Positions 1 through 64,000 of a DNA stretch of 64,000 bases are shown one piece after another. Under the pieces are notes generated by a model. That model was given only the letters and a program-made list of their open reading frames with translations, had not been told where the DNA came from and searched no databases. Within the stretch, counting starts at the first letter, position 1; every line of letters begins with the position of its first letter. The stretch lies in NCBI RefSeq assembly GCF_027925385.1, contig NZ_AP027142.1:2710001-2774000 (forward strand), given 5' to 3'. Origin of the DNA: Methylocystis iwaonis (GTDB taxonomy: Bacteria; Pseudomonadota; Alphaproteobacteria; Rhizobiales; Beijerinckiaceae). The position numbers and the translations under genes are program-made.

Positions 1-43
1 CCTGCCCGGTTCTCGTGCTGCGCTAGAGCGCGTTTCGACTCTG

Positions 44-84
44 CGCTCTTTTCGCTCGCATGATACCACGCGAGCGAAATGCGC
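44..84. repeat. Short inverted repeat, family G copy 1
   Basis: A perfect 10-bp inverted repeat (TTTCGCTCGC at 50-59, GCGAGCGAAA at 70-79) with outer GCGC pairs lies directly behind the stop codon of the last gene of the oxidase operon. There is no U-tract, so a terminator role is uncertain. A related hairpin occurs at 7424-7471. Confidence 0.6.
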
Positions 85-85
85 G

Positions 86-499
86 TTAATGCTCGACCGC
101 GCGCGATTGCGTTGCCGCCGCAAAAAAGACCTGCCGCGTAATATTCGTGTAACCGCCTTCGAGCGCCATCGCTCCAACAAAAACGAGCACGGCGAGCGGC
201 GGAACAAGAATGGCGGCGACAAGCGCAAGGCGCTCCCACGCCATATGCATGAACACCGCGACGATCAGCCCTGCCTTGAGCAGCATGAACAGAATGATCA
301 ATCCCCAACGAAGCTCGCCGTGGAAATTGAAATAATCGACCAAATAGGAGCAGGCGCTCAAAACAAACAGCAAGACCCAGACCAGTAGATAGAGTGCGAT
401 CGGGTGCTGTTGGCCATGAACGGCGGCGCCCGGCGTGCTACGCGATTTGGCGGACGAGGCGTGCGCGAGAGCTGTCATTTTATCACCAGCCGCTTCCAT
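86..499 (-). CDS. Cytochrome c oxidase subunit IV-type small subunit
   Basis: The 137-residue product has three hydrophobic segments and the look of prokaryotic oxidase subunit IV (CyoD/CtaF/COX4 type), including the FMHMAWERL stretch in the second half. These subunits stabilise haem-copper oxidases in the inner membrane and have no catalytic residues. It is the last gene of a five-cistron oxidase operon. The start is the ATG at 499, preceded by a GGAGGAG ribosome site; a longer reading upstream would overlap the subunit III gene and lacks such a site. Function is inferred from family resemblance and position. Confidence 0.8.
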   Translation of the reverse strand: MEAAGDKMTALAHASSAKSRSTPGAAVHGQQHPIALYLLVWVLLFVLSACSYLVDYFNFHGELRWGLIILFMLLKAGLIVAVFMHMAWERLALVAAILVPPLAVLVFVGAMALEGGYTNITRQVFFAAATQSRAVEH

Positions 500-531
500 T
501 TCCCTGCTCCTCCTGAAAGAGTCGTCGCCGC

Positions 532-1257
532 TCACCAGAGATAGAAGAAGGCGAAAATGAACACCCAGACCAGATCCACAAAGTGCCAATAAAGCCCCAT
601 GATCTCGACGATCTCGTACCGGCCCCGGCGGCCCGTAAAAAATCCGGGCTTCGCCCGATCATAGTCGCCGCGCCAGACGGATCTCGCGATAATCAGAAGG
701 AAGATCACGCCCATCGAAACATGGAAGCCGTGAAAGCCGGTGATCATGAAAAAGCAGGAGCCGAACTGCGCGGCTCCGAAAGGATTGCCCCAAGGGCGCA
801 CCCCTTCCTGGATAAGCTTGGTCCATTCGAACGCCTGCATGCCGACGAAGGTCGCGCCGAAGAAAGCCGTCGCCAGCATCATCAGCGCCGCCTTCCGACG
901 CTCCCGCGCATAGGCGTAATTGACGGCAATCGCCATTGTGCCCGAGCTTGTGATCAGGTCGAAGGTCATGATGGCGATGAGGATGAGCGGGATTTTCTTT
1001 CCGCCGATGTCGAGCGCGAAGATTTCGCTGGGATTCGGCCAGGGAACCGTCGTCGACATGCGGACGGTCATGTAGGAAACGAGAAAACAGCTAAAAATAA
1101 ATGTGTCGCTGACGAGGAAAATCCACATCATCGTCTTTCCCCAGGACGCGCTCTTGAAGGAGCGCTGATCCGAGGACCAATCCGCGACGACGCCGCTCAC
1201 GCCGCTTGGCCGTTGAGCCTCCACCGCCGTCTTTTGCCCCACAGACTCGACTGACAT
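532..1257 (-). CDS. Cytochrome c oxidase subunit III
   Basis: The 241-residue protein is a haem-copper oxidase subunit III with about five to six membrane segments. Typical elements are AFEWTKL, carrying the conserved membrane-embedded Glu, FFMITGFHGFHV, and the closing LYWHFVDLVWVFIF. Subunit III binds subunit I and keeps proton uptake stable over many turnovers. It follows a second subunit III-like gene 15 bases upstream and precedes the subunit IV gene. Two subunit III-like proteins in a row is the arrangement described for coxO and coxP of the Bradyrhizobium coxMNOP operon; this gene would match coxP. Confidence 0.9.
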   Translation of the reverse strand: MSVESVGQKTAVEAQRPSGVSGVVADWSSDQRSFKSASWGKTMMWIFLVSDTFIFSCFLVSYMTVRMSTTVPWPNPSEIFALDIGGKKIPLILIAIMTFDLITSSGTMAIAVNYAYARERRKAALMMLATAFFGATFVGMQAFEWTKLIQEGVRPWGNPFGAAQFGSCFFMITGFHGFHVSMGVIFLLIIARSVWRGDYDRAKPGFFTGRRGRYEIVEIMGLYWHFVDLVWVFIFAFFYLW

Positions 1258-1272
1258 GCGACGATCCTTCGA

Positions 1273-1977
1273 TCACGAAAGAAGACGGCGGCACACGACG
1301 CCGAGCGTGTCCGCCCATCCGACGAGCAGCGCGAAAAGGAGCAACCAAACGGCGAGCAGGAAATGCCAGTAGATGGCGCAAAGTTCGACCGTCCCCGCCA
1401 AAGCATTCTCCGCCTCCTGCCGCGACGCTTGCGCGATCGTCCAGAACAGGACGGCGAGCCCTCCCAGCAAATGTAGCGCGTGGGCGCCCGTGAGCAGGAA
1501 GAAGAAAGCATTGGCTGGATTCTGCGACGCATAGAAGCCGCCTGCGATCATGTCGCGCCAGGCCCATAGCTGCCCGAACAGGAAAACCAGACTCGCAACG
1601 GCGCCGGCGGATAGCGCATATCTCATTCGCTCCCCAGCCGCTGTCTTTCGCGCGGCGCTCGCGACATGCAGGGCGCCGCTCGCGACGATGAGAGCGGCTG
1701 TGTTGAACCAAAGAATGCCGGGCAAAGGCGGCGAGAGCCAATCATACGAGCCCATCCGCATGAAAAAGGCCGCGCAAAGCAACGAGAAAAGGCAGAGAGC
1801 CACGGCCAGAAAAACGATGAGGCCGGTCTTCGCCGCATTGGGCGGGCGGCCGCCATTGGCGCGATAGGCTGCTATCTCGCCTTCTTGCAGCCAAGACGCC
1901 TCCAACACGCCCTCGCGCCACAGATAGATGAGCGCCACCGAAAAGACGCAGATGAAAAAGAGCCCCATGACGCTCAT
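1273..1977 (-). CDS. Subunit III-like cytochrome c oxidase protein (CoxO-like)
   Basis: The 234-residue membrane protein belongs to the subunit III superfamily but is divergent from its neighbour. It has an N-terminal membrane segment, a GFYASQNPANAFFFLLTGAHALHLLGG stretch and the family ending IYWHFLLAVWLLLFALL. Its ATG overlaps the stop codon of the subunit I gene (ATGA at 1974-1977), so the two are translationally coupled; an AGAGGAG site lies inside the end of subunit I. By order it corresponds to CoxO of the rhizobial CoxMNOP oxidase. Whether both III-like proteins are in the same complex cannot be told from sequence. Confidence 0.8.
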   Translation of the reverse strand: MSVMGLFFICVFSVALIYLWREGVLEASWLQEGEIAAYRANGGRPPNAAKTGLIVFLAVALCLFSLLCAAFFMRMGSYDWLSPPLPGILWFNTAALIVASGALHVASAARKTAAGERMRYALSAGAVASLVFLFGQLWAWRDMIAGGFYASQNPANAFFFLLTGAHALHLLGGLAVLFWTIAQASRQEAENALAGTVELCAIYWHFLLAVWLLLFALLVGWADTLGVVCRRLLS

Positions 1978-3737
1978 GTCGCATCTTCTCCTCTCTGCGG
2001 CGGCGCATTCTGCGGCACGAAATCTTCCGCAGCGCCGGGGATGCTGTAGCCGTAAGGCCAGCGATAAACGATGGGGAGCTGTTTGCCCCAATTGCCGTGC
2101 CCCGGAGGGGTTTCCGGCGTCTGCCATTCCAGCGACGCCGCGCGCCAGGGATTGCCCCCCGCGAGCGCGCCATGCTTGAGGCTGCTGAGAGCGTTGTAGA
2201 AGAAGATGGCCTGCGCAAAGCCCACGATCAGCGCCATGATTGTCATGAAGATATTCAGCCCGACGATCGAGTGCGGGAGAAAGGCGGCGTCCCCCATCTC
2301 GTAAAAACGGCGCGGAACGCCGGAAAGCCCGAGGTAATGCATCGGGAAGAACACGGCATAGGCGCCGAGGAAGGTGATCCAGAAATGGACTTTGCCCAAG
2401 CGCTCGTCCATCAATCTGCCTGTGATCTTCGGATACCAGTGGTAGATCGCGCCGAAGATCACCAGGATGGGAGCGACGCCCATCACCATATGGAAATGCG
2501 CGACGACGAACAGCGTCGCCGAGAGCGGAACATCGACGATCACATTGCCAAGATAAAGACCAGTGATTCCGCCATTCACGAATGTGACGAGAAAACCCAG
2601 CGCGAAGAGCATCGGCGTTGTAAAATGGATGTCGGCGCGCCAGAGCGTCACCACCCAATTATAGACCTTCATCGCTGTCGGAACGGCGATGGCAAGCGTG
2701 GTGACGGCAAAGAAGAAGCCGAAGATCGGGTCCATGCCGCTCACATACATATGGTGGCCCCAGACCACCATGCTCAGAACGCCGATCGCCAGAATCGCCC
2801 AGACCATCATGCGATAGCCGAAGATATTCTTGCGCGCATGGACGCTGATAAGATCGGAAACCATGCCGAAAGCCGGCAGCGCGACGATATAGACCTCAGG
2901 GTGCCCGAAGAACCAGAACAGATGTTGGAAAAGGATCGGGCTGCCGCCGCTGTAGTCGCGCCGTTCGCCCATCTCCACAATCGCCGGAACGAAAAAGCTG
3001 GTGCCGAGCGTGCGATCGAGCAACAACATGACGCAGGCGACGAACAGACCCGGGAAGGCAAGAAGCGCCATTACCGCCGCAGTGAAGATGCCCCAAACAG
3101 TGAGCGGCATGCGCATGAGCGTCATGCCGCGCGTGCGGCCCTGCAGCACCGTCACGACGTAATTGAGGCCACCCATCGTGAAGCCGACGATGAAGAGAAT
3201 GAGCGACGAGAGCATCAATATGATGCCCCACTCATGGCCAGGGGTTCCGGTAAGAATTGCTTGCGGCGGATAGAGCGTCCAGCCCGCGCCGGTCGGCCCG
3301 CCGGGAACGAAATAGCTTGCCGCGAGAACGAGCGTCGCCAGCAGATACACCCAATAGCTCAGCATATTGACGAAGGGAAACACCATGTCCCTCGCGCCGA
3401 CCATGAGCGGAATGAGGTAATTGCCGAAACCGCCGAGAAAAATCGCGGTAAGCATATAGACCACCATGATCATGCCATGCATGGTCACGGCCTGGTAATA
3501 GACATTGGCGTCGATGAAGGGGATGGCGCCGGGAAACGCCAGTTGCAATCTGATCAGCCACGACAGCACGAGCGCAACAAGCCCGATCGCGATCGCCGTG
3601 CAGGCATATTGAATGGCGATGACCTTGGCGTCTTGTGAAAAGACGTATTTCGTCAGCCAAGACGTCGCGTGGTAGAGTTCGACGTCCTCGACCTCCTGGG
3701 TTGGAACGCCGTCGTCCTCTATCGAGACATCGGTCAT
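1974..3737 (-). CDS. ctaD: Cytochrome c oxidase subunit I (aa3 type)
   Basis: This 587-residue protein is the catalytic subunit of an aa3-type oxidase, reducing O2 at a haem a3-CuB centre and pumping protons. Visible landmarks are the low-spin haem ligand in TMHG (His87), WFFGHPEVYI with the CuB His279, proton-channel Glu281 and cross-linked Tyr283, HH in WGHHMYVSGM, and FVVAHFHMVMG near the C-terminus with the haem ligands. The Asp of the D channel (GARDM, Asp117) and its Asn partner are present. The ATG at 3737 follows a GGAGGGGG ribosome site; the longer upstream reading overlaps coxB and is unlikely. About twelve membrane helices are expected. It would match CoxN of the rhizobial CoxMNOP set. 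Confidence 0.95.
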   Translation of the reverse strand: MTDVSIEDDGVPTQEVEDVELYHATSWLTKYVFSQDAKVIAIQYACTAIAIGLVALVLSWLIRLQLAFPGAIPFIDANVYYQAVTMHGMIMVVYMLTAIFLGGFGNYLIPLMVGARDMVFPFVNMLSYWVYLLATLVLAASYFVPGGPTGAGWTLYPPQAILTGTPGHEWGIILMLSSLILFIVGFTMGGLNYVVTVLQGRTRGMTLMRMPLTVWGIFTAAVMALLAFPGLFVACVMLLLDRTLGTSFFVPAIVEMGERRDYSGGSPILFQHLFWFFGHPEVYIVALPAFGMVSDLISVHARKNIFGYRMMVWAILAIGVLSMVVWGHHMYVSGMDPIFGFFFAVTTLAIAVPTAMKVYNWVVTLWRADIHFTTPMLFALGFLVTFVNGGITGLYLGNVIVDVPLSATLFVVAHFHMVMGVAPILVIFGAIYHWYPKITGRLMDERLGKVHFWITFLGAYAVFFPMHYLGLSGVPRRFYEMGDAAFLPHSIVGLNIFMTIMALIVGFAQAIFFYNALSSLKHGALAGGNPWRAASLEWQTPETPPGHGNWGKQLPIVYRWPYGYSIPGAAEDFVPQNAPPQRGEDAT

Positions 3738-3763
3738 GGTCGATCCCCCTCCCCCGACGCGTC

Positions 3764-4567
3764 TCAAAAAGCCTCTGCCTTGCGCAACTGCGCAAAGCTC
3801 TTTTGCGCCGCCAGCCAATTGCGATAGTCACTCTCGGAATCGATAAAAAGCGCGCCGCGCATTTGCGCGTGGCCAATGCCACAATAGGCGACGCAAAGGA
3901 TTTCGAACTGCCCGGTTTTGGTTGGCGTGAACCAGAAATAGGTTTCCATCCCCGGCACGAGATCCATTTTGGCGCGAAGCTCCGGCACGTAAAAGTCGTG
4001 CAAGACGTCGATCGAACGCAGCAGCACCTTGACCGGCTTGCCTTCCGGCAGGTGCAGCTCGCCATTGCTGATAATGAGGTCGTCGCGTCCTTTCGGATCG
4101 GCGGGATTGACCCCCAAAGCATTGGCCGCGTCGATAAAGCGGACGTCGGTCGCGCCGAATTGATTATCGGCCCCGGGCAGGCGGAAGCTCCAGCTCCATT
4201 GCGCGCCGACCGCCTCTACCTCCATCGCGCCCTCTGGCGGCGTGATAAAACTCCCCCACACCGAAAGCCCTGGCGCAAGCAAGAGGATCACGGCGAGGGT
4301 GGTTATTCCGCCAAGCAAAAGCTCGAGCCTTCGGTTTTCGGGCTCGTAAGTGGAGCGCCGCCCGGATTGGTGGCGAAACCTGTACAGGCAGTAGGACATG
4401 AACAGGATGACAGCGACAAAGCCAATGGTCGTCACGATGAAGGTCAGCGACAGAGTATCGTCGATGAAGCCCCAGTTGGAGGCTATCTGAGTTGGTCGCC
4501 AGGGGCTTAGAAAATGAAAGACAAGCGAGCCGACGACAACAAGGGCCATAATCAAAGCGACCAGCAT
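3764..4567 (-). CDS. coxB: Cytochrome c oxidase subunit II
   Basis: The 267-residue protein has two N-terminal membrane helices and a periplasmic cupredoxin domain. The binuclear CuA site is intact in CVAYCGIGHAQM (C-x3-C-x3-H-x2-M) with the upstream His in LHDFYVP, and the aromatic electron-entry patch QWSWSF is present. It takes electrons from cytochrome c and passes them to subunit I. The start chosen is the ATG at 4567 with a GAAAGG site; a TTG at 4603 in the same frame is an alternative. No haem c motif is fused to it, so this is a plain aa3 rather than caa3 subunit II. Confidence 0.93.
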   Translation of the reverse strand: MLVALIMALVVVGSLVFHFLSPWRPTQIASNWGFIDDTLSLTFIVTTIGFVAVILFMSYCLYRFRHQSGRRSTYEPENRRLELLLGGITTLAVILLLAPGLSVWGSFITPPEGAMEVEAVGAQWSWSFRLPGADNQFGATDVRFIDAANALGVNPADPKGRDDLIISNGELHLPEGKPVKVLLRSIDVLHDFYVPELRAKMDLVPGMETYFWFTPTKTGQFEILCVAYCGIGHAQMRGALFIDSESDYRNWLAAQKSFAQLRKAEAF

Positions 4568-4667
4568 CCGCCGTGACCTTTCACGAGAGCCTACTCGCAA
4601 CAATTAGGTTCGACAGGCGCTGCGGCAATGAGCTTGCGCGCCGCGCGCCTGCCTTCTAACCCTTCCG

Positions 4668-4910
4668 TTAAATCTGCGCCGGCCGCGCCAAAGTCGCGCT
4701 GTAGACGGAGCGTGCGCCAGCGTGGGGGCTCAAGGCGTAAAGAAAAAACGATCCGACAGACACGATCGCCGCGGTGAGGATCACGCCAGCCAGGAAGTTT
4801 TTCGAGCTTGCGGGCCGCGCAATCTCTGGCCCGGCTAAGACAAGGAGCGCAATCAAACCGACGAATGCGCTCAGAAGCGCGAGGAGATAGAGACTTTCCA
4901 CCGCGACCAT
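4668..4910 (-). CDS. Small two-helix membrane protein upstream of coxB
   Basis: An 80-residue hydrophobic protein with two clear membrane segments (about residues 5-27 and 38-60) sits 100 bases upstream of coxB on the same strand. A GGGAG ribosome site lies 9 bases before the ATG. I do not recognise a family. Its position at the head of the operon suggests an accessory or assembly protein of the oxidase, but it could be unrelated. It is too small to be one of the known Cox assembly factors (CtaA, CtaB, CtaG). Confidence 0.55.
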   Translation of the reverse strand: MVAVESLYLLALLSAFVGLIALLVLAGPEIARPASSKNFLAGVILTAAIVSVGSFFLYALSPHAGARSVYSATLARPAQI

Positions 4911-5072
4911 GGCTGCAGCTCCCTTTTTTGACGCTTGCCTCCCCGCGTAACGCGGGAGCGCGCATGAAAGGTCCTTGCCGTGGTCGCGCTAAATTCCTTG
5001 TTGGCGCCCCGTGGCCAATATGCGGGTGGGTCGGTCCTGCGGACTGATGCAAAATCGGCTTGAGTGGTTCGC

Positions 5073-5208
5073 TGTCATTGGCGACGCTCGCTCGAGCGAG
5101 CGATCGGAATCCAGAGCAAACCAGCGCTTTTGTGGCTCTGGATTCCCGGTCGGACTTTCAGTCCGCCGGGAATGACAAGCGCTACCGCAAGCTGTTCAAC
5201 CGGAAATA
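5073..5208. repeat. Palindromic interspersed repeat, family A copy 1
   Basis: Starts TGTCATTGGCGACGC and ends in GCTGTTCAACCGGAAA. It contains two inverted arms around GGAATCCAGAGC and GGCTCTGGATTCC. It occupies most of the 331-base gap between the oxidase operon and the GGDEF-EAL gene (4911-5241), which holds no gene. Other copies are at 28541, 58198, 60934 and 63464. Confidence 0.8.
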
Positions 5209-5241
5209 GTATGATCCGGCTATGAAAAGTCGCGCCCTACT

Positions 5242-6912
5242 TTACGCGACGGCCTCGCGCTTGCCGTCGCAAGCCAGGATTTTTTCAACCGCCTCTAGCG
5301 GCTTGGGACGACCCAGGAGATAGCCCTGCACCGAGTCACACCGCTCGGCGCGGAGCCATTGGAGCTGATCCTCGGTTTCGACGCCCTCGGCGGTCGTGGG
5401 TATGTTCAGGCTTTCGCACAAGCCGGTGATGGCGCGTATAATCGCCAAGCAATCGGGATTTTCAGCAACCCCCTTGACGAAAGCGCGGTCGATCTTCACC
5501 TTGTCGAAGGCGAATTTCGTGAGGTAGGCCAAAGACGAATATCCGGTCCCGAAATCATCCATGGCTATCTTCACGCCGATATGTCTCAGCTTTTCGAGAA
5601 TAGCGATGGTGTCCTCTGTATTATAGAGCATAACGCTCTCGGTGATTTCGAGTTCGAGCCGGCTCGGTCTCAAATTCGAAACGCCCAGCGCCGCCGCGAC
5701 ATCGAGCAGAATAGATTGATCGCGGAACTGGCAGGCTGAAATATTCACGGAAACGCCGACGTCTTCGCGCCAATCGGCCGCATCGAGGCATGCGCGCTTG
5801 AGCGCCCATGCGCCGATGCTGCGGATCAAACCTGTCTCTTCCGCCAGCGGGATAAAATCCGCCGGAGAGACGAGTCCGCGCGTGGGCGAGTCCCAGCGCA
5901 TCAGCGCTTCGAAACCATTGACCCGGCCGTCCGAGAGACCGACGAGCGGCTGGTAATAAAGCTTCAGCTCGTTGTTCTCGAGCGCATGCCGTAGATCGTT
6001 CTCGAGAGCGTGGCGGGCGTTGAAGTCCTTCAGCATCTGCACATCGAAATAGCGCTGCGTATTGCCGCCTTCCTTTTTTGCGCAATAAAGTGCGATGTCC
6101 GCGTTTCTGAGCAATGCGTCGGGATCGCTCGCATCGTCGGGCCCGATCGCGACGCCGATCGACGCCGTCGTAATGACTTGACTGCCGCAGGTCTCGATAG
6201 GCGCCGCAATCGCCGAGACAATTCGATCGATTGCTGCATGAAGCGCGTCGACGCTTGGAACGCCGTTGAAGATGATCGCGAATTCATCGCCGCCAAGGCG
6301 CGCGATGTGGTGCGGCTCGCGAATAATTTTTCGCAGCCGCTCGGCGACAGAAACGAGCACGAGGTCTCCCACCGGATGCCCGAGAGTGTCGTTGATCGAT
6401 TTGAAGTCGTCGAGATCGAGATACACGAGCGCGAATATGCCGCCATGTTGATAGTAAGAAAATGATTCCTTCAAATTCGCGTAGAAGGTCGCGCGATTGC
6501 CGATCCCGGTAAGACAGTCATGATGCGCAAGGTATATGATATCATTTTCGGCCTTGCGCTTTTCGGTCACATCCTCATAAATGCTGAGAAGATATTGAGG
6601 ATTTTGCTTTTCGTCGAACAGCGGAATCAATGTCGCAAACAGGCTCAATTTTGTTTCTGTTTCATACTCACATTCGAAAGTTACAGCTTTTCCAGACTTG
6701 ATAACGGCCTGGTCCCTTAAGGCAAACTCGTCCGCCCTCTCGCGCGGGAGCAAATCATGCAGCGTTTTTCCGATGATGGCGCTCGGCGTTCCAAATACCT
6801 TTTCCGTCGCTTTATTCGCCAGCACAAACTTCTGCGTGTTCGCGTCGACCACTGTGACCATCATGGGAAGGTTGTTTATGATGGCGTCGAGAAAAACCTG
6901 GGTCTGGGACAT
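5242..6912 (-). CDS. PAS-GGDEF-EAL cyclic-di-GMP signalling protein
   Basis: The 556-residue cytoplasmic protein has a PAS domain (about 8-120), a diguanylate cyclase domain with intact GGDEF (207-211) and an EAL phosphodiesterase domain (about 300-550). The EAL domain keeps EAL (335-337), the LEITES, DDFGTGYSSL, KIDRAFV, TAEGVET and QGYLLGRP motifs, so both activities look possible. The product-inhibition I-site, normally RxxD before GGDEF, reads R-E-P-H (198-201), so feedback by c-di-GMP is probably weak. No membrane segment is seen; the signal bound by the PAS domain is unknown. It is monocistronic, with a repeat behind it and a 655-base gap in front. Confidence 0.92.
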   Translation of the reverse strand: MSQTQVFLDAIINNLPMMVTVVDANTQKFVLANKATEKVFGTPSAIIGKTLHDLLPRERADEFALRDQAVIKSGKAVTFECEYETETKLSLFATLIPLFDEKQNPQYLLSIYEDVTEKRKAENDIIYLAHHDCLTGIGNRATFYANLKESFSYYQHGGIFALVYLDLDDFKSINDTLGHPVGDLVLVSVAERLRKIIREPHHIARLGGDEFAIIFNGVPSVDALHAAIDRIVSAIAAPIETCGSQVITTASIGVAIGPDDASDPDALLRNADIALYCAKKEGGNTQRYFDVQMLKDFNARHALENDLRHALENNELKLYYQPLVGLSDGRVNGFEALMRWDSPTRGLVSPADFIPLAEETGLIRSIGAWALKRACLDAADWREDVGVSVNISACQFRDQSILLDVAAALGVSNLRPSRLELEITESVMLYNTEDTIAILEKLRHIGVKIAMDDFGTGYSSLAYLTKFAFDKVKIDRAFVKGVAENPDCLAIIRAITGLCESLNIPTTAEGVETEDQLQWLRAERCDSVQGYLLGRPKPLEAVEKILACDGKREAVA

Positions 6913-7567
6913 CGTCTATAGTTTCCTCAAGTTTTATCGAATATGGCGGCGCCTGGATCGAGATAGCTCGATCGAGCGCGGGTATTGATATGGCGGCTTC
7001 ATCCTCGACCCTGGCCCAGGTCGACGAAACACGCGCGCATCATTTTCAGAATGACTTAATCGAGGCTTAAAAACGTGCTTTCAACCAAGCGCAGAAGAGA
7101 AGAATCCAGCCAGATAGGGTAATAAAGCGTAACATTTACGCTGTCTCCAAATTAGATACAGCCACGATGATACAATTAAGCACACGGCACAGGCCAATTT
7201 CAACTTGAGCGTGCAACGCATGCGCAGCATCGCCAGACTTTGAACTTTGCGAAACGTCCCAAGCATCTTGTCGTCTTCAAAAAGGTCGCAGCTTCCCAAC
7301 TGTCATTCTATGATAGTTTCACGGCCATGGGGCCGTCACTGGAGGCAGTGATGGCCAGACCGGGCGTCCGGCGCAAGGATAATGGCCTCAGGCTTGCTTG
7401 AGGCGAAAGCAGGCGTATGTGTAGCGTGCTTTCCGCTCGCATGGAGTCATCCAAGCGAGGAGAAAGCGCGCAGCTTCAAAAGCCAGGGCGCGTTCTGCGC
7501 GAGCCGAACGAGTCCGCGTTGTCTCTGATTGGAGGCGCTCCATAGCGCAGAGCCGAGGAAGCTGCCG
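6913..7567. other. Gene-poor gap with clustered hairpins
   Basis: No convincing gene in 655 bases. A 72-codon minus-strand reading frame (7081-7299) encodes one hydrophobic stretch but has no recognisable family or strong ribosome site. Between about 7330 and 7405 lie three stem-loops: ACGGCC-ATGG-GGCCGT, TCACTG-GAGG-CAGTGA and GCCTCA...TGAGGC. A family G inverted repeat follows at 7424-7471. Confidence 0.5.
7424..7471. repeat. Short inverted repeat, family G copy 2
   Basis: Imperfect hairpin with arms GCTTTCCGCTCGC and GCGAGGAGAAAGCGC around ATGGAGTCATCCAA. The TTTC-GCTCGCATG core matches the hairpin at 44-84. Confidence 0.5.
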
Positions 7568-8173
7568 ATGGCGGAAACCTTGAAGACGGCGAGCGTTCGA
7601 GAGTCAGACAGTGGCAAGCGCTTTCTGAAGGCGCTTCGACTGATCTCCATCCTGGCGCTTGCGATGAGCGTTTCGAGCGTCGCCTTCGATTGGCTTTCCG
7701 CCTCAGGGAAGTATTTCGAGGATGGAGCTTCCTGGATTTACGACTGCGCGATTTACGGCTTGGTCGCGATCTCTTTTGGAAGGAGCGTCTTTTACGAACG
7801 AGCGGCGGCCTTTATGCTCTCGCTGGTCCTTACGGCCGCCGGCTGTCAGGGCTCCTACGACGTTTGGAGCGAAATTGCCCGCAGAGGCCACGACGTTTCC
7901 GTCGATACGCCGTTTTCCGCCCTGGTCTTTGCGACCGGCGCAATCCTGGAAGCGGCTTTGCTGTTCAAATTTCGAAAGTCGAGGGAGTGCTTGATGATGG
8001 CGACCTGGCTTTCCGCCCGGAACTCTGCGGCGGTTGCGCTTGCCGGCGCCGCTGTCTCGCTCGTCTTTCACGCGCCGACAGCGAGCGGCCCTCAGATATT
8101 CCTCGACTGCCTCGATACGGTCCTCGCGTTTCAGGCGGCCTTCCTCGTGGCCAAGGGGATCGTCGAAAATTGA
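7568..8173 (+). CDS. Membrane protein with partial resemblance to CDF cation transporters
   Basis: A 201-residue integral membrane protein with about five hydrophobic segments. The stretch KSRECLMMATWLSARNSAAV resembles the KS(R)-ATW-x2-RN motif around membrane helices of cation-diffusion facilitator relatives. The metal-binding HxxxD pairs expected of a working CDF transporter are not evident and no cytoplasmic domain is present, so transport is doubtful. The ATG at 7568 has GAGGAAG upstream; an ATG at 7529 is an alternative. It converges on the large synthetase gene 22 bases downstream; no functional link is implied. Confidence 0.65.
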   Translation: MAETLKTASVRESDSGKRFLKALRLISILALAMSVSSVAFDWLSASGKYFEDGASWIYDCAIYGLVAISFGRSVFYERAAAFMLSLVLTAAGCQGSYDVWSEIARRGHDVSVDTPFSALVFATGAILEAALLFKFRKSRECLMMATWLSARNSAAVALAGAAVSLVFHAPTASGPQIFLDCLDTVLAFQAAFLVAKGIVEN

Positions 8174-8195
8174 GCGCGGCTTGTGACGACGACGA

Positions 8196-11100
8196 TCACG
8201 CAGGCTCGGCGGGAGAACCGACCCACTCAGAGGCGCGCGGAATCGTCTCGCCTTTCATAACGACCGTCAGCGGACCGAGGCGTGCATAATCCCCGACATG
8301 GGTGTCATAGAGGACAGTCGATCCTGAGCCCAAGGTCACGCCTTTACCCAGCTCGATCGACCCGATCTTCATCAGCCGATCTTCATACAAATGCGTTTGC
8401 AGCGCGCTGCCCATGTTGAGCGCGCAGTAATCGCCGACTTTCACGCAGTCGAATTCGGTGAGGTCGGTCATGTCCATATAGACGCCCTTGCCGAATTTTG
8501 CGCCGAACACCCGCAAAACCCAGGGTAGGAACGGCGTTCCGCGCAGATAGTCGAGCAAAATGCGGCCGGTCATTCCCCAATATAAAACCGTGCTGGTCTC
8601 ATTGCGGATCGCCCAGAAGGACCACATTGGCCGCACTTGAGGCCTGTAGCGTCCCATGGTGGTCCATTTCACTGCTGCGGCGACGAGCATCACCGCGAAG
8701 GGGATTACCATCGAGGCAAGAATGAAGAGCCCGGCGAAGCCGAGGTAGTCCTTAGCGATCAGCTTATCGCCGAAGATTTCGACGGCCCAGGTGCCGAGCG
8801 TGATGTAAAGCATCGACGGCAAGGAGATATTGAGCGCTTCGTAGGCGGCCCTGCCAAAACGTCTCAGCCGCGTCGGATTGAAGGTGAGCGTCGCATCGGC
8901 GGAATCCAGTTTCTGGCGCGCCGGCATCAGTATCGGCGGCGAGCCGAACCAAGTGTCGCCGCTTTCGACCTTTTGTCCCGCCGGCGGCTTGGATTTGACG
9001 CCGATAAGGACGTCCGACGGCAGTGTGGCGCCGGGCGGCACGACAGCGTCATTGCCGACGAACACGCGATCGCCCGCCGCGACGGGCTCAAGATGCATCC
9101 AACCTCTGCGGATGTCTTCGTCCCCGATCGCGACCTCATCGGCGATGAAGCAGTTCTCGCCAAGAGAGACGACATCGTAACGGCCGGCAAGGTTGGTGGC
9201 GATTTCGGAACCCTTGCCGATACGGGCGCCCATGAGCCGGTACCAAGTGCGCATGTAAAGCGTCGCGTAAAGCGACGACAGCGTTTCAAGGGCAACCTCC
9301 GTCGCCAGGGAAACCGCCCAACGGCGCAGATAGAACGCCGACCAAACCGAATATCTTCCTGCCGCCGCGCGCGGCAGCACCGTCCAGCGGAAAATGGCGA
9401 CAAGAGCGATCGTCGCCAACACCAGGACGAAGGCGGTCGGCCATGCAAGCAGGGGAATGGCCGCGAGGTAATAATGGTACTCCGACTCCGAGAACTTCAT
9501 GGCGGCTTCGATCGTATCGAACGCCCAGAAGGCCGGAAAAATCGGCAGCAGTCCGATGATCGGCAGGAAAAGCGCCAACGCCGCGGAAATCAGAGTCACC
9601 GCAAGGCGCCGGACGATCGTCGCCTGAGCTGGCGCTTCGAGCGCCTCAGGATCGACGGCTCCGATGCGCCGGCCGGGCGAGCCGTCCCAGATCTCATTCG
9701 CCTGGACGCGCGATCCGGCGGGCAAGGACGTCAGATCTTCGAGCGCTGCGCCGTCGCCGATGGAGACGCCCTCCTCGATCACGCAGCCTGTGCCGATGTA
9801 CGCTTCCGCGCCAATCTCGACCGGTCCGATGACAAGCTCATTTCCTTCGACCCTTGCGTTGGCGATCTTGAGCTTGGAGCCCAGCGATGCGCCCGAACCG
9901 ATCGATAGGAGATCGATGGCGCCAGCCTCGATATCGCTGATCTGCGCGTCACGGCCGATCTTTGCGCCGATCGCAGCGAGGTACAAGGGCATCAGCGGCG
10001 AGTTTTGCAGCAGCCTTGCGTTGCTGAGCCCCAGCAGTCGCTGGGAGAGCCACCATCGAAAGAAATAGAAGCCCCAGAGGGGATACCGGCCCGGCTTGGT
10101 GCGCCCGATGACCAGCCATTTTCCTGCAATTGAGATGACTAAGGTGGATACAGTGATGGAGAGAATGATGCCGAAAAGGCTCAGCGCCTCGTCAACGAAA
10201 CTTGCATTGACGGGGGTAATCAGCGTGTAAGAAATGAAGATGGCGAGCCACTGGGCCGCCGAGATGGACAAGAGAAACGGCAGGACCGAGAGCTGCGCCA
10301 AAGCGCAGAGAACGCGCCGTTTGAGTGGCGGCGGCTCGAAGGCCAACTCCTTAACGGACTCTTTTGCATTCTCCCTCAGATGGATGGAGAGATTGCGCAA
10401 CGTCCGATGCGCGTACAAGTCGTGCAAAGTGATCGACGCCAGACTCGGCGTTTCTCGAACGATCGAAACAAAGCGCGCGGCAAGGAGCGAATGCCCGCCC
10501 AAATCCATGAAAAAATCCGCTTCGAGCGGAACCGTCGGAGTCGATAGCGCCCGTTTTGCCGCGTCCAGGAGACGCGCCTCGATGTCGTTGCGCGGCTCGT
10601 CCTGTTCGTCGTCCGGCGGCGACTGCTGCGACAGCGGCATGGCCTGGAGGCTCTTGCGATCGACCTTGCCCGACGTCAGCGTCGGCAAAGACCCAATCGC
10701 CTCGAACCGCGACGGGACCATATAGGACGGCAACGCCTTGCGCAGCGCGACGCGTAATTCCCGTTCGCTCGGCAATGGCGCGTCCGTCACGATGAAAGCG
10801 ACAAGCTCGTCGAGGCCAGTGTCGTTCCGCAGCACGACCGCCGTCTGGCGCGCATCGACGTGCGAGGCAATGACGGCTTCGATTTCCCCGAGCTCGACGC
10901 GGAAACCGCGTATCTTGACCTGATCGTCGACCCGCCCGCGAAAAACGAGGTCGCCGGACTCATTCAGAATGACGGCGTCGCCGGAACGATACAGGATAGG
11001 ATCGAGGCCGCCATCATAGTGAGGATTGTCGATGAACTTCTCGGCCGTGAGGCTATCTCGCTTCAGATAGCCCTTCGCGACCCCCGGCCCGCCGATCAGA

Positions 11101-12209
11101 AGCTCGCCTTCTGCGCCGGGAGGCAGCAGAGCGAGCGTCTCGTCGACCACATAGCAGGAATAGTTCGGGATGGGCTTGCCGATGGTCACGGCTTCGCCAC
11201 GGCGGACCTCGGCGATCGTCGCCACGACGGTCGCTTCCGTGGGGCCATAGCTATTGTAGATAACCCGGCCGTCGCGCGACCAGCGCTCCGCGACGCTCGG
11301 AGGGCACGCCTCGCCGCCGAGGATGATCGTCCGTAGCGTCGCAACGTCGCGCGGGAGCGCATTCAGCAAAGTCGGAACCGTATCGAGCACGGTGACGCCC
11401 GCCTGCTCTAAAACGGCCGGCAAAGTTTCGAGGTCAGCGAGAATCTCGGCGGTCGCGACAAACAACGTCGCCCCCGAAAGATAGCTGACCCAAATCTCCT
11501 CCATCGACAGATCGAAGGCGAGCGAGGCGCCTTGAAAGGTCACGTCGGACGAGGAGAATCCATAGATTTCATTCGCGGAGCGCAGATAATGGCAAATATT
11601 CCTGCCGGTAATTATCGTGCCTTTCGGCTTTCCGGTGGACCCTGACGTGTAAATAAAATAGGCGGGATGCTCTGGCGTCGCGCCCAATTCTCTTGCTGTT
11701 GGAAGCCGATCGTCTCCTTCGACGCTCGCCTCCGAGGCGATGACGAGCTGAGCAGGCAGATGTCCAGAAGCCTTGGCGGCAAATTCCTGGCTGGTGAGCA
11801 GAAAGCGCGCTTCGGCGTCCTCCAGGCAGGCCGCGATGCGGTCGACTGGCGCTTCGGCGTCAAATGGCAGCCATGCGGCGCCAGTCTTCGCGATGGCGAG
11901 CTGCGCGACGAGGGCATCGATCCCGCGCGCCATCCAAAGACCCACGACGCCGCCAGGACCGACGCCAAGGGCGAGCAGCCCTCTGCGGAGGGCGTCCGAT
12001 CGGGCGTCAAGCTCCCGATAGCTGATGGAATGACGTAAGCTTTTCAGAGCATTGGCGTTTGGTTGGCGCTTCGCCGTTTCCGCGAAAATTTCGCAGAGCA
12101 ACTCGTCGCGAAGCAGGAATTCGGCTTTTGTCCCCAGGGCGACGGAAAAGCCTGGCGCGGCCGATTGAACAGTCCTGGCAGTCCCCAAGACGAAAGGCCT
12201 ATCATTCAT
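8196..12209 (-). CDS. NRPS-like A-T enzyme with membrane and beta-helix repeats (poly-lysine synthetase-like)
   Basis: The 1337-residue protein starts with an adenylation domain (about 30-530; YTSGSTGKPKGT at 188-199, YGPTEA at 321-326, RGRVDDQVKIRGFRVELGEIE, final SGKVDRKSL) and a carrier domain with the phosphopantetheine Ser in DLGGHSL. There is no condensation or thioesterase domain. The rest alternates membrane helices with three copies of a unit containing a KW...GR...W...RW motif followed by hexapeptide-repeat left-handed helix, as in the NRPS terminal-domain family of epsilon-poly-L-lysine synthetase (Pls), which is of similar length. Aligned by eye to GrsA, the specificity residues read D-L-E-D-I-G-S-V-V; the two acids suggest a basic substrate such as lysine. 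Product and neighbours are otherwise unknown; it is monocistronic. Confidence 0.85.
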   Translation of the reverse strand: MNDRPFVLGTARTVQSAAPGFSVALGTKAEFLLRDELLCEIFAETAKRQPNANALKSLRHSISYRELDARSDALRRGLLALGVGPGGVVGLWMARGIDALVAQLAIAKTGAAWLPFDAEAPVDRIAACLEDAEARFLLTSQEFAAKASGHLPAQLVIASEASVEGDDRLPTARELGATPEHPAYFIYTSGSTGKPKGTIITGRNICHYLRSANEIYGFSSSDVTFQGASLAFDLSMEEIWVSYLSGATLFVATAEILADLETLPAVLEQAGVTVLDTVPTLLNALPRDVATLRTIILGGEACPPSVAERWSRDGRVIYNSYGPTEATVVATIAEVRRGEAVTIGKPIPNYSCYVVDETLALLPPGAEGELLIGGPGVAKGYLKRDSLTAEKFIDNPHYDGGLDPILYRSGDAVILNESGDLVFRGRVDDQVKIRGFRVELGEIEAVIASHVDARQTAVVLRNDTGLDELVAFIVTDAPLPSERELRVALRKALPSYMVPSRFEAIGSLPTLTSGKVDRKSLQAMPLSQQSPPDDEQDEPRNDIEARLLDAAKRALSTPTVPLEADFFMDLGGHSLLAARFVSIVRETPSLASITLHDLYAHRTLRNLSIHLRENAKESVKELAFEPPPLKRRVLCALAQLSVLPFLLSISAAQWLAIFISYTLITPVNASFVDEALSLFGIILSITVSTLVISIAGKWLVIGRTKPGRYPLWGFYFFRWWLSQRLLGLSNARLLQNSPLMPLYLAAIGAKIGRDAQISDIEAGAIDLLSIGSGASLGSKLKIANARVEGNELVIGPVEIGAEAYIGTGCVIEEGVSIGDGAALEDLTSLPAGSRVQANEIWDGSPGRRIGAVDPEALEAPAQATIVRRLAVTLISAALALFLPIIGLLPIFPAFWAFDTIEAAMKFSESEYHYYLAAIPLLAWPTAFVLVLATIALVAIFRWTVLPRAAAGRYSVWSAFYLRRWAVSLATEVALETLSSLYATLYMRTWYRLMGARIGKGSEIATNLAGRYDVVSLGENCFIADEVAIGDEDIRRGWMHLEPVAAGDRVFVGNDAVVPPGATLPSDVLIGVKSKPPAGQKVESGDTWFGSPPILMPARQKLDSADATLTFNPTRLRRFGRAAYEALNISLPSMLYITLGTWAVEIFGDKLIAKDYLGFAGLFILASMVIPFAVMLVAAAVKWTTMGRYRPQVRPMWSFWAIRNETSTVLYWGMTGRILLDYLRGTPFLPWVLRVFGAKFGKGVYMDMTDLTEFDCVKVGDYCALNMGSALQTHLYEDRLMKIGSIELGKGVTLGSGSTVLYDTHVGDYARLGPLTVVMKGETIPRASEWVGSPAEPA

Positions 12210-12294
12210 ACTTTGCGGAACCTATCGTGGAGCATTCGCGCGCCCTTGGGGCCCAGACGCGCTATCATCCGTTGCTAAGGCGAGCGGGGACGCT

Positions 12295-12726
12295 ATGCAA
12301 GAGCTACCGTTTGAGCATGCAGAAACAGAACAGCGTTTAAGAGCGAATCGGCTGGCGCGAGCTTGTCTTCTGGCGACCTTCATCTTTGCTGTTGGCGCGC
12401 CTCAAATGAGCCTGGCGGCGCCTCAGGCCGAGCAGGTTCGAGCGGAACGCCCCGGGGACGTGCAGGCGGACCGCCAGCAGTCTGGGCCTTCCTTGTCCAA
12501 ATTCGAGGCGCGACGCATTCGCCGCCGTTGCCGGGATCAGGTCGCCGACTCGAGTGCGAGCAAAGAGCTACGCCATTGTTTCGAGCTACATATCGCCGCA
12601 CGACGTCTCTGGGGCGAGTGCAAGCGCGAGCCTAAGATCGCCACTCTTCGCGGGCGCGAGAAGGAGGAGGCGATCAGGCGCTGCGTTCTGGAGAAGCGCG
12701 GCAGCGGCAAACGCAGCCAACCTTGA
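12295..12726 (+). CDS. Small secreted cysteine-containing protein, unknown function
   Basis: A 143-residue protein with an N-terminal hydrophobic segment (about 20-41, ACLLATFIFAVGAPQMSLAA) that looks like a signal peptide ending near AA-PQ. The mature part is very basic, predicted helical, and has four cysteines (in RRCRD, RHCFE, GECKRE, RRCVLEK) that could form two disulfides. A GGGGA site precedes the ATG. I do not recognise the family. It is transcribed divergently from the synthetase with an 85-base spacer between the two starts. Confidence 0.55.
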   Translation: MQELPFEHAETEQRLRANRLARACLLATFIFAVGAPQMSLAAPQAEQVRAERPGDVQADRQQSGPSLSKFEARRIRRRCRDQVADSSASKELRHCFELHIAARRLWGECKREPKIATLRGREKEEAIRRCVLEKRGSGKRSQP

Positions 12727-12884
12727 ACGTCTTTCAGATCGAAAACGAGGCTTGCGGTAGAGCCCAGAGATTATGAGATCGGCGCCCAATAGCCGAACGG
12801 AGGCGCAATCGCACCAAGATCACCGGGGCCTGGCGCAAGAACCAGAGCCCCCCGTGTCGCGATCGGGTTAGTTGCGCCTACCGC

Positions 12885-13400
12885 CTATTTCTGCGCGGAG
12901 ATGTCGATCTTCTTCTCTTCGGCCTTCGGCTGCGCGCTTTTCGGCAGCGTGACCTTCAGCACGCCCCTCTCGAAGTTGGCGGAGATCTTATCGGGATCGA
13001 CATTGTCCGGCAGGCGGAAGCTGCGCTTGAAGGCGCCGTAACGGCGTTCCGAGAAGAACCGGCCCTCGCCTTTCTCCTCGCGCTCCACCTTCTTTTCGCC
13101 GCTCATGACGAGGGCGCCGTTGACGAGCTTCACTTCGACGTCCTTCTCGTCGAGGCCGGGGAGTTCGGCTGTCATTTCATATTCATTGTCGTGCTCGACG
13201 AAGTCGACGGGGGGCGAGCCCCAGCCCATGAAGCGGTCGAAAGGCTCAACCTCGCCTGTCCGCCGCGCCACGGGCGCCTCGTCGAAAAAACGGTCGAGTT
13301 GGCGACGAAGCGCCTCGAAGGGGCGCCAATCCCAAAGATCGGGCGTAACGAGAGAAGATCCGACATCTTTTTTCACGGGCGCATTCTGCTCTTGAGCCAT
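12885..13400 (-). CDS. Hsp20/alpha-crystallin small heat-shock protein
   Basis: The 171-residue protein is a class A-like small heat-shock chaperone that holds unfolding proteins in soluble oligomers. An N-terminal arm (LWDWRPFEALRRQLDRFFDE) precedes an alpha-crystallin domain (about 55-150) with AELPGLDEKDVEVKL, FSERRYGAFKRSFRLP and the GVLKVTLPK signature, and a short tail ending KKIDISAQK, where KIDI may serve as the I-x-I anchor. The ATG at 13400 follows a GGAGG site, so the in-frame start at 13433 is rejected. It stands alone between unrelated genes. Confidence 0.93.
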   Translation of the reverse strand: MAQEQNAPVKKDVGSSLVTPDLWDWRPFEALRRQLDRFFDEAPVARRTGEVEPFDRFMGWGSPPVDFVEHDNEYEMTAELPGLDEKDVEVKLVNGALVMSGEKKVEREEKGEGRFFSERRYGAFKRSFRLPDNVDPDKISANFERGVLKVTLPKSAQPKAEEKKIDISAQK

Positions 13401-13528
13401 CACTGCCTCCGTAAGGTAAATGACCAATACCAACCTTTTTGAGCGACGTTCGCACGTCTCGACGACAAAAAAATCGTCCGGGCCAGCGTCATCTTCAAGC
13501 GAAGCCGTGAGAACAAATTGTCGCGGAG

Positions 13529-13580
13529 GATGCGGGCCCTGAAGGCCCGCGCCCCGGACCGCGAGCCTTCAGGCTCGCAT
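13529..13580. repeat. Palindromic repeat, family F copy 1
   Basis: GC-rich palindrome with a central CCCCGGACC and arms built on GCGGGCCTTCAGG-type sequence, abutting the end of putA. A second copy with the same GCCTTCAGGCTCGC end lies at 31101-31150 in front of the ABC ATPase gene. Confidence 0.6.
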
Positions 13581-16500
13581 TCACTCTTCGAGTGACAGCA
13601 GACCCGCATCGCCGCCGAAGGACGCCGTATTGATCGTCACCGTCGTCTCCCGCAGGAAGCGGCGCAGATATTCCGGCCCGCCAGCCTTCGGCCCCGTGCC
13701 AGAAAGACCAAAACCGCCAAAAGGCTGACTGCCGACGACGGCGCCGATCATATTGCGGTTCACATAGACGTTTCCTGCCGGCGCCCGCGTGGCCACATCG
13801 CGAATGCGCTCCTCGATGCGCGTCTCCAATCCGAAGGTCAGCCCATAGCCGCTCGCCTCGATCTCGCGCAGCAGCGCATCGAAATCGCGCGCGCGCCAAG
13901 TGGCGACATGCAGAACCGGACCGAAGACCTCCTCGCGCAAATCCGCTACTCGATCGAGCCGCACAATATACGGCGCCACATAGTATCCGGGCGTCGGCGC
14001 CTCGCCCGCGTAAAGCAGGCGCCCGGCCTCCCTTTGAAGCGCGAGATAGCGATCGAGCTTTGCCTTCGCGTCGGCGTCGATCACCGGGCCGACATGCACG
14101 CCGAGCCGGCGCGGATCGCCAATGCGCAATTCCTTTGTCGCGCCAATGAGCGTCTCGATTGCCGAGGGCGCGATCTCCTCCTGAAGGCACAGCAATCTGA
14201 GCGCCGAGCAGCGCTGCCCCGCCGAACGAAACGCGGAAGCGAGAACATCGTCGACCACCTGCTCGATCAGCGCCGTCGAGTCGACGATCATCGCATTGAC
14301 GCCGCCGGTCTCGGCGATCAGCGGCGCAATGGCGCCCGCGCGGGCGGCGAGCGATTGGTTGATATGGCGCGCGACCTCCACGGAGCCGGTGAAGACGACG
14401 CCTGCTGTGCGCGGGTCGGCGACAAGCGCCGCGCCGACGTCTCCGGCGCCTGGCGCTAATTGTAGGGCCGCGCGCGGAACGCCCGCCTCGTGAAGAAGCG
14501 AGACGGCCAAAGCTGCGATCAGCGGCGTTTGCTCGGCAGGCTTGGCGACTGCGGCGTTGCCCGTGACGAGCGCCGCCACAACCTGCCCCGTGAAGATCGC
14601 CAAAGGAAAGTTCCACGGCGAGATGCAGACGAAAACGCCGCGTCCTGAGTAGCGCAGGCGATTATCTTCCCCGGTCGGACCGGGAAGCCTGACCTCGTGG
14701 ATGAGGCGCCGCGCCTCGGAAGCATAGTAGCGGCACATATCCGCCGCTTCGCGGACTTCGGCGAGCGCGTCGTCGAGCGTCTTCCCCGCTTCACTCTGCA
14801 AGAGCGCGATGAAGGCGCCGCGCCGCGCCTCGATCAAATCCGCCGCGCGCTCCAGTTTTTGCGCGCGCGTCTCCACGGGCGTCGCATTCCAGTGCGGAAA
14901 TGCGCTCGCGGCATTGGCCATCATTGCGCGCGCGCCGTCGGGGTCCGTCTCGGTCACTTGCCCGACCACAGCGCCGTCGATGGGAGATAAGACATCCCGA
15001 GCCGCATTTTTCCCAACGGCGCTCGGCCGCGCTGGCGCCGGAGGTGGAGCGGCGTCGCGCTCCCCAAGCAAAGCAGCGAGCGCCGCTTTGTCGCCGAATT
15101 CAACGCCCTTCGAATTGGCGCGAAGCGGCTCATAAATTTGCGCTGGCAAGGGCAAGCGCGGATGGCGCGCCTGCGCGGCGTCGCCAATCCTTTCATGCGG
15201 ATCTTCGACGAGCGCGGCTTCCGGCGTCTGCGGATCGGCCGCGCGCGCGACGAAAGACGAATTGGCGCCATTCTCGATCAATCGCCGCACAAGGTAGGCC
15301 AGCAGATCGCGATGCGGGCCGACAGGCGCGTAAATACGCACCGGCGCGTCGCTCATTTGCGCCAGCGCCGCATAAAGCGCGTCGCCCATGCCGTGCAGGC
15401 GTTGGAACTCGTAATCCTTGCGCGCGCCGGCGCGCGCGAGAATCGCCGCGACACTGCGAGCGTTATGAGTGGCGAATTGCGGATAGAGGCGCGGCTGGGA
15501 GAGCAGCGCCGCGGCGAGCGCGTCGTAGTTGAGATCGGTCATCGCCTTGCGGGTGAAGACCGGATAATCGGCGAGGCCCCGCTCCTGCGCGCGTTTGATC
15601 TCACTGTCCCAATAGGCGCCCTTCACCAGGCGCAGCATGAAGCGGCGGTCGTAGCTCTCCGCCAGCGCTGCAATGTAATCGATCACCGCGTCGGCGCGCT
15701 TTTGATAGGCCTGCACGGCAAGGCCGAAACCATTCCAGCCGGCGAGCGAGGGATCGGCGACGACGCGCGCAATCACATCCAGCGACAGTTCGAGGCGGTC
15801 CGCTTCTTCGGCGTCGATAGTGAAAGCAAGGTCGCGCGCTTTGGCGAGACGCGCGAGGGAGAGCACGCGTTGCGGCAATTCCTTTAGGACGCGATCGCGT
15901 GAGATGGCTTCGTAACGCGGATGCAGCGCTGAGAGCTTGACGGATATTCCAGGGCGGTCAGGCAAAATCCGATCGCCCGCGCGCGCGCCGATCGCCTCTA
16001 TCGCGCTGGCATAAGCGTCGAAATAGCGCTCCGCGTCCTTGGCGCTGCGCGCGCCTTCGCCGAGCATGTCGAAGGAAAATCTCTCCCGCCGCCCCTTCGC
16101 GCGCGACAGCGCGTCGTCGATTGTCTCGCCGAAAACGAAATGCGCGCCCATGAGCCGCATCGCCTGCCGCGCGGCGATGCGCAAAGTGGGGAGACCAAGG
16201 CGGCGCGCGAGATCGGCGACGAGACCGCGCGGCTCGGCGCTCTCGTCTTTTCCTGGGCCCACGAGCCGCGCCGAAAAGCCTAGCGCAAAGGCGCAGGCCT
16301 GCACGAGCAGCGTATCGGAAGCGGATTCGTGATGCGAGAAATCGCCTGCGGCGAGCTTGTCGGCAAGGAGTTGGTCGGCGGTGGCGTCGTCGGGCACGCG
16401 CAGGAGCGACTCGGCAAGGGCCATGACGGCGAGGCCCTCGCGCGACGACAGTGAGAACTCATGGAGAAAGTCCTCGACGCCGCCGAGCGCGCTGTGCTCG

Positions 16501-16643
16501 GCGCGCATGCCGCGAACGAGCGCAAGCGCCTCCGAGTCGATTGCCGCGCCCAGCCCCACGTCCGGACGGTCTGCCAGAAAGGCGGCGGCGAAGGCTTCGT
16601 CCGGCGGCGCATAGGGCGCGGAGAAAGGCGGCGGCTCGACCAT
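13581..16643 (-). CDS. putA: Bifunctional proline dehydrogenase / glutamate-semialdehyde dehydrogenase
   Basis: A 1020-residue PutA that oxidises proline to glutamate. The FAD-dependent proline dehydrogenase barrel occupies about 80-470 (ISVKLSALHPRYE, RLVKGAYWDSEIKRAQ, TRKAMTDLNYD) and the NAD-dependent aldehyde dehydrogenase about 520-1000 (ISPWNFPLAIFTGQ, catalytic Cys in SAGQRCSALRLL, general base Glu in IAETGG, EVFGPVLHV). At this length it lacks the DNA-binding ribbon-helix-helix and C-terminal extension of long trifunctional PutA, so it should be a pure enzyme. The ATG at 16643 has GGGAG upstream; the ATG at 16658 is an alternative. Confidence 0.95.
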   Translation of the reverse strand: MVEPPPFSAPYAPPDEAFAAAFLADRPDVGLGAAIDSEALALVRGMRAEHSALGGVEDFLHEFSLSSREGLAVMALAESLLRVPDDATADQLLADKLAAGDFSHHESASDTLLVQACAFALGFSARLVGPGKDESAEPRGLVADLARRLGLPTLRIAARQAMRLMGAHFVFGETIDDALSRAKGRRERFSFDMLGEGARSAKDAERYFDAYASAIEAIGARAGDRILPDRPGISVKLSALHPRYEAISRDRVLKELPQRVLSLARLAKARDLAFTIDAEEADRLELSLDVIARVVADPSLAGWNGFGLAVQAYQKRADAVIDYIAALAESYDRRFMLRLVKGAYWDSEIKRAQERGLADYPVFTRKAMTDLNYDALAAALLSQPRLYPQFATHNARSVAAILARAGARKDYEFQRLHGMGDALYAALAQMSDAPVRIYAPVGPHRDLLAYLVRRLIENGANSSFVARAADPQTPEAALVEDPHERIGDAAQARHPRLPLPAQIYEPLRANSKGVEFGDKAALAALLGERDAAPPPAPARPSAVGKNAARDVLSPIDGAVVGQVTETDPDGARAMMANAASAFPHWNATPVETRAQKLERAADLIEARRGAFIALLQSEAGKTLDDALAEVREAADMCRYYASEARRLIHEVRLPGPTGEDNRLRYSGRGVFVCISPWNFPLAIFTGQVVAALVTGNAAVAKPAEQTPLIAALAVSLLHEAGVPRAALQLAPGAGDVGAALVADPRTAGVVFTGSVEVARHINQSLAARAGAIAPLIAETGGVNAMIVDSTALIEQVVDDVLASAFRSAGQRCSALRLLCLQEEIAPSAIETLIGATKELRIGDPRRLGVHVGPVIDADAKAKLDRYLALQREAGRLLYAGEAPTPGYYVAPYIVRLDRVADLREEVFGPVLHVATWRARDFDALLREIEASGYGLTFGLETRIEERIRDVATRAPAGNVYVNRNMIGAVVGSQPFGGFGLSGTGPKAGGPEYLRRFLRETTVTINTASFGGDAGLLSLEE

Positions 16644-16690
16644 GGGCGACTCCCTCATGCCTCTATCAGGGCATATGGGAGTCTCCCGCC

Positions 16691-16758
16691 GTCATTGCGA
16701 GAAGCGGCCCCAGGATAGCGGGAGCGGCCCTGGATTGCTTCGCTTCGCTCGCAATGAC
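16691..16758. repeat. Palindromic interspersed repeat, family B copy 1
   Basis: Begins GTCATTGCGAG and ends CTCGCAATGAC, with the internal TGGATTGCTTCGCTTCG typical of this family. Other copies: 40328-40406 and 60978-61058. Confidence 0.75.
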
Positions 16759-16768
16759 GGTCTCTCTC

Positions 16769-16984
16769 CTAAATCTTGTTTCCCTCGGCGCCGGGCGTGA
16801 CGCAGCGCCAGCGGGTGACCTGCACATTGGGATGATCGCCCGACCATTGAGCGATGTATGGCATAGCCTGCATCATGCAATTGCTCGTCGAGCCCGTGGC
16901 GGATTCGAGCATGAGCCGGCGCTCGTCGCAGGCGTTCGGCTGCGCGAGCGTGCAGACAGTGAGGATGAGTTCGACGAAATTCAT
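16769..16984 (-). CDS. Small conserved cysteine protein
   Basis: A 71-residue protein starting MNFVELILTVCTL with four further cysteines (PNACDERR, SNCMMQAMPYIAQW, RWRC). Short proteins with this ELILTVC...C...AMPYIAQW...RWRC pattern are common as hypothetical proteins in Rhizobiales; I know no function. The N-terminus could be a weak signal sequence, which would make the cysteines periplasmic. AAGGGG lies 8 bases before the ATG at 16984. It follows fhcC on the same strand with a hairpin between. Confidence 0.7.
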   Translation of the reverse strand: MNFVELILTVCTLAQPNACDERRLMLESATGSTSNCMMQAMPYIAQWSGDHPNVQVTRWRCVTPGAEGNKI

Positions 16985-17004
16985 CGGCAACACCCCTTGC
17001 GTGA

Positions 17005-17026
17005 GCGCCGCCGAATCCGGCGGCGC
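17005..17026 (-). terminator. Hairpin behind fhcC
   Basis: A perfect 9-bp stem (GCGCCGCCG / CGGCGGCGC) with a four-base loop lies 26 bases past the fhcC stop. There is no U-tract, so it may be an RNA 3'-end stabiliser or a weak terminator. Confidence 0.4.
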
Positions 17027-17052
17027 ACAACTCTAAGCAAGGGTAATGCCGG

Positions 17053-17862
17053 TCAGGCGGGGGTCAAGATTTCGCCCTTGCCATAGACGGCCGTATCGCC
17101 GCCGTAGCGCTGCAGCTTGGCCGACAGAACCGCCGCCGCCGCCTCGCTGTCCGCCTTCAGCCCGCGGGCGAAAAGCCGCGCAAACGTAAGGACATGCGCG
17201 CCGCAGTCGATATAGGTCGGGCCAATCTCGGGGCGCTTGGCCAGAACCAGCGAGCCACGCTTGTTGAGATAGCCGACGCGGCCGGTGGTCTTGCCCAGCG
17301 CCACGATGGTGCCGGCGATGAGGCGCGAGCCCAAATCCTCGCCAGCGTCGCCTTCGATGATCAAAATGCCGCGGCGGAGGCGGTCGCCCGCCCGCGCGCC
17401 GGCCTTGCCGCGCACCACGACGCGGCCGCCGGACATGCCGGCGAGTTCGCCCGCCAGCGGCGCAGCAAGCAGTTCGCCCGCATCGCCCTTGATCTCGATA
17501 TGGGCGCCCTCATTGCCCGAGGCCGCATAGGCCCCGGCGCTGCCCGAAACCGTGATCGTGCCGCCCTTGGCCAGTCGGCCGAGCTGCAGGCCGACGTCGC
17601 CCTCGACGTGAATGGCGAAGTCCGGCAGGAGCTTCGCGCCGATCAGATCGAACCGCGCCGAGCCGCCCTCGTAGCGGACATTCTTGAGATCGCCCTCGGC
17701 GAGCTTGAACACGTCGCCGACCTTGGTCGAGGCGCGGGTCGTGCCGATCTCGATCTTCTCGATGTCGGCGAGCGACTTGCCGGCGAGGCGGTCGGGCGTG
17801 AGCGCCGAAAGGTCGACGCGCTGCGGCGGCTCCTGGCGGAGCGTGAAGGTGAAGGGCTTCAC
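17053..17862 (-). CDS. fhcC: Formyltransferase/hydrolase complex subunit C
   Basis: The 269-residue protein resembles subunit C of archaeal formylmethanofuran dehydrogenase (FwdC/FmdC), a right-handed beta-helix built of GxxIxVxGxxG repeats; here GGTITVSGSAGAYAAS, GGRVVVRGKAGARAGD and GILIIEGDAGEDLG are visible. In methylotrophs the Fhc complex converts formyl-tetrahydromethanopterin to formate. The start is the GTG at 17862, overlapping the fhcD stop by four bases, so translation is coupled. The longer upstream reading in this frame is Arg-rich and clearly out of the family. Confidence 0.9.
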   Translation of the reverse strand: MKPFTFTLRQEPPQRVDLSALTPDRLAGKSLADIEKIEIGTTRASTKVGDVFKLAEGDLKNVRYEGGSARFDLIGAKLLPDFAIHVEGDVGLQLGRLAKGGTITVSGSAGAYAASGNEGAHIEIKGDAGELLAAPLAGELAGMSGGRVVVRGKAGARAGDRLRRGILIIEGDAGEDLGSRLIAGTIVALGKTTGRVGYLNKRGSLVLAKRPEIGPTYIDCGAHVLTFARLFARGLKADSEAAAAVLSAKLQRYGGDTAVYGKGEILTPA

Positions 17863-18767
17863 GGCAGCAAATCCTTCAAATGATAGTGGAACGGGCCGAG
17901 CTTGCCGCCATAGTTGCCGGCGCCGACGCGCTTGGCGCCCTTCTCCGGGCCCATCTCGATGATCGCTTTCAACCCGGCGCGCATGGCGGCGGAAACCGCC
18001 GCGTCGGTCAGGCCGTCGATGACGATCTCGAGCACGCAGCCGACGTCGGGATCGAGCGCGCTCTTGGTTACGCCGCGCAGGGTCGGGCAATAGGCGTCAT
18101 TGGTGGAGGCGCCCATGCCCTTATATTGCGAACCGACCTTGGAGCCCGAACGAACGATGCCGCCCGGAAAGGGCTGGATCACATCCGGCACGGCGTCGAT
18201 CGCGGCCACGGCGGCTTCCGTCGCGCGCATGGTCGATTCCCAATCCGCTCCCATGACGAGCAGATTGCCGCCGCCGACGGATTTCTTCGTCAGCCCGACC
18301 TTCGACTCGCAGAAGAACTCGCCGTCCATCACCGGGATGCGCCAGAAGCGGCGCCCGTCAATGGCCTTGGACATCTGCCATTTGTCGCCGAACTGGCGCA
18401 CGGCGTCGCCGACCTTGATCTCGAACTCGCCCTTGACGGTCGAATAGACCGCCGAGCCGGGGCAGGTCAGCACGCATTGGCCGAGGCGGTTGACGAGCTG
18501 CTTTTCGGCGTCCTTCGAGGACATGGCGAACAGCAGCGCGCGCACGCCGGGGCGCCCGTCCGGCGTCTCGTCGGGCGAAACCTCGCAGTCGACGCCCGCC
18601 TCGCAGCCGCAGCCGATGACCGAGGTCGCAAAGCCCGTCATGGTCTTGGCGGCGATCATGGCCCATTTGGCGTTGGGGCCGGTGATGAGAATGCCCGTCC
18701 CGCTCATCGGGAAGGCTTCGGCGAAACTCTCGTCGATGCGAACGCCGTTGCGAATTATTCCTTGCAT
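17859..18767 (-). CDS. fhcD: Formylmethanofuran--tetrahydromethanopterin formyltransferase
   Basis: The 302-residue enzyme (Ftr/FhcD family) transfers the formyl group from formyl-tetrahydromethanopterin to the methanofuran analogue carried by the Fhc complex, the step before hydrolysis to formate. Family motifs include PMSGTGILITGPNAKWA, GCGCEAGVD, PVMDGEFFCE, GGNLLVMGADWE and the closing GAGNYGGKLGPFHYHL. A strong GGAGG site sits within the end of fhcA and the two genes overlap by 13 bases. The reaction runs in the cytoplasm as part of C1 oxidation downstream of formaldehyde. Confidence 0.95.
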   Translation of the reverse strand: MQGIIRNGVRIDESFAEAFPMSGTGILITGPNAKWAMIAAKTMTGFATSVIGCGCEAGVDCEVSPDETPDGRPGVRALLFAMSSKDAEKQLVNRLGQCVLTCPGSAVYSTVKGEFEIKVGDAVRQFGDKWQMSKAIDGRRFWRIPVMDGEFFCESKVGLTKKSVGGGNLLVMGADWESTMRATEAAVAAIDAVPDVIQPFPGGIVRSGSKVGSQYKGMGASTNDAYCPTLRGVTKSALDPDVGCVLEIVIDGLTDAAVSAAMRAGLKAIIEMGPEKGAKRVGAGNYGGKLGPFHYHLKDLLP

Positions 18768-20389
18768 GCGACCTCCGCAAAGGCGTCCTTGTGCGGCAGA
18801 GCGGCGTCCGGCACGTCGAAAATGCCGCGCGGCAGGCCGTAAAGCTCCTCGTAGTAGCTATCGAGCCGCTTGTTGATGTTGTTGTCGAAGCGCGGGCTGA
18901 TGTGCAGCGTCTTGCCGCGCTTGTAATGCGACACCTCGCCGTCCTTCACCACGAGGTCGCCGTCCTTGAAGACGTAAGCCGCGCGGCGGAACATGCCGGC
19001 CTTGTCGCGGCTCTCCTTATAGACCGCGACGTCGGCGACGGCGCCGGCCGCGAGCGTGCCGCGATCGGTGAAGCCGAACAGCTTCGCGGCGCCCGAGCGG
19101 CTCATCTGCGCGAGCTCATAATAAGTGTATTCGCGCTTGAGCGAGGGCAGCGTCGTGAATTGCAGCGCCTCGGCGGGCAGGCGCGCCATCACCTGCTCGC
19201 GCAGCTCCGCGCTCATCAACAGCGCGAACAGCTCCGGATAAGCGGTGAACGGGCCGCCGTTCGGATGGTCGGTAGTGAAGAAGACCTGCTCGGGGTTCTT
19301 GATGAGCAGGAACAGCTCCAGACCCGCCGCCCATTGGATGGCGTTGTAATAGTTCGAGATCTTGTAGTTGTAGGGCACGATGCCGCCGCCATTGGCGTCG
19401 CCGTCGAAGATCGCGCCCTTCTTCGGGATCGCGCCCGGCATGCTGTTGAACTGTTTCAGCACGTCGGAGGAGATCGTCACCGTCTGCGAGAACATCACCT
19501 GGCCGACGTCGACCGTGACGTTCGGATTGGCGTTGATCTTGTCGGCGAAAGTCGCGGCGGCGGAGGAGAAGGCATTATTGCCCTCCTTGCCATAGGCGTA
19601 GAACTGAATATGGGCGAGATGCAGCGGCAGGCCCTGCGCCGCGTCGATCGTGTCGAGCGCGGTCTGGATATTGCCGGCGATGCCCAGATTGTTCATGTGC
19701 AGATGCAGCGGATGGTGGATGCCCACCGCCTGCGTCGCCTTCTGCAACGACTGGAAAATCTTGCGCGAGGTGAGGCCGTAGAAGGGCACCTCATCGTCCA
19801 GCCCATAGGCCCGCATATTTTCCTTGAAGGCCTCGCAGCCGCCCGGATTGATGCATTTGAGGCCGAGCGATTTCGTGCCGGCGACCGTCGTCGCGACATA
19901 GTCGTTGATCGCGCTCTCGGGCTCGCCCGCGCGGATCTGACGCAGCAGGAAGTCGTCATTGCCGAGAACCGTCAGCGCGCCCTTGTCGAGGATCGGCACG
20001 TCGTTGAGCTCGAAATGCGTCTGCAGCGAGTGATGCGGCGCCATCGCCGGCTCGACGACGGTTGTGAAGCCCATCTGCGCATAGAGCCGGCCGGTCTCAT
20101 AGGTCGACCATTTGGCGGTCGAGAGCGGCGTATTGGCGAGACGCGCGCGAATGCCGCGATGCAGCTCGGGCAGCAGCAGGCGCGCTGTGTTCACATTGCC
20201 GCCGGCAATGTGCGAGTGAATGTCGATCGCGCCGGCCATGACGATATGGCCCGTGCAATCGATCTCCTGATCGGCCTTGCCGCCGGCCGGGGGCGCGACG
20301 ATGCGGCCGTCTTCGAACCAGACGTCGCCGACGCCGTCCTTGCCCGTTGCCGGGTCGACGACATGGCCGCCACGCAAAACTGTCAGCAA
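18755..20389 (-). CDS. fhcA: Formyltransferase/hydrolase complex subunit A (zinc hydrolase)
   Basis: The 544-residue amidohydrolase-family protein is the hydrolytic subunit that releases formate from formyl-methanofuran-type carrier. The metal ligands are recognisable: IDIHSH (His58, His60), a Lys in LGLKCINPGG that would be carboxylated, HLHMNNLG, LHLAHIQF and the Asp of TTDHPNGG. The start appears to be TTG at 20389, supported by GGAGG 8 bases upstream and by the family N-terminus; it overlaps the fhcB stop by seven bases. It sits in the order B-A-D-C, as in Methylobacterium. Confidence 0.95.
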   Translation of the reverse strand: MLTVLRGGHVVDPATGKDGVGDVWFEDGRIVAPPAGGKADQEIDCTGHIVMAGAIDIHSHIAGGNVNTARLLLPELHRGIRARLANTPLSTAKWSTYETGRLYAQMGFTTVVEPAMAPHHSLQTHFELNDVPILDKGALTVLGNDDFLLRQIRAGEPESAINDYVATTVAGTKSLGLKCINPGGCEAFKENMRAYGLDDEVPFYGLTSRKIFQSLQKATQAVGIHHPLHLHMNNLGIAGNIQTALDTIDAAQGLPLHLAHIQFYAYGKEGNNAFSSAAATFADKINANPNVTVDVGQVMFSQTVTISSDVLKQFNSMPGAIPKKGAIFDGDANGGGIVPYNYKISNYYNAIQWAAGLELFLLIKNPEQVFFTTDHPNGGPFTAYPELFALLMSAELREQVMARLPAEALQFTTLPSLKREYTYYELAQMSRSGAAKLFGFTDRGTLAAGAVADVAVYKESRDKAGMFRRAAYVFKDGDLVVKDGEVSHYKRGKTLHISPRFDNNINKRLDSYYEELYGLPRGIFDVPDAALPHKDAFAEVACKE

Positions 20390-21495
20390 GGCGCGACCTC
20401 CGAAACATTCGCCATGATGGCGTCGATGACGTGAGCAACCGTCGGCGCGTCGGACGGCGCCGTGGCCGTGCGCAGCGTCAGGCCGCCGGTCTCCTGGGCC
20501 ATGAGCACGGCGTCATGGGTGACGCCGGGCTGGCCGACTTCGATGTAAAGCCCGCGCGCCGGCGCAGCGCCGGCGGGGGCCAGGGTGACGAGCGGAACAT
20601 CGCCCCGCGACCAGGACGGCGCCTCGCCGTCGAAAGCTGAAATCCACAGCGCCGCGTCGGCCTCGCCGCTATCGACGAGACGGGACGCCTCGAAGCGCCA
20701 GGGATCGTGCTCGGGATAGCCGCGGCCGAAGCCCGTGCGCGGCGGGAAGCCCGTCATCCAGCCCGCCGCTTGCGTCACGCCGGACGCGCCGGCGCGGGCG
20801 CCGATATGCACGCCGGTGAAGCGCGTCGTGACGTTGAGGTCGGTGACGAGCGCCTGCATCATCTCGATCGTCAGGGCGTCGAGGCCGGCGGAGGCGGCCC
20901 AGACGAAGCAGCCGAACTTGGCGTTCTTCATGGTCTGCGCAAGGGCGTCGATCCGCTCGAGCTTGGCGGCGTCGATCCGATCGGCATTGACCGGGCGGCC
21001 GCCGACGCGGGCGCGCCAGACGCCGAGGGCGCCGGAGATTTCCTGCAAATTAGCCGGAATGACCGTCGCGCCGCCGATTGCGTTAACCTCGCTCGCGTCC
21101 GGCCCGAGCCAGATGACCTTGCGCGGCGTCCCGGCGTGCGAGCCGTGGCGCGGCGCCTGATCGAGCGCGAGACGCTCCAGCATGCCGGGCCATTGTTTCG
21201 TGAGGCCGGGTCCGACGAGCACGACGACATCGGCGCGCACCCGCGCCTCATTGGCCGTGGTGGTGAACATGCCAAAAGACCGCTTCACATCGAGATCGGC
21301 CAGCAGATCGCCTGAGGCCAGATGATCGAAGGCGCCGCGCAGCCGCTCGGCGAGAAGGATTGCCGCGCGGGCGCCGGGCACGTCCGCCCCGAGGCCTGCG
21401 ACGAGGGGAAAATTCGCGCGGCTCAATATGCGCGCCGCCTCTTTATAGGCGTCTTCGAGCGCAATCGCTTTGCCGTCGAGCGTCGCCTTGCTCAT
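20383..21495 (-). CDS. fhcB: Formyltransferase/hydrolase complex subunit B
   Basis: The 370-residue protein resembles the molybdopterin-binding subunit B of formylmethanofuran dehydrogenase, shortened. In bacterial Fhc complexes this subunit is structural and lacks the active-site Cys/SeCys and redox role; consistently, no iron-sulfur cysteine cluster is seen here. Recognisable stretches are GLGADVPGARAAILLAERL, KRSFGMFTTTANEARVRADVVVLVGPG and GFGRGYPEHDPWRFEA. It is the first gene of the fhcBADC operon; the promoter must lie in the 404-base gap shared with divergent pqqA. Confidence 0.92.
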   Translation of the reverse strand: MSKATLDGKAIALEDAYKEAARILSRANFPLVAGLGADVPGARAAILLAERLRGAFDHLASGDLLADLDVKRSFGMFTTTANEARVRADVVVLVGPGLTKQWPGMLERLALDQAPRHGSHAGTPRKVIWLGPDASEVNAIGGATVIPANLQEISGALGVWRARVGGRPVNADRIDAAKLERIDALAQTMKNAKFGCFVWAASAGLDALTIEMMQALVTDLNVTTRFTGVHIGARAGASGVTQAAGWMTGFPPRTGFGRGYPEHDPWRFEASRLVDSGEADAALWISAFDGEAPSWSRGDVPLVTLAPAGAAPARGLYIEVGQPGVTHDAVLMAQETGGLTLRTATAPSDAPTVAHVIDAIMANVSEVAPC

Positions 21496-21899
21496 CCGAT
21501 TCCCTGCCCCGTTCCGCTGGTCGCGGTTGTTGTCCTTAGCCGCGCGGCCGGCGCCGCGCGGGCCCGAGCGATTCTCTCGCCGCCAGTAGCGTGAGGAAGG
21601 CTCTGAGGCTTTTGAATGATGGCCTTCGGCCGGATTGCATGCGCCCGTTTCGAAAGCGCGCTGTACCTAGCAGCCGTCACGCGCCATGTCGAGACGCTTG
21701 GGCGTCACATCTCTGCAGAACACATAAGGAGCGAGGTCTGCCGCCGCGCCAGCCTTGCCGCAAGCGGGGCCATAAGGTCAATTGCACGGCCCCATCGATC
21801 ATGATAATGCTCTCGCCGAGCTCGAACCTGCCCCAGCCGATCAAACGGCCAACAAGAGCGGGAAGCAGCCGTCAGAGTTCCAATTCGGAGGATATCGAC
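21496..21899. other. Divergent intergenic region between fhcB and pqqA
   Basis: No gene seen in 404 bases. It should carry the promoters of both the fhc operon (minus) and pqqA (plus). A sigma70-like pair for pqqA is listed separately. Short reading frames here are Arg/Pro-rich and lack ribosome sites. Confidence 0.5.
21782..21810 (+). promoter_or_regulatory. Possible sigma70-type promoter for pqqA
   Basis: TTGCAC (21782-21787), 17 bases, then TAATGC, overlapping GATAAT (21803-21808) in a TGATAAT context. It lies about 90 bases upstream of the pqqA ATG. Only a match by eye. Confidence 0.3.
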
Positions 21900-21977
21900 A
21901 TGGCCTGGACCACCCCTGTGATCGTCGAAGTTTGCGTCGGCATGGAAGTCACCAGCTACTCTTCGGCTGAAATCTAA
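21900..21977 (+). CDS. pqqA: PQQ precursor peptide
   Basis: A 25-residue peptide, too short for most gene finders. Its second half, CVGMEVTSYSSAEI, matches the PqqA family, with the invariant Glu16 and Tyr20 (E-x-x-x-Y) that PqqE cross-links and that become the PQQ backbone. An excellent GGAGG site lies 8 bases before the ATG. No pqqB, C, D or E follows, so this is an orphan precursor copy; methylotrophs often carry pqqA apart from, or in more copies than, the other pqq genes. PQQ is the cofactor of methanol dehydrogenases, which fits the lanthanide genes downstream. Confidence 0.93.
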   Translation: MAWTTPVIVEVCVGMEVTSYSSAEI

Positions 21978-21989
21978 GATTTCGCGAGA

Positions 21990-22009
21990 ATCGTCGCTTC
22001 GGCGACGAT
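21990..22009 (+). terminator. UUCG stem-loop behind pqqA
   Basis: Perfect 8-bp stem ATCGTCGC / GCGACGAT closed by a TTCG tetraloop, 12 bases after the pqqA stop. A short A-run (CAAAAAA) but no T-run follows, so on the plus strand it is more likely a stabilising or processing hairpin than a classic terminator. Confidence 0.5.
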
Positions 22010-22122
22010 GCGCTCGACAAAAAAGCGAGCCGGTAGGATATACGCCGCTGTTGACGGCGTTTCTTACTCGGCTCGATTTTTTTGCCCAATTCGTTGAAAC
22101 TGCAAAGTCTCTGAGGGCCGTC

Positions 22123-23151
22123 ATGCGCAAATCGGCGCTATTTATCGCTTCAACGGCAGCCATCCTGTCCACGGCGGCGATCGCCGAAACGCTCGACACG
22201 AAAAAGCTTCTCAACGACGCGCATGCGTCGTTCCAGCCGCTTCCTTCGGTCCCGGTCGCCAAGGATTCGCTGCAGGCTGTCCGCGCCGAGCTTGGTCGAC
22301 GGCTGTTCTTCGAGAATCGCGTCTCGATGGACGGCAATGTGAGCTGCTCTCACTGCCATTTGCCGGATAAGCAGGCGACCGATGGCCTTCCGAAGGCAGT
22401 CGGCGTGTTCGGCAAGGAAAATCCCCGCAACGCGCCGTCTATCTTCAACGCCGCGATGAATTTCAAGCAGCATTGGCGCGGCGACCGCGAATCGCTCGAA
22501 GAGCAGGCGGAAAAATCGCTGCTCGGCCCGGCGAGCTTCGGCAATCCCGACCAAGCGACTGCAATGGGCAAGCTGAAGGCGATCCCCGCCTATTCGGACG
22601 CTTTCGCAAAAGCCTTTCCCGACGACAAGGACCCGATCAACTCCCGCAATTGGGGCATCGCCGTCGCCGCCTTCGAATGGACGTTGCTGACGCCGTCGAG
22701 ATTCGACGCCTTCCTGTCAGGCGACGCCAAGGCGCTGTCGCCGCAGGAACAGGCGGGCCTGCGCAAATTCATCGATACCGGCTGCGCGACATGCCACAAT
22801 GGCGTGGGTCTCGGCGGCAATTCCTTCCAGAAGTTCGGCGTGACCGAAGACTATTGGAAGGAAACGGGCGCGACGAACCCCGACAAGGGCCGCGCGGACG
22901 TCACCAAAAACGACGACGATCTCTACGTCTTCAAGGTCGCGAGCCTGCGCAATGTCGCGAAGACCGCGCCTTATTTCCACGACGGCTCGGTCGACGATCT
23001 GACCAAGGCCGTGAAGATCATGGGCAAGACGCAGCTCGACAAGACGCTTTCGGATAAGGACGCCGCCGACATCGTGGCCTTCCTGGGAAGCCTGACGGGG
23101 CCCGTCCCGGCGAATTATTCGGCGCCGGAGCCTTATCCGGACGCGAAGTAA
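22123..23151 (+). CDS. Di-haem cytochrome c peroxidase family protein
   Basis: A 342-residue exported protein with a signal peptide (1-21, AIA|ETLD) and two c-type haem sites, CSHCH (75-79) and CATCH (221-225). The sequence follows bacterial cytochrome c peroxidase/MauG: ELGRRLFFE, RNAPSIFNAA, FEWTLL and TAPYFHDGSVDDLTKAV. At the distal ligand position of the C-terminal haem it has Met300 (VKIMGKTQL), as in peroxidases, where MauG has Tyr; so H2O2 reduction rather than MauG-type tryptophan modification is more likely. The ATG at 22123 has GAGGG upstream. Its placement behind pqqA suggests it protects or serves periplasmic C1 oxidation, but this is inference. Confidence 0.9.
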   Translation: MRKSALFIASTAAILSTAAIAETLDTKKLLNDAHASFQPLPSVPVAKDSLQAVRAELGRRLFFENRVSMDGNVSCSHCHLPDKQATDGLPKAVGVFGKENPRNAPSIFNAAMNFKQHWRGDRESLEEQAEKSLLGPASFGNPDQATAMGKLKAIPAYSDAFAKAFPDDKDPINSRNWGIAVAAFEWTLLTPSRFDAFLSGDAKALSPQEQAGLRKFIDTGCATCHNGVGLGGNSFQKFGVTEDYWKETGATNPDKGRADVTKNDDDLYVFKVASLRNVAKTAPYFHDGSVDDLTKAVKIMGKTQLDKTLSDKDAADIVAFLGSLTGPVPANYSAPEPYPDAK

Positions 23152-23182
23152 GCACCTTTCAGAGCGCAGGGCGCGAGCCCAT

Positions 23183-23316
23183 CCCTCCCCTTTACGGGGA
23201 GGTGGCCCCGCGTAAGCGGGGTCGGGTGGGGTAAAGCCCCAACGACGGTCCTAGCGGCGCGAGCCCCACCCGGCGGCCTTTGGCCGCCGACCTCCCCGTA
23301 AAGGGGAGGTAGGGGG
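23183..23316. repeat. Palindromic interspersed repeat, family C copy 1
   Basis: About 134 bases with outer arms CTCCCCTTTACGGGGAGG and CCTCCCCGTAAAGGGGAGG and internal small hairpins (CCCCGCGTAAGCGGGG, GGCGGCCTTTGGCCGCC). Nearly identical to 38634-38762. Confidence 0.8.
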
Positions 23317-23386
23317 ATCGCTAAGCGAGATTGCTATTCGCCCGATTGCCCTGCCCCTCTCCCCCTTCCCGCCGGGGAAGCCCAAC

Positions 23387-24007
23387 TCACGCCAGCTTCT
23401 GCTCCAGCGCGATTCGCATCAGCTCCATCGGCGTGCGGGCGCCGAGCTTGCGCTTCATGATCGAGCAGCTATTGGCGACGGTCTTGTAGGAAACCTGAGT
23501 CGCCTCGGCGATTTCGGCCATGCCGAGGCCCGAGCCCAGCATGCGCAATATCTCCAGCTCCCGCGCCGTGAGCGCCGACAGCGGGCTGACCGCGGCGGAG
23601 TTTTTCGCAAAGGCGAGCTGATTGGCGATTTTCGGCATGAGAAACACCCCGCCAGCAGCCACCTCGCGCACGGCCTTCAGCAGCAGAAAGGGATCGTCGT
23701 TCTTCGTGACATAGCCCTTCGCGCCGGCCTCGATCGCCCGCGCGGCGAAGATCGGGTCGTCATTCATGCTGAACACGACGATGCGCGCCTGCGCGTCGAT
23801 CTCCAAAATTCGCCGCGTCAATTCGAGCCCCGAAACGCCGGGCATGGCGATGTCGACAACCGTCACATCGGGCTTGTTGGCGATAAAGGCCGCAAGGCCG
23901 CTCTCCGCATCACGGGCGTCGACGACCTCTATGTCGCCTTCCCCGGCGAGCATCGCTGAGCAGCCCGCGACAATGATCGGATGGTCGTCGACTATAAGAA
24001 CGCGCAT
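23387..24007 (-). CDS. NarL/FixJ-type response regulator
   Basis: A 206-residue regulator with a receiver domain (DD at 7-8, phospho-acceptor Asp52 in VVDIAMPG, Lys in YVTKNDDP) and a LuxR-type helix-turn-helix (about 140-200: LTARELEILRMLGSGLGMAEIAEATQVS). The DNA-recognition part VSYKTVANSCSIMKRKLGA is typical. It is divergent from a histidine kinase gene 109 bases away, which is its likely partner. NarL-type regulators paired with HisKA_3 kinases control methanol oxidation in some methylotrophs (MoxX/MoxY, FlhR/FlhS); by position this pair could control the neighbouring lanthanide/PQQ genes. Confidence 0.92.
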   Translation of the reverse strand: MRVLIVDDHPIIVAGCSAMLAGEGDIEVVDARDAESGLAAFIANKPDVTVVDIAMPGVSGLELTRRILEIDAQARIVVFSMNDDPIFAARAIEAGAKGYVTKNDDPFLLLKAVREVAAGGVFLMPKIANQLAFAKNSAAVSPLSALTARELEILRMLGSGLGMAEIAEATQVSYKTVANSCSIMKRKLGARTPMELMRIALEQKLA

Positions 24008-24116
24008 CTTTCCTCCCTTGAAACTGCGTCAAGATTGACCGTAAGCGGCGCCTTCGTAAAGTCGCCGCTCCCTGCGTTCGTCCCGACGCAGGCGAGAAAG
24101 CGGGAGGAAATCGGCC

Positions 24117-25445
24117 ATGTTACGAAAAATGACGTTGCGCGCGCGGCTCTCGCTTCTGATCGGCGGCGTCATCATCGCGGGCCTCGGCTTTGGCGTAAGC
24201 CTTCTGATCCTCCATGCGGGAACGCGCGTCAGCGCCGAGGCCGAGGGCGCGACCAGACTCGCGCGCGAACTCGTCCAGGCCACCCTGCCCCGACTGTCGA
24301 CGACGCAGAATCCACGCGCCGTCCTCGCGGAACTGATGGAAGACGCGGGCCGCCTTCGCCATGTGCGCGTGATACTGGAAGGCGACGCGCCATCGACCCC
24401 GGCGGCCGAAAAACGCGCGCCCGACTGGTTCAGCGCGCTGGTGTTTCGCGCGCCCGCGCCGACGCGCGTCGCAACGCCGCTTGGAACAATCGAAATTGCG
24501 GCAAGCTCGCAAGACGAAATCGCGGAGATCTGGGAGGAAATTGTCTGGCTCGCGATCGGCGCGGCCGGCGTCGCCGCGATCGCCTTCGCACTCGTCTCCT
24601 ATGCTGTTTCCCGCGCGCTCGCCCCGATCGGCGCACTTTCGGACGCGTTGCAACGGCTCGAACAGGGCGATCATGCGATACGCGTTCCCACCGACGGCTC
24701 CCGCGAATTCGTGATGATCGCCGAGCGCATCGACAGCCTCGCCGCCACTTTGCAGCGACTCGACTCGGAAAACCGGCAGCTTCTGCGCCGCATGATCCAT
24801 GTGCAGGACGAGGAGCGGCGCGCCATCGCGCGCGACTTGCACGACGAGATCGGACCTTTCCTCTTCACCGTGCGCGCCGGCGTCGGCGCCCTGGCGCGCA
24901 AGGCGCAAAGCTCTGGCGCCGACCCGGCGCGACTGGCGGAAGACTGCGCCAAGATCGACGCCCAGATCGCCGCCTTGCAGCAGGTGAACCGGCGCATTTT
25001 AGGGAGATTGCGGCCAGCGGCCCTGGAAGAGATGGGCCTCGCCGACGCCATCGAGGCGCTGGCGCGCGGCTGGCGTGAGACGCGGGCGGAAATCGCCATC
25101 GATCTCTCGCTCGAAGGCGCGCGGGCCAAGCTCGACGAAACGACCGCGATCACAGCCTATCGCGTCGTCCAGGAAGGGCTCACCAACGCCTTCAGACATT
25201 CGGGCGCAAGCCGAATCGCCGTCGCGATCGCGCGCGCCGGCCAGCGGCTACGCGTCGAAGTCCGCGACGACGGGACGGGGCTTCCGGCCGCTTTCACGCC
25301 TGCCGGACTCGGGCTGCGCGGCATGAGCGAGCGGGTGACCGCGCTTGGCGGAACCCTCAGGCTCGACAACGGCTCGAACGGCGGCGCCCGGCTCGTCGCC
25401 GAATTGCCCCTCGACGCAGCGTCCGCCGACAAGACGCGGAGCTGA
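24117..25445 (+). CDS. Membrane sensor histidine kinase, NarX/MoxY-like
   Basis: The 442-residue kinase has an N-terminal membrane segment (about 12-33), a periplasmic domain of roughly 105 residues, a second membrane segment (about 143-162), a HAMP linker (LAPIGALSDAL...), a HisKA_3 dimerisation domain with the acceptor His in ARDLHDEIGPFLF, and an HATPase domain (VVQEGLTNAFRHSGAS, VRDDGTGL, GLGLRGMSERV). The order membrane-periplasmic-membrane-HAMP-HisKA_3 is that of MoxY. GGGAGGAAA precedes the ATG. The signal is not known; a periplasmic cue such as lanthanide status would fit the neighbours, which is inference. Confidence 0.92.
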   Translation: MLRKMTLRARLSLLIGGVIIAGLGFGVSLLILHAGTRVSAEAEGATRLARELVQATLPRLSTTQNPRAVLAELMEDAGRLRHVRVILEGDAPSTPAAEKRAPDWFSALVFRAPAPTRVATPLGTIEIAASSQDEIAEIWEEIVWLAIGAAGVAAIAFALVSYAVSRALAPIGALSDALQRLEQGDHAIRVPTDGSREFVMIAERIDSLAATLQRLDSENRQLLRRMIHVQDEERRAIARDLHDEIGPFLFTVRAGVGALARKAQSSGADPARLAEDCAKIDAQIAALQQVNRRILGRLRPAALEEMGLADAIEALARGWRETRAEIAIDLSLEGARAKLDETTAITAYRVVQEGLTNAFRHSGASRIAVAIARAGQRLRVEVRDDGTGLPAAFTPAGLGLRGMSERVTALGGTLRLDNGSNGGARLVAELPLDAASADKTRS

Positions 25446-25648
25446 GCCGCTCGGCCCGAGAGGCCCGGGATTTTCTCCCGAAAAGAGCAGGACTGCATCC
25501 CTGTAAAACCGTTATTTTTCAAACCTGTAGCGAAGGCGCAACAGGTCGGGAATATTGTCGCTAAACTGTCTTGGCGACGGGACGGCGCGGCAGGCTGAGA
25601 GATATAAACCCGCCCAATAAAGATGCTCGCAAAAATCGGACTGGGGCC

Positions 25649-28051
25649 ATGGTTTTGGATAGACGGATTTCCTTCATCGCTCTCTCGGTGGCGCTCGCGC
25701 CGGGCGGGGCCTTGGCGCAGACCTCCTTGCCGACGATCGAGGTCGGCGGCGCACCGCTGCGCTCGACCGCGCGTCCTGCGACCGCGCAAACCGCCCCGAG
25801 CCGCCCGGCCGCCGGCCAGTCCACACGCGTCTCTTCCGCCCCGATCTCGGCGACGCCCGCGGCTTCCCCGGTCGTTATCAAATACGCCGTTCCGGCGGCG
25901 ACCTATACGCTTTCCTCCAAGGAACTGGCGCAGACCCGCCAGTTCGACGTCTCCGGCGCGCTTCAGCGCCAGGCGCCGGGCGTGATCATCAGCGACGTCG
26001 CCGGCAATCCCTTCCAGCCGCAGATCGACTTCCGCGGCTTTGTCGCCTCGCCCATCTCCGGCACGCCGCAGGGGCTCGCCGTCTATCAGAACGGCATTCG
26101 CGTCAACGAAGCCTGGGGTGACGCGGTCAACTGGGACCTGATCCCGAATATCGCCATCGACCGCCTAACGGTGGTCACCGGCAACCCGCTCTTCGGCCTC
26201 AACGCCATCGGCGGCGCGGTCACGGTCGATATGAAGAACGGCTTTACCTATCAGGGCTTCGAACTCGACGCCCGCACCGGTAGCTGGGCGCGCCGTCAGG
26301 CCTCGATGCAATATGGCGTCCAAAAAGGAGCCTTTGCGAGCTACCTCGCCATGGAGGCCGCGGGCGATAACGGCTATCGCCATTTCTCCGGCTCGCACGT
26401 CAAGCGGCTTTACGGCGACGTCGGCTATCGCGGCGAGAGCGGCGAAATCCACGCCAATGTCACGGTGGCGCAGAACCGCTTTGGCGCCAGCGGCCCGGCG
26501 CCCGTCGAGCTGACGAACATCGATCCGGGCGCAGCCTATACGACGCCGCAAACCTATAAGAACACGCTGGCGATGTACGACATCAACGGCAACATCGCGC
26601 CCAACGAGCATTGGAAGCTTTTCGGCGACGTTCACTTCCGCGCCTTCGATCAAGCGCGCGTCGACGGCAACACCACCGAGTTCAATTCCTGCGGCGAAGC
26701 AACGCTGTGCAACGGCGAGGGCGAGGACACGCGGCTTCCCGACTATTTCGGCGGCGCCGCATCGCTCGGCGTGATCGACAACACCTGGACTCGCTCACGC
26801 ACCATCGGCGGCACCGTCCAGGCCACAAACGACGATATTTATTTCGGCTTCCACAATAAGATCACTTTCGGCGTCAGCTATGATCACGGCTGGACGGCCT
26901 TTTCGGCGAATGAGACGCTCGGCGTCATTCAACCGAACCTCGTCGTCGGGATCACCGGCCCGGTCGTGGAAGAACCCGGGAGCAGCATTTCGAGCGTTTC
27001 GGTGCGCGCCTCGAACGACTATCTCGGCGTCTATGCGCTCGACACGCTCGACATCACCGACAAGCTCTCGGCGACCGCGGGCGCGCGCTTCAATCGCGCC
27101 GGCATTTCGCTTTATGATATGCGCGGGACGCAGATCAACGGCTCGGGGGTCTATACGCGCATCAATCCTGTTGCCGGCCTCACCTATAAAATCCTGCCGA
27201 ATGTCTCGGCCTACGCCAGCTATTCGGAGGCCAATCGCGCGCCGACGCCGCTCGAGCTCGCCTGCGCCGACCCGAACCGTCCCTGTCTCATCGACAATTT
27301 CCTTGTCGCCGATCCGCCGCTGAAACAAGTGGTGTCGCATACGATCGAGACGGGCCTGCGCGGCAATGTCGCGCTTCCTGCGATCATTCCGTGGGCGGCG
27401 GATTATCTCCCCGGCGAGCTCACCTGGAGCGCGGGGCTCTATCGCACCTATAATTTCAACGACATTCTGAGCGTCCCAACCCAGGTCGGCGGGCGCGGCT
27501 ATTTCACCAACGCCGGGACGACCTTGCGCCAGGGCGTCGAAGCCTCGCTGCGCTACGCCGACGAAAGGCTCAGCGCCTGGCTCAGCTATACGTTGACCGA
27601 CGCCACCTTCCAGTCGACGATCCTGCTCGGCGCGCCGAACAATCCGCTGGCGGCGGCCTTCGGCAATGGCAGCGTGATGATCACGCCCGGCGCAAACATG
27701 TCCTCGATCCCGCGCCACCGCCTGAAGGCGGGCGCGGATTACGCCGTGACGCCGCAATGGCGAATCGGGGGCGATGTCGTCTATTCGACGGGGGGCTGGC
27801 TGCGCGAGGACGAAATCAACGCCTTCGGCACGCTCTCGCCCTATGCGCTGATCAATTTACGCACGTCCTGGCAGGCGACGCCGAATCTGCAATTCTACGG
27901 GCTCATCGAAAACGTCGCCAATGTGCGGTCGCGCAGCTTCGGCGTTTTCTACGATACGGCGGCGATTTCCTTCCTGCCCTTGTCGAATCCGAAGATGGTT
28001 TCGCTCGGACCGCCGCTCGGCCTCTTTGGCGGCGTGAAGATCTCCTTTTAA
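25649..28051 (+). CDS. lutH: TonB-dependent receptor, LutH-like
   Basis: An 800-residue outer-membrane receptor with a signal peptide (ALAPGGALA|QTS), a proline/alanine-rich linker, a plug domain (about 90-220; FDVSGALQRQAPGVIIS, FRGFVASPISGTPQGLAVYQNGIRVNE) and a 22-stranded barrel ending GLFGGVKISF with the terminal Phe needed for outer-membrane insertion. The plug sequence and the neighbouring lanM, lutA, lutB, lutE and lutF-like genes point to the LutH group that imports a lanthanide-chelator complex in Methylobacterium. The ATG at 25649 has GGGG upstream and gives a clean signal peptide; an upstream ATG at 25571 does not. A 203-base leader separates it from the kinase gene. Confidence 0.82.
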   Translation: MVLDRRISFIALSVALAPGGALAQTSLPTIEVGGAPLRSTARPATAQTAPSRPAAGQSTRVSSAPISATPAASPVVIKYAVPAATYTLSSKELAQTRQFDVSGALQRQAPGVIISDVAGNPFQPQIDFRGFVASPISGTPQGLAVYQNGIRVNEAWGDAVNWDLIPNIAIDRLTVVTGNPLFGLNAIGGAVTVDMKNGFTYQGFELDARTGSWARRQASMQYGVQKGAFASYLAMEAAGDNGYRHFSGSHVKRLYGDVGYRGESGEIHANVTVAQNRFGASGPAPVELTNIDPGAAYTTPQTYKNTLAMYDINGNIAPNEHWKLFGDVHFRAFDQARVDGNTTEFNSCGEATLCNGEGEDTRLPDYFGGAASLGVIDNTWTRSRTIGGTVQATNDDIYFGFHNKITFGVSYDHGWTAFSANETLGVIQPNLVVGITGPVVEEPGSSISSVSVRASNDYLGVYALDTLDITDKLSATAGARFNRAGISLYDMRGTQINGSGVYTRINPVAGLTYKILPNVSAYASYSEANRAPTPLELACADPNRPCLIDNFLVADPPLKQVVSHTIETGLRGNVALPAIIPWAADYLPGELTWSAGLYRTYNFNDILSVPTQVGGRGYFTNAGTTLRQGVEASLRYADERLSAWLSYTLTDATFQSTILLGAPNNPLAAAFGNGSVMITPGANMSSIPRHRLKAGADYAVTPQWRIGGDVVYSTGGWLREDEINAFGTLSPYALINLRTSWQATPNLQFYGLIENVANVRSRSFGVFYDTAAISFLPLSNPKMVSLGPPLGLFGGVKISF

Positions 28052-28062
28052 CCGGCGGCGCT

Positions 28063-28090
28063 GGCGCCCGGGCTCCCGGGCGCCTATTTT
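28063..28090 (+). terminator. Intrinsic terminator behind lutH
   Basis: Perfect 10-bp GC-only stem GGCGCCCGGG / CCCGGGCGCC with a two-base centre followed by TATTTT. It ends 34 bases before the lanM ATG, leaving little room for a separate lanM promoter. Confidence 0.8.
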
Positions 28091-28123
28091 AGCGCTGCTT
28101 CGGCGCCAACTTTGGAGATCGAT

Positions 28124-28525
28124 ATGAAAAAGACGTTTGTGTTCTGTGCGCTGGCGCTTGCCGGGCTGCTCGTCGCCCCGGTCGCGCCCGCGCTGGCCAA
28201 AAAGGCCCCGCCGGTCGCCTCGCTCGATACGGACAACGACGGCACGGTCGACGTGAACGAGGCGAACAAATCCGCCGAGGCGCTTTTCACCAAGCTCGAC
28301 AAGGACAATGACGGCACCATCGAGCCCAAGGAGCTTCAGGGCCGCCTCTCCAAAAAGGAATTCAAAGCGGCTGACCCCGACAATGACGGCACGCTGAGCA
28401 AGGACGAATATCTGGCCGTCGTCGGCAAGCTCTTCAAGGAAGCCGACGGCGACAATGAAGGGACGCTGGACGACAAGGAATTCGCATCCAAGCAAGGCAA
28501 GGCGCTGCTGCGCGTCGTCCGCTGA
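28124..28525 (+). CDS. lanM: Lanmodulin-like EF-hand protein
   Basis: A 133-residue periplasmic protein with a signal peptide (1-25, PALA|KK) and four EF-hand loops at 35-46, 59-70, 84-95 and 108-119, with only 12-13 residues between adjacent loops. That tight spacing, the size and the flanking sequence (KLD.D.DGT...KEL.GR.S, EYLA.V...FK) are those of lanmodulin, the picomolar lanthanide binder of methylotrophs, and not of calmodulin. Loop position 2, Pro in the Methylobacterium protein, is Thr, Lys, Pro and Gly here, and loop 4 has Glu at position 5. GGAG precedes the ATG by six bases. Likely periplasmic lanthanide carrier or buffer. Confidence 0.9.
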   Translation: MKKTFVFCALALAGLLVAPVAPALAKKAPPVASLDTDNDGTVDVNEANKSAEALFTKLDKDNDGTIEPKELQGRLSKKEFKAADPDNDGTLSKDEYLAVVGKLFKEADGDNEGTLDDKEFASKQGKALLRVVR

Positions 28526-28540
28526 TCCCGGCTTTCCGGC

Positions 28541-28680
28541 TGTCATTCCCGACGCTCGCTTAAGCGAGCGATCGGGAATCCAGAGCCGAACCAGCGCTTT
28601 TGTGGCTCTGGATTCCCGGTCGGGCTTTCAGCCCGCCGGGAATGACATTCCCCAATGCGAGCTGTTCAACCGGAAAAGGT
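28541..28680. repeat. Palindromic interspersed repeat, family A copy 2
   Basis: Best-preserved copy: TGTCATTCCCGACGCTCGC, inverted GGAATCCAGAGCC / GGCTCTGGATTCC, then GGAATGACA and GCTGTTCAACCGGAAAA. Lies directly behind lanM and separates it from lutA. Confidence 0.85.
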
Positions 28681-28805
28681 GTCAGGCTTTGCTCCGGATT
28701 CCCGATTGCCTCGCATTCTCCAAGGGCGCGAACACCAAGGGCGCGAATGATGGACCGCGTTCTTACAACTTGATCCCTCCCGCCGATCCGGCCATGTAGA
28801 AGGCC

Positions 28806-29984
28806 ATGAAACGCCTCGCCGCCGCTTTCTGCCTCATGCTCGCCGCCGCCCCCGCGCGCGCCGAGACGCTCGATATCAAGGTCGGCGTGCTGCGCGAGCC
28901 GCACTCGCGCGAGACCCTCTCCATCCTCGACATTCCCGCCGCCGACGACACGCTCGCCGGCGCGCTGATGGGCGCGGTCGACAACAACACCACCGGCAAA
29001 TTCACGCATCAAACCTTTGAAGCGATCGACGAGAAGCTCGACGACGGCGCCGATGCCTCGGCGGCGATCGACGCGCTCGTCGACAAGGGCGCGCTTCTCA
29101 TCATTGCCGATCTCTCGCCCGATCGTCTTCTTGCGGCGAGCGAGCGCGCCAAGACGAAGGGCGCGTTGCTCTTCAACGTGTCGGCGCCCGACGATCGGCT
29201 TCGCGAGGAAGACTGCCGCGCCAATGTCGTGCATGTCACGCCGACGCGCGCCATGCTGGCGGACGGGCTCGCGCAATATCTCGTCTGGAAACAGTGGCGC
29301 AAATGGCTGCTCATCAAGGGCTCGCACGCCAATGATGAATTGCTCGCGCAGGCCTATCGCCGCGCGGCCAAGAAGTTCGGCGCCAAGATCGTCGAAGAGC
29401 GCCTCTATGAAGACACCGGCGGCGGGCGGCGCAGCGACTCGGGCTCGGTTCAGACGCAACGGCAAATGCCCGTCCTGACCCAGAATGCGCCCGCCTATGA
29501 CGCGCTTGTCGCCGTGGATGAGAGCGAGGTTTTCGCGGGCTATCTCCCCTATCGCACATGGGACCCGCGCCCTGTCGCGGGCTCGGCCGGCCTCTATCCC
29601 ACCAATTGGGACCCCGCCCATGAACAATGGGGCGCCCAGCAATTGCAGAACCGTTTCATGATGACCTATCGCCGTCTCATGAACGCGCGCGACAACGCCG
29701 CCTGGCTCGCCATGCGCATGATCGGCGAAGCGGCGACGCGCACCAATTCCAACGCGCCCGACAGACTGCGCGCGTTTATGCTCGGCAAGGATTTCTCCAT
29801 CGCCGCCTTCAAGGGCGTGCGTCAGACGCTGCGTCCCTGGAACCAGCAATTGCGCCAGCCGATCCTGCTGTCGGACGGCCGCATCACCGTCTCCGTCTCG
29901 CCGCAGGAAGGCTTCCTGCATCAGGTGAGCGAACTCGATACGCTGGGGCTCGATCAGCCCGAAACGAAGTGCAGGTTAAAATGA
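28806..29984 (+). CDS. lutA: ABC transporter periplasmic binding protein of PQQ-alcohol dehydrogenase systems (LutA-like)
   Basis: A 392-residue exported protein (signal peptide ending APARA|ETLD) of the branched-chain-amino-acid-binding-protein fold. It belongs to the subgroup that accompanies PQQ-dependent alcohol dehydrogenases and is called LutA in Methylobacterium. Recognisable stretches are IGVLREPHSRE-type start (VGVLREPHSRETLSILD), LLFNVSAPDDRLREEDCR and PTNWDPAHEQWGAQQLQNRF. It begins the lutA-lutB pair, overlapping lutB by four bases. The ligand is not proven; genetics in Methylobacterium ties this system to lanthanide handling. The ribosome site is weak. Confidence 0.85.
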   Translation: MKRLAAAFCLMLAAAPARAETLDIKVGVLREPHSRETLSILDIPAADDTLAGALMGAVDNNTTGKFTHQTFEAIDEKLDDGADASAAIDALVDKGALLIIADLSPDRLLAASERAKTKGALLFNVSAPDDRLREEDCRANVVHVTPTRAMLADGLAQYLVWKQWRKWLLIKGSHANDELLAQAYRRAAKKFGAKIVEERLYEDTGGGRRSDSGSVQTQRQMPVLTQNAPAYDALVAVDESEVFAGYLPYRTWDPRPVAGSAGLYPTNWDPAHEQWGAQQLQNRFMMTYRRLMNARDNAAWLAMRMIGEAATRTNSNAPDRLRAFMLGKDFSIAAFKGVRQTLRPWNQQLRQPILLSDGRITVSVSPQEGFLHQVSELDTLGLDQPETKCRLK

Positions 29985-31072
29985 AGAAGGCCCCCTCCCT
30001 GCCCCTCCCCCGCTGCGCGGGAGAGGGAACACTCACGCCCAAGAGCCGCTTTTTTTATGGAGACCGCGATCTGCTCCCTCTCCCGCGAAGCGGGGGAGGG
30101 CTGGGGAGGGGGCTGCTGCGAGCGGCGCTCCTCTGCGGCGTTCTCCTCCCCGCCCAAACCCACGCCTACACGGCGTTCGTCAGCAATGAAAAAGGCAACT
30201 CCATCACCGTCATCGACACGGAGAAGCTGGAAGCGACGGCGACCGTGAAAGTCGGCCGTCGCCCGCGCGGCATCGAGCTGAACAAGGACGGTTCCGAGCT
30301 CTTCATCTGCGCCGGCGACGACGACGCCATTCAGGTGCTCGACACCAAAACCTTAAAGCTCACGGGCAAGCTCCCTTCCGGCCCGGACCCGGAGCTGCTC
30401 GTGCTCAGCCCCAAGGGCGACATGATCTACGTCTCCAACGAGAATGATAATCTCGTCACGCTTATCGACGTGAAACGCAAGGAGCAGGTGGGCGACATTC
30501 CCGTCGGCGTCGAGCCGGAAGGCATGGCGGTCAGCCCGGACGGCAAGCTCCTCGTCAATACGTCGGAGACGACGAATATGGCGCATCTGATCGATACGCA
30601 GACCAAGGAAATCGTCGCCAACATCCTCGTCGACAACCGCCCGCGCTTCGCCGAATTCAAGAAGGACGGCTCCGAGCTTTGGGTGTCGTCGGAGGTTGGC
30701 GGCACGGTGGCGGTGATCGATCCCAACAAGCGCGAATTGAAGCAGAAGATCAGTTTCGAGATTCCCGGAATGTCGAAGGAGGCGATCCAGCCGATCGGCA
30801 TTTCGATCACCAAGGACGGCAAGCGCGCCTTTGTCGCACTGGGCCCCGCGAACCGCGTGGCGGTAATCGACGCTGAGTCCAAGAAGATCGAAAAGTATCT
30901 GCTCGTCGGCCAGCGCGTCTGGCACCTCGCCTTCACGCCGGACGAAAAATATCTGCTCACCGCGAATGGCGTGTCGAACGACGTGTCGGTGATCGACGTG
31001 GCGAGCCTTAAAGTGGTGAAGTCTATTCCGGTCGGCTCCTTCCCCTGGGGCGTGGTGGTGGCGCCGCAATGA
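29981..31072 (+). CDS. lutB: YVTN beta-propeller protein (LutB-like) with repeat-extended signal peptide
   Basis: A 363-residue periplasmic seven-bladed beta-propeller of the PQQ-ABC-associated group. Repeats such as YTAFVSNEKGNSITVIDTEK, GDMIYVSNENDNLVTLID and YLLTANGVSNDVSVIDVASLK are evident. The ATG overlaps the lutA stop (ATGA). After M-K-K, about 41 residues (4-44) are encoded by a 122-bp inverted repeat, and the normal hydrophobic core LLRAALLCGVLLPAQTHA resumes at 45, with predicted cleavage at A62|Y63. No in-frame ATG lies downstream, so the extended leader is probably translated unless a CTG/GTG start is used. Partner of LutA; required for lanthanide-dependent growth in Methylobacterium. 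Confidence 0.87.
   Translation: MKKAPSLPLPRCAGEGTLTPKSRFFYGDRDLLPLPRSGGGLGRGLLRAALLCGVLLPAQTHAYTAFVSNEKGNSITVIDTEKLEATATVKVGRRPRGIELNKDGSELFICAGDDDAIQVLDTKTLKLTGKLPSGPDPELLVLSPKGDMIYVSNENDNLVTLIDVKRKEQVGDIPVGVEPEGMAVSPDGKLLVNTSETTNMAHLIDTQTKEIVANILVDNRPRFAEFKKDGSELWVSSEVGGTVAVIDPNKRELKQKISFEIPGMSKEAIQPIGISITKDGKRAFVALGPANRVAVIDAESKKIEKYLLVGQRVWHLAFTPDEKYLLTANGVSNDVSVIDVASLKVVKSIPVGSFPWGVVVAPQ
29991..30112. repeat. 122-bp inverted repeat inside the lutB signal-peptide region (family D)
   Basis: Left arm 29991-30028 and right arm 30075-30112 are near-perfect inverse copies (CCCTCCCCCGC...GCGGGAGAGGGA against TCCCTCTCCCGCG...GCGGGGGAGGG). The 46-base middle contains CCGCTTTTTTTATGG. MITE-like, with no coding capacity of its own. 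Confidence 0.85.
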
Positions 31073-31100
31073 TGGCGCCGGCGCTGCTTGATTATCGCCG

Positions 31101-31150
31101 ATGCGCGCCTGAAGGCGCGCGGTCCGGACCGCGCGCCTTCAGGCTCGCCT
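31101..31150. repeat. Palindromic repeat, family F copy 2
   Basis: GCGCGCCTGAAGGCGCGCGG, TCCGGA centre, and CGCGCGCCTTCAGG. Lies between lutB and the ABC ATPase gene; related to 13529-13580. Confidence 0.65.
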
Positions 31151-31166
31151 GCAACACAGCGCCGCA

Positions 31167-31913
31167 ATGACCGACGCCCTCGCCATCCGCCATCTTTCGC
31201 ACGCCTATGGCGCCCGCAAGGCGCTCGACGATGTGAGCTTCACTGTCGCGCCCGGCAGCTTCACCGTGCTGCTCGGCCTCAACGGCGCAGGTAAAAGCAC
31301 GCTTTTCTCCCTCGTCACGCGGCTTTATGCGGCGCGGCAGGGCCAGATCGAGATTTTCGGCGCAGACGTCATGCGCAGCCCTGGCGCGGCGCTGCGGCGG
31401 CTCGGCGTCGTGTTTCAGGCGCGCACGCTCGATCTTGAATTGAGCCTGATGCAGAACCTCGTCTATCACGCGGCGTTGCACGGCATCGGGCCCTTCGAAG
31501 CCCGCCGCTTAGGGCAAGAGGCGTTGACGCGCGCCGGCCTTGCGGAGCGCGCCAATGACAAGGCCCGCGCGCTCTCGGGCGGGCAGATGCGCCGCATCGA
31601 GATCGCCCGCGCTTTGCTGCACAAACCGCGCCTTCTGCTTCTCGACGAACCCACCGTCGGCCTCGACATCAAGGCGCGCGCCGATATTCTTGCCCATGTG
31701 CGCGGCCTCGTCCGCGACGAGGGGCTCGGGGTCTTGTGGACGACCCACCTCATCGACGAGATCGATCCCGAGGATCAGGTGGTGATCCTGCACAAGGGCA
31801 AAGCGCTGGCGACCGGACGGGCGCGAGAGATCGTCGCGCAAAGCGGCGCAGCGGAGATCGGGGCGGCCTTCGCGAAGATCACAGGCGCCGACGTGGAGAG
31901 GATTTCGGCATGA
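31167..31913 (+). CDS. lutE: ABC transporter ATP-binding protein (LutE-like)
   Basis: A 248-residue ATPase with Walker A GLNGAGKST (residues about 38-46; Leu in place of the usual Pro), signature LSGGQMRRIEIARAL, Walker B LLLLDEPTVGLD and H-loop TTHLIDE. It is of the subtype paired with ABC-2-type permeases and with PQQ-dependent alcohol dehydrogenase clusters (PedC-region and LutE). It probably powers transport across the inner membrane together with the next gene, which it overlaps by four bases. Direction of transport, export or import, is not evident from sequence. Confidence 0.88.
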   Translation: MTDALAIRHLSHAYGARKALDDVSFTVAPGSFTVLLGLNGAGKSTLFSLVTRLYAARQGQIEIFGADVMRSPGAALRRLGVVFQARTLDLELSLMQNLVYHAALHGIGPFEARRLGQEALTRAGLAERANDKARALSGGQMRRIEIARALLHKPRLLLLDEPTVGLDIKARADILAHVRGLVRDEGLGVLWTTHLIDEIDPEDQVVILHKGKALATGRAREIVAQSGAAEIGAAFAKITGADVERISA

Positions 31914-32749
31914 GCTGTCGGGAGCCAATGACGCTCGCCTCCTCTTTCACCCCGCGCCAATATCTCGTCTGTCTTTGGGGCGTCGTCTGGCGCGAGGGGC
32001 TTCGCTTTTTGCATCAGCGCGAGCGCTTCGTCTCGGCGCTGGTGCGGCCGCTCGTTTGGCTCTTCATCTTCGCGGCGGGTTTCCGGCAGGTGCTCGGCGT
32101 CTCCATCATCCCGCCCTACGAGACCTATGTGCTCTACGAGGTCTATATCGCGCCTGGCCTCATGGCGATGATCCAGCTTTTCAACGGCATGCAGTCGTCG
32201 CTCTCCATGGTCTACGACCGTGAGATGGGCAATATGCGCACGCTGCTCGTCTCGCCCTTCCCGCGCTGGTTCCTGCTCGGCGCCAAGCTTTTCGCCGGCG
32301 TCGCCGTGTCGATCCTGCAGGTCTACGCTTTTCTGCTGATTGCTTATTTCTGGGAGATCGAGCCGCCCACCAAATGGGGCTATCTCACCGTCCTGCCGGC
32401 GCTTGCGCTCGGCGGACTCATGCTCGGCGCGCTCGGCATGCTGCTGTCATCGCTCATCAAGCAGCTCGAGAATTTCGCGGGCGTGATGAACTTCGTCATC
32501 TTCCCGATGTTCTTCGCCTCTTCCGCGCTCTACCCGCTCTGGCGCGTGAAGGATTCGAGCCCCTGGCTCTATTACGCTTGCCAGGCAAATCCGTTTACCC
32601 ACGCGGTCGAGCTGATCCGCTTCGCCTTTTATCAGCAGCTCGACTGGGTCTCGCTGCTCGCGGTCGCAGGCTATACGAGCGTCTTTCTCATCGGCGCAAT
32701 CATCGCCTACGATCCCGCGCGGGGCATGCTGATGCGCAGGGGCGGATAG
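31910..32749 (+). CDS. lutF: ABC-2-type permease (LutF-like)
   Basis: A 279-residue inner-membrane permease with six predicted helices. The family stretch SSLSMVYDREMGNMRTLLVSP and the later ALYPLWRVKDSSPWLYYACQANPFTHAVELIRF are characteristic of the ABC-2 transporters linked to PQQ-dependent alcohol dehydrogenases. The ATG at 31910 overlaps the ATPase stop (ATGA) and has GAGAGGA upstream; ATG 31928, with GGGAG, is an equally reasonable start. It closes the lanthanide-type gene block. Confidence 0.87.
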   Translation: MSCREPMTLASSFTPRQYLVCLWGVVWREGLRFLHQRERFVSALVRPLVWLFIFAAGFRQVLGVSIIPPYETYVLYEVYIAPGLMAMIQLFNGMQSSLSMVYDREMGNMRTLLVSPFPRWFLLGAKLFAGVAVSILQVYAFLLIAYFWEIEPPTKWGYLTVLPALALGGLMLGALGMLLSSLIKQLENFAGVMNFVIFPMFFASSALYPLWRVKDSSPWLYYACQANPFTHAVELIRFAFYQQLDWVSLLAVAGYTSVFLIGAIIAYDPARGMLMRRGG

Positions 32750-32772
32750 AGCGGCGCCCCGCATCTCCCTCT

Positions 32773-33651
32773 TTATTTCGAGAGGCGCGCCACACTATTG
32801 GACGCCACGCCGAGCGCGCATTTCATTGTGTAGACGAAATCGAGATAGTCGTTGTCGCCGCCGTCTTCGACGTTGTACTGGGCGCCGCCGCTATCCTGAC
32901 AATTGCCGGTTTTACGAAAAGAGGCCGAGTTGACGTCGCTATAGAACTCGACCGGATTGATCAGCCCACCTTGATAACTCAGGTCCTGGTAAGCGACCAT
33001 TCCGACGCCATAGGTCGAATATTTCGGGACCGAAAAAGTGACTGTCCAAGCCCCGACCGGCGGGTTGGTTCCGGAGCCGGAGACGCCGTAACGGTAGGAA
33101 AGAACCGTCTGCTTAGAGGTGACGGCCCCAGAAGCGTTTTTCGTCCAGAGGAACATGTCCTTGGCGAAAGCGCCCTTGGCGCTGACCGCGTTGAAAGTCG
33201 CGGTGACGATCTGCGTCGGAAGCGTCGCCTCGGAATGCGCGCCCACGTTGATCGAGTTCATCCCGATGATCTTCAGAAAAGCCGTCTGAACAGCAAAGGT
33301 CGCGTCAGACGCGTAGATAACGGCGCCATTTGCAGCCGTACTGACGGCAAGCGTCGCACTGATGGCGCTGATCCCGACAGGCATATTGGCGTTCAAATAT
33401 CGGTTGAGGAGCGCAGAATCGGCGGCGCCTTTTGCCGCAGCCGCCAAAACGCCTTTATCGAGCGCTTCCTGCAATCGCGACTTCTTCGTCACTGCCGCAG
33501 AATAGTCGACGGCGCCGCCCACCAGGAGCGCCACGGGAAAAAGCGCTAGGCCGAAGAGAATGGCGACAGTGCCGCGCTGACAGGCCGCGAAGCCGGACGG
33601 CCTGTTCGCCAAGGCGTAAAGCTGTAATAGGCGCAATTTCCAGGCCCCCAA
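32773..33651 (-). CDS. TadG-like pilus-associated protein, orphan copy 1
   Basis: A 292-residue protein with the N-terminal TadE/TadG pattern: a basic start, RGTVAILFGLALFPVALLVGGAVDYS as membrane anchor, then KKSRLQEALDKGVLAAA. The long C-terminal part is unassigned, with cysteines in GNCQDS and TMKCALG, and ends RLSK. A paralogue is encoded at 49612-50706. TadG-like proteins normally belong to Flp/Tad pilus loci, but no other tad gene is near. The only start in frame is TTG at 33651 with a poor ribosome site, so the N-terminus is uncertain. Confidence 0.75.
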   Translation of the reverse strand: MGAWKLRLLQLYALANRPSGFAACQRGTVAILFGLALFPVALLVGGAVDYSAAVTKKSRLQEALDKGVLAAAAKGAADSALLNRYLNANMPVGISAISATLAVSTAANGAVIYASDATFAVQTAFLKIIGMNSINVGAHSEATLPTQIVTATFNAVSAKGAFAKDMFLWTKNASGAVTSKQTVLSYRYGVSGSGTNPPVGAWTVTFSVPKYSTYGVGMVAYQDLSYQGGLINPVEFYSDVNSASFRKTGNCQDSGGAQYNVEDGGDNDYLDFVYTMKCALGVASNSVARLSK

Positions 33652-33737
33652 ACCATGTCTTCATCGACAGGATCAGGGAAAGACCTTAGCGGCAGCTTAA
33701 ACGCAGCCAGTCTAAACGCTTGTTTCGACCAGCTAAT

Positions 33738-34664
33738 TTATTTTTTGCCCTTGGCCTTCGCCGCCGCCTCTTCCGCCGCTGCGGCCTCGGCGTAGCCTTC
33801 CGGCAGCTTCACGCCGCTCGCGAGCTGGGCCCCGAGCGCAATGGCGCGCGCCTCCGTCAGCCGCAGGGCGCAATAGCCGAAGTCGGATTCCTTGGCGTAG
33901 GAGCGGCAAACCTCCTCCCGCCAGGAGGAAAAGCCCGCCTGCTCCTTCACCACGAAACTGCGGACCAGCTTTTCTTTCTTGTTGCGCTCGTAGAGCTCGC
34001 GGAAATCGGCGCGCACGTCTTTTTCGACCTTGGCGCGGGCGCCGAGCATGTCCTCGGCCTTCTTGGGGTCGAACTCCCTCTCCGCCGTGCCCCAAAGCCC
34101 GCTCGGATCGGCGCGGCAATCCGCTTCCTTGATCTCGCAGGCCTTGCCGTCATTGGTGACGAGAATGGCGCCATCCAGCACGTCGAGCGTGAACGGACAG
34201 GCCGGGAGAGACAGAAGCTGATAGCGGCGCAGCCCGGAGCCGCTGTCGCGGCGCGTGAGTTTCAAGGGCATGCCGGCGATCTCGACGCGGCATTCCTCGC
34301 CCGAGCGCGACAGGCGATCGCCGGAAAGCGTCAGCTTCGCGACTTCCAGATCCGGACCGATCCGGGAGAACTCTATGGCGCCGCCTGCGCCGTCGAGCTG
34401 CAGCGTCTTGCCGACGATCGTCTCCTCGGAAGGGGCCTTGGGCATGACGACAGGCCCCCGCGCCTGCCCCATTTCGCCGCTGCTGAGCTTTTTCTTGGAC
34501 TTTCCGCCAGGAGACGTCACCGTTCCTTCCGGAGTCGGCGCCACGGCCCCGGGAAGCGCAAGCTGGGCGCCAGCAGGCGTTAGCGCAGCGCCCGACATCA
34601 GCGCGCTGGACACAAGCCCAGCGGCCGCCCGAGAAAGAAATGTCCTGGACGGCGCAATCGACAT
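33738..34664 (-). CDS. Exported protein of unknown function
   Basis: A 308-residue protein with a signal peptide (cleavage near TPAGA|QLALP). A Pro/Lys-rich linker is followed by a domain (about 85-190) with three cysteines (GEECRVEI, LPACPFTL, KACEIKEADC) and a helical tail (200-290) with VCRSYAKESDFGYCALRLTEARA. It ends with a Lys/Ala-rich tail. Similar unnamed periplasmic proteins occur in Rhizobiales; I cannot assign a role. It follows infC on the same strand, 52 bases on, across a GC hairpin at 34687-34708. Confidence 0.7.
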   Translation of the reverse strand: MSIAPSRTFLSRAAAGLVSSALMSGAALTPAGAQLALPGAVAPTPEGTVTSPGGKSKKKLSSGEMGQARGPVVMPKAPSEETIVGKTLQLDGAGGAIEFSRIGPDLEVAKLTLSGDRLSRSGEECRVEIAGMPLKLTRRDSGSGLRRYQLLSLPACPFTLDVLDGAILVTNDGKACEIKEADCRADPSGLWGTAEREFDPKKAEDMLGARAKVEKDVRADFRELYERNKKEKLVRSFVVKEQAGFSSWREEVCRSYAKESDFGYCALRLTEARAIALGAQLASGVKLPEGYAEAAAAEEAAAKAKGKK

Positions 34665-34715
34665 CGGCCTGCCAACCCCTCCCCCTGCCCGCCGGGTCGC
34701 CGGCGGGCGCAGCGC

Positions 34716-35255
34716 CTATTTCGGCGCAAGAACCATCACCATCTGCCGCCCTTCCATCGAGGGCTCCAGCTCGACCTTGGCGATCTGAGCGGTCTCGGCC
34801 TTCACGCGCGTCAGCAATCGGTAGCCGATGTCCTGATGCGCGATCTCGCGTCCACGGAAGCGAAGGGTCACCTTGACCTTGTCGCCTTCCTCGAAGAAGC
34901 GCTGAACCGCCTTCATCTTGACGTCGTAGTCATGCTCGTCGATGCCGGGACGGAGCTTGATTTCCTTGACCTCGACCACCTTCTGCTTCTTGCGGGCCTC
35001 GGCGGCCTTCTTCTGCTCGGCGAAGCGGAAACGGCCGTAGTCGAGGATCTTGCAGACCGGCGGCGTCGAGTTCGGCGCGATCTCGACGAGATCGAGTCCG
35101 GCCTGCTCGGCCATGCCTAACGCGTCCAGCAATTGGACGACGCCGTGATTCTTTCCTTCGGAATCGATCAACTGCACTTCACGGGCGCGAATTTCTCGGT
35201 TGGTGCGCGGGCCTTCTTTTTGCGGCGCCGCGGTGCTCTTCATTGGCCTGCGAAT
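34716..35255 (-). CDS. infC: Translation initiation factor IF-3, probable ATT start
   Basis: IF-3 (179 residues from ATT) keeps ribosomal subunits apart and checks the initiator codon-anticodon pair. N-domain [16 protein letters not shown]...[47 protein letters not shown]-domain [17 protein letters not shown]...[12 protein letters not shown]. An ATG exists at 35243, but the frame continues four codons upstream to an ATT (35255-35253) giving the MRRP start seen in other alphaproteobacterial IF-3 proteins, with GGAG nine bases before it. A non-AUG start is the classic basis of infC self-repression. Confidence 0.93.
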
Positions 35256-35426
35256 GGATCTTTACTCCTTTGAGGGCCGACAACCTCGGCCGTGATCGAA
35301 AACTGCGCTGAGCGCGCGGATAGATGATTTTCGGACGGATGTCCGGAGCGGGGGAGATTCTCACGACTGCGCGGCAAGTCAACAGGCGAAATGGCCATTT
35401 AGAGATTATTCACGCGGAAATGCGCG

Positions 35427-36302
35427 TTAAAGGAAATCATCTATGAGCGTGGCGAGCTTTTCGGGCGCGTCTTCGGGCGAGAAATGGCTCACGCCCGGCA
35501 GGCGCTCGATGCGAAGGTTGGCGACGTAACGCTCCGTGCCCTCGAGACAGTCCCGGTCCAAAGCGACGTCGCGGAGGCCCCAGACGATCAGCGTCGGCGC
35601 CTCGACGCGCGCGGCGAACTCGTCACGCGCCGCAAGCGCATCCCACAGGGCGCGGCGATACCAGTTGAGCATGGCCGTCATTGCGCCGGGCGCAGCGGCG
35701 TTGTCGCGGTAAATGTCCATGGCGTCGTCGCAGATCGCGCCCGGGCGCGGCGCCGCCTTGCGGATCAGCGCCGCCGTCAGATAGCCGCGCCCGACCGACA
35801 GCAGCCAAGCGGGCAGCGCCGGAATCTGGAACAAGGCGACATAGAACGATTTCCGCCTTTGCCGGGGGCTCCGCTGCAAGGTCTGCCAGAAGCAGAGCGG
35901 GTGCGGAATATTGATGAAGACGAGCCGCTCCAGCGGCCGCAGCCGGCGAATGGCGACGATCCAGGCGACGACGCCGCCCCAATCATGGGAAATCAGCGTG
36001 ACCGACTTGGCGCCGGAAGCGTCGATAAGGCCCGCGATGTCCCCGGTGAGGGCCGCAAGCGCATAATGCTTCCTGCCCTTCGGCCGGCTCGTGGCGCCAT
36101 AGCCGCGCTGATTGACGGCCCAGACGCGATAGCCCTTGGCGACGAGCGGCGCGACCAGATGGCGCCACATGACGGCGGTTTCGGGGAAGCCATGCAGCAG
36201 CAGCGCGAGTCGCTCCCCCTCCCCAGCTTCGAAAACCTCGAAGATCAGCCCATTGGCGGGGACGAAAATGCGCCGCGCGCCGAGAAGGGCCTCGGCGTCC
36301 AT
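35427..36302 (-). CDS. Alpha/beta hydrolase, epoxide hydrolase-like
   Basis: A 291-residue enzyme of the epoxide hydrolase/dehalogenase branch. The oxyanion motif HGFPE, the nucleophile elbow SHDWGGVVAW with Asp as nucleophile, the late acid in LRDVALDRD and the catalytic His in GVSHFSPEDAPE are visible, and a cap domain (about 135-220) supplies the lid. Asp rather than Ser in the elbow argues against a plain esterase. The ATG shares one base with the stop of the FmdB gene (TGATG), so the two form a coupled pair. Substrate unknown. Confidence 0.82.
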   Translation of the reverse strand: MDAEALLGARRIFVPANGLIFEVFEAGEGERLALLLHGFPETAVMWRHLVAPLVAKGYRVWAVNQRGYGATSRPKGRKHYALAALTGDIAGLIDASGAKSVTLISHDWGGVVAWIVAIRRLRPLERLVFINIPHPLCFWQTLQRSPRQRRKSFYVALFQIPALPAWLLSVGRGYLTAALIRKAAPRPGAICDDAMDIYRDNAAAPGAMTAMLNWYRRALWDALAARDEFAARVEAPTLIVWGLRDVALDRDCLEGTERYVANLRIERLPGVSHFSPEDAPEKLATLIDDFL

Positions 36303-36526
36303 CACCCGGCGAGCGCGGGACAGCTCGGACAGGGCGCGCCGCCGGACATGGCGCCGCAGCTCGGGCCTGTGTCCACATCGCCGCCCGCCGCGGGCTTGGC
36401 GATCAGCGACAATTGGCGCTCGACATGCGCGCCGCCGCAAGCGGGGCACTCGGGGATCTCCTCGAAACGCGCGAGCGTCTCGAATTCATGGGCGCAATCC
36501 TGGCAGCGAAAGGCGTAGAGGGGCAT
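36302..36526 (-). CDS. FmdB-family zinc ribbon protein
   Basis: A 74-residue protein starting MPLYAFRCQDCAHEFE with a second pair CPACGG, the zinc-ribbon pattern CxxC-CxxC of the FmdB family of putative regulatory proteins. The tail has three more cysteines (PSCGAM, PCPSCPA). Members were first noted near formamidase genes, and their role is unclear. It is translationally coupled to the epoxide hydrolase-like gene. Confidence 0.85.
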   Translation of the reverse strand: MPLYAFRCQDCAHEFETLARFEEIPECPACGGAHVERQLSLIAKPAAGGDVDTGPSCGAMSGGAPCPSCPALAG

Positions 36527-36644
36527 GGGGTCTCGTGGGTTGGAAAGGTTCGCCGCATAATAGGCGTTGCCGGCGCCGCGGAAAAGCCGGCGAAAAAGCG
36601 CGGGCTGGAGAGGGTGGCGCGCTCACGGGTCGGACCTCGCATCT

Positions 36645-36803
36645 CGTCATGGCCGGGCTTGTCCCGGCCATCCACGCCGAGGGATACGGCCGATGACGGG
36701 ACGCGCTGTCCCACAGGCGGGGTTTATGCCAGTAAACTTATCCGCTCCGCACGTTCTGACGCCTGCACGGCGTGGATGGCCGGGACGAGCCCGGCCATGA
36801 CGG
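36645..36803. repeat. Inverted repeat pair, family E
   Basis: Two arms (36645-36681 and 36769-36803) of the sequence type CGTCATGGCCGGGCTTGTCC in opposite orientation, separated by about 87 bases. This fills most of the gene-free gap 36527-36887. Confidence 0.75.
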
Positions 36804-36887
36804 TGTGTAAGGGTGTCATTATCGACCACGCTCTCCCCGAGGGCGCTAAATTCAGTTTGACGATTCGCTTTCCCGAGGCTGAGCCGG

Positions 36888-38612
36888 ATGACCTATCGCG
36901 CGCCGCTTACTGATATTCTCTTCTCTCTACGCCTCGCAGCGGGGGCGGACCTCGAGGACCTCTACGCCGATATCGCCGACGGCGTCGCCGAGCAGACGCT
37001 CAACGAGGCGGCGAAATTCGCCGAAGGGCAGCTTCTGCCGCTCGACAGGACCGGCGACCGCGCCGGCGTCAAATTTGCCGATGGCGCCGTGACCACCGCC
37101 CCCGGCTGGCGCGAGGCCTATGCCGCTTGGCAAGCCGGCGGCTGGAACGCCATCGCGGGGAACCCGGATCACGGCGGGCTTGGCCTCCCGGCGCTTCTCA
37201 ACGCAGCCTGCACGGAAATCTGGAACGCGGCGAATATCTCCTTCGCCCTGTGCCCGCTCCTCTCCCATGGCGCGATCGAGGCGCTGGAGGCGCATGCGAG
37301 CGCGGCGCTGAAGGAGACCTATCTCGCCAGGATCGTCAGCGGCGAATGGACCGGGACGATGAATCTCACCGAACCGCAGGCGGGCTCCGACCTTGCGCTT
37401 CTGCGCACACGGGCCGAGCGCAACGCCGACGGCTCCTATCGCCTCACGGGCCAGAAGATCTTCATCACTTATGGCGAGCACGATCTCGCCGACAACATCG
37501 TGCATCTCGTGCTGGCGCGTCTCCCCGATGCGCCGCCCGGAACGAAGGGCATCTCGCTTTTCCTCGCGCCAAAGTTCCTGCCCGATGAAACAGGCGCCTT
37601 CACGCGGCGTAACGCGCTGCACTGCGCCGGAGTGGAACACAAGCTCGGCATCCACGCCTCGCCGACCTGCACCATGGTCTATGAGGACGCCGTCGGCTTT
37701 CTGATCGGCGAAGAAAACAACGGCCTTGCCTGCATGTTCACCATGATGAACAACGCCCGGCTTTCGGTAGGCCTGCAGGGCGTTGCGCTTGCCGAACGCG
37801 CCACGCAGGCCGCGCTGGCTTACGCCAAGGAACGCAAGCAGGGCCGTGCGCCGGGCGCGCCGGAGACAAGCGCGATCATCGAGCACCCGGACGTCGCTCG
37901 CATGCTGCTCACCATGGCCAGCCTGACGGCGGCCGCGCGTCTGATCTGCTTCGAGACGGCCGCGTCGCTCGACCGCGCGCATCGCGACCAGGACCCCACC
38001 CGCGCCAGGGAAGCGGAAGAGCGCGCGAGCTTACTGACGCCTGTGGCCAAGGCCTTCTCCACCGACATGGGCGATGAGGTGACGTCGCTCGCCGTGCAGG
38101 TGCATGGCGGCATGGGCTATATCGAAGAGACAGGCGTCGCCCAGCTTATGCGCGACGCGCGCATCTGCGCGATCTATGAAGGCACGAATGGCATTCAGGC
38201 GATCGACCTCGTCGGCCGCAAATTGCCGATGTCGGGCGGCGCGGCGCTGAACCGCGAAATCGACGACATGCGCGCCATCGCAAGAGAGAGCACTGTCGCC
38301 GCGGTCGGCGCGGCGGTGGAAGCGTTCGCACAAGCCAGCGACTATCTGTTGTGCGCGACGAAGCAAGCGCCGGCCGAGGCCCTTGCGGGCGCGACGCCTT
38401 ATCTGCGCCTGTTTGCACTGGCGCGCGGCGCGACGCTTCTCGAAAAAGCCGCCAAAGCCGAACGTCGCGAAAATGACCACAACGCTGCGCGCTATGAAGC
38501 GCTCGCGCATTTCTTCGCCAAGAACATTGCGGTTGCGGCGCCGGGCTTGGCGCAAACAGTAATAGAAGGCGCGCGCTCAGTGACAGAAGGAAAGGCCGCG
38601 TTTGGGGGGTGA
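36888..38612 (+). CDS. Acyl-CoA dehydrogenase (DmdC-like long form)
   Basis: A 574-residue flavoenzyme that introduces a 2,3 double bond into an acyl-CoA and passes electrons to ETF. The acyl-CoA dehydrogenase core is clear (MNLTEPQAGSDL, TGQKIFITYGEHD, VQVHGGMGYIEETGVAQLMRDARI, catalytic base Glu in IYEGTNGIQAIDL) and a C-terminal extension of about 130 residues is present. This extended form is shared with 3-methylmercaptopropionyl-CoA dehydrogenase (DmdC), but many homologues act on other acyl-CoAs. It is monocistronic, with GAGG before the ATG and a family C repeat behind. Confidence 0.9.
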   Translation: MTYRAPLTDILFSLRLAAGADLEDLYADIADGVAEQTLNEAAKFAEGQLLPLDRTGDRAGVKFADGAVTTAPGWREAYAAWQAGGWNAIAGNPDHGGLGLPALLNAACTEIWNAANISFALCPLLSHGAIEALEAHASAALKETYLARIVSGEWTGTMNLTEPQAGSDLALLRTRAERNADGSYRLTGQKIFITYGEHDLADNIVHLVLARLPDAPPGTKGISLFLAPKFLPDETGAFTRRNALHCAGVEHKLGIHASPTCTMVYEDAVGFLIGEENNGLACMFTMMNNARLSVGLQGVALAERATQAALAYAKERKQGRAPGAPETSAIIEHPDVARMLLTMASLTAAARLICFETAASLDRAHRDQDPTRAREAEERASLLTPVAKAFSTDMGDEVTSLAVQVHGGMGYIEETGVAQLMRDARICAIYEGTNGIQAIDLVGRKLPMSGGAALNREIDDMRAIARESTVAAVGAAVEAFAQASDYLLCATKQAPAEALAGATPYLRLFALARGATLLEKAAKAERRENDHNAARYEALAHFFAKNIAVAAPGLAQTVIEGARSVTEGKAAFGG

Positions 38613-38633
38613 ATGCGCTGGGGCGCGAGCGAA

Positions 38634-38762
38634 TCCCTCCCCTTTACGGGGAGGGTGGCCCCGCGTAAGCGGGGTCGGGTGGGGTAAAGCCCCACCACGG
38701 TTGTTGCGGCGCGAGCCCCACCCGGCGGCCTTTGGCCGCCGACCTCCCCGTAAAGGGGAGGT
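38634..38762. repeat. Palindromic interspersed repeat, family C copy 2
   Basis: Near-identical to 23183-23316, same outer arms and same internal GGCGGCCTTTGGCCGCC hairpin. Sits between the acyl-CoA dehydrogenase and glpD genes, which converge. Confidence 0.8.
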
Positions 38763-38798
38763 ATTGGCGGCTCACAACGCTGGATCGCCGGGAAGCGC

Positions 38799-40259
38799 CT
38801 AAGCGCCCATATATTCTCTTAAGCCCAACTGCTGCTCCGCACTCATATGCAGCCCGAGCTTAGAACGCCGCCACAAAATATCGTCGGCTTTGCGCGCCCA
38901 CTCATTCTCCATTAAGTAACGCGCTTCCGCCTCGGTGAGCCCGCAACCGAAGTCGCGTCCTAAATCCGCCATTGCATGCGCGTGCTTCAAAATGCGCTCG
39001 GCGCGCGTCCCATAGGCGCGCGCGAGCCGCCGCGCCAATACGTCGCCGAGAAAAGGCTTCTCGCTCTTCAACCGCGCGAGAAGGGCGTCGAACTCCATAT
39101 CGCCCCCGGGGAACGTAGCTCCCGCCGTCCATGCCTCGCCATGCGCCGGCAGGAAGCGGCGCAACTCGTCCAGCGCATGTTCGGCGAGACGGCGGGCCGT
39201 GGTGATCTTGCCGCCGAAGATCGACAAAACCGGCGCGCCATCTTCCGGCGCGTCGAGATCGAAAGCATAGTCGCGCGTCACCACCGAAGCGTTGAGAGAC
39301 CCATCGTCGTAAAGGGGCCGCAGCCCCGAATAGCTCCACACGACGTCTGCGCGCGTGACTGGTTTTCGCAGGAAATGGTTGATGGCGTCGAGGAGGTAGT
39401 CCGTCTCCGCGTCGCTGATTGCAACCTCGCCCGGCGCGCCCTCATAAGCGACATCGGTCGTGCCGATCAACGTGAACGCATGCTCGAAGGGGATGGCGAA
39501 GACGATGCGGCCGTCCGGGTTCTGCAAAATATAAGCGTGGTCGCCGTCATAGAGCCTGCGTGTCACGAGATGCGAGCCCTTCACCAGCCGCACATGCTTG
39601 CGCGAATGCATATGCAGCGCGCCCTCGATAACCTGCGAAACCCACGGTCCCGCCGCATTCACCAAAGCGCGCGCCTCGATCTCCATGCCGCCATCGAGTT
39701 TAGCGGTCCAATGCGCGCCCTTGCGTTTTGCCTGAACGAGCCGCGCGCCGACGCTGATCGTCGCGCCGCGCTCCTTGGCGTCGAGTGCGTTGAGCGCCAC
39801 GAGGCGGGAATCTTCCACCCAGCAATCGGCGTAAGTGAAGCCGACGTTATAGGTTTCGCGCAGCGGCGCGCCGAGCGCATTGTCCCCTAGCGCGGCCAAA
39901 TGCGAGCCTTCGAGGCGTTTGCGGCGCGCGAGATGGTCGTAGAGAAAGAGGCCGAGCCGCAGCATCCACAAAGGACGCAGGCCCTTTTCGTACGGCAGCA
40001 CGAATTTCAGCGGCCAGATGATATGCGGCGCGGCGGCGAGCAGACGCTCGCGCTCCTCCAGCGCTTCATGCACGAGACGAAACTCATAAAGCTCGAGATA
40101 GCGCAGGCCGCCGTGAATGAGCTTGGTCGAGGCCGACGACGTGCCGCTCGCAAGATCGTTCTGCTCGACGAGGCGCACCGAAAGCCCCCGCCCCGCCGCG
40201 TCGCGCGCAATGGCGCAGCCGTTGATCCCGCCGCCGATAATGAGAAGGTCATAGAGCAT
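38799..40259 (-). CDS. glpD: Aerobic glycerol-3-phosphate dehydrogenase
   Basis: A 486-residue FAD enzyme of the inner-membrane face, oxidising sn-glycerol-3-phosphate to dihydroxyacetone phosphate and reducing quinone. The N-terminal nucleotide-binding motif DLLIIGGGINGCAIARDAAG, TSSASTKLIHGGLRYLE, GPWVSQV, KGSHLV, IGTTDVAYEG, WSYSGLRPL and FGGKITTARRLAEHALD match GlpD along the whole length. The ATG at 40259 gives the usual N-terminus; ATG 40283 is possible. No glycerol kinase or facilitator gene is adjacent. Confidence 0.95.
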   Translation of the reverse strand: MLYDLLIIGGGINGCAIARDAAGRGLSVRLVEQNDLASGTSSASTKLIHGGLRYLELYEFRLVHEALEERERLLAAAPHIIWPLKFVLPYEKGLRPLWMLRLGLFLYDHLARRKRLEGSHLAALGDNALGAPLRETYNVGFTYADCWVEDSRLVALNALDAKERGATISVGARLVQAKRKGAHWTAKLDGGMEIEARALVNAAGPWVSQVIEGALHMHSRKHVRLVKGSHLVTRRLYDGDHAYILQNPDGRIVFAIPFEHAFTLIGTTDVAYEGAPGEVAISDAETDYLLDAINHFLRKPVTRADVVWSYSGLRPLYDDGSLNASVVTRDYAFDLDAPEDGAPVLSIFGGKITTARRLAEHALDELRRFLPAHGEAWTAGATFPGGDMEFDALLARLKSEKPFLGDVLARRLARAYGTRAERILKHAHAMADLGRDFGCGLTEAEARYLMENEWARKADDILWRRSKLGLHMSAEQQLGLREYMGA

Positions 40260-40327
40260 GCGCGCCGCTCTCGGTTGGCTCATGCTCAATCTAAGGCGCG
40301 TGCGGGCGAGCGCCAATACCATCCGCC

Positions 40328-40406
40328 GTCATTGCGAGCGCAGCGAAGCAATCCAGAGCCGCATCACGGCCCTGGATTGCTTCGTCGCTTCGCTCCTCGC
40401 AATGAC
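40328..40406. repeat. Palindromic interspersed repeat, family B copy 2
   Basis: GTCATTGCGAGCGCAGCGAAG...CTCCTCGCAATGAC, inverted arms around CCAGAGCCGCATCACGGCCCTGG. Lies between glpD and the helicase gene. Confidence 0.8.
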
Positions 40407-40471
40407 GCCGAGCCTCTCAGAAAAGGCAAAGCCGGCGGCTGCCGGCTTTGCGAAAGCGATGGTCTTTCTTA

Positions 40472-41827
40472 TCAGGCCTGCGGCGCGCGCGATTGCGGGC
40501 GATTGCCGCCGCCGCCATGCGCCCGCCGCTTCTGGCCATTGGCTGGCCGCGCCGGACGCTGCGCGTTCTGGCGTTCGCCGCCCGGCCGGCGCGCTTCGGC
40601 GTGCTGGCCTTCGCGGCGCGGATGCTTATGCGACGCATTTCGCCCGGCGCCATTGCTCGGTTGGGCGCGGCGCGGTTGGGCGTCGTCGCGGCGCTGGTCC
40701 TCGCTGCGGCGGTCGGTGAAAGGCAGCGACTGGCGCGTCAGCTTCTCGATCTGCCGCAGCAACGGACGCTCGCCGTTGTCGCACAAGGAAATCGCCCGGC
40801 CAGAAGCGCCGCCGCGCGCCGTGCGGCCGATGCGGTGGACGTAAGCTTCCGGCACTTCCGGCAGCTCGAAATTGACGACATGCGTCACGCCATCGACGTC
40901 GATGCCGCGCGCCGCAATATCCGTCGCGACCAGAACGCGGGTGCGTCCTTTGCGAAACGAGTCGAGGGCACGGATGCGCTGGTTCTGGCTCTTGTTGCCG
41001 TGGATCGCCTCGGCGCCGACGCCCGCCGCCTCGAGGTGCTGCGCCACGCGATCGGCGCCGCGCTTGGTGCGCGTGAAGACGATGGCGCGAGAGACGTCCG
41101 TATCCTTCATCAGCTCGAGCAGCACATCGCGTTTAGCGCCGCCGTCGACGAGAAACACATGCTGGTCGACGCGCTCGGCGGTGGTGGCGACCGGCGTCAC
41201 CGACACTTGCGCGGGGTTATTCAGCATGTCCTGCGCGAGGCCGGCGATCTCCTTCGGCATGGTGGCGGAGAAGAGCAAGGTCTGGCGGTTCTTGGAGAGC
41301 TTCGCCACGATCTGGCGGATCGGGACGACGAAGCCGAGATCGAGCATATGGTCGGCCTCGTCGAGGACGAGCACCTCTGTCGTCGCCGGCTTGAAGCGCC
41401 CCGACGCAATATGGTCGAGAAGCCGGCCGGGCGTCGCGACGAGCACGTCGAGGCCGCGCGACAGCATCTCGATCTGCGGACGATGCGATACGCCGCCGAC
41501 GATCACGCCGACGCTCGGCCGCATGAATTGCCCATAGGCGCGGAAGCTATCGGCGATCTGGGCCGCGAGCTCGCGCGTCGGCGCAAGCACCAGCGCGCGC
41601 GCCGTAAAGGGGGTAGGACGGCGCCGGTCGGCGGCGAAGCGCTCCAGGATCGGTAAAGCGAAGGCCGCCGTCTTGCCGGTGCCGGTCTGGGCAATTCCGA
41701 GAAGGTCGCGGCCCTGGAGCAGATAGGGAATGGACTGGGCCTGGATGGACGTCGGGGTCTCATAGCCTTCGCGGTTCAAGGCGCGAAGAAGAATCTCGGA
41801 AAGACCGAGATCGGCAAATTGGGTCAC
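40472..41827 (-). CDS. rhlE: DEAD-box RNA helicase, RhlE-type
   Basis: A 451-residue ATP-dependent RNA helicase. Motifs in order: FADLGLSEILLRAL with the Q motif, AQTGTGKT (I), PTRELAAQI (Ia), TPGRLLDHI, DEAD (II), SATMP (III), ARGIDVDGVTHVVNFE (V), HRIGRTARGG (VI). A basic, Arg/Ala/Gln-rich tail of about 80 residues likely binds RNA. The GTG at 41827 is chosen because the family begins right there; upstream codons look non-coding. RhlE-type proteins act in ribosome assembly and mRNA turnover. The 514-base region upstream contains no gene. Confidence 0.88.
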   Translation of the reverse strand: MTQFADLGLSEILLRALNREGYETPTSIQAQSIPYLLQGRDLLGIAQTGTGKTAAFALPILERFAADRRRPTPFTARALVLAPTRELAAQIADSFRAYGQFMRPSVGVIVGGVSHRPQIEMLSRGLDVLVATPGRLLDHIASGRFKPATTEVLVLDEADHMLDLGFVVPIRQIVAKLSKNRQTLLFSATMPKEIAGLAQDMLNNPAQVSVTPVATTAERVDQHVFLVDGGAKRDVLLELMKDTDVSRAIVFTRTKRGADRVAQHLEAAGVGAEAIHGNKSQNQRIRALDSFRKGRTRVLVATDIAARGIDVDGVTHVVNFELPEVPEAYVHRIGRTARGGASGRAISLCDNGERPLLRQIEKLTRQSLPFTDRRSEDQRRDDAQPRRAQPSNGAGRNASHKHPRREGQHAEARRPGGERQNAQRPARPANGQKRRAHGGGGNRPQSRAPQA

Positions 41828-42341
41828 TGAGCGTCTTTCATAAGGGATTCGCAGCCGCGGCCGGAAAGCGGGCGCGGCGGTTTCGATCCGGAAAAAAGGG
41901 AGACTTGCCCCGCGTATCGGGCCGTCGATTGATGCGTGGGGAGGCTCGACAGCGGGCCCGACGCAACTGAGAGTGACGTCGGCTATACGCGGCTGGAGCG
42001 CCTCATGCTGCGGCGCAGCTTTCAATCTCGTATAAGAAGAAGCGCCGCTGGTCAATGGGCCCGTCTGACGCAGAGCAGCAATGCTTCAGAAACAGAGTCC
42101 AAGACGCCCCGGGTATAATTGCGTCGCGTCGGCCGGTCTCCATCCGCGGCCGACCCCCAGCGCCCGGCACGGCTCCGCCAGTTTGTGCCGGGCGCTCCCT
42201 TTCGATCATGCCTCCGCCAGCCATTCAGAAAGCCTGCGTCATCGCCTCCTCTCGGGCGCGGTCGTCTTTGCCGGGCCTGCGTCGTCGAGCGACCCGGAAG
42301 TAGCGCGATTAATTCGCTCGATCCACTCAAAGGATTTTCCC
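41828..42341. other. Gene-free region between divergent helicase and dioxygenase genes
   Basis: No gene supported. A perfect TATAAT (42114-42119) in GGGTATAATTGCG could be a -10 element for the plus-strand dioxygenase gene; I see no good -35 at 17 bases. The long leader before rhlE may matter for its regulation. Confidence 0.35.
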
Positions 42342-42992
42342 GTGCTGCTCATCGACAATTTCTTGGACCGGGACAGCGCCGAACGTCTGCGTAGGAAGAT
42401 CGTCGATACGCCCTTCAATGCCGGCTCGTCGACGGCCACCGGCCTTGCGGCGCGCGTCAAAAACAATCTGCAAATGGACCGCGAGAAAGGTAGCAGGATT
42501 CTCGACGACATCGCTTCGAGGTTGATGACCCACGAAGAGGTAGAGCTTTACGCCATTCCCAAACGCATCGCCGCGATGAGCGTCAACCGCTACGACGTAG
42601 GGATGGAATACGGCAACCACACCGACGCGCCGATCATGAACAACTACAGGTGCGATCTCTCGTTCACCTTGTTTCTCGAAGATCACGCCAATTACGACGG
42701 CGGCGAATTGGTGCTAGAGCAAGAGCACGGTCTCTTGAAAGTCAAGCCCGCGATCGGCAGCCTGTTCCTCTATTCGACCGGGTTGATTCACCGCGTGACG
42801 CCAGTCACTCGGGGCAGCCGCCTCGCATGCGTCGGCTGGATCGAAAGCCGGGTGCGGGACGAACAGCGGCGCACGGTTCTCCGCGAGCTCAATGTCGTTC
42901 ACCGCTCTTACGTCGCGCGACATGGACGTGACGAATTGGTCGACCTGCTGCTGAAGAACGCGGCAAGTCTCATGCGCATGTGGTGCGAATAG
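42342..42992 (+). CDS. PKHD-type 2-oxoglutarate/Fe(II) dioxygenase
   Basis: A 216-residue protein of the PiuC/YbiX-like PKHD-type hydroxylase family. Fe(II) ligands: HTDAP (His and Asp) and the distal His in GLIHRVTPVTRGSR, whose last Arg would bind 2-oxoglutarate; also SFTLFLEDHANYDGGELVL. The start is taken as GTG at 42342 with AAGGA upstream, because it gives the family's usual length of about 220 residues; the frame is open further upstream to 42081 but that part is unlike the family. Members are often iron-regulated and linked to siderophore uptake; none is adjacent here. Confidence 0.87.
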   Translation: MLLIDNFLDRDSAERLRRKIVDTPFNAGSSTATGLAARVKNNLQMDREKGSRILDDIASRLMTHEEVELYAIPKRIAAMSVNRYDVGMEYGNHTDAPIMNNYRCDLSFTLFLEDHANYDGGELVLEQEHGLLKVKPAIGSLFLYSTGLIHRVTPVTRGSRLACVGWIESRVRDEQRRTVLRELNVVHRSYVARHGRDELVDLLLKNAASLMRMWCE

Positions 42993-43023
42993 CGCAGAGC
43001 CACGGCCTCTTTTCCGCGCCCCG

Positions 43024-43055
43024 AAAAAACCGCCCCGCGCGAGGCGCGGGACGGT
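43024..43055 (-). terminator. Intrinsic terminator of the 43-45 kb porin gene
   Basis: On the minus strand the stem ACCGTCCCGCGC / GCGCGGGGCGGT with loop CTC is followed by TTTTTT, 17 bases past the porin stop codon. Confidence 0.85.
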
Positions 43056-43071
43056 CTTCTTGCGCGAACTC

Positions 43072-44811
43072 TTACCAGTAGACCTGCGCGCGCGCCTCGA
43101 AGAGGTCGGGATGCGCGCCATTGTAGTAGAAGCCCTGACGGCCCGGCATCGGGGCGCCGACGATGTTGTAATCGTTGAGCGGCGCCGAGACGTGGAGAAC
43201 ATGCGTCCAGTTGAACTGGAGATGCACGCCCTTGTCCGGATACCAGTTGAAGCCCGTCGTGACGTTCTCCTGACGGCCGCCATAGACGCCGGAGTTGACG
43301 ATTGCGGCGGTCGTGGCGGCGCTCGGCTGCACATAAGTCGTGTAGGCGAGCATATTCGCGAGGCCCGAACCGGAGTAAGGCCCGCTGTTCAGATTGACCG
43401 AGCTGTAGCGCCCGGCCAGGCTGAACGCGCCAAAGCCCCCCGCGCTCAAGGGGTTCTTGATTTTCGGCTCGAAGAAATTCGCGCCCGACTTATCGGAGGT
43501 GCTGTAGGCTTGGGCGCGCTCTTCGCCCGTCACCCAATACTGGCCGTAGATATAGTAGCCGCCAAAGTGAGAGCTCGACCCGCCCGGAGCGAACACGCCC
43601 GAGGCGCGAGCTTGCAGGATTTTGTTGTTGTCGCGCGTATAATCCGTTGCGATATATTCGGCCTGCATGTCGAACGGCCCATAGGCGCCCGCGAGCTCGA
43701 AGCCGTAGCTCGTGACATGCTTGGTGCAGTGCCCGGCCACCGCGCTGAACGGGATGCCCCCGAACAGGCCGCCGTTGGCGTAGGAGCCACAGGACATATC
43801 CGGCGTGCCCAGAAGGCCCTGGCCGAGCACGGTCGCCTCCGAGCGCAGGCGATTGCCGAGACGCAGAACTCGATCGTCGTTGGCGCCGGTGGCGTCGTTC
43901 GGGCTGTGGTAGCGGCCCGACACGCCAAAGTGCAGCAGATTGTGCTCGTCCTTGATCGGCGCATAAGTGAAGCGGCCAGCGACGTCGACATATTGGGCTC
44001 CGCCCGTGGAGACCCAGCCAGCGGCCTTCGGAATGCCCCATCTCGACGGCGTGTTCTGGCCCGGCGTGTAGGAGGCGTCTTCCATCGATGTGGAGAAGAC
44101 GCCAATACGGCCGGTCCAGTTGTCGCCGTAACCGCCCACCGAAATGCCGAGGTGACGGTTCGGGGCGATGCCTTCCACCGCCATCGCGCGCTCGATGAAC
44201 GTGCGGAATTTAGAAGAAGAGGTCGACTCGAGGCTGAAAGGCTCGAAGTGATTCCCGACCATCACGAAGAGCGGGTCCTTCGCGAAAGGAACCGACAGGG
44301 CCGGATGCTGGATGCCGAAATACACATCGCGCATTCCACCGAGCACTTGATTGTTGCCGGTGACCTGACCAGTGCCGGAGAAGTCGTACTGCAGTTTGTA
44401 GAACCAGACTTGGGCGGCCTTGCCTTCGACCTCGAGACGGATCTGGCGAACGCCGACCTGGTTCGAGAAGCCGTTCAACGGCTGGGAGATGCCGCCGCCG
44501 TCCACCATGATGCGGCCGCCAACCTTGAAGCTGTAAGCCTTGTCTTCGGTCTCGACGAAGAGACCGTTCTTGAAGCTTACGAACACCGGCGGCGGCGCGT
44601 GGACATCGCCTTTGTGCGAAAGGTTGGCGACGTTGGATTTGGCGGCGGCCGCGGCTTTGGCCTCCTTCGCTTCCTTACGCAGCTTGGCCATCTCCGCCTC
44701 CAGAGCTTTCATGCGCTTTTCGATCGACCCCGGGTCGGCGGCCCCGAAGGCTCCCGACGAGGATAGAAGCGCGCCGAGCGCTGCGCCGCAAACTGCATAT
44801 TTCTTGATCAT
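43072..44811 (-). CDS. OprP/OprO-type porin, copy 1
   Basis: A 579-residue outer-membrane protein with a signal peptide (1-23), a short Lys/Ala-rich coiled-coil (about 30-60: IEKRMKALEAEMAKLRKEAK) and a barrel ending EARAQVYW with an aromatic terminal residue. The region YSFKVGGRIMVDGG and VRQIRLEVEGKAAQVWFYKLQYDF is typical of phosphate-selective porins O and P. A Pho-box-like repeat lies 70 bases upstream and an intrinsic terminator behind, so it is likely transcribed alone. Ion selectivity cannot be read from sequence. The ATG at 44811 follows GGAG at a slightly long distance. Confidence 0.85.
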   Translation of the reverse strand: MIKKYAVCGAALGALLSSSGAFGAADPGSIEKRMKALEAEMAKLRKEAKEAKAAAAAKSNVANLSHKGDVHAPPPVFVSFKNGLFVETEDKAYSFKVGGRIMVDGGGISQPLNGFSNQVGVRQIRLEVEGKAAQVWFYKLQYDFSGTGQVTGNNQVLGGMRDVYFGIQHPALSVPFAKDPLFVMVGNHFEPFSLESTSSSKFRTFIERAMAVEGIAPNRHLGISVGGYGDNWTGRIGVFSTSMEDASYTPGQNTPSRWGIPKAAGWVSTGGAQYVDVAGRFTYAPIKDEHNLLHFGVSGRYHSPNDATGANDDRVLRLGNRLRSEATVLGQGLLGTPDMSCGSYANGGLFGGIPFSAVAGHCTKHVTSYGFELAGAYGPFDMQAEYIATDYTRDNNKILQARASGVFAPGGSSSHFGGYYIYGQYWVTGEERAQAYSTSDKSGANFFEPKIKNPLSAGGFGAFSLAGRYSSVNLNSGPYSGSGLANMLAYTTYVQPSAATTAAIVNSGVYGGRQENVTTGFNWYPDKGVHLQFNWTHVLHVSAPLNDYNIVGAPMPGRQGFYYNGAHPDLFEARAQVYW

Positions 44812-44880
44812 GTCCGAATTTCTCCAGCCCGCACTCCGATTGTGCCTATTTTTTAGGCTGAGGCATAGTCGATACATCCT

Positions 44881-44898
44881 ATGACATATCCATGACAT
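44881..44898 (-). promoter_or_regulatory. Pho-box-like direct repeat upstream of porin copy 1
   Basis: On the minus strand: ATGTCAT-GGAT-ATGTCAT, two identical 7-mers with the 11-base period of PhoB sites (consensus CTGTCAT-N4-CTGTCAT). It begins about 70 bases upstream of the porin ATG. Confidence 0.6.
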
Positions 44899-45502
44899 TC
44901 TAAGTATTAGCTGCGCTATAGATAGTTATTCACAAATATCGTTGCCATTTTGCAACACAGTTCGGACACATTTCTGAATATTTCTACATGGTGTCAACTA
45001 ATAATATTACGACATACTTCCAGTGAATCTGAAACACGCCAGTCGTCACCTCGAAACATTACTGTATTTGAGAAACATATAATCGCTGATTGGCAATGCA
45101 AGAAATCTATTGGACATATGGCAGAAATATCAGCATCCCATTCTCAACCTCGCGCTTTGCGCAGTGGATGGGTCGCGGCGAAAGGAGCCGACGGTCTGAT
45201 CCGCCCGCCTTGGGTCGAGCCCGCTGTCTAAAGGCGCGAAGAACGGGCAAAAAGCCTATCGCCGTAGGGGCGTGGTGGTGGACTTGGCTGAACGGGGCTG
45301 AAACAATCCTCGTCGATCAGCCTCTCGCAAGAAACCAGAGCTTGCGAGCGCTCCCGATAGCGAGAGATCGGGACCGAAGACGCTGTCGTCGAGATTCAGA
45401 GGGAGGCGCCTGGCGCGCGTTCAGCCGCTTCAATCGTTCAAAATTGGCGGCGGGAAAGAATCGCGCCGCGCCCGAAATAAAAGCCTAGAAAAAAACCACG
45501 AC
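44899..45502. other. AT-rich gene-free island
   Basis: About 600 bases without a convincing gene. From roughly 44880 to 45130 the DNA is strikingly AT-rich against the GC-rich surroundings (runs such as AACTAATAATATTACGAC). Two plus-strand frames (44950-45231, 45090-45488) have no ribosome site and no familiar sequence. Confidence 0.5.
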
Positions 45503-45537
45503 AAAAAAAGCCGCGCCGCCCTTTACGGCGCGGCTTT
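45503..45537 (-). terminator. Intrinsic terminator of the Sel1-repeat gene
   Basis: Minus-strand stem AAAGCCGCGCCG / CGGCGCGGCTTT with a seven-base loop followed by a run of seven T, 25 bases past the stop codon. Confidence 0.9.
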
Positions 45538-45562
45538 GCCGACGCGCCGTTCAGGCTCATCG

Positions 45563-46279
45563 TCAATCGCAATTCTTGAATTGCGATTCCTTGCACTTCT
45601 TGACCATCTCTTTGGCCTTGGCGAGATCCGGCTCAGAGAGGAGCTGCGAGGATAACTCCTGCATTTCCTTTTTCTGGTCGGGCGGCATGGACAAAGGTTC
45701 GAGGCCGATCGCGGTCCACATGTAACCGCGCAGCAGGTCACGATCCAAACCTTGACCCGCCACATACATGGTTCCGAGATTGACCTGCGATTCGGCGTCT
45801 CCCTGCTTCGCGGCGAGGCGCATCCATTTCGCGGCTTCCTTATAATCCTGCCCGACCCCGGAGCCGTCATAATACATGCTGGCGATATTTGCCTGCGCCG
45901 CCGCGACGCCCTTGCCCGCCGCGAGCAGGCTCCACTTCATCGCTTCCGCATAGTCCTGCTTCAGTATGTGGCCATCGAGATACATCGTGCCCAGATTGGC
46001 CTGAGCCGCCGCGTCACCCTTTTCGGCAGCCTGCCTGATCCACTTGATCGCTTCCTTGTGGTCGACCGGGACGCCCTTGCCCATAAGGTAGATCGGGCCG
46101 AGCTCGGACATCGCCCGCGCTTCGCCTTTCTCGGCCAGCGGTTTGAGGATTTTTACCGCAGCCGCGTAGTCGCCCTTGCTTGTCGCGGCGGTCACGTCCT
46201 CGTAAGCGTCGGCGCGAGCTGAACTAGCCGCGATTGTGGCGGCGAGCAGGATCAGGAATGAGCCAATGCGCTTTCGCAT
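45563..46279 (-). CDS. Exported Sel1-repeat protein
   Basis: A 238-residue periplasmic protein with a signal peptide (1-23, SARA|DAYED) and at least four Sel1/TPR-like repeats of about 36 residues (for example ARAMSELGPIYLMGKGVPVD, AAQANLGTMYLDGHILKQD, ESQVNLGTMYVAGQGLDRD). Such repeats form helical solenoids that bind proteins. A Lys/Glu-rich C-terminus ends CKESQFKNCD with two cysteines. It follows the second porin gene across a hairpin and has its own terminator. Partner unknown. Confidence 0.88.
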   Translation of the reverse strand: MRKRIGSFLILLAATIAASSARADAYEDVTAATSKGDYAAAVKILKPLAEKGEARAMSELGPIYLMGKGVPVDHKEAIKWIRQAAEKGDAAAQANLGTMYLDGHILKQDYAEAMKWSLLAAGKGVAAAQANIASMYYDGSGVGQDYKEAAKWMRLAAKQGDAESQVNLGTMYVAGQGLDRDLLRGYMWTAIGLEPLSMPPDQKKEMQELSSQLLSEPDLAKAKEMVKKCKESQFKNCD

Positions 46280-46310
46280 GCGAACCCTTTTTTCACGCTA
46301 TAAAGAGATA

Positions 46311-46340
46311 GGAACGCCCCCGGAAAACCGGGGACGTTCC
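46311..46340 (-). terminator. Hairpin between porin copy 2 and the Sel1 gene
   Basis: Stem GGAACG-C-CCCCGG / CCGGGG-A-CGTTCC with an AAAA loop, 29 bases past the porin stop. The minus strand then reads TATCTCTTTA, a weak U-tract; partial readthrough into the Sel1 gene is possible. Confidence 0.6.
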
Positions 46341-46369
46341 TTTTGTTTGTGGAGCGTATCGAATTTCGC

Positions 46370-47941
46370 TCAGTAGTTCCACTGAAGCTGCATGCGCAGC
46401 AAGTCGGCGTGGAACTGGCGGTAGGGCGCCGCGCCGGTGTTGGTGCGGTTCATATTCGAATAGACCGCCGTCACCTCGACCTCCGGCAGCGGCTGCCACT
46501 CGACGCCGACGTCCCATTCATAGGTGCGGGCCGACGGAGCGTTGGTTTCGGTCTTCCAGCCGCCGTTGAAATACTGCCACTTAAAGAAGGGGAAGAAGGT
46601 GCCGAGGCCGAACTCCTTGTCGTCATACTTATAGGTCGCCTCGACATAGCCGCCGTTCAGGCCGGCCGAGCGGATATAGGTCTGCGTCGGATCGAGAGCG
46701 GGGCCGCGGCCCCAGTTCCATTCGGCGCGCAGACCGAAGGGCTGGGGATAGATCACGCCGGTGACGGCGACGCGATCGTCCTTGACGCCCTGGCAGCCAT
46801 TGACGCAGCTCCAGCCCCAGGCGTTCGCGCCGGGATAATTGCCGAGCACGAGATTCCGGGTGCCGTCGAAATAGCCGGGCGCATTGACGAAAGGCACGCC
46901 GGCGCCAGGGAAGCCGACAGGACGGTAGCCGGCCCAATTGGTGGCCATGCCGAGGGACGGGGTGATCGCGGACGTCGTCGGCATGTAGCGGCCGGTGTAG
47001 CCCTGGATCGAGGCTTCGACGATCTGACCGTTCGCGAAGACGTAAGGATAGGTGAAGCGGCCGACGATGTGGACGCCATTGTTCAGCTCGATGCGGTTCG
47101 CGCCCTGGCCGTTATAGACGCCCAAAGCGACCATGCCATAGTCGCCCGTGCCCTTGAGGTTGTTCCTCACAAGGTCGCGGAAGAGATGACGCATATGCTC
47201 GGGCGTATAGTAGAAGAAGATGCCGAGATCGCGCTCGTCCTTGCAGCAGCTATTGATCGCATCGGCGCGGTCCAGCGCGAGGCGGTTCTGCGACGACTGC
47301 ATGTTTTCGAAGCCGTAGGGGATCTTCGACTGACCGACGCGGAAACGGAATTCCTTCTTCTCGTCGATCGAAATATCGGCGTAGGCGTCGCGCATCTGGG
47401 CGAAATTACCCGCCGAGTTGCCGTAGATGCCGATCTGGGGATTGTACAGGGCGTAGGAGGGGTTGGTCCCCGCCGTGAAGCTGTTGCTGAACGTGCCCGA
47501 CGGCGCGGAGGCGAGGTCGAACTGAACGTAGAGATACAGATGGCTGGAGACGTCGCCGCTGACGATCAGGCGCGCGCGACGGAGCAGGAAGTTCCTGCGC
47601 GGGCCCACCGAGCGATCATGCGGGCTGTAGACATTGTTCCAATTGTCCGCGTTGATCGTGTCGTTGTAGCGCATCTGCGTGTAGCCGCGGATGCTGAGCT
47701 TCTCGTACCAGTGCTTCGGCGCCTCCGGCGCATGCGCCACAGCCGGCGCGGCATGTGCGCGCTGCGCTTCCGCCTTGGCGGCGCGTTTCGCGGCCGCCTC
47801 TTCGGATTCGAGCTTGTTGAGGCGCGCTTTCAACGCGCGGATTTCCGAAGCCGTGTCGGCCGCGGCCGGAGAGGCCGCCACCCCCGCGAAAAGACCGAAC
47901 GCCGCGGCGGCAAATGCGGCCCGTCCAACACCAAGTTTCAT
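46370..47941 (-). CDS. OprP/OprO-type porin, copy 2
   Basis: A 523-residue outer-membrane protein with a signal peptide (1-28, PAAA|DTASE), a short coiled coil (ASEIRALKARLNKLESEEAAAK) that may trimerise, and a phosphate-selective-porin barrel: GYTQMRYNDT, RNFLLRRARLIVSGDVSSHLYLYVQFDLA, RDAYADISIDEKKEFRFRVGQSKIPYGFENMQSS, and the final RMQLQWNY. AAGGGGG precedes the ATG. A Pho-box-like element lies 49 bases upstream, which supports phosphate-controlled expression. It is only distantly similar to porin copy 1 next to it. Confidence 0.87.
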   Translation of the reverse strand: MKLGVGRAAFAAAAFGLFAGVAASPAAADTASEIRALKARLNKLESEEAAAKRAAKAEAQRAHAAPAVAHAPEAPKHWYEKLSIRGYTQMRYNDTINADNWNNVYSPHDRSVGPRRNFLLRRARLIVSGDVSSHLYLYVQFDLASAPSGTFSNSFTAGTNPSYALYNPQIGIYGNSAGNFAQMRDAYADISIDEKKEFRFRVGQSKIPYGFENMQSSQNRLALDRADAINSCCKDERDLGIFFYYTPEHMRHLFRDLVRNNLKGTGDYGMVALGVYNGQGANRIELNNGVHIVGRFTYPYVFANGQIVEASIQGYTGRYMPTTSAITPSLGMATNWAGYRPVGFPGAGVPFVNAPGYFDGTRNLVLGNYPGANAWGWSCVNGCQGVKDDRVAVTGVIYPQPFGLRAEWNWGRGPALDPTQTYIRSAGLNGGYVEATYKYDDKEFGLGTFFPFFKWQYFNGGWKTETNAPSARTYEWDVGVEWQPLPEVEVTAVYSNMNRTNTGAAPYRQFHADLLRMQLQWNY

Positions 47942-47989
47942 AAGGAACCCCCTTCGTTAACTTCCGGGGGCGAGTGAAGCCGCCCGTCG

Positions 47990-48007
47990 ATGACAATGGC
48001 GTGACAA
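47990..48007 (-). promoter_or_regulatory. Pho-box-like direct repeat upstream of porin copy 2
   Basis: Minus strand: TTGTCAC-GCCA-TTGTCAT, 7-mers with an 11-base period. A further CTGTCAC half-site lies at 48027-48033, but not on the same 11-base phase. Confidence 0.6.
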
Positions 48008-48225
48008 TTTTCATAGAACGCAAACTGTGACAGGAGGCGCGAACGCAACTGTGGCCCCAATGCCACAGTTTTAGCATTTACAGGCCTGATTCGCGTGGCA
48101 TAACGGCCACACTCCGCCACGATATTAACCATAGCTTGTCCTGGCCTCGCCCAAATCACCGCCTTGCCGCGCGGTCGCGTTGCCGCTATCGGAAAGGCCG
48201 ACTTTTCCTAACTGCAAGGCCACAG

Positions 48226-49446
48226 ATGACCCCCGCGCAACAGCCTCGTCGTGAGGCGGCGTTCATCTTCATCCTCGTCACCGTCGCGCTGGATATGCTG
48301 GCTCTGGGCGTCATCATCCCGGTGCTGCCGAAGCTGATCGTGCAGTTCGAGGGCGGGGATCTGGGCTCGGCGGCGCGAATCGTCGGCCTCTTCGGCTTGG
48401 CCTGGGCGGCGATGCAGTTCTTCTTCCAGCCCGTGCTCGGCGCCCTGTCCGATCATTTCGGCCGCCGCCCGGTCGTGCTGGCCTCCAACCTAGGTCTCGG
48501 CCTCGACTATATCTTCATGGCGCTCGCGCCCTCGCTGCCGTTTCTCCTCATTGGGCGGCTGATCTCCGGAGCCACGGCGGCGAGCGTCTCGACCGCCAAC
48601 GCCTATATCGCGGACATCACCCCGCCGGAGAAACGCGCGGGCCGTTTCGGCCTCATCGGGGCCGCCTTCGGCCTGGGCTTCGTTCTCGGCCCGGCGATCG
48701 GCGGCGCGCTCGGCGCGTATGATCTGCGCTTTCCGTTCTGGGCCGCGGCGGCGTTCAGCCTCGCCAATGCGCTTTACGGCTATTTCATCCTCCCTGAATC
48801 TCTGCCGCCCGAAAAGCGCACGACCGGCATTGTCTGGCGCAGCGCCAATGTGGCCGGCTCGCTCGATTTCCTGCGGCGTGATCGCGCGCTGACGCTGCTG
48901 TCCGGCGCGCTCTTCCTGTCCTATCTCGCGCATGAATCGCTGCCGGCGCTTTTCGTGCTCTATACGCAGCAGCGCTATCATTGGGACGTGGCCGACACGG
49001 GTTGGGCGCTTGCAATTGTCGGCGTGTCGCAAACCATCGTCTCCGGCGGGCTGGTGCGGCCCGCGGTGGCGCGGCTCGGCGAAAAAGTGACGCTGACCAT
49101 TGCGCTTGTCTCCGGCGCTCTCGGCTTTCTCGCCTTCGCCTTCGCGCCGACGGGCCTGGGCTTCATGGCGGGGGCGCCGTTGGTGGCGCTCTGGGGCATG
49201 GCCAATCCGTCTTTCCAAGGCCTGGCGACGCGGCTTGCCGGCTCTTCGGAGCAAGGCCGGCTGCAAGGCGCGCTCGGCAGTCTGCGCGGCGTCTCGGGCA
49301 TGACCGGCCCGCTGATCTTCTCGCAGATTTTCGCCTTCTCGCTGTCGATCGATTTTTTCTCCGGCGCGAGCTATTTCGCCGCCGCCGCGCTCCTCGTCTC
49401 CAGTCTTACGCTGGGACTGAAAGCCATCAATTACAAATTGCTTTAA
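48226..49446 (+). CDS. MFS drug/tetracycline-type exporter
   Basis: A 406-residue inner-membrane antiporter with twelve predicted helices, close in pattern to Tet[17 protein letters not shown] (helix 1), [14 protein letters not shown] (motif A), [51 protein letters not shown] (motifs B and C) and [16 protein letters not shown]. Substrate cannot be predicted and no TetR-type regulator is next to it. AAGG lies seven bases before the ATG at 48226; the longer reading from 48136 would overlap the shared regulatory region. Confidence 0.9.
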
Positions 49447-49611
49447 TTTAACAAGTATTTATTCAGAAAATTCCGCAAACGGCGCAATCGCGCGTCGGGG
49501 GCCGGCTGCGCCAATTATCCGAATTTTGATGCGAGGCCGGAATATTCTCTGAAGGGTTTGTCAACGACTGAGGAGTAATACCGCATCACTACATAACTAA
49601 ACGAGAGACGC

Positions 49612-50706
49612 ATGATGCGGACTCGGGGCTTCTCCCATTACTCGGGCAGGATTCGACTGCTCGTCCACGCCATGCAGCGCGAGGACGACGGCGTTGTGGC
49701 AGTTCTTTTCGCCATGGCGCTCTTGCCGATCATGTTGTTCGTTGGCGCCGGCGTCGACTTCATGCGAGTCGATCGCGCGAAATCGGAGCTTCAACAGGCG
49801 CTCGATACGGCGACCCTGGCGGCGACGGCAAATCAATCGACCGCCGCCACGATACATCTCACGAACCAACCCGACGCCTCGCTGCTGAAAAACGCGACCG
49901 TCTCCTGGACGAAGAACGCCGACGGCTCGATCACCGGCACGGCCGACGCGAAAGTGCCGACGACCTTTCTGCAGCTCGCCTATATCGACTCGATTCCGAT
50001 CCGGGCCACTGCGACGGCGACAAATCAGACCGCGCGCACGCCGTCGACTCTTATCTTCACACTGACCGGCGCCTATGGCTGGTACTGGAAAGAAGTCGAC
50101 CTCTATGTTCATACGGTCGGCGCATCCAGCGACACGCTTCTCGCGTCATACGTCTATCAGCCGGTCGACCTGGGCGGCCAGAGCGGCCGCGGGACCGGAA
50201 CGACGACCGCCGAATTCCTGTCGGGCGGCGATATGGTCACCGGGCCTGTGAATACGTCGATTTCGCTCGGCTCGAATTACGACAACGCCTATCTGACCAT
50301 GACGGTTTACACGGACGGTTGCGGCCCGGGAATGGCGCCGACCACCTCCCAATCGTCGTCGACCAGGAATTACGCCTGCGTGACGTCCGGAACGAAAGTT
50401 TCCCGCAAGACCTATACGAAGACGGCGTCGCCTGTCGTTTACAGCACTTCGGACGCCGGCCAATCGCGCAATCTCTTCGTCAATGGCGTCAACATGTATT
50501 CGACCACGACCGCGCCCTCGATCATGCAGCTTTTGCCCTGCGCCAAAGGCGAGACGACGGCGACCAACACCCACGCCTGGGAGGATACGCCCTATGCCGG
50601 CTCGTTGACCGGCGGGAGTTGGTCGAACCAGGACGTTTTCTTCAGCATCCAAACGACCTGCGCCTCGAACAATAATTACAGCGGCGCCCCCAGATTGACC
50701 AAATGA
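49612..50706 (+). CDS. TadG-like pilus-associated protein, orphan copy 2
   Basis: A 364-residue protein with a TadE/TadG-type N-terminus: a basic start, DDGVVAVLFAMALLPIMLFVGAGVDFMRVDRAKSELQQALDTATLAAT. The long extracytoplasmic remainder is Ser/Thr-rich with cysteines (DGCGPGM, YACVTSG, LPCAKGE, TTCASNN) and ends PRLTK. It is a paralogue of the protein at 32773-33651, which ends ARLSK; both lack neighbouring tad genes. GAGAG precedes the ATG. Confidence 0.75.
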   Translation: MMRTRGFSHYSGRIRLLVHAMQREDDGVVAVLFAMALLPIMLFVGAGVDFMRVDRAKSELQQALDTATLAATANQSTAATIHLTNQPDASLLKNATVSWTKNADGSITGTADAKVPTTFLQLAYIDSIPIRATATATNQTARTPSTLIFTLTGAYGWYWKEVDLYVHTVGASSDTLLASYVYQPVDLGGQSGRGTGTTTAEFLSGGDMVTGPVNTSISLGSNYDNAYLTMTVYTDGCGPGMAPTTSQSSSTRNYACVTSGTKVSRKTYTKTASPVVYSTSDAGQSRNLFVNGVNMYSTTTAPSIMQLLPCAKGETTATNTHAWEDTPYAGSLTGGSWSNQDVFFSIQTTCASNNNYSGAPRLTK

Positions 50707-50742
50707 GCAGGCGTGGCCGCATTGGTCGGTCCGCGAATAGCT

Positions 50743-53700
50743 TTACGCAAAGCCCGGCGCGCGCAGCCGAACCGCGCTGACGCCGCCGCCGCGCCGCTCG
50801 ACGCAGATTTTCGTCGCGATTCGCGCCTGCATCGATTCGACGTGGCTGATGACGCCGACCTTGCGCCCCTGCCCTTGCAGATTTTCGAGCGCGTCGATCG
50901 CGACGTCGAGCGTCGCCGCATCGAGCGCGCCGAAGCCTTCGTCGATGAATAGCGTATCGACGAAGGAATCCCGGCCCTCCAATCCCGCGAGCGCGAGCGC
51001 CAGGGCGAGCGACGCAAGGAAGCGTTCGCCGCCGGACAGCGAGCGCGTCGAGCGCCGCTCGTCGCCAAGATCGCGATCGACGATCTGAAGCCCGAGCGAT
51101 CCAATCTCGCCGGCGCGCTCCAGCCGATAGCGCGGCGAGAGCAAGGACAGGCGACGATTGGCGAGCGCGACGAGCTGTTCGAGCGTCACGCTCTGCGCGA
51201 AGCGGCGGAATTTGTCGCCTTCCTTCGAGCCGATCGCGGCGTTGATCTCGTCCCAAATCCTGCGATTGGTCTGCGCCGCCGCGATCTCTTCCGACAGGCT
51301 GCGCGCGCGGCTGCGCGCCTCATCGTCGCGCGCAAGTCGCTCCTGCAAGGCGCCTAGCCGCGCAGAAAGGGCGTCGAGCGCCTGCGCCAATTCCGCCTGG
51401 CGTGCGGCGAGAGTGTCGCGGGCCACGTCGATCGGCGCAACGGCCTCGGCTTCGGCAAGATCGCGGCGCCGTTGCGCGAGAGTCGCTTCCACTGCGTGGA
51501 GCGCCGATTGCGCGTTTTCGACGACGAGCCGCATCGCCGCCGTCTCCTCGCGCGAGAACGCAAGAAGCCGTGTGGCGTCCTCTTCGGCAAGCCCCGCCGC
51601 TGCGAGCGCTTCGCCAAAAGCCGCGCGCGCCGCCACCGAAGCGGTTTGCGCCGCCGAGACGTCGCGCGCGGCGCCGGCGTTGCGTTCATCGCTCGCGGCT
51701 TTCGCCTTATCGGCCGCCGACAGCGCCTCGCGCATCGCCTCATGCGTTCCGCGCGTGGTCTTGTGCTGTTCCTCGAAACGCGCGCGGTGGGCTGCGGTGG
51801 CTTCGCCGCCGAGCAGCGCGCCGCGCTCCTGCTGCGATTTGGCGAGGTCTGCGGCGCGCGCAAGATGCTCCGCCACCGCAGCCTTCGCCTGATCGGCGAG
51901 CGAACGCGTCTCCGCCTCGAAGGCTGCGATTTGCGGCCTCAGCTCGATAAGCCGCGCGGCGGCGCTATCATGCGCCTCCTTGGCCTTCCGATAATGCGCG
52001 CCGGCCTCTTCGAGCCTTTTACGCGCGCCGGCGGCGTCGCGGTCGAGATCGGCGGTAGAGAGATTGCAAAGCGTAAGAAAGGGCGCAAGCGACCCGTCGT
52101 GCAACCGGATGCCCTCCATGGCGCGCGCAAGTTCTTCTTTGTGCCCTGCCTGCGCCTCGCCCGCCCGCCGCGCGAGCGCCTCAGCTTCGTCGCGCGTCTC
52201 CTTGCGCCCCTCGATCGCGTGGCGCTTATCGTCCGACGCCTTGCGCAGGCGCTCGATCTCCAACGAGAGTTTCTGCGCCGTCTCCTGTATCTTCGTCAGC
52301 GCCGCGCGCTGCGCGCGGAGTTCTTCGAGCAAAGCGGCAATATTTGCTCCGGCCCCCGCTATCTCCTGCGGGGCGCCGCAGTCGGGGTTTTGCGTCAACA
52401 GCGCCGCATAGTCGCGCGTGGCGGCTTCCAACACTGCTTTCGCGGCGCGGAGACGCCGCGCCGCCTCTTCATGCATGGCGCGCGTCGCCGCCTCTTGAGC
52501 AGACGTTTCCGAAATGGCCTTGTTGGTCCGCGCCAGCGCCTGACGCGCCGCCTCGCGCTTGGCGCGCAGAGCATCGACGAGCGCCCGCGCGGCGTTTTCG
52601 GCATGTGCGAAAGGATGGTCCTTGGCCCCGCAGACTGGGCAAGGCGCGTCGTCGTCCAGAGCGGCGCGCAGCCTCAGCGCATGTGGATCGGCGGCGGCGT
52701 CGGCCAATTCGCCAAGGCGCTCGGCCTCAGCGGTCTGAGCGGCCTCGACATCGCGCGCGGCTTGCAAATTCTCCAACTGCTCGACAAGCGCGCCATGCGC
52801 CGCGCCGAGCCCGGCGATGTCCGCCGCCGCACTTTCAGCGCTCGCCTCGGCGTCGGCGTAATCGCGCGCGCAACGCGCCATGGACAGCAAAGCCTCTTGC
52901 GCGGCGGACAACGCCTCGGCCCGCCTTTGCGCAGCCGGGGCATCGAGGGCCTGAAGCGCTGCCTCTCTTTCGCGCGTCTGCTCCAGCACTGCGTCGAGCT
53001 GCGTGCGATCTGCTTTGTCGGCGGCGTCATAGGCCGCGCGCATCTCGCCGGCGCGGCCCAGCTCTTTGGCAGCCTCTTGCAGCGCGCGCTCTGTTTCGCT
53101 TTTTTCTTTCCACAGAAGCGTGCGCTTGGAGAGCCATTCGTCGATCTCTTCCCACCGCTCGCTCAACGGCCGCGCCGCTTCGAGCGTTTCCAACCGACCC
53201 TGCGACGCCGCGCTTTCAGCCGCCGCCGCTTCTTCTTCCGCTAGCGCCTTGGCGAGCGCCTCCTGCTTACCGGCGAGGCGCAGCGCTGCGGCAGCTTCCA
53301 CTTCACGCGCCTTGTCGGCTTCACGCCGCTGCGCCTCGATGCGCGCGTCGAGCGCGCTCGCCTCCCGCCACAGCGGCTCGAATTGCTCGATCTCGCGCTG
53401 CGCGGCGCCTAACGCCTCCGCCGCCACGCGTTCTTGCGTCCTCGCCGCCTCCACGGCGGCCTGCGCCGCCTCGGCCTGTTGTTGCGCGAGCAACGCCGAA
53501 GCCTGTTTTTCGGCCAGTAACTCTTCGGCTTTGCGAAATTCCTCGCGCGGCGCGCGCAAGGGCTCGGCGTTAGCGAGGTCCGTGAGCATTTGTCGTTGAT
53601 GCGAGAGCGCCGCCAGCGCCTCGCTCGCAGCGGCGCACGTGGTTTCCGCCTCAGTGAGCTTCTGCTGCGCTTGCGCGCGCGCGTCGATCCGGCGCAAGGC

Positions 53701-54492
53701 GTCGAGCATCTCATTCTGCTCGGCGGCGAGCATCGAGCGCCGCGACCCGATCTCTTCGCTCTCGGCAATGATCGCCGCGCGCTCCTCCTCCGGCATGGCG
53801 CCGATGAGCGCGCGCTGCTGCTCCAACGCCTTCACGGCGCGCGCGGCCTCGTCCCAGCGCTCATAGGCGCGTCTCGACAGATGGCCGTAGACTTCCGCGC
53901 CCGTGATTTTTTCGAGAAGATCGGCGCGCTCTTTGGCGTCGGCGCGCAGAAAGGCGTCGAAATCGCCTTGCGCCAAAAGCGCCGTGCGGCGGAACTGATC
54001 GAAAGTCAGATCAGTCAATTCGACGACGCGGCGGTTGACCGGCTCGACGCCGGATTCCAGCGTCTCGATCTTCTCCCCACTCTCATCGATGCGCCAGAGA
54101 CTGCGGCCACGGTTTTGCAGCCTCCCGGCGACCTTGCCGCGCGCGCGCATGAGATCGCAACGGGCGCGGTAGCGCTTGCCGTCGCGCGCGACGAAATCAG
54201 CCTCCGCGAAACCACGCCCCGCCCCGCGTCGCAACAGCGTGCGGGGATCATTTTCCTTGATAGTCGCCCCAGAGGGGTCCGGCATTTCGTCTCGTGCGCC
54301 GGGCGCTACGACGCGAGGAAACTCGTCGTAAAGCGCCAGACACAGCGCATCGAGTATGGTCGACTTGCCCGCGCCCGTTTCGCCAATGATGGCGAAAAGC
54401 CCGGCCGAGCGTAAAGGCTCGCTCTCGAACTCGATGGCGAAGGGTTCTGCTAGGCTCGCAAGATTTTCGCCCCGGATCGCGAGGATGCGCAT
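50743..54492 (-). CDS. sbcC: DNA exonuclease subunit SbcC
   Basis: The 1249-residue Rad50-like ATPase works with SbcD to open and degrade hairpins, palindromes and protein-blocked DNA ends. Walker A GETGAGKST (37-45) is near the N-terminus, two long Ala/Glu/Arg-rich coiled coils flank a zinc hook with CPVCGAKDHPF (mid-protein), and the C-terminus has the signature SLSGGERFLASLALALALAG and Walker B DTLFIDEGFGALD. Its ATG shares one base with the sbcD stop (TAATG). In a genome full of palindromic repeats, this nuclease would act on extruded hairpins; that link is only a thought. Confidence 0.95.
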   Translation of the reverse strand: MRILAIRGENLASLAEPFAIEFESEPLRSAGLFAIIGETGAGKSTILDALCLALYDEFPRVVAPGARDEMPDPSGATIKENDPRTLLRRGAGRGFAEADFVARDGKRYRARCDLMRARGKVAGRLQNRGRSLWRIDESGEKIETLESGVEPVNRRVVELTDLTFDQFRRTALLAQGDFDAFLRADAKERADLLEKITGAEVYGHLSRRAYERWDEAARAVKALEQQRALIGAMPEEERAAIIAESEEIGSRRSMLAAEQNEMLDALRRIDARAQAQQKLTEAETTCAAASEALAALSHQRQMLTDLANAEPLRAPREEFRKAEELLAEKQASALLAQQQAEAAQAAVEAARTQERVAAEALGAAQREIEQFEPLWREASALDARIEAQRREADKAREVEAAAALRLAGKQEALAKALAEEEAAAAESAASQGRLETLEAARPLSERWEEIDEWLSKRTLLWKEKSETERALQEAAKELGRAGEMRAAYDAADKADRTQLDAVLEQTREREAALQALDAPAAQRRAEALSAAQEALLSMARCARDYADAEASAESAAADIAGLGAAHGALVEQLENLQAARDVEAAQTAEAERLGELADAAADPHALRLRAALDDDAPCPVCGAKDHPFAHAENAARALVDALRAKREAARQALARTNKAISETSAQEAATRAMHEEAARRLRAAKAVLEAATRDYAALLTQNPDCGAPQEIAGAGANIAALLEELRAQRAALTKIQETAQKLSLEIERLRKASDDKRHAIEGRKETRDEAEALARRAGEAQAGHKEELARAMEGIRLHDGSLAPFLTLCNLSTADLDRDAAGARKRLEEAGAHYRKAKEAHDSAAARLIELRPQIAAFEAETRSLADQAKAAVAEHLARAADLAKSQQERGALLGGEATAAHRARFEEQHKTTRGTHEAMREALSAADKAKAASDERNAGAARDVSAAQTASVAARAAFGEALAAAGLAEEDATRLLAFSREETAAMRLVVENAQSALHAVEATLAQRRRDLAEAEAVAPIDVARDTLAARQAELAQALDALSARLGALQERLARDDEARSRARSLSEEIAAAQTNRRIWDEINAAIGSKEGDKFRRFAQSVTLEQLVALANRRLSLLSPRYRLERAGEIGSLGLQIVDRDLGDERRSTRSLSGGERFLASLALALALAGLEGRDSFVDTLFIDEGFGALDAATLDVAIDALENLQGQGRKVGVISHVESMQARIATKICVERRGGGVSAVRLRAPGFA

Positions 54493-55709
54493 TACGCTTC
54501 CTCCGCGAGCCGGTCGAAGCAGCGCAAATGTTCCTCTGTCGGCGCGACGTGATGCGTCGCTTCGAAAGCCTCGCGGAAGAGATCGCGCGGCTGGCGTTCG
54601 GCAAGCCGCATTGGCGCCGGCTGAGGCGCTTCGCTCATTTGCGGCCGCTCGACGGCGAGCGAGACGAGGCGCACCGGAAACTTCTCGCAGATCGCGTCGA
54701 TCTCGGCCTTCAATCCCACGGCGGGGCCGTCGACCGTCACAGCGAGATAAACGAAAGGCCGGGCGTCGTCGGGCGTTTCTGGGGCGAGCGCCAGAGAGGA
54801 AAGCGCGCTCTCGATCTCCGAGACCGCCAGCGCGCCCTGCCGCGGCAGGCGCAGATGCGGGACGCTGCGGGTGAAGGCCACATGCTCGGCGGTCGCCGCG
54901 CCGACAGCGTCGATCTCCACGATCGTTACGCCATGCGCATAGTCGATTTCCGACTTCGACATCGGAATCAGCGCGCCGGAATAGCGGATCGTCTCGCGGC
55001 CCACCTTCTGCGGCTTATGGAGATGGCCCAGCGCCACATAAGCGGCGTCGGCAGGAAAGATGTCGGGCGGCGCCGCATGCTCGCCGCCCACCAGAATGCG
55101 CCGCTCGCCCTCGGATTCGAGCCCGCCGGCGACATGGAGATGGCCGGTGAGGACCAGCGGCGCATCGCCGATTTTTGCCCGAGCGGCGTCGACGGCCTCC
55201 CGATAAAGCGCCCGCACGCCCCAGACGGTAGCAGAGCCCGCCACATCCGCCCCCGCGATCGGCAGGTCGGCGGCGCGCGGATAGGGCAGCGCCAATAGAT
55301 GCGCGCCGACCGCGCCGGATGAGTCCCGGATCGGCATAAGATGCGTGGAAAGGTCGAGCGCGCCCTCTCGCCGCGTGATGACGCCCACCGAATGCACCCC
55401 GGCGATCTCGAACAAGGCGCGGGGCGCCTCCAGCCTGCCGGCGGGGTCGTGATTGCCGGCAAGAAGCGCGATGGTCGCGCGCGGACAGGCGGCGCGCAGG
55501 TCGCGCAGCGTGTCGTAAAGCAGCCGCTGCGCCTCGGCGGACGGGTTGAGACTGTCGAAAATATCGCCCGCGACGATCACCGCATCGACGGCGCGGGCGC
55601 GCGCCGTCTCGACGAGCTGCGCCAGCGCGGCGCGATGCTCGGGCTCTCGCGACCAGCCTTGCAGAGCGGCGCCTAGGTGCCAGTCGGCGGTATGTAGGAG
55701 TCGAATCAC
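54492..55709 (-). CDS. sbcD: DNA exonuclease subunit SbcD
   Basis: The 405-residue Mre11-like nuclease subunit. Metal-binding phosphoesterase motifs: HTADWHLG, VAGDIFDS, AGNHDP, LTGHLHVAGG and LGHLHKPQ. The GTG at 55709 is the start, giving the canonical VIRLLHTADWHLG beginning; upstream codons in frame run through a hairpin and are unlikely to be coding. It precedes sbcC with a one-base overlap, the usual arrangement. Confidence 0.95.
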   Translation of the reverse strand: MIRLLHTADWHLGAALQGWSREPEHRAALAQLVETARARAVDAVIVAGDIFDSLNPSAEAQRLLYDTLRDLRAACPRATIALLAGNHDPAGRLEAPRALFEIAGVHSVGVITRREGALDLSTHLMPIRDSSGAVGAHLLALPYPRAADLPIAGADVAGSATVWGVRALYREAVDAARAKIGDAPLVLTGHLHVAGGLESEGERRILVGGEHAAPPDIFPADAAYVALGHLHKPQKVGRETIRYSGALIPMSKSEIDYAHGVTIVEIDAVGAATAEHVAFTRSVPHLRLPRQGALAVSEIESALSSLALAPETPDDARPFVYLAVTVDGPAVGLKAEIDAICEKFPVRLVSLAVERPQMSEAPQPAPMRLAERQPRDLFREAFEATHHVAPTEEHLRCFDRLAEEA

Positions 55710-55732
55710 AGCGGCGACAGTAAGCAGCAAGC

Positions 55733-55779
55733 GGCGGACCCGAGGCAAGCGATACGCAACTTGCCTGCCCGGGTCCGCC
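55733..55779 (-). terminator. Long hairpin between the sugar transferase gene and sbcD
   Basis: GGCGGACCCGAGGCAAG ... CTTGCCTGCCCGGGTCCGCC, about 16 paired bases with one interior bulge and a ten-base loop. No U-tract, so Rho-independent termination is uncertain. Confidence 0.45.
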
Positions 55780-55797
55780 GCCCGGCCCCCCAACTCG

Positions 55798-57312
55798 TCA
55801 AACCGCGTTGCGATACGCCTTGCGCGAAAAGACGGTGAGGAACACGATCCAGAGATCGAGCGGCAGCGACCAATTGTCGATGTAATAAAGGTCGTGCTCG
55901 ATTCTCTGTCGAATCTTCTCCGGCGAATCGATTTCGCCGCGCAGGCCGTTGACCTGCGCCCAGCCGGTCATGCCCGGTTTGACGTTGTGACGGCGCGCAT
56001 AGAGCGCGATCCGCCGCTCGAAGAGCTGATCATGCGCCAGCGCGTGCGGGCGCGGCCCGACGAGCGACATCTCGCCGCGCAGCACATTGAAGAGCTGCGG
56101 CAGCTCGTCGATGTTGTATCGGCGCAAAATGCGCCCCACGCGGGTCACGCGCGGATCATTCGCCGTGGCCTGTTTGACGTGGCGCCCATCGTCCATGGTC
56201 GTCATGGTGCGGAGTTTCACGATGCGGAACGTCTGACGATTGAAGCCGTAACGACGCTGATAGAAGAGCGCCGGCCCGCGGCTGTCGAGCCGGATCGCCA
56301 GCGCGCAGAGCAACAGCAACGGCGACAGCGCCACGAGCGCAAGCGCCGAGACCACAATGTCGAAGGCGCGCTTCGCCGCCACCTCGAAGAGATTGAGCGG
56401 ATCGCCCGAGAGGCTCAGGCTCGAGATCGCGCCGACCTTGTCGATATGGGCGTTGGCGAAGCGGTCGAGCACACGCTCCGGCCCGAGATGGATGCGGGCG
56501 GGCACGCGCAGGAAGGCCGTCACGCATTTGTCGATGACATCGGTGCGCGACCAGGGCGAGAGGATGAAGACGTCGTCGGGCCGCAGCATACGCGCCGAGG
56601 CCGCCGCAAGCGTGAGGTCGTCGTCGAGCGTATGCTCGGTCTCGCGCAGCACGACTGAAGCGACGACGGTCATGCCGCAGGTCCAGGGCTTGTAGCGATA
56701 GGTGAAGGCCTCGATGTCTTTCTCGAAACCGACGAGAAAGAGGCGCCGCGCCGATACGCCGCCCGCGGCCGCGCTGGAGCGGACGAAACGGGTGAGCGTC
56801 GCCCGCTCGGCGAAAAGCGCCACAAACCCCAGGGTCGAGGTCAGCACGAAGGCGGCCCGCGACGTCTCTCCAGTGACGTTGGACAGAAATCCGATCGCGA
56901 GCGCGAGGAGGCTGACGACGCTCCACAGGCTGAAACAGCGCCAGGCGTGGCCGCGAAGCTGGAGGTAGTTGGCGAAAGAATATTCCTCCCGGACGACGCT
57001 CCCGAGAAGGAAAATCATCGTCGCAACGAGGCCCAGTTCGAGATTGCCGATCGTGAGCGCCCCATAGGCGAATTGGACCACGACCGAGGTCAGGACGAGC
57101 GCCAGAAAATCCAAAGATGCGGCGAGGAGCGAGAACGACGCCCGGACGAAGGCCGTGCTTTGGCGAGGCGCCCAATAAGCTGCGACGCGATTCGTCCCCG
57201 CGAGAAGCCGCGGCCTCGCCTTTGGGGACCGCGTTTCAAACTGAGACGGCCTTTTGGAAAAATCAGCCTGCTGAGACAATTGATCGGCCCTGGATCGGCT
57301 CGCCTGCCCCAA
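55798..57312 (-). CDS. Undecaprenyl-phosphate sugar phosphotransferase (WcaJ/ExoY-type)
   Basis: A 504-residue polyprenyl-phosphate sugar-1-phosphate transferase that starts exopolysaccharide repeat-unit synthesis on the inner membrane. The N-terminal half has four membrane helices and a CoA-binding-like domain (about 60-300). The catalytic half shows [76 protein letters not shown] and [13 protein letters not shown]. Glucose-1-phosphate is the usual substrate of this form, but galactose is possible. The in-frame start is TTG at 57312 without a clear ribosome site, so the N-terminus is uncertain. No other EPS gene is in the window. Confidence 0.88.
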
Positions 57313-57619
57313 AATGGAACAAGAGCGATGCTATAGCCGAATCGGAGCAAGTAATGAGCCCTGTCTGGCGCCACCCTCTGCTCGCCAGCTAATCGGGCAT
57401 TGCAAAACACTGCCTCAAGCTGGAATTAACTATTCAAAATACCTATCGTTTTGCTAGATTTCTACTTCATGAACCCGCCGGACAAGCCGCGCAAATCGGC
57501 TGCACAAGGCGCCTTCACAAGCCCGTCATCCTCCCTGTAACATATAGAGAGTCGCAAAAGGCCGGTGTGGACCTTGGCGCGGTCCTTCGGGCCCTTCTCG
57601 AAACCGAGAGGCTGGCAAG
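57313..57619. other. Divergent promoter region, sugar transferase / HNH gene
   Basis: No gene. An AT-richer patch (about 57420-57465, TTAACTATTCAAAATACC) probably holds promoter sequence for the minus-strand transferase; I cannot define -35/-10 boxes with confidence. Confidence 0.4.
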
Positions 57620-58192
57620 GTGACCGCTCACTTCAGACACCAATATGTCTCGCCGCAAGCTTGTCCCGCGCTGGTGCTCAACGCGGACTATCGCCCGCTG
57701 AGCTACTATCCGCTTTCGCTATGGGGCTGGCAGGACGCCATCAAGGCCGTCGTCCTCGATCGGGTCAATATCGTCTCGGAATATGACAAGACGGTCAAAA
57801 GCCCGAGCTTCGAGATGCGCCTGCCCTCTGTGGTCTCGCTCAAGGAATATGTGCGGCCGGCCCGTCAGCCGGCCTTCACGCGGTTCAACGTCTTCCTGCG
57901 CGACCGCTTCACCTGCCAATATTGCGGGGCGCATGACGAATTGACCTTCGACCATGTGATCCCGCGCTCCAAGGGGGGCGCGACCACCTGGGAGAATGTC
58001 GTCGCAGCCTGCTCGCCCTGCAATCTGCGCAAGGGCGACCGGCTGCCGCTCGACGCGCATATGACGCCGGCGCAGACGCCCTATCAGCCATCGGTCGTCG
58101 ACCTGCATCGCAACGGCCGCCGCTTCCCGCCTAACTATCTCCATGACAGTTGGATGGATTATCTCTACTGGGATTCGGTGCTCGAGCCGTAA
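57620..58192 (+). CDS. HNH endonuclease family protein
   Basis: A 190-residue protein with a C-terminal HNH domain: CQYCG, LTFDHVIPRSKGGATTWENVVAACSPCN, KGDR. Two CxxC pairs bind structural zinc, and the DH...N...H-type residues would bind the catalytic metal. The N-terminal part (LVLNADYRPLSYYPLSLWGWQDAIKAV) is the conserved lead-in of a widespread single-gene HNH family whose biological role is not established. GTG start with GAGAGG upstream. Confidence 0.9.
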   Translation: MTAHFRHQYVSPQACPALVLNADYRPLSYYPLSLWGWQDAIKAVVLDRVNIVSEYDKTVKSPSFEMRLPSVVSLKEYVRPARQPAFTRFNVFLRDRFTCQYCGAHDELTFDHVIPRSKGGATTWENVVAACSPCNLRKGDRLPLDAHMTPAQTPYQPSVVDLHRNGRRFPPNYLHDSWMDYLYWDSVLEP

Positions 58193-58197
58193 GGCTA

Positions 58198-58329
58198 TTT
58201 CCGTTTGAACAGCTCGCGTTGGGGAATGTCATTCCCGGCGGGCTGAAAGCCCGACCGGGAATCCAGAGCCAAAATATCGCTGGTTTGGCTCTGGATTCCC
58301 GATCGCGCAAGCGAGCGTCGGGAATGACA
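58198..58329. repeat. Palindromic interspersed repeat, family A copy 3 (reverse orientation)
   Basis: Reads from TTTCCGTTTGAACAGCTCGC to GTCGGGAATGAC, the inverse of copies at 5073 and 28541. Starts six bases behind the HNH gene. Confidence 0.8.
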
Positions 58330-58378
58330 CCGGCCCAATCAAGCGGATATCGTGTAAGGCCGGCGCCAGAGAGTTGCT

Positions 58379-58876
58379 ATGCGCTTGATCGTCATTGTTT
58401 TCGGCTTCGTCATCGCTGTTGGCGTCGGCGCGGTCTTTCTCTTCGTTTCGGCTTTCTTCGATCCCGTGACGCGGGAAGCAGGCCTCTCCTCCGTCCTCGC
58501 GGGGATTTTCGCGATCCTGGACGAGGCGATCGAACCGGAGCAGGCCGTCGCGACGCTGGGCTTTGTGATATGGGCCGCCATCGTCGCGGTCTGCGCCGCG
58601 CCGCTCGCCGTGGCGGCTCTTGTCGGAGAAGCGGCCGGCGCGCGCTCCATCGTCTGGTATTCGGGCGTCAGCGGCGTCCTCGCGGGCGCCTCGCCCTGGA
58701 TTGCGCGCGCGTCGAAAGGGCTGGAGCGCGCCCATAAGGTCAGCGAGGCGGAGGCGCGGCTCGCGCTTTTGTTCTTCCTCACCGGCGCGCTGACCGGCGC
58801 GATCTATTGGCTGATCGCCGCGCCCGCCCGCAAGGCGGCGGCGCCGCAGACGGCGAGCGACGGGCGCGGAATTTAG
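58379..58876 (+). CDS. Conserved membrane protein, unknown function
   Basis: A 165-residue protein with four hydrophobic segments (about 2-24, 55-80, 85-107 and 123-147). The sequence EPEQAVATLGFVIWAAIVAVCAAPLAV and a final LLFFLTGALTGAIYWLIAAP are seen. Similar small four-helix proteins occur in Rhizobiales without assigned function. GAGAG lies before the ATG. It converges with the gene behind it. Confidence 0.65.
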   Translation: MRLIVIVFGFVIAVGVGAVFLFVSAFFDPVTREAGLSSVLAGIFAILDEAIEPEQAVATLGFVIWAAIVAVCAAPLAVAALVGEAAGARSIVWYSGVSGVLAGASPWIARASKGLERAHKVSEAEARLALLFFLTGALTGAIYWLIAAPARKAAAPQTASDGRGI

Positions 58877-58899
58877 AGCGAGCTCCTCACTTGACCGAA

Positions 58900-59511
58900 T
58901 CAGGTCGGGCGGAAAGCGCGCGAAGCGCGGTCGCGTTGCTTCTTTTCTTCCGTGTAGCGCCAATAGAGAAAAGCTGCGCCAAAGATAAACACTGCCGACA
59001 GCATCGCCGTCGCATAGAACTGCAGCGGGCCGCCCACGTTGATGGCGAAACGCGTCGTGCGCTTCGTTCCGGAGTTTTCCGTTACGGTGATCAAGGCGGC
59101 GTAAGCGCCGCTCTCGTCGAACATATGCTCCATCGGCACGGCGCCGCCCGGATAGAGGCGCGGCGGAAGATAAGCCACGGTGAAAGGCGCCGGATCTTCC
59201 TCCAGGGAAATCGGTCCGTTTTTCTCGCGCACGATGCGCACCTCGATCGGCAATTGGCGCAGGCGCTCGGCGATGAGGTCGATCGTGAGAATGATTCGGC
59301 CCGTCGAGGGGAAATCGCCGCAGAAGCGATCACGCGAACGATCGGGCATATAGGAGACGACGCCGATAAGGTCAGGGCCTATCGAGATTTCGCATTGGTC
59401 GCGAATGGTCGAGGCCTTGTCCATGCTGATCGCGTTTGCGCAAACCGGCGCGAAAAATGCGACGACGAAGGCGACGCCAAAGAGACGCGCCAATGAGATG
59501 AGCGATGACAT
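58900..59511 (-). CDS. Exported single-anchor protein, unknown function
   Basis: A 203-residue protein with a signal peptide (1-26, CANA|ISMDK), a periplasmic beta-rich domain (30-165) with two cysteines (DQCEISI, RFCGDFP) and a C-terminal membrane anchor (about 168-188, FYATAMLSAVFIFGAAFLYW) followed by a short basic tail. The topology fits an inner-membrane protein facing the periplasm. No family recognised. Confidence 0.65.
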   Translation of the reverse strand: MSSLISLARLFGVAFVVAFFAPVCANAISMDKASTIRDQCEISIGPDLIGVVSYMPDRSRDRFCGDFPSTGRIILTIDLIAERLRQLPIEVRIVREKNGPISLEEDPAPFTVAYLPPRLYPGGAVPMEHMFDESGAYAALITVTENSGTKRTTRFAINVGGPLQFYATAMLSAVFIFGAAFLYWRYTEEKKQRDRASRAFRPT

Positions 59512-59642
59512 ATCTTCCTCTTCCGATCAGGCTCGGCCGGCCGCGTCGCGATCGCCGACAAGCACGCTGGAATCCCTTGTTTTTCTCGCATTTGCAAGGG
59601 GTCAGGATTGACGCCCCCGGCAGGAAGTGCTCTTAACCGCCC

Positions 59643-60899
59643 ATGGCTGATTACTATTCGTTGATCTCCCGCGCCATTGCCGCCCTACCCCAGCAGACGC
59701 CCGACGCGCGACAGGCTGTCTATGATCGGGCGCGCAAGGCGTTGTTCAATCAATTGAGAAGCATTCAGCCGCCGGTTGCGGAAGCGGACATTTCCGCCGA
59801 AGGCCGCGCGCTCGAAGAAGCCGTTGCGCGCCTCGAACAGGAAATCGCCGCCAAGAACGCGACGCCAGCGCCGGCGAAGCCATCCGCTACGAAACCAGCG
59901 CCGACCACCGCCGCCCCCGCGAAGCCGGAACCGCCGAAGCCGCAGCCCGCGCCGACGCGCCAGCGCGCGCCCGAACCGCCGAAGCCCGCAGCGCCGCCGG
60001 AGCCGCCGCCGGCCGAGCGCAGCGTCGAAGAGGCTTGGTCCGACGCGCTCCCCGCCGCCGAGTCGGAAGCCCCGCCGCGCGAAGCGCAGCGTCCCGCCGC
60101 GCCGCTGCCTCTGCCGCCGCGCGCGCAACGTCCGACGCAGCGCATATGGGCGCTTGCAGGCGTGCTGGTGGCGCTGATCGCCGTCGTCGGCGGCCTCGCA
60201 TGGTATCTGCGCGAACGGCCGGAAGATCTCGCAAAGCTGCAGCCGGCCGAGACATCGCCTTCCGACGCGGCGGAAGCCGGCAAATTCGGCGGCCGCGTCG
60301 ATGGCGGCGCATCCGCCCCGGCGCCGTCATCTGGAAAGCGCACGGTCGTTGTGCCGGTGGCGCAGAAGGCGGAATTGTGGGTCGCGACCTTGCAGGCGCC
60401 CGATAAGGTCGACCGGATTTATAACGCCACGGTGGTCTGGCGTTTGGAGAATGTCGGCGGCGGCCCCGGAGAGCCGGTGAGTTCGGCGATCCGCGGCGAT
60501 GTGGATATTCCCGACGGCAAGATGAAGCTGACGCTGCTGATTCAAAAGAACAACGACTCGGCGCTTTCGGCCTCCCACACGATCAACGTGTCTTTCAAGC
60601 CGGCGCCGGGGAGCCCGCTCGGCGGCGTGAAGGCGATCGGCCCGATTCAGATGCGCCGCGCCGACGCGCAGGCCGGCGAAAAGGTCTTCGGCATTCCAGT
60701 GCCGATCACCGAGAACAACTTCCTCATCGGCCTGATGCGCGGCGACCATGAAGCGCGCAACATCCAGCTCCTGCGTTCCTTCGCGGTGATCGATCTGCCG
60801 TTGCAGTTCACCGACGGGCGGCCGGCGACGATCAATATGGAAAAGGGCCCCTCCGGAGACCGCATCTTCGCCGATGCGATCGACTCCTGGACGAAATAA
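59643..60899 (+). CDS. Membrane-anchored protein with Pro/Ala-rich linker, unknown function
   Basis: A 418-residue protein. The N-terminus (1-75) has the MADYYSLISRAIAALPQQTPDARQAVYDRAR... domain found in many alphaproteobacterial proteins. A long Pro/Ala/Glu-rich linker (76-160) precedes one membrane helix (about 170-188, WALAGVLVALIAVVGGLAWYL) and a C-terminal domain (240-418) with VDRIYNATVVWRLENVGGGPGEP and KMKLTLLIQKNNDSALSASH. N-in, C-out topology is likely. It starts 131 bases from, and divergent to, the preceding exported protein gene. No function is known to me. Confidence 0.7.
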   Translation: MADYYSLISRAIAALPQQTPDARQAVYDRARKALFNQLRSIQPPVAEADISAEGRALEEAVARLEQEIAAKNATPAPAKPSATKPAPTTAAPAKPEPPKPQPAPTRQRAPEPPKPAAPPEPPPAERSVEEAWSDALPAAESEAPPREAQRPAAPLPLPPRAQRPTQRIWALAGVLVALIAVVGGLAWYLRERPEDLAKLQPAETSPSDAAEAGKFGGRVDGGASAPAPSSGKRTVVVPVAQKAELWVATLQAPDKVDRIYNATVVWRLENVGGGPGEPVSSAIRGDVDIPDGKMKLTLLIQKNNDSALSASHTINVSFKPAPGSPLGGVKAIGPIQMRRADAQAGEKVFGIPVPITENNFLIGLMRGDHEARNIQLLRSFAVIDLPLQFTDGRPATINMEKGPSGDRIFADAIDSWTK

Positions 60900-60933
60900 G
60901 CGCCTCAGACGAAATCTCGCCCGTTCGGTTGCC

Positions 60934-61150
60934 TGTCATTCCCGACGCTCGCAAAGCGAGCGATCGGAATTACCGTCGTCATTGCGAGGAGGCGGAGCCG
61001 ACGAAGCAATCCAATGCCGCATCGCCGGCCTGGATTGCTTCGCTTCGCTCGCAATGACGGGCTCTGAGCAAAACCAGCGCTCTTATGGCTCCGGGGTTCC
61101 CAGTCGGGCTTTCAGCCCGCCGGGAATGACAAAATCCGCAGTTCAAGCGG
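60934..61150. repeat. Palindromic repeat, family A copy 4, interrupted by family B
   Basis: The outer family A sequence runs TGTCATTCCCGACGCTCGC...GATCGGAATT, breaks at about 60972, and resumes near 61062 with CTGAGCAAAACCAGCGCTC through GGAATGACA and GTTCAAGCGG. Between the parts lies a full family B element (60978-61058). Confidence 0.85.
60978..61058. repeat. Palindromic interspersed repeat, family B copy 3, nested
   Basis: GTCATTGCGAGGAGGCGGAG...GCTTCGCTCGCAATGAC, complete at both ends and inserted in the family A copy that surrounds it. Confidence 0.85.
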
Positions 61151-61157
61151 GTTCGCA

Positions 61158-61448
61158 TCAGACGAAGACGAGCCGATACACGAAGGAATTCGCGCCCTTC
61201 CGGCTTACCCAGTCGCATTCCGGCGGCGTCGCGCCCTGGCGATTTATCGCGACGTCCCAGGGCCGCCCCATCAACGCCTGCTCTTCTGCGTCCCAAACGA
61301 TCCAACCGAAATCCGAATCGCGTAGAATCCAGATGTCCTTGTCGGCGCGCTTGAAGCGCGGCAGCCCGTCCTCGGCCACTGGCGCCGGGAGAAAGCGATA
61401 GACGGCGCCGTCGGAAAGACGGCGCATTTCGATCGCGCGCTCGGCCAT
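61158..61448 (-). CDS. Small conserved protein, unknown function
   Basis: A 96-residue soluble protein with aromatic-rich strands: MRRLSDGAVYRFLPAPV, FKRADKDIWILRDSDFGWIVWD. No signal peptide, cysteine pair or known domain. It lies 10 bases behind the patatin gene on the same strand and may be co-transcribed. Not recognised. Confidence 0.55.
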   Translation of the reverse strand: MAERAIEMRRLSDGAVYRFLPAPVAEDGLPRFKRADKDIWILRDSDFGWIVWDAEEQALMGRPWDVAINRQGATPPECDWVSRKGANSFVYRLVFV

Positions 61449-61457
61449 GGTTTTCCT

Positions 61458-63344
61458 CTATTCCTGCGCGGCTGCCTCCAGTTGCTCTGGACGGCGGTCG
61501 GCCTCCGGCGCTGCTTCGCGGTCCGACGGCGGCGGCAATTGGCCGGCCTGAAGGAAGATCTTGTTGTAGATGGAGAGGTTCAAGAACGCGACTGCCGCGC
61601 CGATAAGTCCGGGCGCGTAAAACAGGGCGGTGAGCATGGGGTTGTCGGCGCGCCGGTATTTGCGAATGAAGTCGAACAGTTTCAGCAATTTTGGCGCATT
61701 GTCCAAAGCCTTGACGATGGCGTAGCCCGCGGCGCCGATAAGCGCCGCTGGCAATAGGTAGTACAATATATTTTCGACGAATAGTTTGTAGAGTTCTGCA
61801 ACGAGATCGACGCGCGCCCACAAGAAGAAAAGGACTGGCGCAAGCAGAAGGAGCGTGACGCCCCAAGTCCGCGCGGGATCGGCGTAGAAGGGTTTGAAGA
61901 ACAAGTATTTCCCTATCAGCAGATGCGAAAGCAGCTTTTGCTTGTCGGTCTTGACCATCCCCCGGATGGCCAGGAAACGCCACGGTTGCCGAGGCGCGCC
62001 GCCGGGAGACGGCGCGCCGAGCCCCGCGTTACCTTGGTTATGCTGGAGAAAATAGTCGGCGAGACAGTAGCCGTCGTACATCAGCGTATAGGCTTCGATG
62101 TCCGAAAAGGCGTCGAGATCGGTTCTGATATTGGAAAGGGCGTAGATATGCCCATCGTTGAGACCGTTGCACTGGTCGACCGGCCCGGGCAGCGACGGAT
62201 AGGCCGCATTTCCGGGGAAGTCGTCGCGCAGGTGGAAAAAGACGAAGCTCCCATCGCCGGGGCAATTGCGGAGATTGTCGTAGCACTCGGCGCGCACGCG
62301 CGTGGCCAATATGTCGTTCGAGCGCGTGGCGACCGGCAACAGTTGAATGTCCGGCGTACGGTTCCCGTCCAACTGCCCGGAGGCGTCGCTGCAAATGATC
62401 AGGTCGCATTTTTCAGAAAGCAGCGCCTCGACGCCCTGATTGTCGTAAACGCCGCCGTCGACCAGCTCGACCACAATCTCTTCGCCATTCGCTCCCTTCG
62501 GATAGAGATCGTGGATTGCGAGCGGCGTAAATATCGCCGGCACGCAGGCCGAAGCGGCGACAGCCTCGGAAAGGCCGATCTGCGCCAGCTTCTTTTGCTG
62601 CTCCGGCGTCAAACTGGGGTCCGAATAACTGATCCTTGGCAAGGGCTTGATCGTGCCGATCGGATTTGCCGAGGGGACCTCGCCCAGATCCGTCGCGGTG
62701 AAAACCCATCGGCCGCCGGTATTCAGCGACGTCGCGTTGAGGTTGAGGATGGGAATCTTGAAATCCGATGTCGAATTATACTCCCGCACATTGAAGCCGG
62801 GCTGCATCCAGGCTGGCGTGATCAGCAAATCCGACAGCGGAATTTTCTCGCCAGGGTTCTTCGCGAATCTGCTGTAAAAGCACTGTTCATATACTTCGGC
62901 GATGCGGTCGCTTCTCGAATAATCATCCGAGAAAATCATCCTGGCGTTGGCGACGGGGTCGAGCAGCGCCTTTATTCTGACATTGGTCTGAACCGCCGCC
63001 AGAAATTCGCTTTCGATCTCGCCGACGAGGTCCACATAGTCCTGCGACGACGGCAAAATGGGTTCGCCATTCGGGCCGAGCGGCCTTTCCTCGAGCAGCT
63101 TCTTAAGCTTGAGATAATAGAATGCGCCGATGATCGAGCCGCCCGAAACGGTGGAGAGCACATCGACGCGCCGCAGCAAGTCGAGCTCGGCCAATCGCGC
63201 CAGGACGCCGATATGGAAGAGCGAGGCGCGGAAACCGCCGCCGGACAAGGCGAGTCCCAATTTCTGGCCGGGCGCAAGGCTCCATACGGTTGGGATATAG
63301 GCGCCGACACTCGGGACAATGGCTAGAATCCGCGCAGCAGTCAT
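61458..63344 (-). CDS. Patatin-like phospholipase with C-terminal membrane domain
   Basis: A 628-residue protein. The patatin domain (about 25-400) has the oxyanion stretch LALSGGGFRASLFHIGVL, the nucleophile Ser in STVSGGSIIG and the catalytic Asp in DGGVYDNQG, so a Ser-Asp dyad is intact. Residues about 470-600 hold three or four hydrophobic segments (TWGVTLLLLAPVLFFLW, ILYYLLPAALIGAAGYAIV, LTALFYAPGLIGAAVAFLNL). Patatins cleave acyl chains from phospholipids; being membrane-bound suggests lipid turnover or defence-like membrane attack, which I cannot decide. The ATG at 63344 follows GGAGG. No partner nucleotidyltransferase gene is adjacent. Confidence 0.85.
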   Translation of the reverse strand: MTAARILAIVPSVGAYIPTVWSLAPGQKLGLALSGGGFRASLFHIGVLARLAELDLLRRVDVLSTVSGGSIIGAFYYLKLKKLLEERPLGPNGEPILPSSQDYVDLVGEIESEFLAAVQTNVRIKALLDPVANARMIFSDDYSRSDRIAEVYEQCFYSRFAKNPGEKIPLSDLLITPAWMQPGFNVREYNSTSDFKIPILNLNATSLNTGGRWVFTATDLGEVPSANPIGTIKPLPRISYSDPSLTPEQQKKLAQIGLSEAVAASACVPAIFTPLAIHDLYPKGANGEEIVVELVDGGVYDNQGVEALLSEKCDLIICSDASGQLDGNRTPDIQLLPVATRSNDILATRVRAECYDNLRNCPGDGSFVFFHLRDDFPGNAAYPSLPGPVDQCNGLNDGHIYALSNIRTDLDAFSDIEAYTLMYDGYCLADYFLQHNQGNAGLGAPSPGGAPRQPWRFLAIRGMVKTDKQKLLSHLLIGKYLFFKPFYADPARTWGVTLLLLAPVLFFLWARVDLVAELYKLFVENILYYLLPAALIGAAGYAIVKALDNAPKLLKLFDFIRKYRRADNPMLTALFYAPGLIGAAVAFLNLSIYNKIFLQAGQLPPPSDREAAPEADRRPEQLEAAAQE

Positions 63345-63463
63345 AAAAACCTCCATCACTGAAATATGAGACGGAAGATTAACGCTCGCGCGCGCGTTTT
63401 GACAACGGGTCTGCCTTTCTTATCGCGCCGAAAGCGAAGGCGCGGGCGTTATGCCATTGCGCT

Positions 63464-63566
63464 TGTCATTCCCGACGGGCCGAAGGCCCGATCGGGACTC
63501 CAGAGCCAAAATAGCCAGCTTTGCTCTGGATTCCCGATCGCTCGCTCCGCGAGCGTAGGGAATGAC
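63464..63566. repeat. Palindromic interspersed repeat, family A copy 5 (short)
   Basis: TGTCATTCCCGACGGGCCGAAGG...GATTCCCGATCGCTCGC...GGAATGAC, lacking the GTTCAACCGG end of other copies. Confidence 0.75.
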
Positions 63567-63585
63567 GGCGCTCTGGCTTCCTGCT

Positions 63586-64000
63586 TTACATCACCAACGT
63601 CAGCTTGTGCGCGGCGCGCGTGACGCCCGTATAGAGCCAGCGGGCGCGATGTTCGCGGAAGGCGAAAGACTCGTCGAAGAGGGTCACATTGTCCCATTGC
63701 GAGCCCTGTGACTTGTGCACGGTCAGCGCATAGCCGAAATCGAACTCGTCCGAATCCTTGCGCATCGCGTAAGGAATTTCGCCCTCGCCGCCGTCGAAGA
63801 ACTGCGGAATGACGGCGACGCGCTGGAATTTGCCCGTCTCGCCCTCCTCCGGCATGACGAGCATCCGTATTTTCCCGCGCCGCAGCGCGCCCGCGCTTTT
63901 CACCGTGAAGAGGGCGCCGTTGAGCAGGCCCTTCTTGCGGTTGTTGCGCAGGCAGACGAGCTTTTCGCCCGATTGCGGAAACTGCCCGGTGAAGCCGCGC
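63586..64000 (-). CDS. RecD-like ATP-dependent helicase, C-terminal part
   Basis: Partial gene running off the window; 137 complete codons are visible. The C-terminal helicase domain of the UvrD_C_2/RecD type is clear: GEKLVCLRNNRKKGLLNG, FDFGYALTVHKSQGSQWDNVTLFDES (motif V region) and RARWLYTGVTRAAHKLTLVM (motif VI). Likely a RecD2-type or AAA-type helicase acting in recombination. Upstream sequence is needed to decide which. The visible ATG/GTG codons within this stretch are internal. Confidence 0.85.
   Translation of the reverse strand, partial: RGFTGQFPQSGEKLVCLRNNRKKGLLNGALFTVKSAGALRRGKIRMLVMPEEGETGKFQRVAVIPQFFDGGEGEIPYAMRKDSDEFDFGYALTVHKSQGSQWDNVTLFDESFAFREHRARWLYTGVTRAAHKLTLVM

Follow-up and report, generated by a model that had tools for sequence, protein, structure and literature searches.

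A lanthanide uptake locus of Methylocystis with a putative dedicated two-component system and a candidate operator before lutH

The window, a 64,000-nucleotide stretch of the Methylocystis iwaonis genome, carries a block of predicted lanthanide uptake genes together with a sensor kinase and response regulator, a PQQ precursor gene and a peroxidase gene. The features of this block were as follows.

21782..21831, + strand: conserved pqqA promoter block (TTGCAC, a spacer, GATCATGATAATGC, then CGCCGAGCT..AACCTGC)
21900..21977, + strand: pqqA, PQQ precursor peptide (PF08042, 34.5 bits against a cut-off of 21.1)
22018..22084, + strand: terminator-like hairpin with a T tract, between pqqA and the peroxidase gene (-37.2 kcal/mol, z -6.4)
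22123..23151, + strand: classical di-haem cytochrome c peroxidase (PF03150; PDB comparison)
23387..24007, - strand: LuxR-type response regulator, MxaB-like (PF00072, PF00196)
24117..25445, + strand: MxaY-family sensor kinase with a periplasmic LapD_MoxY_N-like domain (HisKA_3, HATPase_c, HAMP; tree)
25465..25481, no strand assigned: palindrome CCGGGATTTTCTCCCGA, candidate lutH operator (one mismatch to TCGGGA-N5-TCCCGA; 167 bp before lutH)
25649..28051, + strand: lutH-like TonB-dependent receptor (PF00593, PF07715; synteny; sole lutH-like match)
28124..28525, + strand: lanM, lanmodulin, with four EF loops (NF053806, 157.2 bits against a cut-off of 135)
28806..29984, + strand: lutA, substrate-binding protein (TIGR03863, 457.5 bits against 413.6)
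29981..31072, + strand: lutB, beta-propeller protein (TIGR03866, 512.4 bits against 287.3, from residue 56 onward); the real start probably lies later than 29981
31167..31913, + strand: lutE, ABC ATPase (TIGR03864, 338 bits against 302.25)
31910..32749, + strand: lutF, ABC permease (TIGR03861, 391.7 bits against 241.35)

In the profile searches, lutA, lutB, lutE, lutF and lanmodulin all exceeded their curated cut-offs, and every gene that an earlier note had named in the block (pqqA, the peroxidase, the regulator and kinase, the TonB receptor, lanmodulin and lutA/B/E/F) was found to be present. That note had read the block as a lanthanide uptake locus, and this reading held: the ABC genes belong to the PQQ-alcohol-dehydrogenase-associated families TIGR03863, TIGR03866, TIGR03864 and TIGR03861, and do not fall outside them as in the refuting case that the note had set. 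Of 20 candidates in the genome, 6 were scored, and the receptor alone among these was a lutH-like match at E ≤ 1e-60; it adjoins lanM, an arrangement also seen in three g9 genomes (G049, G130 and G147). The lutH assignment is one of homology and synteny, as the libraries used hold no curated lutH model and AM1 LutH was not among the sequences compared. An ordinary siderophore receptor was considered and rejected, since no siderophore model reached its cut-off and the neighbours are lut genes. A sequence search of the PDB returned no match for the receptor or lutA. The best PDB match of lanM was 6MI5, with an ungapped alignment over 104 residues, and its four EF loops showed lanmodulin spacing; proline at loop position 2, as in 6MI5, was found in one of the four loops here, in two of four in L038, and in all four in L243.

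The earlier statement that lutC, lutD, lutG and xoxF are missing was also borne out within the window, where a lutG protein and a lutC/D-like protein from a g9 lut cluster, used as queries, gave no match at E ≤ 1e-3 and no PQQ dehydrogenase was matched. Four PQQ dehydrogenases lie elsewhere in the genome, where a chromosomal xoxF is also flanked by a CXXCW gene (TIGR03865, above cut-off) and a gene resembling lutG (35% identity). A synteny comparison, which had been proposed as a check, was run on eight named Methylocystis/Methylocystaceae loci retrieved with one receptor sequence, a set that reaches only close relatives. The order pqqA–peroxidase–regulator/kinase–lutH–lanM–lutA–lutB was held in seven of them, and the eighth starts within the peroxidase gene at a contig end. 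Because this order is shared by 7/8 loci, the grouping of the genes exceeds chance. Judged by these sequence matches, the block is a Methylocystis lut locus, that is, the lanthanide uptake genes of a methanotroph. The lut portion is already known; the paralogy and linkage of the kinase and the palindrome before lutH go beyond it.

The kinase domains of the sensor kinase scored above their cut-offs, and its periplasmic domain spans approximately residues 35–140. The sensor domain PF16448 (LapD_MoxY_N) was matched by 27 of 29 kinase relatives, and the window kinase gave E 0.014 and 15.7 bits, below the cut-off of 25 bits; E134, E137 and W139 were invariant in 29/29 sequences. Its predicted structure had a mean pLDDT of 81.4 and a pTM of 0.42, and the PDB matches listed were chiefly kinase cores. 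The response regulator was 53.9% identical to the mxa-linked regulator of the same genome (tblastn), and the lut-linked regulator and kinase are paralogues of the pair at the end of the mxa operon, where a second pqqA is also located. This operon was named from its dehydrogenase (TIGR03075), cytochrome cL (TIGR03872, above cut-off) and gene order, and no specific model matched its remaining genes. The earlier note did not mention this paralogous pair or the palindrome before lutH.

The kinase tree was built from 77 rows rather than all 90 kinase hits, a row being included where its locus spanned 7.5 kb or more and contained an open frame; its mxa-linked rows were identified by neighbour genes, and no named MxaY was among them. 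The window kinase was placed in an MxaY subfamily of 33 rows (100/98), which included an 11-row clade (95/90) of six mxa-linked, two lut-linked and three further rows, alongside a lut-side clade in which 16 of the inner 18 rows (99/98) were lut-linked kinases. The branch joining all lut-side kinases was weak (80/26). Moreover, among the 44 family genomes having both an MxaY-type kinase and lutH, the two were at most 3 kb apart in 22, across 10 genera, compared with approximately 0.2 expected, and the linkage was also present in a second family. The family membership, paralogy and conserved linkage of the kinase back the earlier proposal that the locus has its own, predicted, sensor.

The palindrome was evaluated across genomes. 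The window copy alone was unremarkable (1 found against 0.26 expected). The perfect form was found in 30/39 Methylocystis genomes, compared with 5/39 for the reversed control, and TCGGGA-N5-TCCCGA was positioned 149–179 bp before lutH in 24 of the 30 loci read; these 30 belong to 38 perfect sites, of which two more (G017 and G057) are known to be at lutH and six were unread. Upstream of lutH outside Methylocystis, the palindrome occurred at ≤2 mismatches in 13/24 cases, while permuted half-sites (n = 119) averaged 0.56 and reached at most 3; with 12 further genomes, the count was 14/36. The first of these scans drew on 49 genomes and covered their 30 best lutH loci, and the second added 13 loci (12 further genes, with G050 repeated). 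When 397 genomes of the order were scanned blind, the A/T-centred form gave 16 sites against one for the control. Upstream positions at lutH-like genes accounted for 13 of the 15 sites read, or 12 of 14 new loci when L288, whose site had already been seen in the genus, was omitted. A family scan returned 11 sites, four at lutH, three before g33 exbB/tolQ-like genes, two inside MxaY-clade kinase genes and two by unrelated genes. The g33 genes were above the Pfam cut-offs and below those of all NCBIfam models, which leaves ExbBD and TolQR not separated. One lanM (L051) carries the palindrome, and lutH was without it in all five g9 genomes scanned (G008, G049, G108, G130 and G147). Alignments of the regulator/kinase intergenic and lanM upstream regions gave no clear common box. 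A single operator common to lutH and mxaF was rejected, as the mxa promoters of this genome contain no site at ≤2 mismatches and sites there occur only inside two genes.

The strongest rival explanation accepts that the lut genes take up lanthanide and assigns the palindrome to another, unlinked regulator, such as a metal repressor, with the two-component system controlling something else, for example the choice between xoxF and mxaF. It is favoured by palindromes at lutH genes that have no linked kinase (G135, G057 and two f2 loci) and by the g42 genomes, in which three of four lutH genes have no palindrome despite a lut-linked kinase and the fourth has a poor two-mismatch match; moreover, all three non-lutH sites of g33 precede exbB/tolQ-like genes, a pattern usual for metal repressors. 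However, the palindrome lies between kinase and lutH in Methylocystis, and the kinase is on the opposite side of it from lutH in 7/9 f36 loci. The kinases of the family adjoin mxa, xox and lut genes, which also speaks against an unlinked regulator, and the site tends to co-occur with an adjacent kinase (12/14 with, 7/16 without, p 0.026; at ≤1 mismatch, 8/14 and 3/16, p 0.057), although this statistic ignores relatedness. Control by an unlinked regulator was considered unlikely, though it is the best placed of the alternatives.

The pqqA and peroxidase genes could also contribute functionally to the lanthanide system, for instance by boosting the supply of PQQ or through modification of a lanthanide carrier once uptake is switched on. 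Consistent with such a role, the two genes form a same-strand pair in 10/10 genomes whose peroxidase homologue reaches 66% identity or more, five of these pairs being inside a lut locus, and the promoter block is conserved, its GATCATGnTAA being identical in 9/9 aligned Methylocystis loci; the block was not found before the mxa-linked pqqA of the same genome. However, the other five pairs (G114 and four g42 genomes) are away from lut, a strong predicted terminator separates the two genes (none of 200 shuffles was equally stable), and no palindrome precedes pqqA in this locus. The enzyme, too, is a classical peroxidase, which scored 268 bits with CcpR (6qkn, residues 27–331), 129 bits with the Di-heme enzyme 6e1c and 69 bits with MauG; a MauG/MbnH-type protein modifier was rejected from these scores and from values below both model cut-offs. 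A functional role of the pair in the lanthanide system was thus judged improbable. Instead, an older pqq–lut linkage seems to have left pqqA behind as a relic. In each of the 11 g1 and g42 genomes surveyed, pqqA and pqqB are either separated by more than 30 kb or located on different contigs, whereas in three g17 genomes (G016, G056 and G113) pqqA and pqqB are 4–8 kb from lutH, with the regulator and kinase between them in G056 and G113. Because g17 keeps both genes by lutH while the g1 and g42 pqqA stands apart from pqqB, a relic is simpler than recent recruitment, which was rejected. The earlier interpretation therefore stands in part: the uptake locus with its own sensor was supported, and the attached cofactor-precursor gene is present, but it is best read as a remnant of a pqq operon like that near lutH in g17.

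It is very doubtful that the palindrome acts as an RNA hairpin in the lutH leader regulating translation or termination, as its six-pair stem with a five-base loop and the long conserved stretch from it to the start codon might suggest, because its half-sites are kept as sequence with mismatched copies uncompensated on the other arm, it has no T tract, permuted palindromes were not enriched, and no Rfam family reached the gathering threshold in the region.

The reading preferred here, with a probability of roughly 55%, is a lut locus whose lutH is coupled to lanthanide supply by a dedicated MxaY/MxaB-type two-component system, with the palindrome as the likely operator. The kinase would read lanthanide supply by its periplasmic domain, directly or via a metal carrier. 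Under lanthanide scarcity, the regulator in its phosphorylated form would bind TCGGGA-N5-TCCCGA and turn lutH on, and in some genomes it may also switch on lanM, xoxF or the exbB/tolQ-like pair; when lanthanide is plentiful, uptake would fall. The mxa-linked paralogue would run the calcium enzyme, pqqA would be a leftover of a pqq operon formerly joined to lut, and the peroxidase, which travels with pqqA, probably removes periplasmic peroxide. A broader proposal, held more tentatively and at a little short of even odds, is an undescribed lanthanide-starvation regulon of the Rhizobiales, in which the MxaY-family pair would be a dedicated uptake controller acting via TCGGGA-N5-TCCCGA upstream of lutH and, depending on the lineage, also of lanM, xoxF and a TonB-energising exbBD-like pair. 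In methanotrophs, this pair would run parallel to its mxa-linked paralogue, a duplicated sensor splitting the calcium and lanthanide sides of methanol oxidation.

The locus carries a predicted sensor and a candidate DNA switch site, both probably tuned to rare-earth supply, and it offers a testable answer to how rare earths are sensed, and their uptake controlled, in alphaproteobacteria. As the analysis points to a single kinase, a single regulator and a DNA site of 17 bp, in Methylocystis and other families of the order, this question is now testable. The operator, if known, would also be of use for constructing rare-earth biosensors and strains for rare-earth recovery.

Among known systems, CcpR (PDB 6qkn) is the best match of the window peroxidase, which differs in being paired with pqqA. 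The lut cluster of Methylorubrum extorquens AM1, where lutH is repressed by lanthanum, likewise holds lutA, lutB, lutE, lutF, lutH and lanM together (PMC7391723). Here, however, lutH and lanM come first, lutC, lutD and lutG are absent from the block, and the cluster is extended by a kinase/regulator pair, pqqA and a peroxidase, while the passages of that paper on the AM1 cluster name no regulator (PMC7391723). Pseudomonas putida carries a ped cluster in which ABC genes from these same families (pedA1A2BC) stand beside the lanthanide-responsive kinase and LuxR-type regulator PedS2/PedR2; unlike this locus, P. putida is described there as having no LutH, and, compared by description, the sensing part of PedS2 is cytoplasmic whereas a periplasmic sensor domain is predicted here (PMC12997753). 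According to the relevant parts of PMC9291206 and PMC5018670, a lutH homologue falls with lanthanide in M. silvestris, which, like the lutH repression in AM1, agrees with the preferred reading, and MxaY governs the switch in M. buryatense, while the M. silvestris mxaY data are, in that paper's words, no proof. The MxaY/MxaB pair at the mxa cluster is of the same kinase/regulator family, and the lut-linked pair resembles it in being divergent and, in this genome, in having pqqA nearby. The known pair, as described in these sources (PMC9291206, PMC5018670), is at the calcium dehydrogenase operon, whereas the paralogue reported here is at uptake genes and, in the kinase tree, falls in a clade of its own.

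Judged by its transport genes, the window locus is an ordinary lut (lanthanide uptake) locus. All genes listed by the earlier note for the 11-kb block were found in profile searches, and lanmodulin, lutA, lutB, lutE, and lutF passed curated cut-offs. The TonB receptor is without a curated model; among the 6 scored of the genome's 20 candidates, it alone was lutH-like at E ≤ 1e-60. The assignment to lanthanide uptake was thereby supported. The features of the window were as follows.

17859-21495, minus strand: genes of the formylmethanofuran/formyl-H4MPT pathway, immediately upstream of pqqA
21.9-32.75 kb: pqqA, di-haem cytochrome c peroxidase, divergent LuxR-type response regulator and HisKA_3 sensor kinase (RR/HK), TonB receptor, lanmodulin (lanM), lutA, lutB, lutE, lutF
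23180-23380 and 28540-28650: inverted repeats, rich in GC, in intergenic DNA, spotted by eye
28124-28525: lanmodulin; of its four EF loops, a single one has Pro at position 2
32773-33651, minus strand: Tad pilus TadE/G-like protein (PF13400), directly past lutF on the opposite strand

A single-sequence receptor search, the reach of which was close relatives only, returned eight named loci, all Methylocystis or Methylocystaceae. On the synteny comparison suggested earlier, the order pqqA-peroxidase-RR/HK-lutH-lanM-lutA-lutB was kept in seven, and the eighth locus begins within the peroxidase. Block composition varies inside Methylocystis. One genome (G114) has pqqA and peroxidase together, but away from the lut block. 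In G135 and G057, lutH lies outside the block and encodes a long protein (1,154 and 1,174 residues, respectively), and the regulator and lanM are also absent from the block of G057. These long lutH-like receptors (L252 and L253, respectively) are unlinked to lut, and many relatives have approximately 1,160 residues.

The mxa operon of the same genome was located on contig C2, with the dehydrogenase at L045:4833-6707 and a cytochrome cL scoring 214.5 bits against TIGR03872 (cut-off 147.8); the remaining genes were named by gene order. The operon closes with a divergent regulator/kinase pair, the kinase of which is followed after 150 bp by another pqqA. The same placement of pqqA was found in three of the five Methylocystis genomes of the set (L045, L194, and L060, not L192 or L182). 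Near the mxa-linked pqqA lies another TonB receptor gene, unrelated and fragment-like (PF00593; L045:18652-19833, minus strand). The lut- and mxa-linked regulators share 54% identity and the kinases 39-43%. Since MxaYB is known at mxa and a related pair stands at the mxa operon of this genome, the window pair is an MxaYB paralogue standing with the uptake genes.

A tree of 77 kinases contained a 33-member subfamily (support 100/98) that splits into clades of 11 and 22 rows. The former (95/90) holds six mxa-linked, two lut-linked, and three other kinases, while 19 of the latter, a weakly supported clade (80/26), are lut-linked; its inner 18 rows are solid (99/98), with 16 lut-linked. The lut label required 12 changes vs 25.4 in shuffles, none of 500 being as low. 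At one locus (L055 of G042, 6479-11421), mxa-clade and lut-clade pairs stand side by side, adjoining lanM and lutABEF. The LapD_MoxY_N domain was detected in 27 of 29 subfamily members, and E134, E137, and W139 are among the periplasmic residues invariant in all 29. These three residues sit in a D-E-x-x-E-[IV]-W motif directly ahead of the second membrane helix and may form a metal site.

Among 149 family genomes, 48 had a kinase match, 49 a lutH match, and 44 both. The kinase was within 3 kb of lutH in 22 of these 44, from 10 genera, and random placement would give approximately 0.2 genomes; counting lutA and lanM too, the number was 30 genomes in 12 genera. Outside the family, four of the nine larger loci inspected in families f36 and f2 carry the RR back to back with the HK, then lutH, with lutABEF on the opposite side. 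At two further f36 loci, the pair separates a xoxF-like gene from lutA, and at one of the three f2 loci, lutH is followed by a kinase and regulator with weaker matches.

An inverted repeat, TCGGGA-N5-TCCCGA, emerged from aligned Methylocystis lutH upstream regions. The window copy has one mismatch and is not outstanding alone (1 found vs 0.26 expected); thus, the case for an operator comes from comparison. The repeat occurs at ≤1 mismatch in all eight named loci and in perfect form in 30 of 39 Methylocystis genomes (38 sites in total; reversed control, 5 of 39). At 24 of 30 loci inspected, it lies 149-179 bp before the lutH start, at one 17 bp before lanM, and at five at neither gene; it also precedes the long lutH genes that are unlinked to lut in G135 and G057. 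Among non-Methylocystis lutH upstreams, 13 of 24 matched at ≤2 mismatches and 6 of 24 at ≤1, and 119 permuted half-sites gave means of 0.56 and 0.05 (maxima 3 and 2), respectively. Twelve added lutH genes yielded one more match (14 of 36), the repeat being absent before lutH in the five g9 genomes among them.

Blind scans sought the A/T-centred perfect form. The 149 family genomes gave 11 sites (control none), four at lutH and three approximately 100 bp before exbB/tolQ-like genes. The 397 order genomes gave 16 sites in 15 genomes (control one), and 13 of 15 loci inspected were upstream of a lutH-like gene. At f36 loci, the other side of the site holds the kinase in seven of nine and a divergent xoxF-like gene in two. 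The repeat also precedes xoxF-like genes at single loci, perfectly at L201 and with one mismatch at L195 and L198. At three f2 loci (L316, L317, and L318), the repeat lies close to genes for lutH-like receptors and to a pair resembling exbB/exbD; the lut ABC set was not recognised in these 16-kb stretches, save a weak ATPase match in L316. Taken together, the repeat is considered a candidate operator.

One pqqA of the window genome belongs to the lut locus and the other to the mxa locus, and pqqB maps to C1:1849992. None of the 11 g1 and g42 genomes surveyed shows linkage of pqqA to pqqB. As both genes lie within approximately 8 kb of lutH in three g17 genomes (G016, G056, and G113), the pqq-lut linkage is probably old, with Methylocystis retaining pqqA alone. 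In G056 and G113, the RR/HK pair lies between the pqq genes and lutH. The window peroxidase is a classical di-haem cytochrome c peroxidase. Its homologue (at least 66% identity) adjoins a same-strand pqqA in all 10 genomes having one, within 450 bp in eight and approximately 3 kb in two; a strong terminator is predicted between the two genes in the window. Of the formylmethanofuran/formyl-H4MPT genes upstream of pqqA in the window, 18755-20389 passes TIGR03121, 20383-21495 matches TIGR03129 below cut-off, and similar genes precede pqqA in L052 and, as one gene only, L244. Elsewhere in the genome, a xoxF cluster (L048, C1:5001-24000) contains a cytochrome (TIGR03874), a MoxJ-like protein (TIGR03871), a CXXCW protein (TIGR03865), and a lutG-like gene. 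In this genome, some members of the lut set of AM1 reside with xoxF.

In the literature, lutABEFH and lanM were described as lanthanide uptake genes in M. extorquens (PMC7391723), lutH and lanM were surveyed in methanotrophs (PMC12482762), and lut homologues were mentioned in Bradyrhizobium (PMC12628762). On word search, lutA, pqqA, and two-component were absent from the main text of PMC12482762, and histidine kinase from that of PMC12628762. The mxaY arrangement of M. silvestris was reported as common to several Methylosinus and Methylocystis strains, and its xoxF5 mutant had a truncated mxaY in six of six sequences, which suggests a role in the switch and is no proof, per the paper itself (PMC9291206). 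In M. buryatense, the switch was reported to be under MxaY control (PMC5018670). Titles and abstracts among the matches listed, which mostly fall outside subscription journals, described neither an MxaY paralogue at lut nor the palindrome. In the ped cluster of P. putida, ABC genes of the same families are known to adjoin a lanthanide-responsive kinase/regulator (PMC12997753). Compared with these systems, what is new here is a putative dedicated MxaY-family system with a candidate operator at the lut locus.
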